Shown: positions 1-42,699 of the stretch, in pieces
Position numbering within the stretch: the first letter of the stretch is position 1
How the letters are laid out: every line of letters starts with the position of its first letter
DNA from: Candidatus Oleihabitans oleiphilus
Lineage (GTDB): Bacteria; Atribacterota; Phoenicimicrobiia; Phoenicimicrobiales; Stramentimicrobiaceae
Reading direction: 5' to 3'
Assembly: GCA_018054125.1 (NCBI GenBank)
Contig: JAGPKD010000005.1
Coordinates: 1 to 42,699 of the forward strand
Length of the DNA stretch: 42,699 nt
The notes under the pieces: model-generated
Told to the model about the DNA's origin: nothing
Seen by the model: the letters and a program-made list of their open reading frames with translations, nothing else
Database searches by the model: none
Program-made: the position numbers and the translations under genes

Positions 1-67
1 CTACAAGATAATATAAAATTATTTAATAAATAAATAACAATATATTTTGCTTTTAATTCAGGGGATC

Positions 68-90
68 TCAAGGGGAAGGATTCCCCTTGA
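68..90. repeat. Perfect inverted repeat, 10-bp arms
   Basis: Arms TCAAGGGGAA and TTCCCCTTGA are separated by GGA. A close relative with the same GGGGAAG-ATTCCCC core lies at 9108-9129, in front of the second pfkB gene. The DNA alone does not say whether it is a protein site, a repeat element or an RNA hairpin. Confidence 0.7.
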
Positions 91-91
91 A

Positions 92-124
92 TATCTTGTT
101 TATGGAACAAGATAGATTTTTTTT
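92..124 (+). terminator. Intrinsic terminator, rightward
   Basis: A perfect 9-bp stem (TATCTTGTT / AACAAGATA, loop TATGG) at 92-114 is followed by GA and eight T residues at 117-124. This is the standard form of a rho-independent terminator on the + strand, so a rightward gene probably ends just before the window. It also separates the ABC operon from upstream transcription. Confidence 0.65.
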
Positions 125-136
125 AAAAGACATTTT

Positions 137-165
137 TTGAGTAGTTTCAAAGGGGGTGATAAAAT
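137..165 (+). promoter_or_regulatory. Putative sigma-A promoter of the ABC operon
   Basis: TTGAGT at 137-142 and TAAAAT at 160-165 are 17 bases apart, which places the start near 172, about 68 nt before the ATG at 240. The spacer contains AAAGGGGGTGATA (149-161), a 13-mer repeated exactly on the other strand in the leader of a TRAP binding protein (31205-31217). The -35 box is imperfect, so confidence is moderate. Confidence 0.45.
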
Positions 166-239
166 AATAAATTGTGGTGTTAATGTGTTAGTAATAATTA
201 CATTATACAAAGTATTAATAAATTTTGGAGGTTTATGTA

Positions 240-1243
240 ATGAGGAAATTTCTATTGACTGTCTTGACTATTGCACTGGTATTTTTTTGCCTTAACGGAA
301 ATGTTTTAGCTCAAAAAAAGTCCTGCATATCTACACTGCTTTTGATACTGAAGAAGCAAAATATTATATTGAAGCTTTTGAAGAAGAAACAGGTATTGAT
401 GTACAATGGGTAAGATTATCCTCTGGCGAAGTTTTAGCAAGAATTGAAGCCGAAGCAAGTAATCCCCAGGCCAGTGTCTGGCACGCCGGTTCCAATACCT
501 CTCATATTAATGCTGCTTCCAAAGGACTGCTGGAACCCTATAAACCCAATACTGATTTTGAATTACCAGACCTATTCCATGCTGATGACTGGGCCTGGAC
601 TGGATTCTACACCGGGGCAATTGGATTTGTTACCAATACTAATTTCCTGGCAGAAAATGACCTGGAAGCCCCAACCAGCTGGGATGATTTACTCCAGCCT
701 AAATTAAAACAGAATGTAGCCTTAGCATATCCTTACACCTCCGGTACTGCTTATACCACGTTTGCCACTTTAGTTCAAATGTGGGGATTAGAAGAAGCCC
801 TGGATTGGTGGGAAGAGTTTGACCGACACAGTGTTTTTCAATATACTCAATCGGGAACAGCCTGTATCGGAATGGTCGGCTTAGGTGAAGTGGCAGTAGG
901 AATAGCCTTTTCCCATGATATTTTAGCTAAAGGTATTAATGCTGGCTATCCAGTAGTTATGACCTTCCCTAAAGAGGGAACTGGTTATGAAGTGGGAGGG
1001 CTCTCTCTTATTAAAGGTGGTCCTGAACCGGAATTAGGAAAACAGTTCATCGATTGGTGTTTTATGGTAAAAGCTCAGGATCTATTCCAGAAATATAGCC
1101 GACTCCCGGTCAATCCCAAAGCTACCGTAGCAGAAGGCTCAGTCACCCTGGATCAAGTTAATCTGATTGATTATGACCATATTTTAGCTGGTGAAAATAA
1201 CGATGAATGGGTAACAGCCTGGAGAGATAGAATTGGAAAATAA
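240..1243 (+). CDS. ABC transporter substrate-binding protein, Fe3+/sugar-phosphate (FbpA/AfuA-like) family, frameshifted
   Basis: Periplasmic or lipid-anchored binding protein for the ABC importer encoded just downstream. GGAGG at 227-231 sits 8 nt before ATG 240, which starts a clear signal peptide (MRKFLLTVLTIALVFF, cleavage probably after VLA). The first frame breaks at CAA AAA AAG (312-320); the rest of the protein (VLHIYTAFDTEEAKYYIEAF onward, SSGEVLARIEAE, ending RDRIGK) continues in the -1 frame to 1243. Joined, it would be about 334 residues, normal for the family. The break lies exactly on an A_AAA_AAG slippery heptamer, so it may be a homopolymer indel, a true mutation, or recoding. 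AfuA-type relatives bind hexose phosphates as well as iron; the sugar-kinase and isomerase neighbours favour a sugar ligand, but this is inference. Confidence 0.8.
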
Positions 1244-1275
1244 ACTCTCTTTAAGGTGTGCTTATTAAAAAATAT

Positions 1276-1330
1276 CCCTGCTACCAATTAACACAGATTG
1301 GAAAACTGAAGGTAGCAGGGTGTTGTTTTA
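1276..1330 (+). terminator. Intercistronic hairpin between binding protein and permease
   Basis: A perfect 10-bp stem CCCTGCTACC (1276-1285) / GGTAGCAGGG (1311-1320) with a 25-nt loop is followed by TGTTGTTTTA. It lies 33 nt after the binding-protein stop and about 110 nt before the permease. It probably acts as a partial terminator or a 3' stabiliser that lets the binding protein be made in excess over the membrane parts. The T-tract is imperfect. Confidence 0.6.
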
Positions 1331-1431
1331 AATCGAGCAATCAAATTAAAGAAAATTAAAATTATCATATTTAACAAAAAGAAGCGATTTGAGCAGTTTG
1401 TCAGATAAAACTATCGAAAATATGGAAAAAA

Positions 1432-3144
1432 ATGAATAGCTTCAGAAAAAGAAAAATCAAAGAAATTATCAGTCAGCTAACCTTAATCTGGAAAGAACCC
1501 ATACTCTTTATTTTTATATTACTTATTTTTTATTTCTTAATTACTTTCGTTGTCTTTCCTATATTCCAAGTAGTAAAAAATAGCATGTATATCAATGGTA
1601 GTTGGGACTTTTCTAATTATATAGCCATATTTTCTAAAAGATATTTTGTGCAGCCTTTTATTAATAGTATAGTACTGGGAATTTATACTGCTACCATTGG
1701 AACCATAGCTGGCTTTATTTTTGCCTATGCTCTAACCCGAACCCCTTTACCTTTCAAAAATTTTTTCCGTCTTACCATAACCTTCCCCATTATTTCTCCC
1801 CCATTTGTAGTTGCCCTGGCTGCTATATTACTTTTCGGGAGAGCAGGAAGTCTTACTCCCTGGTTAAAAAATTTAATTGGAAATTATTCCATCTATGGAT
1901 TGGGTGGACTGGTCTTAGTAGAAACCATTGCCTATAGTCCCACTGCCTTTTTGGTATTATATGGAATATTACAGGCTATTGATCCTTCTTTAGAAGAAGC
2001 AGCCATGGATTTAGGAGCTTCCTGGACAAAGGTGTTTTCCACCATAACTCTACCACTGGCTACCCCCGGTATTGCCAGTGCCTGGTTATTAGTCTTTATT
2101 CAATCTATGGCCGATTTTGGCAACCCCATGGTTATCTCCGGGGATTTCAGGGTTCTTTCAGTTCAAGCCTATCTGCAAATCACTGGTATGTACGACCTCC
2201 CTCGTGGTTCCACCTTAGCTATGTTATTACTCATTCCAACCGCTACTGCTTTTTTTCTACAAAAATACTGGGTTTCTCGAAAATCCTATGTTACAGTTAC
2301 CGGTAAACCAACTGGAGCTACTGTAAAAAATCTGGATTGGTATATCAAATTACCGGTATATGGTGCCTGTCTGTTATATGCAGCAATTGTTCTTTTGTTC
2401 TATGGTACCATTGTCTATGGTTCCTTCCAAACCTTGTGGGGTGTTAATCCTACTTTAACCTTAAAAAACTATGTAGAAATGTTTGAAGTTGGTAAAGATT
2501 ATCTTTTTGATTCTGTCTTCTTATCTTCCATAGCTACTCCTATCACAGGTATATTAGGAATGTTTATCGCTTATCTTATTATCCGTAAAAAATTTATCGG
2601 GCGTAGTCTAATGGAATTCATATCCATGCTCACCTTTGCCGTTCCCGGAACAGTGGTCGGAATTGGTTACATCCTTGCTTTTAATCAAAAATCTGCTCTT
2701 TTGCCTTTTATTTTAACCGGGACTGCCTGGATTATTATTATATTATTAATTTTTAGAGATATGCCAGTCGGTATTCGCTCCGGTATTGCGGCATTACAGC
2801 AGATTGATCCATCCATCGAAGAGGCATCCACTGATTTGGGAGCAGATAGTAATACTACTTTTCGCAAAATTACCCTGCCTATGATTGCTCCGGCCTTTTT
2901 CTCTGGACTTGCTTACGGTTTTGTAAAAGCAATGACGGCCATCAGTGCAGTTATCTTTGTTGTTTCTGGAAAGTGGAATCTTATTACTATTGCTATACTG
3001 GGATTTGTAGATAATACTCAATATGCTCGGGCTGCCGCTATGAGTATTATTCTTATCATTATCATTTTAATTGCCTTAGGTGTCATCCAGTTTTTGGTAA
3101 ACAGAATTGGCAAAGGGGTCCGATTAACTACGATTGTAGAATAA
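1432..3144 (+). CDS. ABC transporter permease, FbpB-like fused double permease
   Basis: Inner-membrane channel subunit, 570 residues, built of two tandem BPD_transp_1 halves with about 12 membrane spans in all. Each half carries the EAA loop that docks on the ATPase: EEAAMDLGASWTKVF in the first and EEASTDLGADSNTTF in the second, each followed by a TLP-M/L-A-P-F/G-like stretch. The fused arrangement and length match the Fe3+/AfuB/FbpB class. There is only a weak ribosome-binding site (GGA 7 nt before the ATG), which together with the preceding hairpin suggests low expression relative to the binding protein. Next gene, the ATPase, follows after 31 nt. Confidence 0.9.
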   Translation: MNSFRKRKIKEIISQLTLIWKEPILFIFILLIFYFLITFVVFPIFQVVKNSMYINGSWDFSNYIAIFSKRYFVQPFINSIVLGIYTATIGTIAGFIFAYALTRTPLPFKNFFRLTITFPIISPPFVVALAAILLFGRAGSLTPWLKNLIGNYSIYGLGGLVLVETIAYSPTAFLVLYGILQAIDPSLEEAAMDLGASWTKVFSTITLPLATPGIASAWLLVFIQSMADFGNPMVISGDFRVLSVQAYLQITGMYDLPRGSTLAMLLLIPTATAFFLQKYWVSRKSYVTVTGKPTGATVKNLDWYIKLPVYGACLLYAAIVLLFYGTIVYGSFQTLWGVNPTLTLKNYVEMFEVGKDYLFDSVFLSSIATPITGILGMFIAYLIIRKKFIGRSLMEFISMLTFAVPGTVVGIGYILAFNQKSALLPFILTGTAWIIIILLIFRDMPVGIRSGIAALQQIDPSIEEASTDLGADSNTTFRKITLPMIAPAFFSGLAYGFVKAMTAISAVIFVVSGKWNLITIAILGFVDNTQYARAAAMSIILIIIILIALGVIQFLVNRIGKGVRLTTIVE

Positions 3145-3175
3145 ATTATTAGTTTATAAGCAGAAGGAATGGAAC

Positions 3176-4264
3176 ATGAAAAATGACTTTTTGGAATTAA
3201 AAGAACTGGTCAAAATCTTTGGTAGTGGTAAAGATACTGTTACTGCTGTTGACCGGGTGAGTTTGAAGGTAAAGGAAGGTGAGCTGGTTACTCTTTTAGG
3301 CCCTTCCGGCTGTGGAAAGACCACCATTTTACGTATGATTTCCGGTTTCGAATTGCCGACCTCTGGTAAGATATATATTGATCAGGAAGAGGTTACTCTA
3401 ACTCCTCCTAATAAAAGACCTACTGCTATGGTCTTTCAAAATTATGCTCTTTTTCCTCATATGACCGTAGCTCAAAATATTGTCTATGGACTTAAAATTC
3501 ATGGTGAACCTCAACAGGCTGCTCTGGAAAAAGCAGAAAGAGTAATGAAATTAGTTGGTTTAGAAAAACTGGGCAATCGCTCACCATCTCACCTATCTGG
3601 TGGACAGCAACAACGGGTCAGTTTAGCCCGTTCTTTAATTATGGAACCTAAGGTATTATTACTTGATGAACCACTCTCTAATCTTGACGCCAAACTAAGA
3701 ATTTCTATGCGCCTGGAAATTAGAAAATTACAACAGAGGGTTGGCATTACTTCCATCTACGTTACTCATGACCAGTTAGAAGCAATGTCCCTTTCTGACC
3801 GGGTTGTTATCTTAAAAGAGGGAAGGATACAGCAAATCGGAACTCCTCAGGAAGTATATGCTCGTCCCAGTAATCGATTTGTTGCAGATTTTATTGGTAA
3901 GGCTAATTTTTTAGAAACAGTTATAGAAAAGGTTATCTCAGAGCAGGAAGTGGTAATTAATTTATTAGGACAAAAATTAACAATCCCAGAAGTGAAAAAT
4001 AGTTTTAAGAAGGATGAGCAGGTTTTGCTGGTGTTACGACCTGAATCTATTGGGCTGGAAAAGAAGAAACCTGATAGTATCACTGGTACCATTCAGGAAA
4101 TTGTATACCTTGGTAATCAGATGACCTATCTAGTAGAAATTGCCAACCAACTGATTACCATAGAATTGTCCAACCCTCAAGAAGGTGAATCTTTTCAAAA
4201 AGGTGAGGAAGTAAGTATAAAATTACCTCAAAGAGGACTTCATTTATTACCACGGGAGGAATAG
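3176..4264 (+). CDS. ABC transporter ATP-binding protein, FbpC/PotA-like
   Basis: Cytoplasmic ATPase that drives the importer, 362 residues. Seen in order: Walker A GPSGCGKTT (42-50), Q-loop FQNYALFPHM (87-96), signature LSGGQQQR (140-147), Walker B LLLDEP (161-166) with D-loop SNLDAKLR, and switch histidine in VTHDQ (196-200). About 150 further residues form the regulatory TOBE-type domain expected for the FbpC/PotA/MalK class. It is co-directional with the permease, and the TIM-barrel gene starts 2 nt after its stop, so the four genes form one operon. Confidence 0.92.
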   Translation: MKNDFLELKELVKIFGSGKDTVTAVDRVSLKVKEGELVTLLGPSGCGKTTILRMISGFELPTSGKIYIDQEEVTLTPPNKRPTAMVFQNYALFPHMTVAQNIVYGLKIHGEPQQAALEKAERVMKLVGLEKLGNRSPSHLSGGQQQRVSLARSLIMEPKVLLLDEPLSNLDAKLRISMRLEIRKLQQRVGITSIYVTHDQLEAMSLSDRVVILKEGRIQQIGTPQEVYARPSNRFVADFIGKANFLETVIEKVISEQEVVINLLGQKLTIPEVKNSFKKDEQVLLVLRPESIGLEKKKPDSITGTIQEIVYLGNQMTYLVEIANQLITIELSNPQEGESFQKGEEVSIKLPQRGLHLLPREE

Positions 4265-4266
4265 TT

Positions 4267-5064
4267 ATGAAACCGGCTATCTGCATAGAAATGCTCTATC
4301 CTGAATTTAGTCTGGAAGAAAAAATAAAAGCAATTACCAAAGCAGGTTTTTCTTATCTGGAATTCTGGGATTGGAAAGACAAAGAAATACCTTTACTCAA
4401 TTCTTTGAGTCAGGATTATAGTATTAGAGTGGTCAACTTTAGCGGTCAACGTCAGGGTAGCTTAATTGCCAGGAACACTCATTATAAGGTCTTTTCAGAT
4501 TTAAAAGAGGCAATCAAGGTAGCCCAAAAACTGAATTGTCCCCACTTAATGTTACTAACAGACCAGTTAGGAGCAGGAGGAGTTGTAGAAAATAGTTATC
4601 CAGAATTAACAAAAGAAGAAAAATACCACCATATTATTTCTGGATTGAAAAAGGCACTCACTTTAATACCCGATTCTATTACCCTGGAATTAGAAGCACT
4701 CAATACTAAAATCGATCATCCCGGATATTTTCTGGATAATATCGCTACAGCAGTCAAAATAGTTCAAGAAATCAATCATCCCCGATTAAAAATTTTGGCT
4801 GATTTATATCACCTGGGAGTGATGGGATTTGACTTAAAACAGATCATTACAGAATATCTCCCAGAAATTGGTTATTTTCATATTGCCGATATTCCGGGAC
4901 GACACGAACCAGGCACCGGTAATATAGATTGGTACTCGATCCTTCAATTACTAAAAGAGAAGGGTTATCAAGGATTTATCGGTTTTGAATATTCACCGGC
5001 TTACGATTCTAGCAAGTCATTACTTAAAATAAGGCAGCTCTGGCAATCTGTATTCCCTGATTAA
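4267..5064 (+). CDS. Sugar isomerase of the hydroxypyruvate-isomerase-like TIM-barrel family
   Basis: A 265-residue xylose-isomerase-like TIM barrel closest by motif to Hyi. The likely divalent-metal ligands are visible: E143 (LELEALN), D179/H182 (LADLYHLG), H205 (FHIADIPGRHEPGTG) and E241 (GFEYSP). The HIAD-PGRHEPGTG-I block is characteristic of Hyi-type enzymes. It starts 2 nt after the ATPase stop with GGAGG 7 nt upstream, so translation is coupled to the transporter. The true substrate may be a keto-sugar or keto-acid imported by the ABC system rather than hydroxypyruvate. Its stop faces that of the leftward kinase with only 16 nt between them. Confidence 0.8.
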   Translation: MKPAICIEMLYPEFSLEEKIKAITKAGFSYLEFWDWKDKEIPLLNSLSQDYSIRVVNFSGQRQGSLIARNTHYKVFSDLKEAIKVAQKLNCPHLMLLTDQLGAGGVVENSYPELTKEEKYHHIISGLKKALTLIPDSITLELEALNTKIDHPGYFLDNIATAVKIVQEINHPRLKILADLYHLGVMGFDLKQIITEYLPEIGYFHIADIPGRHEPGTGNIDWYSILQLLKEKGYQGFIGFEYSPAYDSSKSLLKIRQLWQSVFPD

Positions 5065-5080
5065 AAATTTAATTTATAAT

Positions 5081-5965
5081 TTACTGGTGATACTTTTCTT
5101 GAATTAGTATCTCCACATCTTCAATAGGTCGTCGAAAAGGACCTTCAGCTTCCATCTTTAAACTGGTTAAGGCTGCTGCCCAAATAGTCGCCTCAGCAGG
5201 TGAAGAATTAATTCTTTTACTCATATAAGAGGCCAGGCAGGTATCGCCTCTACCACTTCTACCAACCAAATTCCGGGGGTAAAAGGAAGCATAATAAAAT
5301 TTTCCTTCTGCAAAAACCAGTAACCCATCCTTATGAGTAGCAACCACCTCTCGAGGACCCTGAGAAGCTATCTTTAGAACAGCCTCTTTAAGGTCTTTTT
5401 CCCCGGTGAGTAACTCTGCTTCTACGGCATCAGTCTTTAAAACAGCAATAGATGAGAGGACTTCTTTTTGTTCCGGCCATGGTTTGGCTACCAGTTTTCC
5501 CTTATCGTTGACCCGGAGAAAACTTTGTATATCAGCAGCCAAAATTGTTTTTTTATTCGCTAATAATTTAATAATCTCTGGAGGAATTTCTTCCCGCATG
5601 GAAGCACTCACCACAATTACTTCTGAATCTATTTTGTCCACTTCTTCCGCACTGAAGGCTCCAGCCCAACTGCTCACATAAATCACTCTTTCATCTGGAT
5701 TATCGGTAGGATATACCAGTTTAAGACAGGTAGATTGTGGAGTCCATCTGACTGAAACTTTTACTCCCAGTCCCTCTAACTCCCGAATTACTTCAACATC
5801 TTGATGGGCAAGTCGAGTAATGGCTAAGGTTTTTAAACCCATTCGAGCTGCCACCTGAGAGCCATAATTAAAAGCTCCTCCATTTACCACCCTCGTTCCA
5901 CTAGCAGAAACAATGGTATCTTTAGTATAATGACCCAAAAAAGCTACTTGATAACTATTACCCAA
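5081..5965 (-). CDS. PfkB-family carbohydrate kinase (paralogue 1)
   Basis: Ribokinase-fold kinase of 294 residues that would phosphorylate a sugar or cyclitol with ATP. Evidence is the N-terminal VVNGGAFNYGSQVAA glycine pair (28-40) that contacts substrate and the C-terminal anion hole GRSGRGDTC with catalytic base D241. The start is TTG at 5965, with GGAGG 9 nt upstream; no ATG fits better. It shares its layout and the GPF-x3-EDVE-x-I ending with the kinase at 8209-9081, so the two are diverged paralogues. It lies 49 nt downstream of a TIM-barrel isomerase and was probably transcribed with it. Substrate is not deducible from sequence. Confidence 0.82.
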   Translation of the reverse strand: MGNSYQVAFLGHYTKDTIVSASGTRVVNGGAFNYGSQVAARMGLKTLAITRLAHQDVEVIRELEGLGVKVSVRWTPQSTCLKLVYPTDNPDERVIYVSSWAGAFSAEEVDKIDSEVIVVSASMREEIPPEIIKLLANKKTILAADIQSFLRVNDKGKLVAKPWPEQKEVLSSIAVLKTDAVEAELLTGEKDLKEAVLKIASQGPREVVATHKDGLLVFAEGKFYYASFYPRNLVGRSGRGDTCLASYMSKRINSSPAEATIWAAALTSLKMEAEGPFRRPIEDVEILIQEKYHQ

Positions 5966-6014
5966 ATTACTAATCCTCCATTAATTAAATAGAACTATTA
6001 TACTTTATTTGAAT

Positions 6015-6854
6015 TTAACTTAAATAAGCAATAGCCTGGTTAATTAACTCTTTTAATTCTCTTTCCTTTAATTTCTGCACTTCTTCGGCAAAGGGTTCAA
6101 AAGAGATAACGCCCTCATAACCTTGTTTGATAAAAAAATCTATCTGTTCTTTGTTCTTAAAGCGATCTTTTCTAAAATCCATATTACGATGCTCATCTCG
6201 ATACTGTCCAGCAGGCAAGCATACGGTAACTGCTGAGATATGCATCAATCCAGTATATCCTATATCATATTCCTTACTCAATCTCTCTAAATCATCCGTT
6301 CCAAGGGCATGATGAAAGGTATCATAAACAATTTTATATCCTTCATATCCTATCTCCTTAATAGCCTTCGTAGCTACAAGAATAGAACGCAGAGAACTGG
6401 TTTCAAAACCCAGTGGTTCAAGATAGCCCTGAATACTATAGTCTTTAAATAAGGGAATTAATTCTTTTAAGCATTGTACAACTTCTAAATATTGTTTTTC
6501 CGAACTAACTAAATCATTTGCTTTATTCATATTCACAGGGCACATAACAATAGACTGACCATCAATCTCTTTTGCCAGGCCGAGAAGATTCTTTAGTTCT
6601 TTAATTGTCCTATCTATTTCTTCTAAATAATTAAATTGTGGTAAGGCATTGATGGAACAGATTTTAATATTATAACGCTTGGCAAGATATCTGATTTCCT
6701 GGGCGGAATAATTATCAATCACCTTTCTTCCTGGTAAATCATTTCGTAATTCCACATACTGAAGCCCTAAATCACGAGCAAGTTGAAAAAAATCTTTTAT
6801 ATCAAAAGAAGGACAAATAATTCTATTCAGCCCAAATCTATAACGTTCAATCAT
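6015..6854 (-). CDS. Xylose-isomerase-like TIM-barrel protein, possibly inosose/keto-sugar isomerase
   Basis: A 279-residue AP-endonuclease-2/xylose-isomerase-like barrel. The start MIERYRFGLNRI is chosen because AAAGGAGAG lies 6 nt upstream (6861-6869) and because it begins 1 nt after the stop of the CDF gene; a longer reading to 6920 would overlap that gene by 65 bases. Metal-ligand candidates are in YLEPLGFE, VYDTFHH, MHISAV and ISFEPFAEE. The opening FGLNRIICPS and YVELRNDLPG resemble IolI/IolH-type proteins, and a PfkB kinase follows, so a cyclitol or keto-sugar pathway is plausible but unproven. Confidence 0.78.
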   Translation of the reverse strand: MIERYRFGLNRIICPSFDIKDFFQLARDLGLQYVELRNDLPGRKVIDNYSAQEIRYLAKRYNIKICSINALPQFNYLEEIDRTIKELKNLLGLAKEIDGQSIVMCPVNMNKANDLVSSEKQYLEVVQCLKELIPLFKDYSIQGYLEPLGFETSSLRSILVATKAIKEIGYEGYKIVYDTFHHALGTDDLERLSKEYDIGYTGLMHISAVTVCLPAGQYRDEHRNMDFRKDRFKNKEQIDFFIKQGYEGVISFEPFAEEVQKLKERELKELINQAIAYLS

Positions 6855-6855
6855 A

Positions 6856-7797
6856 TTAGACTCTCCTTTGCTTTTTGTTAAAATAAGGTTCTTCGCATTC
6901 CTGGCTATTGCAATAATCAAATTCTAATTGGAGATTGGGATGAAATATATGAAAATCATTTTCCAGAATTTCTGCCACTTGTTTTCTGATTTGATCTGCC
7001 TCACTTATTTTCATATCCTTCTTCAAGGTAATATGGCTTTCCAAAAGAATCTTATTTTCATCAATTTGCCAGACATGAACGTGATGTAGATTATGCACTT
7101 GAGGGATTGATTCAATCTTCTTTTTAATATCATCAATTTTAATATTTGCTGGTACTCGCTCCATCAGGATTAGAGTGCTCTGCTTTAGGACCTGATACCC
7201 TTGCACCAGAATAAATAGAGCAATAATAACTGTCAAGATGGGATCGATTAGATAAAAATGATAAAAATAGATAATAATCCCGGCAACAATGACTCCCACT
7301 GAGGAAAATGTGTCACCCAGCAAATGTAAGTAAGCAGAACGCATATTCAGATTTTGATGGATTTCTGGATGCAGTAAACAAACACAAACTAAATCAGCAA
7401 TAAAGCCAAAAACACCAACTACCATCATTAAGGGAATGGTAATCTCAGAAGGTTCTTTAAAACGAAAATAGGCCTCTCTAAAAAGGGAAAAGGAAATAAC
7501 AATGATTACCGAAGAATTAAGTAAGGCGGCCAGGATTTCAGCTCGTTTATAACCAAAGGTCATCTGTAAATCAGGAGACCGCAGACCTATCTTCCTGGCC
7601 AGATAACTGATTAAGATGGCCATTCCATCGCTAAAATTATGCAGGGCATCAGCAAGTAAGGCCAGGCTGCCAGATAATAATCCCCCAATTATCTCGGCAA
7701 GGCAAATCATAAAATTAAGAATAATAGCCAGAACTATTCTCTTATTACTTTTATCGCTCTTATCATGCTGGTTATACTGGGAACTATGATTATGCAT
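6856..7797 (-). CDS. Cation diffusion facilitator (CDF) family efflux transporter
   Basis: Inner-membrane Zn2+/divalent-cation proton antiporter, 313 residues with six predicted spans and a cytoplasmic C-terminal domain. TM2 carries LLADALHNFSDG (D50, H53, D57) and TM5 carries YLHLLGDTFSSVG, the two halves of the membrane metal site; a His-rich N-terminus (MHNHSSQYNQHDKSDK) precedes TM1. The length and motifs fit CzcD-type exporters. It is out of place among sugar genes but is tightly coupled to the downstream isomerase (stop and start 1 nt apart), possibly to tune supply of that enzyme's metal. The ribosome-binding site is weak. Confidence 0.9.
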   Translation of the reverse strand: MHNHSSQYNQHDKSDKSNKRIVLAIILNFMICLAEIIGGLLSGSLALLADALHNFSDGMAILISYLARKIGLRSPDLQMTFGYKRAEILAALLNSSVIIVISFSLFREAYFRFKEPSEITIPLMMVVGVFGFIADLVCVCLLHPEIHQNLNMRSAYLHLLGDTFSSVGVIVAGIIIYFYHFYLIDPILTVIIALFILVQGYQVLKQSTLILMERVPANIKIDDIKKKIESIPQVHNLHHVHVWQIDENKILLESHITLKKDMKISEADQIRKQVAEILENDFHIFHPNLQLEFDYCNSQECEEPYFNKKQRRV

Positions 7798-7886
7798 TAC
7801 ACTTTTTCTTAATATTATTAATATTATTGAGGTTAATTTTAAAAATTATCCAGATTTATTATAACATAAGGTAATAATAATAAATT

Positions 7887-7914
7887 AGTTATCAGTTAAT
7901 AGTTTTCAGATAAA
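7887..7914 (+). repeat. Heptanucleotide array, 4 degenerate units
   Basis: Units AGTTATC, AGTTAAT, AGTTTTC and AGATAAA are in phase at a 7-bp period. This is the leftmost member of the heptad family seen up to 15.4 kb. Bases 7915-7960 resemble one arm of the element at 9408-9545 (GAGAT-ACCAC). Confidence 0.5.
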
Positions 7915-7960
7915 GACGTGGGCATAATGGTATGAGATTACCACGTCCGCCTCTTGTCTC

Positions 7961-8142
7961 TTAACACCAGTCAAGGGAGGTTATTTTGGTGAGATGATCC
8001 AGAAACTCAAATTGGGAAGCACCGGTTGCTGCTATGAGATTAGTTTTCCCTTTTCCTTAATAGCTTCTCTTAATATCTCTGCTGCTTTTTCGGCGGCAGT
8101 TTTGCCCATATTCTCTTTGGAATTCAGGATATATATTTTCAA
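7961..8142 (-). pseudogene. Remnant of a glucosamine-6-phosphate deaminase/6-phosphogluconolactonase-like gene
   Basis: On the minus strand a TTG start at 8142, preceded by AGAGG, opens LKIYILNSKENMGKTAAEKA and AEILREAIKEKGK, then hits a stop. One base later in frame the homology resumes as NLIAATGASQFEFLDHLT and ends at TSLDWC. The AAE-AAEILREAI and ATGASQFEFL motifs are the N-terminal hallmarks of the NagB/SugarP_isomerase fold. Only about 60 of some 240 residues survive, with one frameshift and no 3' part, so this is a decayed gene, not a working protein. It sits directly downstream of the second pfkB gene, with which it was probably once an operon. Confidence 0.72.
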
Positions 8143-8208
8143 ATATTAACCTCTCTGTTACTTTTTTTGATATATTTTAGCATAGGGAGATTCAAACTAA
8201 GAAAGTTA

Positions 8209-9081
8209 TTAATAATTCTCTCTAATGAACTGCTCCACATCTTCTCTTTTCCCTTGGAAAGGTCCAGGATTTGCCAGTTTAAGAGAAGTCAAGGCCACAG
8301 CAAATAGTAAAGACTGGTCAACATCTTTACTCAATCTTTCCGAAAGATAGGCTGCAAAACAGGTATCACCTCTTCCAGTTCTCCCTGATAAATTCTTCGG
8401 TTTTAAGGGATAATGATAGAAAGTTAGGCCATCATAAACTAACACTTCACTATGATGGGTAATGATAATTTCTTTGGCACCCCAATGAAAAAGTATCTTT
8501 GCTGCCTCCCTGGTATCTGACTTACCAGTCAAAAATTCAGCTTCTGCCGCATCAGCCTTTAGATAATCAATATAGGGTAAATATCGTTCTTTTCCATCCC
8601 AGCTCTTATAAAACAGTTTTCCATCCTCACCCACATTTCTTAAAAATCCCTGCACATCTACTGCAATTTTCCCTCTACCAGAAAAAAAATTAATCAAATC
8701 AGTTTGATATTCACCATAAATAAGGCTGGCAAAATGAATAATTTTAGCTCTTAAATGATCGGGGATTTCGGTAATAAGAAAAGGGTCAGCAACCGACAGG
8801 GCAGTACTGATTCTCTTCTCCCGACTTTCATCCAGATAGATATTTCTAATAGAAGTAGTCTTCTGGGAAGGAATGAACAAAATATTTTCTTTAGGAATAT
8901 TAAACTGTTGGATTAAGTGAGAATCAGCTTTACTCACCTTAGTCCAAACAGCTACCTTATGACCTAAAGAAGAATAAACTGAAGAAGAATATAGAATTGC
9001 TCCCCCAATATTTTTTTCTTTATTAGATAAATAAATATTTTCATCTATAGAGATATGACCGATGACCAAAAAATCAAACAT
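8209..9081 (-). CDS. PfkB-family carbohydrate kinase (paralogue 2)
   Basis: Ribokinase-fold kinase of 290 residues. Substrate-side glycines are in NIGGAILYSSSV (24-35); the ATP/anion-hole block is GRTGRGDTC with catalytic D239. It shares VDVQGFLR, KADAAEAEFLTG and GPFQGKREDVE with the kinase at 5081-5965. Upstream lies AAGGAT and an out-of-phase ATG (ATG TTA TAT GTT TGA) overlapping the region of the start; the ATG at 9081 gives MFDFLVIGH, the normal beginning of the fold. The downstream partner gene has decayed (7961-8142). Substrate unknown. Confidence 0.82.
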   Translation of the reverse strand: MFDFLVIGHISIDENIYLSNKEKNIGGAILYSSSVYSSLGHKVAVWTKVSKADSHLIQQFNIPKENILFIPSQKTTSIRNIYLDESREKRISTALSVADPFLITEIPDHLRAKIIHFASLIYGEYQTDLINFFSGRGKIAVDVQGFLRNVGEDGKLFYKSWDGKERYLPYIDYLKADAAEAEFLTGKSDTREAAKILFHWGAKEIIITHHSEVLVYDGLTFYHYPLKPKNLSGRTGRGDTCFAAYLSERLSKDVDQSLLFAVALTSLKLANPGPFQGKREDVEQFIRENY

Positions 9082-9107
9082 ATAACATATAATCCTTAAA
9101 TAAGATA

Positions 9108-9129
9108 TTCAGGGGAAGATTCCCCTGAA
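9108..9129. repeat. Perfect inverted repeat, 10-bp arms
   Basis: TTCAGGGGAA and TTCCCCTGAA are separated by GA. The core matches the dyad at 68-90. It lies 27 bp upstream of the pfkB start at 9081 and so could be an operator or a leader hairpin, or simply a copy of a dispersed element. Confidence 0.7.
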
Positions 9130-9143
9130 ACCCCTCAAATATC

Positions 9144-9178
9144 AGTATTTAGTATAAAGTAATTAGTATATAGTTTAA
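9144..9178 (+). repeat. Heptanucleotide array, 5 units
   Basis: AGTATTT, AGTATAA, AGTAATT, AGTATAT and AGTTTAA follow one another without a break, each beginning with AGT. Confidence 0.65.
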
Positions 9179-9249
9179 AGGTGATAAGCATTACTATATT
9201 TAGCTTTAATAGACCATAGGCACAATATAAAATTCAGTTTACCTTATAA

Positions 9250-9286
9250 GTAATACGGTATACCATTTTTTGTCATTGCGAGGAGC
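9250..9286 (+). repeat. Direct repeat copy 1 (GTAATACGGTATAC ... GCGAGGAGC)
   Basis: Thirty-seven bases that recur at 9387-9422 with one substitution and one fewer T. The end is GTCATTGCGAGGAGC, an extragenic sequence I recall from many environmental bacterial genomes (recollection, not a search result). Confidence 0.65.
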
Positions 9287-9292
9287 CGATTC

Positions 9293-9327
9293 AGTAATAA
9301 GTAACCAGTAATAAGTAATGAGCAAAT
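9293..9327 (+). repeat. Heptanucleotide array, 5 units
   Basis: AGTAATA, AGTAACC, AGTAATA, AGTAATG and AGCAAAT occur in exact 7-bp phase. Confidence 0.7.
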
Positions 9328-9373
9328 GGCAAACTAAATGCCAGATACCAACAACCAACGACTAATTTCAACG

Positions 9374-9401
9374 ATATACGTTATACGTAATACGGTATAC
9401 G
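9374..9401 (+). repeat. Heptanucleotide array, 4 units of NNATACG type
   Basis: ATATACG, TTATACG, TAATACG and GTATACG are in exact phase. The sequence class differs from the AGTAATN arrays but the 7-bp period is the same. Confidence 0.6.
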
Positions 9402-9407
9402 ATTTTT

Positions 9408-9545
9408 GTCATTGCGAGGAGCAAAGCGACGAAGCAATCTCATTCACTTATACCTGCACGATTATAAAAAAGATTTAAGTTAACAGCAGTTTTCAGACAA
9501 AATCATAGACATAAATAAATGAGATCGCCACATTTGCCTTCCCCT
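9408..9545. mobile_element. Probable MITE-like or extragenic palindromic element
   Basis: The left end is GTCATTGCGAGGAGCAAAGC (9408-9427) continuing to GCAATCTCATT; the right end contains AATGAGATCGCC (around 9518-9529), the near-perfect complement of GCAATCTCATT. The arms enclose about 75 bp with no gene. A partial relative of the right arm occurs near 7940-7960. No transposase is present, so movement, if any, would be in trans. Confidence 0.5.
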
Positions 9546-9707
9546 TGACAATCCCTGAACTAAAGTAAGAATTTATTGTCCTTTCCTCACCCGCTCTCCT
9601 CCCTCTATCTCGAAGGGAGATGGTGAGGGTGATAATATCAACATATGCCACTATTGTTTATTACCAGTTCTAACTTACCCAAGTGATATTTGAGCTTATT
9701 AGATAAG

Positions 9708-10751
9708 CTACAAAATTAGTAATCTCCCTTCTGGATTAAACCGCTGATATAAACTCTTTCTGATTTCCTGTTTTTCTTTATAAGCAGAAATATGATTATA
9801 ATTACTCTTCTCCCAGGGAGGTATAGTTAGTAGTGCCTGCCCAAATTCTGCTAAAAGCTTATTCTCATATTCTCCCTTATAGCTCTTCTGAACAAAGCGT
9901 TCTAATGCTTCCGGAAAATTACGCCAGGATTCCTGTTCACGCCCAGGAAAAATGGGATAAAAAAGTCCATTATTAGCTTTAACTGCCTTTAAGTCACCAT
10001 CCCCATCTCCTAACATTAAAACCTGTTCATCTTGATAAGGCCCGGCTTTTTTAGCCATTTCAATATGATGTGCTTTGGAACCCATTTCCTGACCGGCAAT
10101 CAGCTGCACATATGGAGCTATCCCCTGGGCTTCCCAGTAATTGACCAGGTCATCGTAAGGTGTTTTTGATACTACTAAAATATCAGCAACCTTATGCATC
10201 AACTTGAGACATTCTACCACACCATCAAAAGGTGGTATTTTGGCAGAAATATAAGGGAAAGTACGATTTACTGCTTCACTCCAGCCTAATAATTTATATA
10301 AGGCAAAATTGGTAGGGTGCTTATCAATAAACTGCTCCAGGCTGGGATTACCCAAACCCAGTTTATTCTCTTCGGCAAATTGAATATAATCAGCTAATGG
10401 TTTTTTATCTGGTAAGGAAATATTTTTGTTAAGTAACACTTCTTTTACATCTCTTCTTTTTTGTAAAGCCTGAAGGGTAAGTTGAATAGCTATAAAACGG
10501 TTACAACCACGGTCTACTGAAAAAAGATTATAATACTCCGCCACTTCTCTAAAATATGATTCAATATCCCATAATTGATAAAACTCCATAAAATGAGGAT
10601 GAAAAATAAGCATCTGCTTACCATTCATATTATCAGTAATACAACCATCAGTATCAATAGCTATTAGAAATTCTTTGGTCTTCTTAAAGTTTCTTAATTG
10701 TTGTTCTGGATCTTCTTTTATTTGTTGAGGGGTTAATCTTGGTACTGACAT
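9708..10751 (-). CDS. HAD-superfamily hydrolase
   Basis: A 347-residue phosphatase-fold protein. HAD motifs are complete: I, DTDGC with nucleophile D33 and D35; II, VVSKT (193-197); III, K226 in GQEMGSKAHH; IV, GDGDGD (248-253). A long cap of about 150 residues lies between motifs I and II, and about 70 residues extend the C-terminus. AGGAAGGAG precedes the ATG. It is 113 nt downstream of a phosphofructokinase gene, in the same direction, so it probably dephosphorylates a sugar or sugar-acid phosphate of the same pathway; substrate is not visible. The best generic alternative is a phosphoglycolate-phosphatase-like housekeeping role. Confidence 0.75.
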   Translation of the reverse strand: MSVPRLTPQQIKEDPEQQLRNFKKTKEFLIAIDTDGCITDNMNGKQMLIFHPHFMEFYQLWDIESYFREVAEYYNLFSVDRGCNRFIAIQLTLQALQKRRDVKEVLLNKNISLPDKKPLADYIQFAEENKLGLGNPSLEQFIDKHPTNFALYKLLGWSEAVNRTFPYISAKIPPFDGVVECLKLMHKVADILVVSKTPYDDLVNYWEAQGIAPYVQLIAGQEMGSKAHHIEMAKKAGPYQDEQVLMLGDGDGDLKAVKANNGLFYPIFPGREQESWRNFPEALERFVQKSYKGEYENKLLAEFGQALLTIPPWEKSNYNHISAYKEKQEIRKSLYQRFNPEGRLLIL

Positions 10752-10774
10752 TTTACTCTCCTTCCTATAATTTC

Positions 10775-10866
10775 AGTAATGAGCAATTAGTAATGAGAAT
10801 AAGTTAAATACAAAATCAGAAACTGTTTATCATTGATTACTAATCACTGGTTACTTATTACTTATC
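10775..10866. repeat. Two heptanucleotide arrays between the PFK and HAD genes
   Basis: At 10775-10795, plus strand: AGTAATG, AGCAATT, AGTAATG. At 10835-10866, read on the minus strand: AGTAATA, AGTAACC, AGTGATT, AGTAATC. Together they occupy most of the 113-bp spacer and reach the PFK stop codon. Confidence 0.6.
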
Positions 10867-12181
10867 AATGATTTCTATATTCTACTGGAATATATTTTCC
10901 ACATTTTGGCGGGATAAAAATATCTTTAAATCTGGTAAATTCAGGTAATGGTCCCCCGATTAGGGGCTTAGCCCAGTGAACATAGTCATCAGTCACATCA
11001 CTCTTATTTTTAGCAATCCATTCCTGAGGAAATTCCCGCTCTGAGTTGGCAACCACATCTAAGGGCACTTTATCATATCTTACCCTATAACTTTTCCCGG
11101 GATCCCTGATAATAGTTGACATGTAACCATCTTCACCTTCCAATGCTAATCGAGCAGAATAGACTCCTACCTGGTAGGCTTCTTCCCGATCCACTTCGGA
11201 AACATAGGCCAACTCCCGCCTTTGTCTGGTACCAGGATTTTCGGTGCGGGCAATACCTGGTACCACCAGGCGACTTTTAGCTCTTCCCTGTTCATCTCGT
11301 CTATCCAAACCATTTAAGTAATTAATTAGTAAATTACCAGCAGCAGAACCACTGGCACTAAACTGAGGATGACCAAAACTATCTTTTAATATAGTTAAAT
11401 CACCCAGATTTACTCCCTCTCCGACTACCACTATACAACGACCAGCTTCTTTTAATTTTTTATTTACACTCTCGGTAATAAATTCTAAATTGGATTTACT
11501 ATCGTCCTGAGAAAGAGCTTCCGGTAAAAATATTAGTAAAGGCATTTCTCGTTCTGGATCGGCTAAACGAGCTGCTGCCGGAATAAAGCCAATTTTTCTG
11601 CCCATCACCGTAATAACCAGAACCGGGTCACTGGTATAGCTTGCTTTATTCTCTTCATTTGCTTCTAAAATATTAATAGCCAAATTTCTAGCCACACTAC
11701 CATAACCAGGGTCATGGTCGCAAATAGCAAAAGTCCCATCAGACTGCAGGGAACCACCCACATCATTGTCAATGGTCTTGGGCATACCAACACAGACTAA
11801 ATCCAATCCCTCCTCCCGGGCAACTCTGCTTACTTTATAAGCAGTATCCATAGAATCATTACCACCACAATAGAAAAAATAACCAATTTTTTGTTTTTGA
11901 AAAACCTCTACAATACGATTTAAATCTTCATCACTTTTTATTTTGTAGCGACAACTACCCAGGGTACCTGCAGAAGGAGTGTAAGATAATAAGTTGATTT
12001 GATGTTTATCCTGTGCTGAAATATCAAGTAGTTCTTCTTTTAAGACTCCTAAAATTCCCATTTTAGCTCCCAATACTCTTTCAATTCGGTCTGATTCAAA
12101 AAGAACATCAATTACCCCTTTTATAGTACTGTTAATTACTGAGGTTGGGCCGCCTGATTGGGCAATAACGGCATTAGTCAT
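10865..12181 (-). CDS. 6-phosphofructokinase, probably pyrophosphate-dependent
   Basis: Phosphofructokinase-fold enzyme, 438 residues, converting fructose-6-phosphate (or a related sugar phosphate) to the bisphosphate. GGPTSVIN (10-17) binds the phosphoryl donor. Where ATP enzymes have GGDGS this one has GGNDS (106-110); the D at the position normally occupied by G, and K135 in PKTIDND (134-140), are the residues known to select pyrophosphate. The N replacing the first D is unusual. MGRKIGFIPAAARLA and the C-terminal YVSEVDREEAY blocks fit the long PPi-type clade. AAAGGAGG precedes the ATG, and the gene begins 17 nt after the LarA-like gene, so the two are co-transcribed. Confidence 0.85.
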   Translation of the reverse strand: MTNAVIAQSGGPTSVINSTIKGVIDVLFESDRIERVLGAKMGILGVLKEELLDISAQDKHQINLLSYTPSAGTLGSCRYKIKSDEDLNRIVEVFQKQKIGYFFYCGGNDSMDTAYKVSRVAREEGLDLVCVGMPKTIDNDVGGSLQSDGTFAICDHDPGYGSVARNLAINILEANEENKASYTSDPVLVITVMGRKIGFIPAAARLADPEREMPLLIFLPEALSQDDSKSNLEFITESVNKKLKEAGRCIVVVGEGVNLGDLTILKDSFGHPQFSASGSAAGNLLINYLNGLDRRDEQGRAKSRLVVPGIARTENPGTRQRRELAYVSEVDREEAYQVGVYSARLALEGEDGYMSTIIRDPGKSYRVRYDKVPLDVVANSEREFPQEWIAKNKSDVTDDYVHWAKPLIGGPLPEFTRFKDIFIPPKCGKYIPVEYRNH

Positions 12182-12198
12182 TATAAAATAAACCTCCT

Positions 12199-13485
12199 TT
12201 AATGCTTTTTCAATTTATACAAATATTTTCCTCCATGCTCTATCCATAGTTGATGAGGCTGCCTGAAATCTTCTTGGTGTATGGTAAGAGGGTCTCGATA
12301 ACCTAAATTAACCTCATGACAAACTCTCTCGGGAATGCCAGTAGCCAGGGATATTTGAAAATCACATTTCTCCTCCCTGGTGGGTAAATTATAGCTACCT
12401 GAACCGCGCACATTGATAACATGGGCAGCAACATTGCGAGAGGTATCTGGAAATTTCTTCAAATACTCCAGAACATAATCTTTGCAGTGATATCCTATTT
12501 TTCTAATGCTATTTTCCATCTCCTGCTGAGAATGAAAACGGCAAATATGTGGTGCATAGATAATAATTTCCCCACCTTTAGCCATCACGCCGGGACTCTG
12601 CAGTTTATAGGAACCCTTCCCGGCAGTCCAGAATTCATCATAACATAAATCCATAACCTGAACTACCTGTCTTAACGGTTGTTCAATATAAATTAGATGA
12701 ATTTTAGAACTGGCCAGGGCAGCTGCTTGATATGCCTCCTGAAAACCATCATAACCTGTCCCCACATATAGACCTTTAGCCATAATTTTATTGTTTTCTA
12801 CCTCTTGTAAGAGCATATTACAGGAAATCACCGGCACCTTGATTGCCCTAAAGATATAGGAAGAACCTTCATTGATTACCCTTCGTGCTGGATTATCAAT
12901 CGAACCTATAATATCAGGTATACCAACCAGCACCGCAGCCCAATGTAACAAATCAATAACTTCCGGTCCAGAAATACCCGGGAAGAATACCTTTGATCCT
13001 CCAGCATAACCAGCCGATTCATGCGGAGAAGTACCGCTTAAGGCAATTATCAAATCATAATTATCCAGAATAAACTTATTTACCACCACTGGTATAGCTT
13101 GCCTTAATTCCTGTTTAGTTTGCTCAGCAACAAAAGAGGAATCTATCTCGCCAACCTGTACTAACTGTTCAGGATTATCAAACTGATGATTGAAGTGATT
13201 AGTAAAAACAATATCTTCTTTTATTCCTAATTTGTTTCTAATTTCTGTTTCAGTCATTTTACGGTGAGTTCCACCGGCATTAAGACTATCAATCTGGATC
13301 AACTTTTTCCTCTTTAACTCCCGGTAAATAATGGGAACCAGCCGATCGGTAAAATCCACCCGAGAATAGTCCGGATGAATCAATAATACTTTTTTCAGTT
13401 GGTCAAAACCTGCTAACGTCTCTTTGACTATCTCCTCCAGCTGACCATCAGTCAATTCATCCTGCAGCTCTTCAATTGAGAGCAT
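12199..13485 (-). CDS. LarA-like nickel-pincer racemase/epimerase
   Basis: A 428-residue member of the lactate-racemase (LarA, DUF2088) family, which uses a covalently bound nickel-pincer nucleotide to racemise or epimerise 2-hydroxyacids by hydride transfer. Residues matching the LarA site are present: the GGTHRKMT block (71-78), H155 in GTSPHESAGY, the cofactor-bearing lysine K165 in AGGSKVFFPGIS and H181 in IDLLHW. The cofactor genes larB, larC and larE are not in the window. Being next to 6-phosphogluconate dehydrogenase and PFK, it is more likely to act on an aldonate such as gluconate than on lactate; that is inference. AAAGGAGGG precedes the ATG. Confidence 0.82.
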   Translation of the reverse strand: MLSIEELQDELTDGQLEEIVKETLAGFDQLKKVLLIHPDYSRVDFTDRLVPIIYRELKRKKLIQIDSLNAGGTHRKMTETEIRNKLGIKEDIVFTNHFNHQFDNPEQLVQVGEIDSSFVAEQTKQELRQAIPVVVNKFILDNYDLIIALSGTSPHESAGYAGGSKVFFPGISGPEVIDLLHWAAVLVGIPDIIGSIDNPARRVINEGSSYIFRAIKVPVISCNMLLQEVENNKIMAKGLYVGTGYDGFQEAYQAAALASSKIHLIYIEQPLRQVVQVMDLCYDEFWTAGKGSYKLQSPGVMAKGGEIIIYAPHICRFHSQQEMENSIRKIGYHCKDYVLEYLKKFPDTSRNVAAHVINVRGSGSYNLPTREEKCDFQISLATGIPERVCHEVNLGYRDPLTIHQEDFRQPHQLWIEHGGKYLYKLKKH

Positions 13486-13503
13486 AATCTCTCCCTCCTT
13501 TTA

Positions 13504-13531
13504 AGTAACAAGTAATAAGTGATAAGTAATA
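13504..13531 (+). repeat. Heptanucleotide array, 4 units
   Basis: AGTAACA, AGTAATA, AGTGATA and AGTAATA occur in exact phase, starting 19 bp upstream of the LarA-like start codon. Confidence 0.7.
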
Positions 13532-13624
13532 TGATTCCTTATCTCTTTTTTTACTGATTCACCATTTTCACTACTGGAAATTTTTTTACTACTCATTTTT
13601 TATTTATTACCCTATATTAAATAC

Positions 13625-13665
13625 TTATAACTAATTACTCATCACTTATTACTCATTACTAATCT
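13625..13665 (-). repeat. Heptanucleotide array, 5 units, minus orientation
   Basis: On the minus strand, just after the gnd stop, AGTAATG, AGTAATA, AGTGATG, AGTAATT and AGTTATA are in phase. With 13504-13531 it forms an inverted pair flanking the 179-bp spacer. Confidence 0.7.
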
Positions 13666-15152
13666 TATAGTTCTTCTTCCGGGCGCCCGGGAAGCATCCA
13701 TTGAGTGTGGAATTCCTTCCATTCATTATTCTTATTGAGTATTATTTCTGGATTATGAGGACTTTTTAACTTAAAGTAACCATGAGCTCCAAAATAATCC
13801 CTCTGAATAGCAGCTACCTGAGCTGAAACCATAATCGGGCTACCAAGCTGCAAAATGTAATCAAAAGAGCCATCCATTCCCGGGACAGGAACACCAGCCT
13901 GGTGAGCAATTTCAATAAAACTGGCTAATTTACTTAGATTATTCTTTACCACTTCCAGAAAACGTGGTGCTACCAATAAGCTTATTAAATCTGGATTTTC
14001 CTGATATACCTTGGTAATTTCATCTAAAAACTGAGCCCGAATAATGCAACCAGCACGCCATCCTGCTACTATATTTTTTAAATTTAAATTAAATTGATAT
14101 TCCTTTGATGCGGCCTGTAATAAAGCCATACCCTGAGCATAAGAAGACAATTTCGCTAAATAAAGGGCATCATGGGCTATCTGGATTAAACTTTCCCGAT
14201 CAGTCTGTTTTATTTTTACCTGGTAGGAAGGAAGTTTCTGAGAAAGTTTGATTCTTAACTCCTTATCCTGGGACATCTCCCTGGAAAAAACAGCAGCAGT
14301 GATAGTAGGAATAGGAACCAATAGCTCTAAGGCACTCTGGACTGTCCAGGTACCGGTCCCTTTCATGCGAGTAATATCTGCTACTACCTCAACAAGAGGA
14401 TAATCTCCTTTTTTATCTTTTTCCTTCATACTTTCAGCTGTAATTTCTATCAGATAAGAACATAAAACATCCTCTGGATTATTCCATTCTGCCATAATTT
14501 CGGCAATTTCTGGAGAAGTTAATCCTAAGGCCTTCTTTAAAGTCCAAACACATTCACCAATCAATTGCATATCTCCATATTCAATCCCATTATGCACCAT
14601 CTTAACATAGTGACCGGCTCCATGTGGGCCAATGTAAGAAACACAGGGTTTGTTATCTTTTGCTTTGGCAGCAATCTTTTCCAATAAGTCCTGCACCAGT
14701 CGATAAGCTTCTTCTTGACCACCAGGCATAATAGCTGGTCCTTTTAAAGCTCCTTCTTCGCCACCAGAAATTCCGGTTCCTATATAGAGAAAGCCTTTTT
14801 CGGCCAGGTATTTATTGCGCCTTATAGTATCTTTAAAGAATGAGTTGCCTCCATCAATAATCAAATCACCCTTATCCATCAAGGGAATCAATTTCTCAAT
14901 AAAATCATCTACTGCTTCTCCTGCTTGCACTAACAATATAATTTTCCTGGGTCTTTCCAAGGAAGCCATAAACTCTTCCAGGGAATAGGTAGGGGTAATT
15001 TTTTTACCTCTGGCAATGCCTTTGGTAAATTCTTCGGTCTTAGAAGCTGTTCTATTGTAAACTGAAACAGAATATCCTTTATCCTCTATATTTAGAGTCA
15101 AGTTCTGACCCATAACACCCATTCCTATTAAACCAATCTGGGATTTTGACAT
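13665..15152 (-). CDS. gnd: 6-phosphogluconate dehydrogenase, decarboxylating
   Basis: Oxidises 6-phosphogluconate to ribulose-5-phosphate and CO2, giving NAD(P)H. The protein has 495 residues, the long dimeric form. Seen: dinucleotide site GLIGMGVMG (7-15), NRT after strand 2 (usual for NADP), substrate block SGGEEGALKGP (129-139), the catalytic K184/N188 segment VKMVHNGIEYGDMQ (183-196) and C-terminal RDYFGAHGYFKL with a late FHTQW. About 20 extra residues lie between the FGAH and FHTQW segments compared with the E. coli form. AAAAGGAG precedes the ATG. Its placement upstream of the LarA-like gene suggests an aldonate-to-pentose-phosphate branch. Confidence 0.93.
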   Translation of the reverse strand: MSKSQIGLIGMGVMGQNLTLNIEDKGYSVSVYNRTASKTEEFTKGIARGKKITPTYSLEEFMASLERPRKIILLVQAGEAVDDFIEKLIPLMDKGDLIIDGGNSFFKDTIRRNKYLAEKGFLYIGTGISGGEEGALKGPAIMPGGQEEAYRLVQDLLEKIAAKAKDNKPCVSYIGPHGAGHYVKMVHNGIEYGDMQLIGECVWTLKKALGLTSPEIAEIMAEWNNPEDVLCSYLIEITAESMKEKDKKGDYPLVEVVADITRMKGTGTWTVQSALELLVPIPTITAAVFSREMSQDKELRIKLSQKLPSYQVKIKQTDRESLIQIAHDALYLAKLSSYAQGMALLQAASKEYQFNLNLKNIVAGWRAGCIIRAQFLDEITKVYQENPDLISLLVAPRFLEVVKNNLSKLASFIEIAHQAGVPVPGMDGSFDYILQLGSPIMVSAQVAAIQRDYFGAHGYFKLKSPHNPEIILNKNNEWKEFHTQWMLPGRPEEEL

Positions 15153-15164
15153 TTGCTTTTCTCC

Positions 15165-15415
15165 TTTTAATAAAGTTTATCGTTTATAGTTTTTAGTCTA
15201 AAACTAACATTAAGTCAAAATTGCATAGGTATATTTAGACCATAAAATAAAGAATCTTTGAAATACTAAAAACTAGCTCACTAGATACTAATAAATACCA
15301 ACAACCAATAATTGTTCTATCTGTCAACTTCCAACTGAAAACCTTTTTTCACTTACATTTATTCTGCTAGTTTTTAGACTCGATGCTCAATACTCGCGAC
15401 ACAATACTATTATTC
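15165..15415. repeat. Degenerate heptad-rich intergenic spacer
   Basis: No gene is seen. The 269-bp spacer between uxuB and gnd is mostly 7-periodic: TTTATCG-TTTATAG-TTTTTAG near 15178, TTGGTTG-TTGGTAT-type units on the minus strand near 15290-15312, and AGTATTG-type units near 15385-15412. The copies are older or more degenerate than those at 9.3 and 13.5 kb. Confidence 0.45.
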
Positions 15416-15421
15416 TATATT

Positions 15422-16246
15422 TCATACTCCCGAAAAGGCACTAAATCCACCGTCAATGGGCACTATAATACCGGTTACAAAACGAGCATTATCAGAAGCC
15501 AGCCAGATGCAGGCACCTATTAAATCCTCAGGGTCTCCAAATTTACCCATGGGAGTATGGGCAATAACCAATTTTCCTCTTTGAGTTAACTGGCCATCTT
15601 CAGTAGTAAGGAGAAAGCGATTCTGATTAGTCAGGAAAAAACCAGGTGCTAAGGCATTCACTCTAATGTTAGAATTATACTGCTGAGCAAAGTGAACAGC
15701 CAGCCATTGGGTAAAATTACTGACAGCGGCTTTGGCAGCTGAATAACCAACCGTCTTGGTCAAGGGACGAAAGGCAGTCATAGAAGAAATATTAATAATA
15801 GAGCCTCCTCCTTCGTTGTTCAACATTTCCCTGCCAAACACTTGGGAAGGAAGAATGGCTCCACCAAAAAGATTTAAACCCACTACTTTTTCCAGTGCCT
15901 TAACCGGCAAATCGAAAAAGGAAAGTTCTTCTGAAGTAGTGGCTTCTTTTTGGTTGCCACCAGCAGCATTAACTAATATATCAATCTGTTTAAAATCTTT
16001 AATAATTTCTTCTTTACAAGTCTTAATTTTTTCAATATCCATTACATCCAGATAATATCCCTTACTATTAATTCCTTCCTTACTTAACTTTTCAATTAAC
16101 GGTTTGGTATCAACAATATCAGCAATAACAACATTAGCACCAGCATGGCCTAAACCTCTGGCAATTACAGAACCCAATATCCCAGCTCCACCAGTTATCA
16201 CTGCCGTTTTCCCCTTTAAGCTAAATTTTTGTAATATATCTTTCAT
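15422..16246 (-). CDS. uxuB: SDR-family D-fructuronate reductase (mannonate oxidoreductase)
   Basis: Short-chain dehydrogenase of 274 residues that reduces D-fructuronate to D-mannonate with NAD(P)H. Cofactor motif TGGAGILG (18-25), NAAGG (93-97) and catalytic S155, Y168 and K172 are all present. The extended segment AAGGNQKEATT, the AFRPLTKTVGYSAAKAA stretch and the insertion ending GQLTQRGKLVIAHTPMG match the Bacillus-type SDR UxuB rather than the long-chain E. coli enzyme. AGAGGAGG precedes the ATG, and the gene lies 64 nt after uxaE in an evident uxaC-uxaE-uxuB operon. Confidence 0.82.
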   Translation of the reverse strand: MKDILQKFSLKGKTAVITGGAGILGSVIARGLGHAGANVVIADIVDTKPLIEKLSKEGINSKGYYLDVMDIEKIKTCKEEIIKDFKQIDILVNAAGGNQKEATTSEELSFFDLPVKALEKVVGLNLFGGAILPSQVFGREMLNNEGGGSIINISSMTAFRPLTKTVGYSAAKAAVSNFTQWLAVHFAQQYNSNIRVNALAPGFFLTNQNRFLLTTEDGQLTQRGKLVIAHTPMGKFGDPEDLIGACIWLASDNARFVTGIIVPIDGGFSAFSGV

Positions 16247-16310
16247 CTGATTCCTCCTCTTATATTTTTGAATCTTATATATAATTATAGTAAAGTATTA
16301 TTTTCATTTT

Positions 16311-17816
16311 TTATAAGCTTAACAAATCTAAATGGTACTTAATATGCTGGCTAACTGCTTGATAATGCATTTTTTCATTATCAAACAATGTTTGATAAAT
16401 CCTGTCTCTAAATCTATATTCTCCTCTTTCATTCTTTTCCCTTAAAATAGAGCCATAAGTAATATGAATCAATTGTCGGGCATTGTTATTAGAAAATAAG
16501 GTTGCTAGTTCCTCATCTTTTAATCGGTCAATATCAGGTATTTTCTCTAAATTTGTGGAGAGATGGTAGGAAAAACGATCTCGCTCAAAACAAGACAGGG
16601 CAAATTTATGAATTTCCCGATATAAATCTGGTTGACACTTAGCAATAACTTTAACTGCCTCTAACCAGCTGGTCCCGGCGGTCTTAATGTGAAAGAAATT
16701 ACCTGATTCCCGGGCAAAAATGGGATATACTGAAAACTTATCGCTACCAGAATGTAAGGAAAGCTTATATCCTCCCAATTGAGAAGTAATCTGGCAATGT
16801 AATCTAAATTCTTGCTGAAAAGTATCCACCTCCCCAATATAATCAATCCCTTTTTCCCAGTCTCCCATATAATGGGGAGCCAAATTCTGAAAATCTACTC
16901 CTCTACGCTGTAATTCAGAGGCAATCCAGAGGTGAGCTAAGGGGGAGGTGGGCTGCGGTGTCTCATCTATAGATACCTCCAGTTCAAAATCCTCTTTATT
17001 TTTTTCTTTTAAAAATTGATAGCACTCAGCAACATATTCGATGGCATTGATATAAATTAATACTATTTCTGCCAGATTATCTTGCTTGAAAACCAGACTA
17101 TGCTTTCCTATTTGATATTCCTTATCAAGGTATATCTTTTCCATCTCACCTCTTTCCGGTAATCTTTGATATTCCTTTTTTAACTCCTCTCGAGTTAATT
17201 TCATAATATCATTATTAATATGGTCAGAAGGGTCCAAGGTATAAAGCTTAAATCCACAATTGATTGCTTCTTGTAGATTATCCAAATCTTTAATATGGTC
17301 GGCATCGGCGCCAAAGGGTCCCTCATGGCCGACCTCGAAACATCCCCAGAGGGCATTATCCAGTACCTTCTGTAAACTGCTTTCAGTACGGGTGATTTCT
17401 CTGGTAGATAGTTGGGCTAAGACCGGAAAAATATTCTTTCCCTGAAATGCCTGAATATGAGCCGGGGTAGCAATACCCAACCGGTCTCCAGTACCAAAGG
17501 AAGGGATAGATTTCTCCTTAGTGCAAGATGGCTTGAGATAATTCAAGAAAATTTGTAATTGAACTAAATTATCATGGGTCAAGGGGCAAATCTGAAATAA
17601 TATATTCTCATCGCTATTTATTAATTTTTCTTCCACAGCCTGAAATTTCAGCTCTTTTAACTTTTCCGGGAGACCTGCTACCGTTAGGTACTTTTTTTGC
17701 CTATCTTTCACCATAAAGAAAGAATATCCGTCCCTTTCCTTCAAAGAAAATGGATAAATTTCATATCGTTGCGCAAATATTTTCCCGAATAAATCTATAA
17801 TTCTTTCCCCTACCAT
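16311..17816 (-). CDS. uxaE: D-tagaturonate epimerase
   Basis: Interconverts D-tagaturonate and D-fructuronate, letting galacturonate enter the fructuronate-mannonate route without tagaturonate reductase. The protein has 501 residues, the usual UxaE length. Recognised by FGTGDRLGIATPAH (107-120), the metal-site-like EVGHEGPFGADADHIK segment, SIDETPQPTSPLAH and LSLHSGSDKFSVYP. The sequence LSTNLEKIPDIDRLKDEEL and the C-terminal RQLIHITYG also fit. It sits between uxaC and uxuB, exactly where the intermediate requires it. AAGGAG precedes the ATG. Assignment rests on motif memory and context. Confidence 0.8.
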   Translation of the reverse strand: MVGERIIDLFGKIFAQRYEIYPFSLKERDGYSFFMVKDRQKKYLTVAGLPEKLKELKFQAVEEKLINSDENILFQICPLTHDNLVQLQIFLNYLKPSCTKEKSIPSFGTGDRLGIATPAHIQAFQGKNIFPVLAQLSTREITRTESSLQKVLDNALWGCFEVGHEGPFGADADHIKDLDNLQEAINCGFKLYTLDPSDHINNDIMKLTREELKKEYQRLPERGEMEKIYLDKEYQIGKHSLVFKQDNLAEIVLIYINAIEYVAECYQFLKEKNKEDFELEVSIDETPQPTSPLAHLWIASELQRRGVDFQNLAPHYMGDWEKGIDYIGEVDTFQQEFRLHCQITSQLGGYKLSLHSGSDKFSVYPIFARESGNFFHIKTAGTSWLEAVKVIAKCQPDLYREIHKFALSCFERDRFSYHLSTNLEKIPDIDRLKDEELATLFSNNNARQLIHITYGSILREKNERGEYRFRDRIYQTLFDNEKMHYQAVSQHIKYHLDLLSL

Positions 17817-17889
17817 CTTTATTCTCCTTATTTATTGTTAATTATTGGAATGCATTATTTAGATAAACCGAAAACTATTATCATCAGTT

Positions 17890-19320
17890 TTATAATTGAA
17901 AAATTTTCCTTTGATTTTCTATCATCAGTCCCTTAGTAGCCCTAAAAGCTCCTTCTTTTGAAATTGCTCCAGTGGACCATAATTTACCTAATGCTCGGCA
18001 AATAACGCGGTCAAACACTTCAAAGCGACTCCCCTCAGACAATATTTTTCTTCCATCGCAAACTGGACCGGCACTGGAAGACCAGAGGGAGGCAGAGATA
18101 AGATGGAGCAAACAGTCTTCCATAATATAAATATTGTCATTCTGCCACCAGGGAAATCCGGTGTGAACACGAGGGAAGGCTCTTTCCAGCATTAAGTTGG
18201 TAGGAAAGAAGGTTTGATTCATAGAATACAAGACTAAATGCCCCTCATTTTCATCTTTCCCGCTAAAAAATTTAGATAAAAGTGGTCTTAAATTTTCCAC
18301 CACATTGATATGGTCTGCCGCCACATCACCACCTACATCTGGACCCCACTGGCTGAATAAATATTGGTTGGCATTTCTTACTGCCCCATAATGAATTTGA
18401 GTAACCATTCCCTGCTCTTGATTCATAGCACAAAATTGATGCATCAGGTAAGAAATAAATTCTTTTGTTTCATGGGCATAGATACTGAAAGATTTCTTTT
18501 GCTCATATGCCTCTTGAAAAATTTGTTCAGCCCTTTTTTGCTCTACTTCCAAACCATATGGTTCTAATAAACCGTGGTCACTAGCGCGAGCACCCATCTT
18601 AGCAAAATAAGCATGTCTTTCTCTTAATCCCTCCGCCAGTCCATTTAGAGCAACATCCTGACCGGTAAGCTGACAGATTTTTTCCACATTGTTTCTCCAT
18701 TTCGAATCAAATATATTACCATAGGCATCCGGGCGAAAGGTAGGAAGAAATTTAATCCAGGGTATCTCTCGGGACTGTTCATGGTAGTGCAAATCATCAC
18801 AGGGATCATCTGTAGTACAAATTAGTCGAGCATTCGCTCTTCTTAATATGTTCTGTGGTAAAAATGATTCTTTTTGTAATTGCTCTTTAGTTCTCTGCCA
18901 GATCTGCTCTCCAGTCTTTTCACTTACTAAATCTTCAATATCAAACATTCTTTTTAAATCAAGATGCATCCACTGGTGAACATGATTCCCCTCCATATGG
19001 GGAAATACTCTTGCCAGTGCCATCCATTTCTCAAAATCAGAAACATCACTATCTCGGGCAAAGGATTGAGAAAAACCATCCAGTTTAGCAGCCAGCTGAA
19101 TGATATAATGGTCATTGTTCTTATATTCTTCTTTATCCTCCAGAACCTCTGCCCTCCAGATATTGGGAAATGGTTTGTTTTCAATAATTTGCCTTAAATT
19201 ATGATGAGTATGAACATCAACAATGCCTTCCTTTTCCCGTAAGGGAATGGCGCATTCAAAATAAAGTTCTTGTGCCTCTTTGTTATCTAACAACCAATTC
19301 TTTCCTAAATATTCACCCAT
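17890..19320 (-). CDS. uxaC: Glucuronate/galacturonate isomerase
   Basis: Amidohydrolase-fold uronate isomerase, 476 residues, converting D-glucuronate to fructuronate and D-galacturonate to tagaturonate. The signature metal site is VDVHTHHN (34-41), and LICTTDDPCDDLHYH is the family hallmark. Also seen are FKxMGARASDHGL (FAKMGARASDHGL) and the WSSSAGPVCDGRKI segment near the end. GGAGG is 14 nt before the ATG, and a two-codon ATG-AAC-TAA lies in between (19324-19332), an odd arrangement for the first gene of the operon. A promoter lies just upstream at 19349-19377. Confidence 0.88.
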   Translation of the reverse strand: MGEYLGKNWLLDNKEAQELYFECAIPLREKEGIVDVHTHHNLRQIIENKPFPNIWRAEVLEDKEEYKNNDHYIIQLAAKLDGFSQSFARDSDVSDFEKWMALARVFPHMEGNHVHQWMHLDLKRMFDIEDLVSEKTGEQIWQRTKEQLQKESFLPQNILRRANARLICTTDDPCDDLHYHEQSREIPWIKFLPTFRPDAYGNIFDSKWRNNVEKICQLTGQDVALNGLAEGLRERHAYFAKMGARASDHGLLEPYGLEVEQKRAEQIFQEAYEQKKSFSIYAHETKEFISYLMHQFCAMNQEQGMVTQIHYGAVRNANQYLFSQWGPDVGGDVAADHINVVENLRPLLSKFFSGKDENEGHLVLYSMNQTFFPTNLMLERAFPRVHTGFPWWQNDNIYIMEDCLLHLISASLWSSSAGPVCDGRKILSEGSRFEVFDRVICRALGKLWSTGAISKEGAFRATKGLMIENQRKIFQL

Positions 19321-19348
19321 TAGTTAGTTCATAACCTCCTTAAAATTA

Positions 19349-19377
19349 ATTCTATCAAAATAATTGTTCAATCTCAA
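19349..19377 (-). promoter_or_regulatory. Putative sigma-A promoter of uxaC-uxaE-uxuB
   Basis: On the minus strand TTGAGA (19372-19377) and TAGAAT (19349-19354) are 17 bases apart, which would start transcription about 20 nt before the uxaC start codon. It lacks the operator found at the three IclR-type promoters, so this operon may be controlled differently or receive read-through from the tct operon. Confidence 0.5.
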
Positions 19378-19466
19378 AAAATATTATTTTGTTATCATTT
19401 TTTTAATATATATCTTTTCTATTTAAAAAATTTAGATTGGAATTTGGAATTTAACCAATTTCCACT

Positions 19467-20948
19467 TTATTTTTTGGGTACTGGAAACTGCCTCTTCAAA
19501 GAATATAAGAGGGAAAGAATAGAAATGACGTAGAAAAAGATAGCAATGGGGGATTGAAAAAGTACTCGCCAATTTCCATGTGAAATAATTAAGGCTCTGC
19601 CAAGCTCATCTTCCACAATGGGACCTAATATTACGCCTAAAACAACAGGAGCTACTGGAAAATCATTTTTCCTCATAATATATCCGATAATCCCAAAAAC
19701 CAGGGCAATTAACATATCATAAACAGTATTGCTTAAGGAAAAGGCTCCTAAAAAGCACAGGACAAATATTACCGGGAAAAGGATAGAATCCGGTGTTTTT
19801 AAAACTTTGGGAAACAACCTTACACATAATAATCCCAGGATCAGAAATACAACATTGGCTAAAAACATACCGGCAAAAATAGGATTAATAATTTCAGGAT
19901 GCTCTTTAAACAACAGAGGTCCAGGCCTAATACCTATCAGAATTAAAGCACCCAGCATCACTGCAGTTACCGCATCTCCAGGGATACCAAGAGATAAAAG
20001 TGGTACCATTGCCCCACCAGTAGTACCATTATTTGCTGCCTCTGGTGCTGCAACACCTAATATATTCCCTTTACCAAACGATTCCGGATCTTTTGACCAT
20101 CTTTTTACTTCGTTATAAGCTAAAAATGAGGCTATGGTTCCTCCGGTCCCTGGAACAATACCGATGAATACTCCCAGAAAAGAGGAAGGAATAATAACGG
20201 TTAACAATCTTTTAAACTCTTGAAAAGAGGGTAAAACATTGGTTATCTTCTGTTCGGGATGGATGACTCTTTCTTTTAATATTTGATTTTCAAACTGGAT
20301 AAAAACTTCTGATACGGCAAATAGACCAACCAGAACAGGCAAAGTAGAAAATCCTCTCATTAAATTAGGGATATTAAAAGAAAAACGTGCATATCCAGTG
20401 ACTGGATCAAGCCCAACAGTAGCTACCAATAGCCCAAAAAATCCGGCAATCAAGCCTTTCACCAAAGATTTTCCGGCAACACTGGCAATAATGGTCAGGC
20501 CAAATATCATCAGAGCAAAATACTCCTCTGGCCCAAATTTAAGAGCAATCCTGGCTAATTGCGGAGCGATAAACATTAAACAAAAAGTAGAAATAAGGCC
20601 TCCTATTGCGGAAGCAATGGTAGCGACTCCAATTGCCTTTCCAGCTTCTCCTTTCAGAGCTAAGGGGTATCCATCAAACACTGTTGCCGCCGCTGATGGA
20701 GTACCGGGTGTGGAGATAAGAATTGCTGATATTGAACCACCATACATTGATCCGCAGAACATTCCACAAAGCATATTTATCGCTGTGGGTGGGTCTAAAT
20801 AATAAACAAAAGGCAGAAGCAATATTATTCCAACCGAACCTGTTAATCCAGGAATGGCACCTACTATAATTCCACCTACTACTCCAAACAAAAGAAACAA
20901 GAAACGCGAAGGATGTAAAACATATAAAAAACCTTCAATAATTGACAA
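19467..20948 (-). CDS. tctA: Tripartite tricarboxylate transporter, large membrane subunit TctA
   Basis: Inner-membrane permease, 493 residues with about 10-12 spans, the normal size for TctA. The N-terminal GAIPGLTGSVGIILLLPF (about 31-48) and CGSMYGGSISAILISTPGTP blocks are diagnostic; the second half repeats the pattern (IGIVPGTGGTIASFLAYNEVKR, GGAMVPLLSLGIPGDAVTAV). The start is TTG at 20948 with GGAGA 8 nt upstream. With TctB and TctC it imports carboxylates using the ion gradient; a hexuronate or aldarate is plausible here. Confidence 0.92.
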   Translation of the reverse strand: MSIIEGFLYVLHPSRFLFLLFGVVGGIIVGAIPGLTGSVGIILLLPFVYYLDPPTAINMLCGMFCGSMYGGSISAILISTPGTPSAAATVFDGYPLALKGEAGKAIGVATIASAIGGLISTFCLMFIAPQLARIALKFGPEEYFALMIFGLTIIASVAGKSLVKGLIAGFFGLLVATVGLDPVTGYARFSFNIPNLMRGFSTLPVLVGLFAVSEVFIQFENQILKERVIHPEQKITNVLPSFQEFKRLLTVIIPSSFLGVFIGIVPGTGGTIASFLAYNEVKRWSKDPESFGKGNILGVAAPEAANNGTTGGAMVPLLSLGIPGDAVTAVMLGALILIGIRPGPLLFKEHPEIINPIFAGMFLANVVFLILGLLCVRLFPKVLKTPDSILFPVIFVLCFLGAFSLSNTVYDMLIALVFGIIGYIMRKNDFPVAPVVLGVILGPIVEDELGRALIISHGNWRVLFQSPIAIFFYVISILSLLYSLKRQFPVPKK

Positions 20949-20976
20949 CTTTTGTTTCTCCTTTCCGGAAAATCAT

Positions 20977-21441
20977 CTAAAACAGAGCAAAACGAGGAAG
21001 AGGAATTTTAAATACCATCTTAAATACCACATACAGTACAATCGTAGTAGTTATTGATACCACTAGAATCCGGATAATTCTCTTTTCCTTAAAAAGTACC
21101 ATATTACCTGCCACAAAGAGAGGTGTAGTATATAAATAACCTAGCTTGGTAATAAACCTGGTATACAAAAAAGCCAAGGATATCATTAATATTAATTTAA
21201 ATATAAAAACTTTATTGAGTTTCAGTTTTTCTTTACTCTCCCTAGAAGCGTCTTTAGTAATTCCTTTTACTCCTTGTATTAAAAGGATTAAAGAAAGTAT
21301 CATCAGACTGACACTGACAAAACGCGGAAAGGCAGTCGGTGCCAGGGCAACAGTTTGATGAGGGAATTGAAAGGTCAAGGAAAAAAACACTATGGATATA
21401 ATTATTAAAATAATGCTTAGAATAATTTCTTTTTTCCCCAT
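20977..21441 (-). CDS. tctB: Tripartite tricarboxylate transporter, small membrane subunit TctB
   Basis: A 154-residue membrane protein with four or five hydrophobic spans, placed between tctC and tctA as usual. TctB proteins are recognised mainly by size, topology and place; the FPHQTVALAPTAFPRFV segment after the first span (reading P-T-x-FP-R) is the most conserved part. A hairpin precedes it (21461-21506) and AAGGAT is its ribosome-binding site. Confidence 0.85.
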   Translation of the reverse strand: MGKKEIILSIILIIISIVFFSLTFQFPHQTVALAPTAFPRFVSVSLMILSLILLIQGVKGITKDASRESKEKLKLNKVFIFKLILMISLAFLYTRFITKLGYLYTTPLFVAGNMVLFKEKRIIRILVVSITTTIVLYVVFKMVFKIPLPRFALF

Positions 21442-21460
21442 TTAAAATCCTTTTTTTAAA

Positions 21461-21506
21461 AGATAGAGGGGTATAGCTTATATAACTAAGTACAGCCCCT
21501 CTATCT
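21461..21506 (-). terminator. Intercistronic hairpin between tctC and tctB
   Basis: Perfect 11-bp arms AGATAGAGGGG and CCCCTCTATCT close a 24-nt loop; on the minus strand TTTTAAAAAAAGG follows. A second AGATAGAG copy on the 5' side gives an alternative pairing register. This is the same position, immediately after a binding-protein gene, as the hairpins at 1276-1320 and 30047-30098, and it probably lowers tctB/tctA expression relative to tctC. Confidence 0.65.
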
Positions 21507-21524
21507 CTCTATCTTTTAGATTAA

Positions 21525-22514
21525 TTATTTATACTTATCCCCTAGTTTATTAGCTATTATTAAATCTTTATAGAATTTATCTTGCTCTTCAACCCATTTT
21601 GTAAACTCTTCTGTCCCTTTATAATCAAGAAGTACCCCGGCCTGTTTGGCAAGCACTATAAAATCTGGATCTTCCATAGTAGCTTTAAAGGCATCATGAA
21701 TAATTTTTATTCTAGCCGGATCAGTACCCTTAGGAGCTGCCAGGCCTCTCCATTGTCCTAAGGTAAAATCAACGCCTTGTTCTTTGGCAGTAGGAACATC
21801 CGGAAAGTCTTCCAGTCTATTTTCTGAGAAAACCGCTACACATCTTAAATCTCCCGATTGTAATTGTGATACACCTTCTGGTGGAGAACAAATTACTGAA
21901 TCAACATGTCCACCCATAGCACCAACCAGAGCTGGACCACCACCCTGATAGGGAACGTGGTTAAAACTAACTCCTGCTACCTTCTCAAAGGCCAAGGCAA
22001 TCATATGAGTACCCCCACCAGCGCCGGCATTACCCATAGTAACATTACCAGGCTGTTTCTTGGCAGCATCAAGAAATTCGGTTAAGTTCTGATAAGGTGA
22101 ATCTTTGGGTACTAAAATCCAGCAAGGTGCATTGGTGAGATTAATGATGGGATCAAAGGTTTTATAATCATAAGGGGTAACACTCATATGGGTTTTAGTG
22201 ATGGAAGGAGTAGCCCAGGCTACGATATAATATCCATCAGGCTTTTTAGTCATCGCCTCTGCATATCCAGGAACGGCGCCTCCACCTGGTATATTGATAA
22301 TAACCACAGGCACTTTTAAGTATTTAGGTAAAACAGACAAAAAGGTTCTAAAAGATATATCGGTAGCGCCTCCCACAGACCAGGGAATCATCAATTCTAT
22401 TTCTCGAGATGGGAATTCTTCTTGAGCAAAAACCCCAGGTAGAATAAACATAGAGCAAAACAAAAGTAAAATTATAGACACTATTAAGGTTTTACCTTTA
22501 GTAAATACTTTCAT
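21525..22514 (-). CDS. tctC: Tripartite tricarboxylate transporter binding protein TctC (Bug family)
   Basis: Secreted solute-binding protein of 329 residues with a signal peptide ([20 protein letters not shown], cleavage near VFAQ). The mature protein opens [19 protein letters not shown], the Bug-family start in which the P-W-x-x-GG loop contacts the ligand carboxylate. [14 protein letters not shown] and the later [15 protein letters not shown] and [13 protein letters not shown] are further family blocks. It follows the M24-like gene by 31 nt. Confidence 0.92.
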
Positions 22515-22545
22515 TTTAATTCATATCTCCTTTCTAACTTTTTTC

Positions 22546-23649
22546 TTATTTAACAAGAATATCTGGTCTGATAAAGGTATACTCACCTCCTTTTATTTCT
22601 AATGTCGGGAAAATTACCGGTTTAGACAAAATTATCGGGCCATTTGAAGTAGCTAACATGGTATCTTCGCTCTTGCTGCCAGTAAGGGAAGGGTTCCAGG
22701 CAAATCCCTGGTTTTCTTGAACAATTTCATTAGTTTGAAAGTTTACCTTATAATCTCTACCAGTATAACCGATAGCCCCTCCTTGATGATGAAGCTGATA
22801 TTCTTCTGGATACCCCATTTCCTCATATGCCTCTATCCCTTTTTTGAATGCTTCTATAACTGGCTTCCCGGGTAGGGTATTAGCCATCAAAACACAGTCA
22901 ATGTAGACATTGGCATTGTATTTCTTTCTCAATTCTTCGGGTATTTTACCAAATTGAACAAATCTGGTAAGAGAAATAATCAACCCCCATTTTCGAGCAT
23001 TAACACAGAGCATTGCTCTTTTTTCAATCTTCTTTTCGGTAGCAAGAGGATGTCTGAAATAAGAAATTCTTTCATCTGCAGCACAGAAAATAGTGATATA
23101 ATCTAAGCGATTAGACCACAATCTCTCCGTGAGTCTTCCCACCACTTCACACTCCTTATCACCTGGTTTTATAGTTTGAGTAGTTTCCTCAATAGCTTTG
23201 GAAGTAAGATAACCGACTTCTTTATATCTTTCCACTTCCCAGGGGGTAAGAGAATAACGAAGAGGATTTAAATCTTTTGAAATATTCTCTGTTCCTGGAA
23301 ATTCACAATCGCAGCCAATCTTCCCACCTTTAACAATATCCTCTATGATTTTACCTTCATAATCTTCATACCATTTAAATGATTTAATTTTATAACCCTG
23401 TTCTGAAAGTTTCTCTTCTTTTTCCATCCGTGTTGCTTCAATATTGTTACAGATTACGTATTCATCATCTGGAGTAATCAGGATAGAGGAAGCCCCCATT
23501 TCAGTGGCAATGCTGACATAATTTATACCACCACCGGTAATCCAGGAAAAATTGCATTGTTTCTTCAATAAAATAGCATCAAGATTTAAATTACTCATTA
23601 AAGTCCTGATTCTTTTTTTCTTCTCATCTATTTCAGACCAATTTACCAT
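22546..23649 (-). CDS. M24 (creatinase/aminopeptidase P fold) protein lacking the metal-binding aspartates
   Basis: A 367-residue pita-bread protein with a creatinase N-terminal domain (about 10-135) and an M24 domain after it. The active-site His region HHQGGAIGYTGRDY (287-300) and the late Glu (GSKSEDTML) are kept. The stretch that normally supplies two metal aspartates reads CVNARKWGLIISLTRFVQFG (215-234), with N and S in their place, and other ligands also differ. It is therefore likely metal-independent, as in creatinase, and may hydrolyse a C-N or C-S/O bond of the transported acid rather than Xaa-Pro peptides. It lies between an orphan TRAP binding protein and tctC in one operon. Confidence 0.78.
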   Translation of the reverse strand: MVNWSEIDEKKKRIRTLMSNLNLDAILLKKQCNFSWITGGGINYVSIATEMGASSILITPDDEYVICNNIEATRMEKEEKLSEQGYKIKSFKWYEDYEGKIIEDIVKGGKIGCDCEFPGTENISKDLNPLRYSLTPWEVERYKEVGYLTSKAIEETTQTIKPGDKECEVVGRLTERLWSNRLDYITIFCAADERISYFRHPLATEKKIEKRAMLCVNARKWGLIISLTRFVQFGKIPEELRKKYNANVYIDCVLMANTLPGKPVIEAFKKGIEAYEEMGYPEEYQLHHQGGAIGYTGRDYKVNFQTNEIVQENQGFAWNPSLTGSKSEDTMLATSNGPIILSKPVIFPTLEIKGGEYTFIRPDILVK

Positions 23650-23674
23650 ATCATCTTCTCCTGAAATTTATTCA

Positions 23675-24646
23675 TCACTGAGCCAGTACTTCTTCCCAGG
23701 TAGTTACTGGCCATTCAGTCCTGAACAACTCTTCCACTGCTGGCTTCCCTTTCTCACGGAAGGCATCGGCATCGGGAATTACCACCTGCATACCTTTTTT
23801 CTGAAGATCAATGAGCATACCCGTTTCACCTTTCTTAATCTTCTCATTAGCCCAATTGGTAGCTTCCTTTACGGTCTTTATGATTAGCTCTTGATGGTTT
23901 TCGGATAAACTTTCGAAAAAGCTCTTATTAATAAGTATTCCACCAGTTTGGACTAAATGATTGGTGATAGTAAGATGACTTTGCACTTCATTTAGTTTGA
24001 AAGAAACAATCTGAGGTAAATCGCCCTCTGATGCATCTGCCGTTCCCTCTTTTAAGGAATTATAGAGATCGGGCAAAGGTATAGGTACAGGGTCAGCACC
24101 AATTTCTTCCCAGACTGCAATCCAGGTTTTTACTGTGGGTAATCTGAGTTTCAACATATAAACATCTTCTGGTGTATAAATGGGTTTGTTGGAGGTGGTT
24201 TGACGAAGTCCTCGGTATACTATTCCCAGGTAAATCATATTACCATTTTCTTCTACGAGTTCTCTTGCCTTTATACCTAAGGGGGATTCCCAAACTCTCA
24301 TGAAATGGTCAAAATCTTTCATTACATAGGGAGCATTGAAAAAGAAATACTGAGAGGCTGAGACTTCCAGTGGTCTACCCCCGGTTGCCTGCATTTCAAC
24401 CTTTCCTTCACTACACCAGTCATTAACTTCTTCTTCTGAACCTAATGCCGGTTGAACCTGGACTTCGATTTCGCCTCCGCTTTCTTTCTCTACCAGTTCC
24501 TTAAATTTTTCACCGGCGTCTACTAAAATATGACCAACCTCAAAAGGACTAGCCAGACGAATAGTGGTTTTACTTTCTGCTGCCTGAACCGCCATAGTAA
24601 AGACTAGACAAAAAATAAATATTACAGAACATAATTTTTTAAACAT
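23675..24646 (-). CDS. TRAP transporter solute-binding protein DctP, orphan (dctP1)
   Basis: Secreted TRAP-type binding protein of 323 residues with a signal peptide (FKKLCSVIFIFCLVFTMAV, cleavage after QAA). Family blocks are SNKPIYTPEDVYMLKLRLP with the ligand-carboxylate arginine R168, and the PVPIPLPDLYNSLKEGTADASEG segment. No DctQ or DctM gene accompanies it; the next genes are the M24-like protein and tctCBA. It is the first gene after a strong IclR-operator promoter, with a leader of about 245 nt. It may lend specificity to a TRAP membrane pair encoded elsewhere (28.1-29.9 or 37.5-39.3 kb) or act as a sensor. Confidence 0.85.
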   Translation of the reverse strand: MFKKLCSVIFIFCLVFTMAVQAAESKTTIRLASPFEVGHILVDAGEKFKELVEKESGGEIEVQVQPALGSEEEVNDWCSEGKVEMQATGGRPLEVSASQYFFFNAPYVMKDFDHFMRVWESPLGIKARELVEENGNMIYLGIVYRGLRQTTSNKPIYTPEDVYMLKLRLPTVKTWIAVWEEIGADPVPIPLPDLYNSLKEGTADASEGDLPQIVSFKLNEVQSHLTITNHLVQTGGILINKSFFESLSENHQELIIKTVKEATNWANEKIKKGETGMLIDLQKKGMQVVIPDADAFREKGKPAVEELFRTEWPVTTWEEVLAQ

Positions 24647-24736
24647 TTTTAAACCTCTCTTTTAAATAAATTTAAAAATCTCATTCTGTCCCATATTCAA
24701 GTTGGCTGATATTTAGTTAGATTGTATTTTTGCTTA

Positions 24737-24745
24737 CACCTCCTT
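24737..24745 (-). promoter_or_regulatory. Orphan Shine-Dalgarno-like motif in the dctP1 leader
   Basis: AAGGAGGTG on the minus strand is a 9-base match to the anti-SD core, 90 nt before the dctP1 start. No ATG, GTG or TTG stands at a usable distance after it. It may act as a STAB-SD-like mRNA stabiliser. Confidence 0.4.
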
Positions 24746-24845
24746 CCTAAATTAAGTTTTTTGGAGTAGAGTAGGATGTTACTGAAATTAATTTTAGACT
24801 GGCATTTCTATATCGTTTACTACTTTTTCTAATTTATTGGTTTTA

Positions 24846-24876
24846 CATATTTCTATATTATAGAAATATGTTCTAC
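24846..24876 (-). promoter_or_regulatory. Candidate IclR-family operator, site B
   Basis: A 25-bp perfect palindrome (24846-24870) contains TTTCTAT-ATT-ATAGAAA, followed by TTCTA at 24871-24875. It matches sites at 34231-34256 and 40941-40966 in core, spacing and orientation. It lies about 15-45 bases downstream of the expected start, consistent with repression by blocking elongation or clearance. Confidence 0.75.
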
Positions 24877-24898
24877 ATTTTATTTAAAACCTATTAAC

Positions 24899-24926
24899 AT
24901 TATATATCAAATTTTAAATATGTCAA
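24899..24926 (-). promoter_or_regulatory. Consensus sigma-A promoter of the dctP1-M24-tctCBA operon
   Basis: On the minus strand TTGACA (24921-24926) and TATAAT (24899-24904), both perfect consensus, are 16 bases apart. Start predicted near 24892. It lies in the 311-bp gap between the Gfo/Idh/MocA stop and dctP1, which otherwise holds only operator B, an orphan SD and no gene. Confidence 0.8.
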
Positions 24927-24957
24927 AAAATTCTTAATTCAAAAATAGGTGCTAATG

Positions 24958-26148
24958 TTATAAGCTAAAATCGAGTGGAATTTCTACTTCTGCTCCTTTT
25001 CTTTCTGCTGAAAGATAAGCTGAATATAAAACACTCATTACATCACTGGCTAATAACATTCCTGATTTAGGTTCGTGCTTGTAATTAATTGCTTCCATAA
25101 AGTCTTGAATTTCCTGGGGATAACCAAACATAAAGTTTTCATCTGGTGCCGGATTGGACCAGCCTTGTTTGGTGCCAATCTTCTCCATTATATAAACATC
25201 TGCTAACTGCTTCTCTTCTGGATTGTAAAGTTCTAAGGCATTAGTAGGGCTTAAATTACATCGAATTCTATGATTATTGGCAAAAATTTCCAGCCAGTTA
25301 TGTACACCTCCCATTACCACCTCACTGGCAAAAATATCGGCAATCATCCCATCATCAAATAATACATGGAGATGACCATAATCCTCTATATCCTCATAAT
25401 CAGTTCTCAGGAAACCTTTATTTATAAATTTGGGATTGCGGGTTATCTCATGAGTTCGAGCACTAACGGCCTTAGGGCGAATTGCCCGGTTATTATGAGC
25501 AAGTCCTTCTATCTGTTTGAGATAAAGCAAGGCAGATAAGGGATGACAACTCTTGCCCACTACAGAACCACCACCAGAAAGTCGCCAGATTCCATAAGCC
25601 GGGGAGAGGCTTCCAGAATGTGATTGGCCTCCCAAAGCCCATAGTATCTGACCCCTGGTCTTGGTAATAATTTCTGCCTCTTTCTGCACTGCAGGAGCAT
25701 AAATCCAATTTTCAGCATAACAGATTGTCTTCCCGCTCTTTACAGCTGCAGCTATAATTCTCCTGGTACTGGCCATGGCTTCTTCTAACATTTTTTCTTT
25801 AGAAAATTTATTACCCTTAAAATTCTTATCTCCAGGAGGGCCAAAGTATCCAGTAAGAGGTTTTTCCACAACTATATGTTTTCCTGCTTCTAAAGATTTT
25901 ACCGCTAATTCTTCATGAGTATATACTGGTGTGCATATATCAACAACCTCTACTTCGGGAAGTAGTTCTACTAAGGAATCAAAGGCTTTAATGTTATGTT
26001 TCTGGGCAAAAGCTTCTCGATGTTCTCTGGTTAGTGAAGTAATACCTACCACTTTTACCTCAAGACCAGTCACTCGTTGGTAGGAATTATAATGAAATTC
26101 AGCAGCAAAACCACAACCAATAATTCCAACACGAATAGGATTACTCAT
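24958..26148 (-). CDS. Gfo/Idh/MocA-family oxidoreductase 1
   Basis: NAD(P)-dependent sugar or sugar-acid dehydrogenase of 396 residues. The N-terminal Rossmann motif is VGIIGCGFAAEFH (7-19), and the EKP lysine (95-97, VVEKPLTG) binds cofactor and substrate. AENWIYAPAVQKEAEI parallels AEDWIFAPSLMRAKEI of the second family member at 35413-36459, so the two belong to one subgroup; this one has extra segments (for example GPPGDKNFKGNKFSKE after EKP). It is the last gene of the iclR-kdgA-kdgK-dctPQM series. Substrate unknown. Confidence 0.82.
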   Translation of the reverse strand: MSNPIRVGIIGCGFAAEFHYNSYQRVTGLEVKVVGITSLTREHREAFAQKHNIKAFDSLVELLPEVEVVDICTPVYTHEELAVKSLEAGKHIVVEKPLTGYFGPPGDKNFKGNKFSKEKMLEEAMASTRRIIAAAVKSGKTICYAENWIYAPAVQKEAEIITKTRGQILWALGGQSHSGSLSPAYGIWRLSGGGSVVGKSCHPLSALLYLKQIEGLAHNNRAIRPKAVSARTHEITRNPKFINKGFLRTDYEDIEDYGHLHVLFDDGMIADIFASEVVMGGVHNWLEIFANNHRIRCNLSPTNALELYNPEEKQLADVYIMEKIGTKQGWSNPAPDENFMFGYPQEIQDFMEAINYKHEPKSGMLLASDVMSVLYSAYLSAERKGAEVEIPLDFSL

Positions 26149-26190
26149 GTCCGTAAACTCCTTATTGATATTTAGTAATAATAATCTCTC

Positions 26191-26209
26191 CTCTCCCTCT
26201 AAGGGAGAG
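26191..26209. repeat. Short hairpin CTCTCCCT-CTA-AGGGAGAG
   Basis: Perfect 8-bp arms between the SDR and Gfo/Idh/MocA genes. The core recalls the CCCTC...AAGGGAGA arms at 9600-9620 and is of the type seen in dispersed extragenic palindromes. No T-tract of note follows in either direction. Confidence 0.55.
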
Positions 26210-26232
26210 CGTTAAAATATATTGTTCCTAAA

Positions 26233-26979
26233 TCAGTCCATCAAACACCCGCCATTGACATCCAGTACTTCTCCGGTAATAAATTTTGCCTTATCTGATA
26301 CCAAAAAAGCCACTGCCTCTGCTACATCTTCTGGTTCTCCCATTCTACCAAGCGGTATGCCAGCAATTATACTTTTCCTCTTTTCTGCAGACCATTGCCT
26401 GCTCATATCTGTCTCAATAGCATGGGGCGCTACCACATTAACATTAATATTATATGGTGCTAATTCCCTGGCTAAGGACTTCCCGAGACAGGCTATACCG
26501 GCCTTAGATGCACCATAGCAGGGTGCTGAGGCTAAGTCTCCAATTTTTCCGACGATTGAGGAAATATTTACAATTTTTCCATATCTCTGTCCTTTCATTA
26601 TTCCTACCACAGCCTTCATACAGTTAAAAGTTCCTTTAAGGTTTACCTCAATTACTCTATCCCAATCCTCTTCTCTGAGCTCCTCGGTAGTACCACGCTT
26701 GATGATTGAAGCATTATTTACCAGAATATCAATTCTGCCATACTCTTTTCTAGTCAATGCTACCATCTGATGTACTTCTTGGGCTACGGAAATATCTGCC
26801 TGGATGGCCAAGGCACGTCTACCCATATTTTCTATTTCATGAGCTACATTTTGGGCTATTTCCATATCAATATCATTAACAATTACATTTGCACCTTCCC
26901 GGGCCAGAGTAAGGGCAATTGCCCTGCCAATTCCCTTACCAGCACCGGTTACAATTGCTACCTTCTCTTTTAAATCCAT
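26233..26979 (-). CDS. Short-chain dehydrogenase/reductase (FabG-like)
   Basis: Classical SDR of 248 residues: TGAGKGIG (11-18), NNAS (88-91), catalytic S141, Y155 and K159, and the GGCLMD end. VNDIDME after strand 2 has an acidic residue favouring NAD+. It could be the KduD-type dehydrogenase that works with KduI on unsaturated uronates, or a dehydrogenase for a sugar acid brought in by the preceding TRAP system. Nothing in its sequence separates these. GGAGG precedes the ATG. Confidence 0.85.
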   Translation of the reverse strand: MDLKEKVAIVTGAGKGIGRAIALTLAREGANVIVNDIDMEIAQNVAHEIENMGRRALAIQADISVAQEVHQMVALTRKEYGRIDILVNNASIIKRGTTEELREEDWDRVIEVNLKGTFNCMKAVVGIMKGQRYGKIVNISSIVGKIGDLASAPCYGASKAGIACLGKSLARELAPYNINVNVVAPHAIETDMSRQWSAEKRKSIIAGIPLGRMGEPEDVAEAVAFLVSDKAKFITGEVLDVNGGCLMD

Positions 26980-27006
26980 CTCTTAACCTCCTGAATTAAA
27001 TAGTGG

Positions 27007-27978
27007 TTAACTTTTTAAAACCTGCGGATTTACAACTGATCTTGGTATTTCCCCCCTTAAAACGGCAAGCACTGCCTCGGCAGTTTTGGTTTTAAGCTCC
27101 ACATAGGACTCCTCTGAGTAAAAGGAGATATGAGGAGTCACTATTAAATTCTGCAGAGCCAATAAAGGATTATTCCAATCAGGTGGTTCCTTTTCCATTA
27201 CATCTAGAGCAGCACCGGCAATCCATCCTTCCTTTAGTGCCACATAAAGAGCCTGTTCATCAACCAGAGGACCGCGGGAAGTATTAATTAGATAGGCAGT
27301 CTTTTTCATCATCTTTAGTTCCTTTTCAGCAAAGGCATGTTTTGTCTCCTCAGTTAAAGGGGCATGAATAGATATAAAGTCTGAATCAGAAAGCAAGCGG
27401 TCAAGAGAAACCAGTTCTACTTTACCATCTACCTTCGAAATATAAGGATCATAAGCGATAACTTTGAATCCAAATCCTGTTGCTTTTTGAGCTACCGTCC
27501 TGGCTATTCTCCCCAAACCAAAGAGACCTATTGTCTGCCCTTGAGTTCTAAAAAGTGGCTTTACCAGGGTAAAATCCCATTTTTGTGCTCTTATTTTTCT
27601 ATCCAGAATAGTTATTCTTCTGGCACAGGCCAAAATTAAAGAGAAAGCGTGGGTGGAAACCTCATCCACACAATAATCAGGAACATTTGCTACTATAATA
27701 TTATGTTCAGTTGCTGCTTGAATATCAATATTATCCACTCCTACTCCATAGCGGGAAATTACTTTACATTTTTGCAATGACTTTATTACCTTTCTGGTAA
27801 AGGGGGCATATTGATTGATAATGGCATTTGCATCAGAGGCAACTGCTATAACATCATCTTCGGTGCGACAGGATTCCAGAATTAGTTCGGAATCAATTTT
27901 ACTTAAAATATTTCTTTCAATATCTACAGAGGGGTGATCACAATCGGTAATAATAATTTTAAATTTCTTATTAGACAC
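27007..27978 (-). CDS. D-isomer-specific 2-hydroxyacid dehydrogenase (CtBP/SerA-like)
   Basis: NAD(P)-dependent reductase of 2-keto acids, 323 residues. Seen: cofactor loop GLFGLGRIA (151-159), catalytic R235 (NTSRGPLVD), E264 (MEKEPP) and H283 (TPHISFYSEES). The SRYGVGVDNID segment (75-85) is typical of the C-terminal-binding-protein-like clade. The start is GTG at 27978, with GGAG 8 nt upstream. As part of the TRAP operon it probably acts on a 2-keto or 2-hydroxy acid, such as glyoxylate, hydroxypyruvate or a keto-aldonate. Confidence 0.88.
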   Translation of the reverse strand: MSNKKFKIIITDCDHPSVDIERNILSKIDSELILESCRTEDDVIAVASDANAIINQYAPFTRKVIKSLQKCKVISRYGVGVDNIDIQAATEHNIIVANVPDYCVDEVSTHAFSLILACARRITILDRKIRAQKWDFTLVKPLFRTQGQTIGLFGLGRIARTVAQKATGFGFKVIAYDPYISKVDGKVELVSLDRLLSDSDFISIHAPLTEETKHAFAEKELKMMKKTAYLINTSRGPLVDEQALYVALKEGWIAGAALDVMEKEPPDWNNPLLALQNLIVTPHISFYSEESYVELKTKTAEAVLAVLRGEIPRSVVNPQVLKS

Positions 27979-28061
27979 GATAATTCTCCTTCTTAAAGGT
28001 TAGGTTATGATTATTTTCCTAATAAAATATTTTTATCTTTTTTTCCTCTTACCCAATCCTC

Positions 28062-29342
28062 TTACCCAAAAATCAGGTTAGGAACAAAGGTAACCAGGCT
28101 CGGAAATAACACACATAATACTACTACCAATATTACCGCTAAGAAAAATGGCCCGCTTTCTTTTACAAATTCCTCAATAGTACAATCCATGACGGAACAT
28201 ACCGAATACATTGCTACCCCAACCGGTGGTGTTAAAAGCCCGATGGCACAGGTAATAACCATTATCACACCAAAAAATACTAAATCTACCCCCACAGATT
28301 TCATAATGGGTACTAATATTGAGGATAAAAGCAAAATAATAACTGTGGAATCCATTACGGTACCTAATAATAAGAGAAACAATAAGACAATAGAGGTAAT
28401 AATAAGGGGATTTTCACTTAATCCTAAAAGAAATTGTGATAATGCTTGAGGTATCATCTCCCAGGTAATTCCATAGCTCATCAAGCCTGAAAGGGCAATG
28501 AGATACATGATCATCCCTACATCGAGGATAGTATTAAAAATAGCATCTTTGAATCTTGCCCAGGTTAATTCACGGTAAATAACTATCCCGACCATACAGG
28601 CATAGAGAGCAGCAAGCGCTCCAGCTTCAGAAGGGAGTAACAGGCCAAATCTGAGAGTTACTAATAGAATAATAGGAAAAAAAATTGCCCAGATACTCCT
28701 AAAAAAAGTAACAAACATCTCTTTGGCGGGTGCCTTTTCTTTATTTATAGGTAAATAACCCCTCTTTCTTGAGGTTATAGATACAGTAATCATTAAGAAA
28801 AGCATCATTAAAAGACCAGGAACAATACCACCGGCAAAAAGACGTCCGATAGAAACTTCGCCAATACTCCCGTATAATACCATACCAATACTGGGTGGGA
28901 TTGATATAGTAATTAAAGCAGTATACCCGTGGACTGCAGCAGAATAACCCCTGGCATAACCCTGCTTAGTCATCTCCGGTCCCAATATACGTGATTCCAT
29001 AGCCGCATCAGCAATAGCTGAGCCAGTAACACCACCCATTAATGTGCTTAATACTACACTGGTCTGGGCAAGAGCACCAGGTTTATGCCCCACCAAAACC
29101 GTAGCAAAGTTAACCAGCCTCTTAGTTATCCCGGTATTATTCATTAAATTACCGGCAAAAATAAAGGTAGGTATAGCCAGTAAAGTGAAATTTTGGGTTT
29201 GAGAAAGAATTAATTGGACCGGCATAGTAAAAGGCAGGGTTGGTTGCTGAATAAAAAAGACAAATCCCGATATTCCTATAGCAAATGCAACCGGCATCCC
29301 TAATAACAGAAAGACTACAAATAAAATAAAGACCAGTACCAT
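28062..29342 (-). CDS. dctM: TRAP transporter large permease DctM (system 2)
   Basis: Inner-membrane protein of 426 residues with about 12 spans, normal for DctM of the IT superfamily. Typical blocks are LLGMPVAFAIGISG (near 14-27), LLAIPTFIFAGNLMNNTGI, GGVTGSAIADAAMESRILGPEM and ITCAIGLLTPPVGVAMYSVC. GGAGGAATAATA precedes the ATG. It follows dctQ by 86 nt and pairs with the binding protein at 30145-31137. Confidence 0.93.
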   Translation of the reverse strand: MVLVFILFVVFLLLGMPVAFAIGISGFVFFIQQPTLPFTMPVQLILSQTQNFTLLAIPTFIFAGNLMNNTGITKRLVNFATVLVGHKPGALAQTSVVLSTLMGGVTGSAIADAAMESRILGPEMTKQGYARGYSAAVHGYTALITISIPPSIGMVLYGSIGEVSIGRLFAGGIVPGLLMMLFLMITVSITSRKRGYLPINKEKAPAKEMFVTFFRSIWAIFFPIILLVTLRFGLLLPSEAGALAALYACMVGIVIYRELTWARFKDAIFNTILDVGMIMYLIALSGLMSYGITWEMIPQALSQFLLGLSENPLIITSIVLLFLLLLGTVMDSTVIILLLSSILVPIMKSVGVDLVFFGVIMVITCAIGLLTPPVGVAMYSVCSVMDCTIEEFVKESGPFFLAVILVVVLCVLFPSLVTFVPNLIFG

Positions 29343-29428
29343 TATTATTCCTCCTTTGAAATTGTTCGGTATTGCAGAATAAATATTCTAATCTAATATT
29401 TATTGCTTCTAAAATATATTTTTCTCTA

Positions 29429-29926
29429 TTATTTTCCCTTAAAAATTCGTATCTTCTCACTTTTTACCAATTCATCTATTTTCAGTAGAATAGTTATAAG
29501 CAGGGATAAACATCCTACCGGGATGCTTAAAGTAACCCAGGTATAGCTAAAACCAGGAATCCCTTGAAAAGCTCTGAATCTGGTAATAAAACAAAGCTTT
29601 ATACCATAGATAATAAGAAAACTCAAAAAGACAACGATAATAATATAATTAAGTAAAGTAAGGTAATTTTGTATTTTCTTAGGAAACTTATTAACCAGGA
29701 TTTCCACATTTACATGCCGATTATTCCTCATAGCAACATCGGCACTGAAGAATACTGCCCAGGCAAAAAGAAAGGTGGAAGTATCCATAGCCCATCCTAA
29801 TGGATAGCCGATACTTCTCCCAAATCCTGAAGCAAAAATAATACAAACTATAATAACAAATAAAAAACCAGCTACAAAATATTCTGCCTGACCAATAAAA
29901 TCATAAGTTTTTCTAAATTTACTCAT
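29429..29926 (-). CDS. dctQ: TRAP transporter small permease DctQ (system 2)
   Basis: A 165-residue membrane protein with four spans. The family hallmark W-A-x-F-x-x-A-x-x-x-x-R (WAVFFSADVAMRNNRHVNVE) is present, followed by the IPVGCLSLLI final span. Located between dctP and dctM as usual. Confidence 0.9.
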   Translation of the reverse strand: MSKFRKTYDFIGQAEYFVAGFLFVIIVCIIFASGFGRSIGYPLGWAMDTSTFLFAWAVFFSADVAMRNNRHVNVEILVNKFPKKIQNYLTLLNYIIIVVFLSFLIIYGIKLCFITRFRAFQGIPGFSYTWVTLSIPVGCLSLLITILLKIDELVKSEKIRIFKGK

Positions 29927-30046
29927 CTAAATCTCCTCCCCCCTCTATCTACTGAATAAGTGGGTAACAAGATAATTCTATAGTTATTTAAATTGTTTTA
30001 TTAGCCAACATACCATTACAATTAATATTATACCCTTATACTAAAC

Positions 30047-30098
30047 GAGGGCAAAGCAGTTCTTTATAAATGTAAACCAGTCTAATTGCTTTGCCCTC
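30047..30098 (-). terminator. Intercistronic hairpin between dctP2 and dctQ2
   Basis: A perfect 12-bp stem GAGGGCAAAGCA / TGCTTTGCCCTC closes a 28-nt loop. On the minus strand it lies 46 nt after the dctP stop and is followed by CGTTTAGT, not a good T-tract. It is more likely an mRNA-stabilising or partial-termination hairpin than a full terminator. It matches by position those after the ABC binding protein and tctC. Confidence 0.6.
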
Positions 30099-30144
30099 AT
30101 GAATTACTAAAAAACTACCGATTCAAGTTCCTTTCCTCTTTAAA

Positions 30145-31137
30145 TTACTTCATCGCTTCTAATTCTTGTAAGATTTGTTCTCTGACCTCAGCAATACCCA
30201 GTACTTCATAGGCAGCTTTCCCAGCCTCTTTAAATGCCTCAATATCAATTTCCTCTGGGGGGATAATAGTCATGCCTTTTTCCTCAGCCCTTCTTCTATA
30301 ATCAGGAATCTGTTCTTCCATAGCATAAGAAGTTTCCAATCCAGCTCGATCGCACTCTTCCACCAAGATTTTCTGATATTCTTCAGGTAGACTATCAAAC
30401 CATTTAGCACTAATCACTTCAAAGTTGATAAGCAGGAAGTGTTTTGTTTCACAAACATATTTCAATACCTCAAATAGATTGGCACCAAAGATATTGGCGT
30501 AAACCAGTTCAGCTCCATCGACTGCCTTCTGTTGTATAGCAGTATATATTTCTCCAAAGTTTATAGCAGTGGGTACCGCACCTAATGCTCGTACTGATTC
30601 TGACCAGATAGGAGCGGGAGGAGTCCTGATGCGTAGACCTTTTAAATCCGCAGGTGAATAGATTGGTTTGTTGGTCATAAAATGCCTGAATCCCTGTACC
30701 CAATTGAAAGAGAGAACTTTTAAACCATACTGAGTAGCTAATTCCTCATTCCATTTTTTAATGGTAGGAATTTCGTTTAACTTTATTACCTCTTCAATGC
30801 TGTTTACAAAGTATGGACCGTTCATCACTGCAATTCCAGGAATATAATTTCCCAGTCGTGCTGAGTCTGTATTTTGCCCTACATTGACACCCTGGCGAAT
30901 CTGTTCAATAATATCTTCTTCCACGCCCAGTTGCGCACTATGGAAGACCTGTATCTCCAGTTCTCCGTTTGTTCTTTCTTTTACTCTTTCCGCCCAGGTG
31001 AGAAAGCCTTGATGATATGGTTCATTAGGTGCCAGTACGTGATTAAATTTTAATACATATTTTGCTTCAGCTGACACCATTAATGAGCAAGTCAATACAA
31101 GTGCTAAAGTTATTAATAATATACTTATTTTTCTCAT
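30145..31137 (-). CDS. dctP: TRAP transporter solute-binding protein DctP (system 2)
   Basis: Secreted binding protein of 330 residues with a signal peptide (RKISILLITLALVLTCSLMV, cleavage at VSA-EA). Mature start YVLKFNHVLAPNEPYHQG is typical. The ligand arginine R171 is in YSPADLKGLRIRTPP, and EIYTAIQQKAVDGAE is the conserved hinge block. It follows kdgK by 146 nt; its leader has AAAGGGGGTGATA at 31205-31217. Probable ligands are hexuronates or 2-keto-3-deoxygluconate, by context. Confidence 0.92.
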   Translation of the reverse strand: MRKISILLITLALVLTCSLMVSAEAKYVLKFNHVLAPNEPYHQGFLTWAERVKERTNGELEIQVFHSAQLGVEEDIIEQIRQGVNVGQNTDSARLGNYIPGIAVMNGPYFVNSIEEVIKLNEIPTIKKWNEELATQYGLKVLSFNWVQGFRHFMTNKPIYSPADLKGLRIRTPPAPIWSESVRALGAVPTAINFGEIYTAIQQKAVDGAELVYANIFGANLFEVLKYVCETKHFLLINFEVISAKWFDSLPEEYQKILVEECDRAGLETSYAMEEQIPDYRRRAEEKGMTIIPPEEIDIEAFKEAGKAAYEVLGIAEVREQILQELEAMK

Positions 31138-31204
31138 TTTATCTTTCCTCCTAATTTAATTTATATCAAAACTATACATGCTAATTTCTTCCTTTAAACT
31201 CTAA

Positions 31205-31217
31205 TATCACCCCCTTT
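31205..31217 (-). promoter_or_regulatory. Orphan Shine-Dalgarno-like 13-mer in the dctP2 leader
   Basis: AAAGGGGGTGATA on the minus strand, 67 nt before dctP2, is identical to 149-161 in front of the ABC binding protein. GGGGGTGAT differs from the ideal extended SD by one base. No start codon follows at a usable distance. Confidence 0.4.
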
Positions 31218-31283
31218 AAACTGAATACTAACTACAATCAAGCCAAATTAATTCTAGACCTTACCTTAGTTAAAAGACTATTT

Positions 31284-32312
31284 TTATCTCTGTACTCGCC
31301 CAGAGGCTGCTCCGGCCATCAGGTTTTTCACTTCTTTGAGCGAAATTAGAGGTAGATCTCCAGGTATGGAATGTTTGAGACAGGAGGCCGCTACCGCAAA
31401 TTCCAGGGCTTCCTGATCACTCGAAAGGTGATTTAAACCATAGATTAGCCCGGCAGCAAAGGCATCTCCTCCTCCCACTCTATCTACAATATCATGGATT
31501 TCATACTTTTTAGAAACCAAGAAATCTTTCCGGTTATCCAGCACTGCTGACCAACCATTGTAATCAGCAGAATGGCTTTCTCTTAGAGTGATAGCTATCT
31601 TTTGCATATTGGGGTATAAGGCCAAAACCTTGCTGGTTAACTCCTGATATTTTTCTGCTTGTAGTTCTCCGGACTCAACATCAATATCCATCTTTACACC
31701 CAGTGATTTCTGACAATCCTCTTCATTACCCACTGCTATATCCACATATTTGACCAGCTCCCCCATAATTTCCGGTGCAGATTTACCATATTTCCAGAGA
31801 TTTTTCCGGAAATTAAGATCACAGGACACAGTAATATTCATTTCCTTTGCTTTTTTAACTGCTGCTAAGGAAAGGTCTGCTGCAGAGGAAGAGATGGCTG
31901 GAGTAATACCGGTAATATGAAACCAGCTGGCTTCTTGAAATACCTTATCCCAGTCGATATCACCAATCATTGCTTCAGCAATAGCGGAGTGGGAACGATC
32001 ATAGACCACCACCGAAGGTCTCTGGTTTGCCCCTGCTTCTAAGAAATAGATACCTAATCTTTCCCCTTTCCTAACAATGAGAGTGGTATCAATGCCCTGT
32101 CTTTTTAATTCTCTGATACAGGCCTCACCAATAGGATTATCAGGAATAACAGAAACATAGGCGACCTCCAGACCAAATCGGGCTAGCCCGACCGCTACAT
32201 TTGCTTCACCACCACCAAAAGTAGCCTCCAGAAGAGGACTCTGTAAAAACCGCTCAAACTGAGGTGGTTTTAGCCTTAACATAATTTCACCAAAGGTAAT
32301 ATACCTTTCCAT
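31284..32312 (-). CDS. kdgK: 2-keto-3-deoxygluconate kinase
   Basis: PfkB-family kinase, 342 residues, phosphorylating 2-keto-3-deoxy-D-gluconate at C6. The opening [13 protein letters not shown] and [15 protein letters not shown] (33-47) are typical of Kdg[14 protein letters not shown] (162-174) and the anion hole [12 protein letters not shown] (277-288, base D283) complete the site. AAGGAGG precedes the ATG. It is 20 nt downstream of kdgA, which supports the assignment strongly. The C-terminus ends [11 protein letters not shown], the usual KdgK tail. Confidence 0.92.
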
Positions 32313-32332
32313 AGTTTCCTCCTTTTTGGTAT

Positions 32333-33292
32333 TTATTTCTGCATAAGATGTACGGCAAATCCGGATAGGTTTAGATCAAGATAAATAGCCTTTAGCTTAC
32401 CGTCAGTCTCTTTGGCTGTTTCAGGAAGAGTAGAGATACCCTTCCTTTTGAGGTAGGCAATTGCTCTGACCATACTATTGGTGGCAATAGCAATATGACC
32501 ATGTTCACCTAAGTATTTCTTTTTCATTAACTCAAAGCCAGTACCGGCAAAGACCGAGCTACTTCCTTCTTTGATGTTAAAGTAAAAGATATGAGAAAGT
32601 AAATTAGCCGAATTAAGTGCCCTATCCGGGTTTTCCTCATTAATACCTAAATGAGCCAGTTGGAAACCTAACATAGTAGAAACCGCCTCCCTGGTCAGTT
32701 CGGTAATACGGGTAAAATCCCCGGAGGAAATAAGTTCGGCTTTGACCATCCAGCTTCCACCGCAGGCTTGAACTTGAGGATGAGCCAGATAAGATAACAA
32801 ATTATTCTGGTCAATTCCTCCAGTGGGTATAAATTTAATCTCAGAAAAAGGTCCAGATAGAGCCTTGAGAAGAGCCAAACCTCCTGAGGCCTCTGCTGGA
32901 AAAAATTTTACCACCTTAAGTCCCCTCTCCAGAGCCATTTCAATCTGAGTAGGACTGTTAACTCCGGGAGTTACCGGAATATTATTTTCCAAACAATAAT
33001 CAACCACTTTAGTGTTAAAACCAGGAGAAACAATAAATCTGGCACCAGCTGCTACTGCTTTTTGAGCTTGCTCAATGGTTAACACAGTTCCGGCTCCCAC
33101 TAAAAGTTCAGGTAACTCACAAGTCAAAGCCTGAATAGCCTCTTCGGCAGCAGAGGTTCGAAAAGTAATTTCAGCCACCGGAAGATCTCCAGCTAGAAGT
33201 GCCTTACCTAAAGGGACAGCATCCTGAGCTCTATCAATCTTTACTACCGGGACAATCCCTAATTCTCCAATTTCTTTGAGAACATCACTCAA
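32333..33292 (-). CDS. kdgA: KDPG/KHG aldolase with C-terminal VOC-like domain
   Basis: Cleaves 2-keto-3-deoxy-6-phosphogluconate to pyruvate and glyceraldehyde-3-phosphate. The aldolase domain (1-about 205) has E41 in AEITFRT, GAGTVLT (67-73), Schiff-base lysine K129 in [12 protein letters not shown] and IPTGGI (155-160). Residues about 230-319 form an extra glyoxalase-like (VOC) half, with [21 protein letters not shown] (written here from 265) and [14 protein letters not shown] at the end. Usual KdgA is about 210 residues; this fused form is known from some anaerobes. TTG start at 33292 with GGAGG upstream. Confidence 0.88.
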
Positions 33293-33334
33293 TCTTATAT
33301 CCTCCTTTGTTTAGATTTAAAAAACTATCAATTC

Positions 33335-33409
33335 ACACGCCTTTATGGCGTGTTAGGTCTATACTCAAACTATTCTGTCTTGTATCTCTCATTCACACCT
33401 TTACAGGTG
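33335..33409 (-). terminator. Pair of related hairpins between iclR and kdgA
   Basis: ACACGCC-TTTAT-GGCGTGT (33335-33353) and CACCT-TTAC-AGGTG (33396-33409) are each preceded by ATTCACAC and are exactly 60 bp apart. On the minus strand the GC-rich hairpin is followed, about 12 nt later, by TTTTTT. They could attenuate kdgA relative to iclR or be remains of an insertion-element end. Confidence 0.45.
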
Positions 33410-33432
33410 GGTTCTCGTCAGATTAAAATTAT

Positions 33433-34215
33433 TTAAGTCTGAAATTGAAATCCCAGGCGAGCAGAAATTTCTTGACAGGTACTAATTAGTTCATCTTTCA
33501 GATGGTTTTGATTCCCTTCATTTAGGCGATAAGCAGGACCTGAAATGCTTACCGCAGCAACTACCTTACCCTGGTAATTTCTGATAGGTGCAGCAATACA
33601 GCGAACGTCTTTTTCGTTCTCCTCTCTATCTAAGGCAAAACCTTCTTGTTCAATTTTGTTAAGTTCTTCTATCAATTTTTGTTTGTCAGTAATGGTATTT
33701 TCAGTAAGTTTAAAAAGTTCCATTCTAGCTAATAATTGTTCTCTTTTAGCTAAGGGAAGAAAAGCTAATATGGTTTTCCCTAAGGCAGTACAATGCAGAG
33801 GTGCCCGTTTACCAACATAAGAAATCATTCTAATAGTTTGTGATGATTCCTCTTTAGCTAAATAAAGAACATTAGTATCCTCTAAAATTGCCAGATGAAC
33901 GGTTTCATTACATTTTTTGGCTAATTCTTTTAAATATGGTCTTGCTTCTTTTACCAGGTCAATTTGGTTAAGTTTGGCCATCCCTAATTCTAATAGCTTC
34001 ATACCCAGTTGGTATTTTTGGGTAAGGGGATCCTGTTCTACATAGCCACCGTATTTTAAAGTATCCAGTATACGATGTACGGTGCTAGGATAATAATCCA
34101 GTCTTTCACTGATTTCAGTCATACTCAGGGGGGCATCATTTTTTAGCAATATTTCCAGAACTAAGAAAGCTTTCTTTAATACTTTTATGGGGTAATTTGG
34201 GGTTATTTCGTTCAT
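33433..34215 (-). CDS. IclR-family transcriptional regulator (KdgR-like)
   Basis: A 260-residue one-component regulator. The winged helix-turn-helix (about 10-65) includes PLSMTEISERLDYYPSTVHR; the effector-binding domain (about 85-255) includes YLAKEESSQTIRMISYVGKRAPLHCTALGKTILA (quoted in part: GKRAPLHCTALGKTILA) and RCIAAPIRNYQGKVVAAVSISGP-like segments. It is the first gene before kdgA and kdgK, so the natural effector is KDG or KDPG. Site A begins 16 nt before its ATG, implying autoregulation, and the same operator occurs at two other operons. Confidence 0.92.
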   Translation of the reverse strand: MNEITPNYPIKVLKKAFLVLEILLKNDAPLSMTEISERLDYYPSTVHRILDTLKYGGYVEQDPLTQKYQLGMKLLELGMAKLNQIDLVKEARPYLKELAKKCNETVHLAILEDTNVLYLAKEESSQTIRMISYVGKRAPLHCTALGKTILAFLPLAKREQLLARMELFKLTENTITDKQKLIEELNKIEQEGFALDREENEKDVRCIAAPIRNYQGKVVAAVSISGPAYRLNEGNQNHLKDELISTCQEISARLGFQFQT

Positions 34216-34230
34216 TTTAATTATATTTAT

Positions 34231-34256
34231 ATTCTATAGTATAGAATACCTTTCTA
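34231..34256 (-). promoter_or_regulatory. Candidate IclR-family operator, site A
   Basis: ATTCTAT-AGT-ATAGAAT (34231-34247), then N4-5 and TTCTA (34252-34256). It begins 4 bases after the expected iclR transcription start and ends 16 nt before the ATG, so a bound dimer would block initiation or early elongation. Confidence 0.75.
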
Positions 34257-34266
34257 AATAATATCT

Positions 34267-34295
34267 ATTATACAACAAATTATATTAATTTTCAA
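34267..34295 (-). promoter_or_regulatory. Sigma-A promoter of iclR-kdgA-kdgK-dctPQM
   Basis: On the minus strand TTGAAA (34290-34295) and TATAAT (34267-34272) are 17 bases apart. Start predicted near 34260. Same promoter-operator layout as sites B and C. Confidence 0.75.
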
Positions 34296-34335
34296 TATTT
34301 CAATTCTTAAAAACACTTTCATCTTTAACTTATTA

Positions 34336-35376
34336 CTAGGGATGAAGTACGATTTTAATCGATTCTCTCTTTTTGGCAATCTGATAAGCCTTATTGATTT
34401 CTTCTAATTTAATAATATGAGTAATTAATGGTTTTACTTTCATCTTTTTCTGGGAATAAAGTTGCAGGGCAAGAAGATAATCAGCCCAGGTAAAACCCTG
34501 TAATCCTTTAAGTTGTTTTTCTTCTCTTACTACATTCCATGGTTTAAAAGAAATTTCTTTGCCCGCAAATCCACTGCCACCCATCAGGAGTAAGCCTCCC
34601 ACCCCTAATATCTCCATACCCTGAGAAACCGCTTCAGGATTACCGGTAGCCTCTACCACTACATCAGCTCCTTTTCCTTGAGTAAGATCCAAAACCTCTT
34701 TAATAACATCAGTTTTATCTCCATTGACGACCTTATTTGCTCCCAGTTCAGTAGCAACTTCTAATCTTTGTTCATCATCATTTAAACCAATCATGATACA
34801 ATAGCCAGCTCCAGCAGCTAGAGCAGATTGAAGTAAGAGAAGACCGAAAGGGCCGGGACCTAACAACACCACTGTACTTCCCGGTTTGAGACAATTCGTT
34901 CGGAAAGCTCTAACGGAAGTAGTCATTAGCTCCAGCAAAGTAGCTTCATCATCAGAGATATACTCCGGAACAGGGAATAGTATATCCTCAGAAGCAACTA
35001 CATATTCAGCAAAACATCCCGGTGAGTCTATACCCAGATGATCCCAATTGCGACAGAAGTGAAATAATCCAATTTTACAACCATAACAATTGCCACAACC
35101 CTTAATATCACTGCTGGTAACCCGCTCACCCACTCTAATTCTGGTAACATTTCTACCAACTTCTACAACTTCACCTGCCAATTCATGTCCAGGTATCATA
35201 GGTAATTTTACCTTACCATGTCTGCCCATAAAGTGATTTTCTATAATGGCTACATCTGTTCCACAAAATCCAGCGGCTTTTACTTTCACCAATGCCTCAT
35301 CTGGACCGGGAGCAGGAATAGGTATATCCTTAATAATACACTCTTCTTTTTGATCTAATTTTACTGCTGCTTTCAT
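34336..35376 (-). CDS. Zinc-dependent alcohol/polyol dehydrogenase (MDR family)
   Basis: NAD(P)-dependent dehydrogenase of 346 residues, sorbitol/threonine dehydrogenase-like. Catalytic zinc ligands are C38 (GFCGTD) with H64/E65 (PGHELAGEV); the structural zinc site C94, C97, C100 and C108 is complete. The cofactor loop is LGPGPFGLLLLQSALAAGA. It is the last gene of the dctPQM-kduI series and probably oxidises a sugar acid such as an aldonate or uronate derivative; the exact substrate cannot be read. Confidence 0.87.
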   Translation of the reverse strand: MKAAVKLDQKEECIIKDIPIPAPGPDEALVKVKAAGFCGTDVAIIENHFMGRHGKVKLPMIPGHELAGEVVEVGRNVTRIRVGERVTSSDIKGCGNCYGCKIGLFHFCRNWDHLGIDSPGCFAEYVVASEDILFPVPEYISDDEATLLELMTTSVRAFRTNCLKPGSTVVLLGPGPFGLLLLQSALAAGAGYCIMIGLNDDEQRLEVATELGANKVVNGDKTDVIKEVLDLTQGKGADVVVEATGNPEAVSQGMEILGVGGLLLMGGSGFAGKEISFKPWNVVREEKQLKGLQGFTWADYLLALQLYSQKKMKVKPLITHIIKLEEINKAYQIAKKRESIKIVLHP

Positions 35377-35412
35377 CTTTCTAATCTCCTCAATTATTAA
35401 TGATTATCAATA

Positions 35413-36459
35413 TTACAGTTTTATTAATTTTCCTTCTTTTGTGGAAGCATATACGGCTAACACTATTTGTAGGGCAATTCGGCCATCCTCTCCTCGGGCA
35501 CCTTTCTCAATCTCTTTATCTAATTTGACACAATCGACAAAATGCCTTATCTCATTTACATAACCCAAAGAGTGCTCTTCATCTACTGCCGGAAAGGTCC
35601 AGCCTTTAGTAGTATCTGCTTTTTCAATAGCATACCCATATCCAACCTGGCTATAAACCAGAAGGGGGGAACCATGGGTCAGTTCAATTTTAATATTTCC
35701 TTTGCTGCCATAAATTTCAATTTTATTATCCATACCACCAAAGGTAATATAATTTCCTTCTATCAATCCAAAGGTATTATCCTCAAATGTTAATATTCCA
35801 GCTGCCCAGTCTTCCCCTTCAAATTCAGTATGCAGTAAATTTTGATGTGCACCTTGACTTGTTTTTCCCAAAACTTCTCTCACATTTTTCTCTTTAAACC
35901 AGTTCACAAACCCGGCTGGATGTATTCCTAAATGAATCATTGCGCCTCCGCCACAATATTTCACTTTCTGGGCATAAAGAGAATGGGAGCCGCCATGACT
36001 TTCCTTTGCCTTTATATACAGAATATCACCAATAGCTCCTTCTTTATATATTTCTTTAGCTCTCATAAGAGATGGGGCAAAAATCCAGTCTTCAGCATAC
36101 ATTAATTTTACTTTATTTTCCTGGCAAGCTTTAATCATTCTATCGCAATCTTCCAGGGTAGTCGCTAAAGGTTTTTCACAAACCACATGTTTACCGGCAC
36201 TGGCAGCATGAGAGACAACTTCACTATGCAGAAAATTTGGGACACAAACACTAACCATCTGTATATCTTCTTTTTCCAGCATCTCCCGATAATCACTATA
36301 AGCCTTTGGTATTTTAAACTGCGTACAAAAATTATCGAGATTATCTACAGCAGCTGCTGCTACCAGATCGACATCCGGGCATCGCTGATAGGCATTGGCA
36401 TGCAAACCAGCAGCAAATCTGGATCCTATGATACCTACTTTGACTTTAACCACTTTCAT
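35413..36459 (-). CDS. Gfo/Idh/MocA-family oxidoreductase 2
   Basis: NAD(P)-dependent sugar dehydrogenase of 348 residues. Rossmann motif VGIIGSRFAAGLH (8-20), with S-R replacing the usual G-x of the loop; EKP at 95-97. AEDWIFAPSLMRAKEI and GGGAMIHLGIHPAGFVNW are shared subgroup features with the member at 24958-26148. It lies 36 nt before the zinc dehydrogenase. Two such enzymes in two operons under one operator suggest successive or parallel oxidation of the imported acids. Confidence 0.82.
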   Translation of the reverse strand: MKVVKVKVGIIGSRFAAGLHANAYQRCPDVDLVAAAAVDNLDNFCTQFKIPKAYSDYREMLEKEDIQMVSVCVPNFLHSEVVSHAASAGKHVVCEKPLATTLEDCDRMIKACQENKVKLMYAEDWIFAPSLMRAKEIYKEGAIGDILYIKAKESHGGSHSLYAQKVKYCGGGAMIHLGIHPAGFVNWFKEKNVREVLGKTSQGAHQNLLHTEFEGEDWAAGILTFEDNTFGLIEGNYITFGGMDNKIEIYGSKGNIKIELTHGSPLLVYSQVGYGYAIEKADTTKGWTFPAVDEEHSLGYVNEIRHFVDCVKLDKEIEKGARGEDGRIALQIVLAVYASTKEGKLIKL

Positions 36460-36613
36460 CTTCTCCTTTACAGGTTATTTTCTATTAATAATTACCATAT
36501 CTGATATCTAAAGATTCCGAAAGAAATTTCAAGGCGATATATTTAATTTATTAATCCAATTTATTATGGAATGCTAAAAATAATATTTTTCAATGATTAT
36601 TAAAATATTTTAC

Positions 36614-37444
36614 TTATTGTAAATCATTAAATGGTATCTCATCCATATCTGTAAACGTCTGATTCTCTCCAGCCATTCCCCAGATAAGAGTATAATTACT
36701 GGTGCCTACACCAGAATGAATAGACCAGCCAGGTGCAATTAATGCTTCTTCATTTCTGGTAATGATATGGCGGGTTTCTGTTGGTTCACCGATGATATTA
36801 ACTATGATGGCCTCTTCTTTTAATTCAAAAAACAAAAATACCTCTGTCTTTCTGGTATGAGTATGACCAGGTATATTACACCAGACATTGCCTGGTTCCA
36901 CCGCTGTCATTCCCATAGTTAATTGACTTGTTTGTATTGTTTCTGGAACTATATATTTATAGAGCACTCGCTTACTGGCGCCTTCAGCTGAGCCAAGAGG
37001 AATTGGTTCAACCATATCAAACTCAATTTTTTTGGTGGGATAGGCTTGATGAGCAGTGGTGCATACAAAATAAAACTTAGCCAATTCTTCCTGGTTCTTA
37101 CTTAAAAATTGAATGTCATGTACTTTCATGCCAACATACAATAAGTCCTTATAATTTAAAACATATTCCTCACCGTCTACTTTAATAATGCCGGTATAAC
37201 TAATATTAATAATTCCTATTTCTCTTCTTTCCAGAAGGTAATCAGTTCCGGTAATCTTTCTGGTATCATCTATAGTAAGAGGTCCTTGAGGACAGATACC
37301 ACCGACAATCATTCTATCAAAATGAGTATAAACCATTTTCATCTTTCCAGGAATAAATAATCCCGGAATAAGCATTTCCTTCCGTAAGCCTTCTGTAGTC
37401 AGGCTTTTAATATATTGTGCATTGAATGCTTGCCTTATTTCCAT
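36614..37444 (-). CDS. kduI: 5-keto-4-deoxyuronate isomerase
   Basis: Zinc cupin, 276 residues, turning 5-keto-4-deoxyuronate (DKI, from unsaturated oligouronides) into 2,5-diketo-3-deoxygluconate. Zinc ligands are visible as H194, H196 and E201 in NIPGHTHTRKTEVFLFFEL and H243 in PGWSIHSGVGTSNY, the same order as in E. coli KduI. The opening RQAFNAQYIKSLTTEGLR also matches. It follows dctM by 67 nt under the site C promoter, pointing to breakdown products of pectin-like polymers as the TRAP substrate. Confidence 0.93.
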   Translation of the reverse strand: MEIRQAFNAQYIKSLTTEGLRKEMLIPGLFIPGKMKMVYTHFDRMIVGGICPQGPLTIDDTRKITGTDYLLERREIGIINISYTGIIKVDGEEYVLNYKDLLYVGMKVHDIQFLSKNQEELAKFYFVCTTAHQAYPTKKIEFDMVEPIPLGSAEGASKRVLYKYIVPETIQTSQLTMGMTAVEPGNVWCNIPGHTHTRKTEVFLFFELKEEAIIVNIIGEPTETRHIITRNEEALIAPGWSIHSGVGTSNYTLIWGMAGENQTFTDMDEIPFNDLQ

Positions 37445-37511
37445 TTTATTTTTTCTTGAAAACCTCCTTTTTAATTCATTCCTAAATACACAAAATCAAA
37501 TACAAAATAAT

Positions 37512-38807
37512 TTAATATACAGAAAGGGGCATAAATTTAAGCGGCAGGTAAAGTACCAGCTGCGGAAAAAGGACAAGTAATATAACTACAATAGCCATTA
37601 CCAGATAAAATGGTAAGAATTCACCTACCACCTCTGAGATATTTACCTTCCCTACCGCACAGGCTACAAATAGTACACAACCCACCGGCGGTGTAACTAA
37701 ACCAATTGCCAAGGCAATATTGACAATTGTTCCATAAAGTAAGGGGCTTATTCCTAAACTTATTGCGACAGGTAAAAAAACAGGCGTGGTAAGCAAAATA
37801 ACAGGGTCATTATCCATCACACAGCCAATGGCAAGCATAAAAGCAATTATAAGCAACAGAAAAATAGTGGGATTAGAGGTTACCGATAAAAACCAATCTG
37901 CGATTAAACTGGGAATATGATGGAGAGCTAATATCCAGCCTAAAGGTGTAGTAGCACCAATCAACAATAACGATATTGCTGAGGTTACCCCGGTAGTAAT
38001 TAAACAATCATAAAGTTTTTTCAGGGTTAATTCTTTTAGATATATTCCCAATCCCAAGGCATAGAAAACTGCCACCACTGCCGCTTCCGTAGCAGTAAAG
38101 ATTCCACTGAATATACCCCCTAAGATAATAATAGGCAAAATCAGGACTGGTATGGCTTGATAAGCATCTTTAATTATTTGACGAAAGGGAACTCGAGGAT
38201 GCCTGGGATAGTTCCTGATCTTTCCTTTATACATACATAACAAAATCTGAGCAACACCTACTAAGATACCCGGAATGATACCTGACAAAAAGAGGGCACT
38301 TACCGAGGAATTAGATACCCAGGCATAAATAATAAGGGGGATACTAGGAGGAATAATAATTCCAATAGTTGAAGAGGCACCAGTCACTGCTACACTAAAA
38401 GGCCTATCATATCCTTCTTCAATCATAGCATTCATAATCATGGCACTGGCTCCAGCAGTGTCGGCTGTAGCAGAACCGGACATACCTGCAAATATCATAG
38501 AGACAAGTACATTTACAATAGCCAGCCCACTTCTTACAAAACCTATTACTGAGCTAATAAAAGATACTAATCTCTTTACAATGCTGGTAGAGGTCATAAT
38601 ATTGGCCGCTAACATAAAGAAAGGGACAGCTAACAAAGGAAAAGAATTAATGCCGCCTATTAATTTTTGTCCTATTAAAGAAACAGGAATGGGTATATCG
38701 CCAAACCTTAATATGATCCAGGAAGTAGCAATAATAGCATAAACAATGGGAAAATTAAGAATGATAAAAAAACCTAAAATGCCTAAAAAAACCAAAACTA
38801 TAGTCAT
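37512..38807 (-). CDS. dctM: TRAP transporter large permease DctM (system 3)
   Basis: Inner-membrane protein of 431 residues with about 12 spans. Family blocks include SFPLLAVPFFMLAANIMTS, FAGMSGSATADTAGASAMI, GIIIPPSIPLIIYAWVSNSS and LAIGLVTPPVGCVLFVAC. Its start lies 10 nt after the dctQ stop, so translation is probably coupled. It is diverged from the system 2 DctM. Confidence 0.93.
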   Translation of the reverse strand: MTIVLVFLGILGFFIILNFPIVYAIIATSWIILRFGDIPIPVSLIGQKLIGGINSFPLLAVPFFMLAANIMTSTSIVKRLVSFISSVIGFVRSGLAIVNVLVSMIFAGMSGSATADTAGASAMIMNAMIEEGYDRPFSVAVTGASSTIGIIIPPSIPLIIYAWVSNSSVSALFLSGIIPGILVGVAQILLCMYKGKIRNYPRHPRVPFRQIIKDAYQAIPVLILPIIILGGIFSGIFTATEAAVVAVFYALGLGIYLKELTLKKLYDCLITTGVTSAISLLLIGATTPLGWILALHHIPSLIADWFLSVTSNPTIFLLLIIAFMLAIGCVMDNDPVILLTTPVFLPVAISLGISPLLYGTIVNIALAIGLVTPPVGCVLFVACAVGKVNISEVVGEFLPFYLVMAIVVILLVLFPQLVLYLPLKFMPLSVY

Positions 38808-38817
38808 TTAATATCCA

Positions 38818-39348
38818 TTATCCTTTCTCTATTATTCTTTTTTCTCGTATTCTAACTATTTCTTCCTTAATATATAATAATATGTCCTCTAAAATATAAC
38901 AACATGATAAAATTCCTCCAGTTAAAACCGCTGAATAAACATAAGACATACTAATATGTAAGGCAGGACTTATCTGTCTTAATGTTAACTTACTTAGATA
39001 TACTCCATTTATCACCATCACATCCAAAATTAATATAAAAAGAAAAATATCTAATATAAATTTTAAACGTTTATATGCTGTTTCCGGAATTTTTTTGGTC
39101 AAAATATCAACTGAAAAATGCGATTTTCTCTTTATTCCTACTGCCGCCGCTAAAAGAACAATCCATATCAGGAGAAAGCGTGATGTTTCTTCAGTCCAGG
39201 CAAGAGGAGAATTTAATATATATCTGAATATAACCTGTAGCAGTACTACTACGGAAAGAATTGCTACCATTACTGCTATGATCATTTCAACTATGTTAGA
39301 TTTCCTTAAGATTTTTAAATATTTCAAGATTATTTCAATTATTATCAT
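38818..39348 (-). CDS. dctQ: TRAP transporter small permease DctQ (system 3)
   Basis: A 176-residue four-span membrane protein. PLAWTEETSRFLLIWIVLLA and the following AAAVGIKRKSHFSVDIL are the DctQ hallmark (W-x-EE-x-x-RFLLIW). It lies 211 nt downstream of dctP with no strong ribosome-binding site before the ATG at 39348. Confidence 0.9.
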   Translation of the reverse strand: MIIIEIILKYLKILRKSNIVEMIIAVMVAILSVVVLLQVIFRYILNSPLAWTEETSRFLLIWIVLLAAAVGIKRKSHFSVDILTKKIPETAYKRLKFILDIFLFILILDVMVINGVYLSKLTLRQISPALHISMSYVYSAVLTGGILSCCYILEDILLYIKEEIVRIREKRIIEKG

Positions 39349-39468
39349 TTAAAATATTTGATTCCTTCCACATTGCTATATTTTTTTCAGAATCAGTCAG
39401 TACTATTTATTAAGCAAATCAACCTTTAAAAAAAACTGGTATTTACTTTATTATTAAATTTTCATGTT

Positions 39469-39486
39469 AATGGACTATGTAGCAGA
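39469..39486 (+). repeat. 18-nt motif, inverted partner at 40685-40702
   Basis: AATGGACTATGTAGCAGA here and its reverse complement at 40685-40702 (17 of 18 match) flank dctP3 on both sides. In the dctP3 transcript the two could base-pair across the gene. Function unknown; it may be chance in AT-rich DNA, although the match is long. Confidence 0.4.
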
Positions 39487-39559
39487 TTTTTTACTATTAT
39501 CCTCTTAATATTATTAAATTTTTAAAGGCTTATGAAGTAACAAAAAATTAATAATTTGA

Positions 39560-40561
39560 TTATTCGACTGACATTACAAAATCAAAAAACTCACTTCCAT
39601 ACTCTTTGACAGCAGTTTCCCACATCGGAGTAACAGCTTTTTTAAACTCTTCCTTATCAACCTCAGTAATGGTGGCTCCTAATTTCTCTACGGCTTCTCT
39701 CGCATCAATTGTTAATTTTGCCCAGGATTCACGTCCTGCCTCTATAAATGCTGGTAAAGTTTGTAGTAACACTGTCTTATCGGCTTCAGAAAGTTTTTCC
39801 CAGGTTTTGGTACTAACCAATAATCCTGTTATATCAATGGTATGCATGTCCAAAGCATAATAGGGAGCTCCTTCATAATGTTTCTGGGTATAATAAGCCC
39901 CAAAATCATTTTCCGCTCCATCTAGCACCCCTGTTTGCAAGGCACTATAAACTTCACCATATGCCATGGGAACAGCCTTTGCACCAAGCAGGTTCACCAT
40001 ATTAATATAGACATCATTTTCCATGACTCTGATTTTTAAATTAGCCAGATCTTTTACACTGTACACCGGTTTCTTGGTATAGAAGCATCTTCCTCCTCCA
40101 CATATCCAGCCTAAACTGAGAAATCCTACATTTTGTTCTTCAATATAGGCATTCATTTTGTATGATAAACCCGAATCAAGAATTCTAATAAGATGATCTA
40201 CATCTTTAAATATGTAGGGAAGGCTTAACACATTAATCTGGGGAGCAAAGCTACCAAAAGGTCCAAGAGAGGTTGTGCAAAAGTCTATGGTGCCCATCTG
40301 TACACCTTCAATCAGTTCCCTTTCGTATCCTAATACTGCATTAGAATATACTTCAAGCTTAATTTCTCCATTACTTGCTTTATCTATTGCTTCTGCCCAG
40401 GCTGCAAAAGCGATATGGTAGGGGTATTCTTCTGTGCTGTCGTCACCAGAACGAAGTACCAGTCTCGGCTCCGCAGCTGAGACTGATAATGATACTAAAA
40501 ATATCGCTGTTAAAAGAATCAACAATACTGATATTAATTTTTTAAAATCTTTGGTAATCAT
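39560..40561 (-). CDS. dctP: TRAP transporter solute-binding protein DctP (system 3)
   Basis: Secreted binding protein of 333 residues with a signal peptide (KKLISVLLILLTAIFLVSLS, cleavage at VSA-AE). Ligand arginine R178 is in VKDLANLKIRVMENDVY; MAYGEVYSALQTGVLDGAEND is the hinge block and ENDF the tail of it. It resembles the YiaO/SiaP-like uronate-binding clade by the ANLKIRVM-ND segment. AAGGAGG precedes the ATG. Its leader is about 410 nt long from the site C promoter. Confidence 0.92.
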   Translation of the reverse strand: MITKDFKKLISVLLILLTAIFLVSLSVSAAEPRLVLRSGDDSTEEYPYHIAFAAWAEAIDKASNGEIKLEVYSNAVLGYERELIEGVQMGTIDFCTTSLGPFGSFAPQINVLSLPYIFKDVDHLIRILDSGLSYKMNAYIEEQNVGFLSLGWICGGGRCFYTKKPVYSVKDLANLKIRVMENDVYINMVNLLGAKAVPMAYGEVYSALQTGVLDGAENDFGAYYTQKHYEGAPYYALDMHTIDITGLLVSTKTWEKLSEADKTVLLQTLPAFIEAGRESWAKLTIDAREAVEKLGATITEVDKEEFKKAVTPMWETAVKEYGSEFFDFVMSVE

Positions 40562-40770
40562 TTTTATGATTGCCTCCTTATTTGATAATAATTATTAAGC
40601 TTTTAAGTACCATTAAGTTTTAAACTGAATACCTAATTAGTTGTAAGTTTTTTGTTACCTCTTAACCCAAATCATGAAAATTATTCTACTACATAGTCCA
40701 TTTTTCTAAGAAAATTATCAATAAGATTTTTTATCTAAACATATTTATTTATCAAATATTATTTAGCTAT

Positions 40771-40778
40771 CCCTCCTT
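40771..40778 (-). promoter_or_regulatory. Orphan Shine-Dalgarno-like motif in the dctP3 leader
   Basis: AAGGAGGG on the minus strand, 209 nt before dctP3. The first possible start (TTG) is about 17 nt downstream and opens only six codons. Confidence 0.4.
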
Positions 40779-40940
40779 GCTATTTTTCAATTTTAAAAAG
40801 TTACTTTTATATAGGCAATTAAATAAACAGACAGAAGCAGTAAAGTAAACTAATTACCTTATTTCTTGGAAATTACGATATTATTAAAAAATATTTGCAA
40901 AGTAATGATTTAAATTGCGAAGCGAATTTATATTATCTTA

Positions 40941-40966
40941 ATTCTATATAATAGAATATATTTCTA
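40941..40966 (-). promoter_or_regulatory. Candidate IclR-family operator, site C
   Basis: ATTCTAT-ATA-ATAGAAT (40941-40957), then TTCTA (40962-40966). Orientation and spacing equal sites A and B. It lies about 9-35 bases downstream of the expected start of the dctPQM-kduI operon. Confidence 0.75.
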
Positions 40967-40981
40967 CAATAATGCAAAACA

Positions 40982-41010
40982 ATTATATACTGACTAGTTA
41001 AAATTGTCAA
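40982..41010 (-). promoter_or_regulatory. Consensus sigma-A promoter of dctPQM-kduI-Gfo-ADH
   Basis: On the minus strand TTGACA (41005-41010) and TATAAT (40982-40987), both perfect, are 17 bases apart. Start predicted near 40975. Confidence 0.82.
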
Positions 41011-41145
41011 ATTTATCCTGAATAATTTTTGTTTTGGGGAGCCATATTACAAAACATTTTTCAAACTAAGGTGAGGAAAATTACATAACACGTGGACTAA
41101 TTATTGTCTTTAAAAATATTTTATTTAAGGCATTTTCCTTATTCT

Positions 41146-42699
41146 TTATCTAGCCTTATCAAAGTGGGACAGATCGAGTCCTGTGATAAAATCAAGCACT
41201 ACTGGGATTCCCTTTTCATTCATTTTTAAAGCTTTCTCCAAGGCTGGTCTAATATCAGAGGGTTTTTCTATTTTCTGACCATAACAATTACAAGCTTCCG
41301 CCCATTTCACAAAATCAGGCTGGACTTGAAATGAGGAGATATCATTACCTTTATGCTTTCTCTGGTTGTATTTCACCCAGCCTAAGGCAGAATTATTTAA
41401 GACCACCCAGGTACAACCAGCTCGATATTGAGCAGCAGTAGGCAATTCTTTCATATACATCTGGAAGGCTCCATCTCCGGTAATGCATACTACTTTCTTT
41501 TCAGGCCTGGTGAGCTTGGCAGCAATGGCTCCTACCACCCCCATACCCATACAGGTTTGCTCGGCAACGGGAACACAAAAAGAACCATCCTGAATTTTAT
41601 AATAAGGGTAACAATAAGACCAGGTGTCCTGAGAACCATTTTCATTTACCAATATAGTATCATTTCCAAAGACCTTACTTACCTCATGGACAATCCTTTT
41701 TGCGGGAATGGGAAGATCTTCTGTTTGACACTCCTGCTCTATCTCTTCCTCATATTCTTGCTTATTGCTTATTAATTTTTTAATTCTTGGTCTTCCCTTA
41801 TAAATTAGATCTTCTGTTAACTGATCTTTTATTGTACAAGAAAGCTGCTTTAACACCAATTTAGCATCTCCTATAATTGCCACATCAGGGAACCAGTTTC
41901 TTCCTATTTCAAAAGGTGTTATATCTATCTGGATGAATTTGGCTTTTGGTGGGAAGTCTTGCCAGTCATGAGTTTGAAAACTTTCATTCCTGCTACCCAG
42001 GGAGATAACTAGGTCAGCCTGATTGTAGTATTCTTTGGCTATCTTCGTCCTGTAGATACCGCTTACTCCCAGGGCAAGAGGATGATTTTCACTAAGAATA
42101 CCCCTGCCTCCTGGAGTGGTTAAAAAGGGTATACCTAATAATTCTATGAACTCTCTAAACTCCTCACTGGCCTGAGAGAGTATTGCACCATGACCAGCTA
42201 TTATTACCGGTTGGCTGGCTGAAAGCAATAACTTGGCAGCAGTATGGACTAATTCCGGATCTCCTGCTGTTCTGATTCTTTTAATTGTTTTGTATTCAGC
42301 AATTGGCTCTACTTCAAGCTCAAAACCACTAGCTATCCTGCCTCCTACATCAAGAGGTATTTCTAAAAAGACTGGGCCTGGTTGTCCATTTAGAGCCAGG
42401 GAAAAAGCACGATTAAGGTACCAGGGAATCCTTTCCACACAAGGTATTCTGGCACTCCATTTAGTAATTGGTTCCATCATCTTTCTCTGATTACATTCTT
42501 GAAATTCTCCCATACCCTCTGTTTTTTGATTGACCGAGGGGGCAAAAATAAGCAGAGGTACACATCCTGAATAAGCCTCCAGCACACCTGGGATTAGATT
42601 GGCCACTCCGGGACCCGAACTGGCACTGCATACTCCCGGATTCCCGGTTAGCCGAGAATAAGCCATAGCCATAAAAGGAGCAGAGCCTTCATACCTTAA
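41146..42699 (-). CDS. Thiamine-diphosphate-dependent enzyme, acetolactate-synthase-like, 5' part beyond the window
   Basis: The reading frame is open through the right edge (LRYEGSAPFMAMAYSRLTGN), so the gene is cut; 518 codons are present and roughly 40-70 N-terminal residues, including the TPP glutamate region, are missing. The N-terminal domain retains GPGVANLIPGVLEAY, the middle domain the VIIAGHGA and LVISLGSRN blocks, and the C-terminal TPP motif GDGAFQMYMKEL ... NNS binds Mg-TPP. It may be acetolactate synthase (IlvB), glyoxylate carboligase or a related decarboxylase/lyase of sugar-acid breakdown; the position next to uronate genes makes a catabolic role as likely as valine synthesis. 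It ends 135 nt before the site C promoter. Confidence 0.85.
   Translation of the reverse strand, partial: LRYEGSAPFMAMAYSRLTGNPGVCSASSGPGVANLIPGVLEAYSGCVPLLIFAPSVNQKTEGMGEFQECNQRKMMEPITKWSARIPCVERIPWYLNRAFSLALNGQPGPVFLEIPLDVGGRIASGFELEVEPIAEYKTIKRIRTAGDPELVHTAAKLLLSASQPVIIAGHGAILSQASEEFREFIELLGIPFLTTPGGRGILSENHPLALGVSGIYRTKIAKEYYNQADLVISLGSRNESFQTHDWQDFPPKAKFIQIDITPFEIGRNWFPDVAIIGDAKLVLKQLSCTIKDQLTEDLIYKGRPRIKKLISNKQEYEEEIEQECQTEDLPIPAKRIVHEVSKVFGNDTILVNENGSQDTWSYCYPYYKIQDGSFCVPVAEQTCMGMGVVGAIAAKLTRPEKKVVCITGDGAFQMYMKELPTAAQYRAGCTWVVLNNSALGWVKYNQRKHKGNDISSFQVQPDFVKWAEACNCYGQKIEKPSDIRPALEKALKMNEKGIPVVLDFITGLDLSHFDKAR

Follow-up and report, generated by a model that had tools for sequence, protein, structure and literature searches.

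An A7 run that breaks a solute-binding protein gene in an Atribacterota draft genome: a candidate recent one-base deletion

A gene for an extracellular solute-binding protein is interrupted by a frame change at a run of seven As near the start of the window, by which we mean the whole stretch of DNA analyzed (42,699 bases, the entire contig C22, so that the window start is the contig start). Our first choice among the explanations considered, ahead of an error in the consensus and held with medium confidence, is a recent one-base deletion (A8 to A7) at the junction between the signal peptide and the mature protein. Two close relatives carry eight As and an open gene at this place, the gene has been under purifying selection so far, and changes of this kind are rare between the genomes compared; we infer that the cells themselves carry the deletion in their DNA, and that it is not confined to the consensus. 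The window belongs to a draft assembly (181 contigs, 1.67 Mb, 87.7% complete), labelled G000 below.

The gene and its frame change

The gene starts with the ATG at position 240 (MRKFLLTVLTIALVFFCLNGNVLAQKK), preceded by GGAGG at 226–230 of the forward strand, a putative Shine-Dalgarno sequence, and arrives at CAA AAA AAG TCC (312–323). Reading the zero frame from this ATG gives the codons GCT (309), CAA (312), AAA (315), AAG (318) and TCC (321), and the resulting ORF (240–413, forward strand; 57 aa) consists of a signal peptide ending in LAQKK and an out-of-frame tail that runs to a stop codon at 411–413. The seven As lie at 313–319 of the forward strand, with a G directly 3′ of them at 320, and hold most of an in-frame A_AAA_AAG heptamer (314–320). 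The mature protein, VLHIYTAFDTEEAKYYIEAF... (VLHIYTAF...), is encoded in the −1 frame from GTC (320) to the stop codon at 1241–1243 (307 aa); its translation and its profile and structure matches identify 320–1243 (forward strand) as the family-conserved mature part of an extracellular solute-binding protein (SBP_bac_8/SBP_bac_6). The earlier note had placed a frame change on A_AAA_AAG, with the protein going on in the −1 frame as a joined product typical of its family, and both claims were borne out. Since the two sides match a single open gene of another genome of the same genus (G001), the frame change is much too well supported to be due to chance. An internal translation start was considered for the mature frame and rejected: with no ATG, GTG or TTG before position 779 in this frame, it is unable to supply the whole mature protein.

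The mature part scores 84.6 bits against PF13416 (bacterial extracellular solute-binding protein), above the gathering score of 27, and is accordingly a member of this family. The nearest NCBIfam model is PhnS2 (TIGR03261), an equivalog model whose cut-off of 392.75 lies well over the 174.6 bits obtained, and the nearest solved structures, 4r72 and 8x1a, are named as Fe3+/iron(III) transport components. The window protein resembles both the PhnS2 type and these Fe3+-annotated proteins in sequence family and in its order with a PhnU2-like permease and a PotA/PhnT2-like ATPase, but it differs from the PhnS2 type in scoring under the cut-off, so that any substrate assignment would be tentative. 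ORF and profile matches revealed three intact genes on the forward strand, which probably belong to the same operon as the binding-protein gene: a fused, PhnU2-like ABC permease (1432–3144), a PotA/PhnT2-like ABC ATPase (3176–4264) and a xylose-isomerase-like TIM barrel (hydroxypyruvate-isomerase-like; 4267–5064). A second, distant match to the binding protein (23% identity), containing one in-frame TAA, was found elsewhere in the genome (G000:C65:3861-4571).

The same junction in related genomes

Homologues were sought in 41 genomes, G000 included, and matches were obtained in 22 of them; the set includes one other genome of the same genus (G001) and no second genome of the window's species. 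All 12 homologous places at 81–96% identity (the window itself excluded, and G017 cut by a contig end) were open, with no inner stop. The junction was read in 16 loci. In G001 (96% amino acid identity) and in contig C8 of G022, a genome classified in a different family of the same order (also 96% identity), CTC is followed by eight As and the frame is unbroken; at the DNA level, these two copies share about 97.3% identity with each other and about 92% with the window. In G007, a family member, CAG precedes an in-frame run of six As, and the remaining loci have shorter runs or none. Among the genomes searched, only the window thus shows the frame change, and there is no conservation of the A run. 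G022 also carries an 85% identical copy on its contig C2, and the copy on C8 (L004, L033) represents either a recent transfer or a misbinned contig.

A homopolymer error or a recent mutation had earlier been preferred as the simplest reading, with the A run in related genomes named as a check. The relatives proved to have the gene unbroken and with another number of As, namely eight in the two nearest copies, which supports this preference and counts against recoding.

A comparison of positions 320–1243 with G001 showed that 65 of the 924 bases differ (7, 2 and 56 at the first, second and third codon positions, respectively), resulting in 12 amino acid differences. This distribution, from which it follows that decay has not begun, indicates purifying selection on the gene that lasted until very recently or is still acting. 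The lack of decay argues against an old pseudogene; it would be equally expected of a recent mutation, an error and a corrected allele.

The heptamer and the capacity to shift

In the relatives with eight As the junction codons are CAA AAA AAA GTC, and dropping any one A converts them into CAA AAA AAG TCC. The coincidence of heptamer and break is uninformative, because the loss of one A from an in-frame A8 yields A_AAA_AAG automatically, whatever the cause. The slippery-heptamer idea that headed the earlier note was therefore not upheld, the heptamer being a mechanical by-product of this loss. In 480 kb of G000, 366 open frames of at least 100 aa (126,324 codons) contain 67 in-frame copies of A_AAA_AAG, as well as 211 A7, 60 A8 and four A9 runs.

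Programmed −1 ribosomal frameshifting of the secreted binding protein at this site is the least probable of all the readings, and the uninterrupted relatives bring it close to refutation. The heptamer does lie in the right phase with the right −1 continuation, but this follows from the loss of one A, and none of the 12 homologous places has the frame change. In the passages of PMC5009743 concerned with this heptamer, its shiftiness in E. coli is ascribed to the sole lysine tRNA of that species, while ribosomal shifting may be less favoured where a second lysine tRNA pairs tightly with AAG; the two lysine tRNAs of Thermus are there considered perhaps relevant to its RNA polymerase slippage instead. 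Both tRNA-Lys(UUU) (L138) and tRNA-Lys(CUU) (L145) are encoded in G000, as revealed by a scan of 19 of the 30 loci obtained for 41 tRNA places, and this too argues against a programmed shift. The same holds for the dnaX gene of G000 (L131), taken as a control for the use of A_AAA_AAG, which has no in-frame copy. None is present in dnaX of G001 (L130), and copies are present in that of G007 (L132); G004 (L129) was left out of this comparison, its N-terminus being not DnaX-like and its frame possibly wrong. The window site shares the heptamer and its phase with the −1 frameshift of E. coli dnaX as described in part of PMC5009743, but differs from it in being unconserved, in the lack of a strong stem, in the presence of both lysine tRNAs and in having the shifted frame as its sole useful product.

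The structural evidence points in the same direction. Folding predicted a weak 7-bp hairpin at 337–358 (forward strand), 16 bases 3′ of the heptamer, which is predicted also in the unbroken gene of G001. Its energy is −6.9 kcal/mol, with a z score of −1.51 for the stretch 323–369 (17 of 200 shuffles fold as well), and the longer stretch 320–400 has a z score of −0.06; compared with shuffles, neither stretch gave any sign of an unusual downstream stimulatory stem. No AGGAG-like Shine-Dalgarno stimulator was seen by eye just upstream of the heptamer, and an Rfam scan of all 42,699 bases of the window gave no match. The earlier description of a weak stem at 337–358 and no strong stimulator is thus confirmed by folding.

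We also regard as very unlikely, if less so than a programmed shift, that A7 is a real allele from which some full-length protein is made through slippage of RNA polymerase, or less likely of the ribosome, on the A run. The A_AAA_AAG in which the run ends shifts strongly in E. coli (PMC5009743, in part), the gene is without decay, and Blochmannia genes with single poly(A)-tract indels may be corrected by slippage, according to a passage of PMC3017870. The resemblance to these genes lies in the single poly(A)-tract indel within an otherwise undecayed gene; the differences are that the break in the window occurs in one genome only, conserved nowhere else, and that homopolymer indels are rare in G000. 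Moreover, seven As are few for transcriptional slippage: in a large share of genomes, selection against slippage becomes visible at a length of about nine (PMC1088944, in part), and the A8 and A9 runs listed above are tolerated in open frames of G000. The two lysine tRNAs and the absence of a structure likewise count against this reading. A literature search on frameshifting in Atribacter, judged at listing level, gave nothing relevant. If this reading were true, A7 would be fixed in the population and kept working by slippage, which would represent corrective decoding in a member of Atribacterota.

Frequency of breaks and origin of the A7 run

The frequency of comparable breaks was estimated from G000 stretches of 480,478 bases (window included) and G001 stretches of 734,405 bases, in which genes were paired if they matched at 80% identity or more over at least 80% of their length; genes of lower coverage, e.g. 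the window case near 8043, were dropped. By tblastn, two of the 109 G001 open frames proved to be frame-split in G000 (the binding-protein gene and one in contig C109 near 13,630), and one of 108 was split in the reverse direction, through a 10-base tandem difference near the gene end. An earlier, smaller comparison (75% identity, 120 aa) had given 1/63 and 1/61. The background is single breaks in about 1–2% of genes and, with two of 109 genes split here, the break in the binding-protein gene is therefore a singleton of an ordinary kind.

The compared genes of G001 contain 109 runs of at least seven, of which 91 are identical in G000, 16 are changed by substitution and two are gapped, the latter being the A7 site itself and a run in a gene that was not flagged as frame-split by tblastn. 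Since runs of this length are kept almost everywhere, there is no indication of slippage correction across the genome or of an assembly prone to indels, and a genome with general slippage or with error-prone homopolymers was rejected.

Several other differences between the two genomes were encountered. The C109 gene near 13,630 (L118) has PEGA-like repeats (named by eye) and is split by an extra A relative to G001, outside long runs; this 1-kb stretch is 99% identical in G000 and G001, above the usual 91–96% of the window alignments. At G000:C109:7231-7911 (L072, compared with L080), the tandem difference near the 3′ end alters the C-terminus of a protein that is nucleotidyltransferase-like, as judged by eye from its sequence. 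Within the window, at 7940–8150, G001 has about 1.9 kb extra, and most of a 738-base open frame lies in this additional DNA; the window retains one end of this frame, itself with a one-base gap, and the difference is either a deletion in the window or an insertion in G001.

The constancy of these runs also bears on phase variation, in which replication slippage in the A tract would switch the binding protein between on and off states. An A8/A7 tract at the start of an exported-protein gene is compatible with such switching, and the mycoplasma ABC transporter operon gene p78 has been reported as phase-variable by localized frameshift (cited in a passage of PMC3711429). However, the tract is A8 in the two near copies and A7 here, and is not conserved past them (CAG and six As in G007, shorter or no runs in the others), A7 and A8 tracts are common in G000 genes, and 91 of the 109 runs are unchanged between the two genomes. 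We consider that there is only a slight chance of this reading being correct.

The A7 site lies 312 bases from the contig end, and that end is situated in a dispersed repeat. This repeat, mostly intergenic, occupies positions 1–150 of the window: a search with positions 1–1500 gave 76 matches in G000 and as many in G001, nearly all of them, among the matches listed, to bases 1–156. In the 480-kb sample of G000, 71 of its 76 pieces lie outside open frames of at least 100 aa. Some copies stand in tandem, approximately 82 bases apart (G000:C148:14361-14657), the repeat occurs also in G005, G006 and G007 among the matches listed, and no Rfam family matched it.

This position favours the second choice, a consensus or assembly error, in which the gene of the organism would be intact and one A would have been lost in the reads or in the assembly near the contig end. 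We hold this to be quite possible, though not the likeliest reading. It is consistent with a gene that is otherwise perfect and under purifying selection, with a single break adjoining intact operon partners, and with the draft state of the assembly. Furthermore, a survey of frame transitions (PMC3711429) states, in its part on unclustered but homology-validated frameshifts, that these are expected to be sequencing errors and not real indels. The window case resembles the singleton homopolymer frameshifts of this GeneTack survey in its restriction to one genome, its unbroken homologues, the one-base poly(A) indel and the lack of a conserved frame change, and nothing of note in the survey's account of this class sets it apart. 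This expectation counts against ranking a deletion first. On the other hand, the good record of the other homopolymers in the assembly, those of at least seven in the compared genes being almost without indels, indicates that the assembly is not generally homopolymer-poor and supports placing a deletion ahead of an error.

According to the recent deletion, our preferred reading, replication slippage in the sequenced Atribacterota population would have dropped one A from A8. Translation would then leave the frame after A7 and stop after 57 aa, for which reason the A7 allele would most likely be null or nearly so, while the downstream permease, ATPase and TIM-barrel genes would stay intact.

The loss of one A from an A8 run is an ordinary kind of event, and the value of the case lies mainly in annotation, where the gene is best entered as frameshifted in this assembly and intact in relatives, and not as recoded. 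It also provides a general caution: when an in-frame A8 that precedes a G loses one base, A_AAA_AAG arises exactly at the break, and this coincidence alone is no evidence of recoding.

Follow-up and report, generated by a model that had tools for sequence, protein, structure and literature searches.

A family of Atribacterota keeps enzymes that depend on the nickel-pincer nucleotide (NPN), although the genes known to make this cofactor were not found in its genomes. The case rests on a gene cluster in the window, i.e., the whole stretch of 42,699 nucleotides that was analysed, which belongs to a draft genome (G000; 1.67 Mb, 181 contigs, 88% complete). Its nearest named contig is from Candidatus Atribacteria UBA6794, with an epimerase that is 95% identical. 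Quite probably, the cluster serves an Atribacterota bacterium as an operon for the catabolism of hexuronates (uronic acids from plants), in which mannonate would be converted to gluconate by an NPN enzyme and NPN would be either scavenged or produced by unrecognised enzymes. This reading draws directly on gene identities, residue conservation, synteny, gene absences and purifying selection. The pathway amounts to a Thermotoga proposal extended to uncultured sediment bacteria; what matters more than the pathway, and is worth following, is the retention of NPN enzymes by a lineage whose NPN genes are missing. If true, the lineage possesses selected, residue-perfect LarA enzymes without larB, larC and larE (larBCE), and NPN would be a shared or scavenged cofactor or the product of a novel synthesis route.

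Features of the cluster are listed in Table 1. A sequence-only reading of the same DNA had recognised four adjacent genes, for a HAD-superfamily protein, a PPi-type phosphofructokinase (PPi-PFK), a LarA-like racemase and 6-phosphogluconate dehydrogenase (Gnd), and all four were confirmed on the minus strand with exactly the same boundaries. Upstream of gnd, the block comprises, in order of transcription, an M24 peptidase, TctC, TctB, TctA, UxaC, UxaE and a UxuB-type short-chain dehydrogenase/reductase (SDR). Intergenic gaps are 17-179 bp among the four genes and 17-269 bp across the whole block. Promoter and terminator scans performed no better than scans of shuffled sequence. A terminator-like hairpin with a 9-pair stem lies at 9108-9129 on the minus strand, between the HAD and PfkB genes, with a scan score not above chance; judging by this hairpin, the PfkB gene may be transcribed separately from the HAD gene in G000.

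Table 1. Predicted genes of the uronate cluster and their supporting matches (positions in the window)
Feature	Position	Strand	Basis
PfkB-family kinase, 3' of HAD gene; candidate aldonate kinase by position only	8209-9081	minus	PF00294; TM0415 180 bits
HAD-superfamily protein, 347 aa	9708-10751	minus	Sub-threshold Pfam HAD_2 match, 20.7 bits (cut-off 23.8); motifs; weak fold match
PPi-type phosphofructokinase	10865-12181	minus	NF010675 340 bits (cut-off 273); PDB 3k2q and 3hno (PPi-dependent PFK); MPKTIDND motif
gntE, LarA superfamily, predicted D-mannonate/D-gluconate 2-epimerase, 428 aa	12199-13485	minus	PF09861 77 bits; PDB 4NAR 470 bits
gnd, 6-phosphogluconate dehydrogenase, decarboxylating	13665-15152	minus	TIGR00873 592 bits (cut-off 426.7); PDB 2w8z 494 bits
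UxuB-type SDR, D-mannonate (fructuronate) oxidoreductase	15422-16246	minus	NF006132 348.9 bits (cut-off 281)
uxaE, tagaturonate/fructuronate epimerase	16311-17816	minus	PF16257 598 bits; PDB 9lhu 524 bits
uxaC, uronate isomerase	17890-19320	minus	PF02614 321 bits; NF002794 352 bits (cut-off 387)
TctA, TctB, TctC, tripartite tricarboxylate-type transporter, presumed uronate uptake	19467-22514	minus	PF01970, PF07331, PF03401

The LarA-like protein, here named GntE, showed full-length homology to a characterised enzyme, matching PDB 4NAR over residues 9-427 with 50.8% identity. 4NAR is GntE2 (LarAH20) of T. maritima, for which conversion of D-mannonate to D-gluconate was measured with a KM of 17 mM and a kcat of 197 per s (PMC7583248). 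An E-V/S loop and a Trp in helix 11 mark the gluconate-epimerase groups of the superfamily (PMC7583248), and in the residue map the corresponding E156, S157 and W286 of GntE are the same as in 4NAR. Residues D72, R75, H108, H174, K184, H200 and K298 of LarA correspond to D39, R42, H74, H155, K165, H181 and K290 of GntE. All NPN-binding and catalytic residues that were checked are kept in GntE and in every orthologue examined from f1 (the GTDB family to which the window belongs) and f2 (f2-f7 being other families of Atribacterota). GntE is under purifying selection in f1, with dN/dS of 0.08-0.16 by a simple pairwise count in which the wider pairs are near synonymous saturation. Given the reaction of the T. 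maritima homologue and the gene context, GntE is predicted to act on D-mannonate and D-gluconate. Inversion of an aldonate at C2, from mannonate to gluconate, had been proposed from the sequence, and the 51% identity to GntE2 and the gluconate-epimerase signature support it.

The same residues bear on whether GntE is an ordinary lactate racemase that lies beside gnd by accident. It belongs to the same superfamily as lactate racemase and shares its NPN residues, but the F175-F176 loop of LarA is E-S here and Y294 is W, and the protein scored 199 bits with the hexonate epimerase model NF052594 (cut-off 500) versus 65 bits with the LarA model; this identity can practically be dismissed. NF052594, a putative hexonate epimerase model that represents LarAH group 18, is the best NCBIfam model for GntE. 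However, GntE falls far below its cut-off, and the similarity of GntE to 4NAR far exceeds that to its homologues in f3, f4 and f6. These homologues (33-36% identical) also have the E-loop and W signature, and our guess is that they belong to LarAH group 18. In the tree, GntE grouped with f1 and f2 sequences and 4NAR, apart from those of f3, f4 and f6; 4NAR sits on a long branch, and the tool cautions about joins of this kind. One f2 sequence (L078 in G049, a genome with larBCE present) nested within the f1 clade, hinting at transfer of GntE between families.

A substrate other than mannonate, such as another hexonate or an aldarate, would make the likeness to the mannonate enzyme a mere resemblance. 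Specificity is not fixed by 51% identity. In addition, GntE1 (LarAH19) of Corynebacterium glutamicum, which is likened to our protein by its LarA superfamily membership and the same measured reaction rather than by sequence, differs in having a high KM, close to 120 mM, for mannonate, and the authors of that work suspect a different native substrate (PMC7583248). Against this, the neighbouring UxaE and UxuB yield mannonate and the neighbouring Gnd needs 6-phosphogluconate, so that exactly the mannonate/gluconate reaction is bracketed, and we regard another substrate as improbable.

To our knowledge, larB, larC and larE encode the sole pathway to NPN. The sequence-only reading, which had suggested looking for these three genes, had not anticipated that each of them would be missing, over the cut-off, from all ten f1 genomes. 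LarC (PF01969) gave no match in these genomes even at E values up to 1, apart from one of 9 bits; LarE (TIGR00268) gave at most 57 bits and LarB (NF033503) only weak matches of about 40-50 bits. Neither set of weak matches was accepted as hidden genes: those to LarB covered only its C-terminal part, and the ORFs behind them were 161-177 residues long, a pattern that PurE would give; those to LarE were low-scoring, with comparable weak matches found alongside true larE in other genomes. In the 50-genome sample of the phylum, LarC was detected in 32 genomes, LarE in 29 and LarB in 31, most matches scoring about 215-535 bits, and most genomes of other Atribacterota families had larBCE at full scores. 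T. maritima likewise matched LarC in the control set, in contrast to f1.

Enzymes of the LarA type are nevertheless widespread in f1: they occurred in nine of ten genomes (all but G006), and GntE in six. Lar_N and LarA_C domains were both present in the scanned paralogues, and the inspected ones kept the equivalents of His108, His174, Lys184 and His200 wherever the sequence was complete. Paralogues L153-L157 are located near genes for isocitrate/isopropylmalate dehydrogenase-like proteins, fumarase and aldehyde ferredoxin oxidoreductase. The pattern of LarA-type genes without larBCE recurs outside f1, in G026, G027, G035, G036, G042, G043 and G046, although single genomes could represent assembly gaps. 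G026 and G027 belong to one genus of f4; G027 is 97% and G036 98% complete.

All genomes analysed are drafts of 68-100% completeness, and the f2 genomes G042 and G046, which carry GntE and also have no larBCE, could contain assembly gaps. Nonetheless, it is very improbable that the absence of larBCE from f1 is an artefact of incomplete drafts or of divergent genes missed by the models. G002, G005 and G007 are 100%, 98% and 96% complete, and the chance of ten independent misses is near 2.5e-11 when completeness is read as per-locus recovery. The same models also scored full-length genes elsewhere in the phylum at about 250-535 bits, and what they found in f1 was weak and, for LarB, partial and PurE-like.

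If NPN were truly unobtainable, GntE would be inactive, and this point counts against our explanation. That GntE is dead or decaying, a relic from before NPN synthesis was lost in this lineage, would be consistent with the absence of all three genes from f1, but the conserved residues and the low dN/dS argue against it, and the operon is intact in several genera, as are the LarA-type paralogues. Because the residues are conserved and selection is acting, an inactive enzyme is unlikely, and we give the relic little credence. On genomic grounds, we favour uptake of NPN or another route of synthesis over a dead enzyme. Given that f1 is without the LarB-LarE-LarC pathway, its members probably either acquire NPN from other organisms or synthesise it with enzymes not yet recognised as such. 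We lean towards the view that f1, and separately some further lineages of Atribacterota, rely on functional NPN enzymes in spite of the missing pathway: NPN or one of its late precursors would be obtained from neighbours in the manner of a vitamin, or NPN would be made by an undiscovered pathway. One published survey describes genomes with larBCE but no larA (PMC11796402), the opposite of the pattern seen here. Our literature search, which did not reach Desguin et al. 2014 or Rodionova et al. 2012, found no report of LarA without larBCE.

The block UxaC-UxaE-UxuB-Gnd-GntE-PPi-PFK-HAD is kept in two Atribacterota families, f1 and f2. UxuB-Gnd-GntE was present wherever the contig extends; UxaE preceded it, PPi-PFK and HAD followed, and most loci also had UxaC. 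Independent Atribacterota contigs showed the same order, even where epimerase identity fell to about 64%, and it is thus not due to chance; conserved synteny of larA, pfp and gnd, on which the sequence-only reading had staked its proposal, was therefore borne out in both families. Most of the epimerase homologues in f3, f4 and f6 also adjoin a Gnd (41-46% identical). Two irregular loci were noted. In L109 (G042), positions 7871-10381 hold GntE and PPi-PFK in one frame of 836 aa with the C-terminal end of GntE lost, either a fusion or an assembly error. In L105 (G002, the 100% complete genome), gnd at 2770-4487 is split into two open frames, reflecting a frameshift or a sequencing error.

Based on these gene assignments, a route from hexuronates to lower glycolysis can be proposed. 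TctABC would import a uronate, UxaC would isomerise galacturonate or glucuronate, UxaE would convert tagaturonate to fructuronate, and UxuB would reduce fructuronate to D-mannonate. GntE would then convert D-mannonate to D-gluconate by inversion at C2 with the nickel cofactor, a kinase would phosphorylate gluconate to 6-phosphogluconate, and Gnd would decarboxylate the latter to ribulose-5-phosphate. PPi-PFK could carry pentose phosphates into lower glycolysis, perhaps with sedoheptulose-7-phosphate as its substrate. In this scheme, we infer the flow of substrates, the kinase, the substrate of PPi-PFK, the role of the HAD protein and the source of the cofactor, and take the GntE reaction from the T. 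maritima homologue. Such a route would stand in for mannonate dehydratase (UxuA), and also for glucose-6-phosphate dehydrogenase as a source of 6-phosphogluconate.

The distribution of these two enzymes is consistent with the proposal. The suggestion that the window's cluster bypasses a missing mannonate dehydratase agrees with the f1 genomes as far as the UxuA type of this enzyme is concerned: no genuine uxuA was found there, and partial matches to this type reached at most 26 bits. Genuine UxuA was detected in three of the 50 Atribacterota genomes, all from one genus of f4. Two partial matches in G000 (25-26 bits) were rejected as uxuA; the one inspected is a TIM-barrel protein of 270 aa. 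In addition, zwf was detected in none of the ten f1 genomes, though gnd is conserved there; nine of 14 control genomes gave a match. Where zwf is lacking, Gnd must be supplied with 6-phosphogluconate that derives from gluconate or an equivalent; this provides strong indirect support for the route, and the absence of both genuine uxuA and zwf from f1 makes GntE the likely link between mannonate and 6-phosphogluconate. The proposed connection of mannonate through gluconate to Gnd is also supported by the contiguity of UxaC, UxaE, UxuB, GntE and Gnd in the window and in relatives. On the other hand, a 2-keto-3-deoxygluconate (KDG) kinase of the PfkB type and a KDPG aldolase are present in the window, implying an Entner-Doudoroff exit for some substrate, and this counts against the bypass. 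The two genes are adjacent (31284-33292), lie within a separate cluster of TRAP-transporter, KduI and Gfo/Idh genes, and each match part of the aldolase/sugar kinase fusion model NF041633.

The mannonate-gluconate idea is well supported as right in outline, but it is not new, as T. maritima has a GntE route. Rodionova et al., in 2012, are said to have proposed this branch for T. maritima. Its enzyme step was shown in 2020 (PMC7583248). The two systems share full-length epimerase identity of 51%, the signature, the NPN residues, and the proximity of uronate genes and gluconate chemistry. They differ in what follows GntE, which here is PPi-PFK and a conserved HAD protein, and in that gntE of T. 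maritima lies between the genes for fructuronate reductase and gluconate kinase, whereas our cluster has no recognisable gluconate kinase.

This kinase is the weak point of the chain. No gluconate kinase of TIGR01313 was found over the cut-off among the 50 genomes. In the FGGY family, G000 encodes a glycerol kinase and two XylB-like proteins, which all scored below the gluconokinase cut-off and were rejected as gluconokinases. G002, at 100% completeness, contains GntE and had no FGGY match. Failure to find a gluconate kinase in the FGGY and GntK families leaves a hole in the chain and counts against our explanation. The PfkB gene 3' of the HAD gene was present in all five f1 loci readable that far (G000, G003 (same contig as L002), G007, G009 and L003). 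Its nearest solved relative is TM0415 of T. maritima, which we take to be a myo-inositol kinase. Two TM0415-related PfkB kinases occur within 4267-6920 and 8209-9081. They are accompanied by an ABC transporter and by TIM barrels that resemble xylose isomerase, and these regions may form an inositol-type cluster.

The order of phosphorylation and epimerisation could also be reversed, with mannonate phosphorylated first and 6-phosphomannonate then epimerised to 6-phosphogluconate by the LarA-like protein or another enzyme. This order was documented by cell-extract assays in Lactobacillus suebicus, which, similar to our system, proceeds through UxaC, UxaE and UxuB to mannonate and then, with no mannonate dehydratase involved, to 6-phosphogluconate and pentose phosphates, but phosphorylates mannonate first and exits through phosphoketolase (PMC6978723). 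The lack of a dedicated gluconate kinase here would suit it as well. However, the tested homologue GntE2 uses free D-mannonate (PMC7583248), and no LarA protein is known for phosphorylated hexonates, given that the epimerase gene of L. suebicus is unidentified. We consider phosphorylation before epimerisation unlikely and retain epimerisation of free mannonate by GntE as the preferred order.

The HAD protein is the last conserved member of the block and is probably a phosphatase. Its motifs DTDGC, SKT and GDGxGD are invariant across eight homologues. An AlphaFold model based on eight sequences had a mean pLDDT of 58 and its Foldseek hits were HAD proteins; given the poor model, these hits support the HAD fold only and not a substrate. 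4-Phosphoerythronate is a known inhibitor of Gnd, and a metabolite-repair phosphatase, e.g., one directed against this compound, would fit the place of the HAD gene in the operon.
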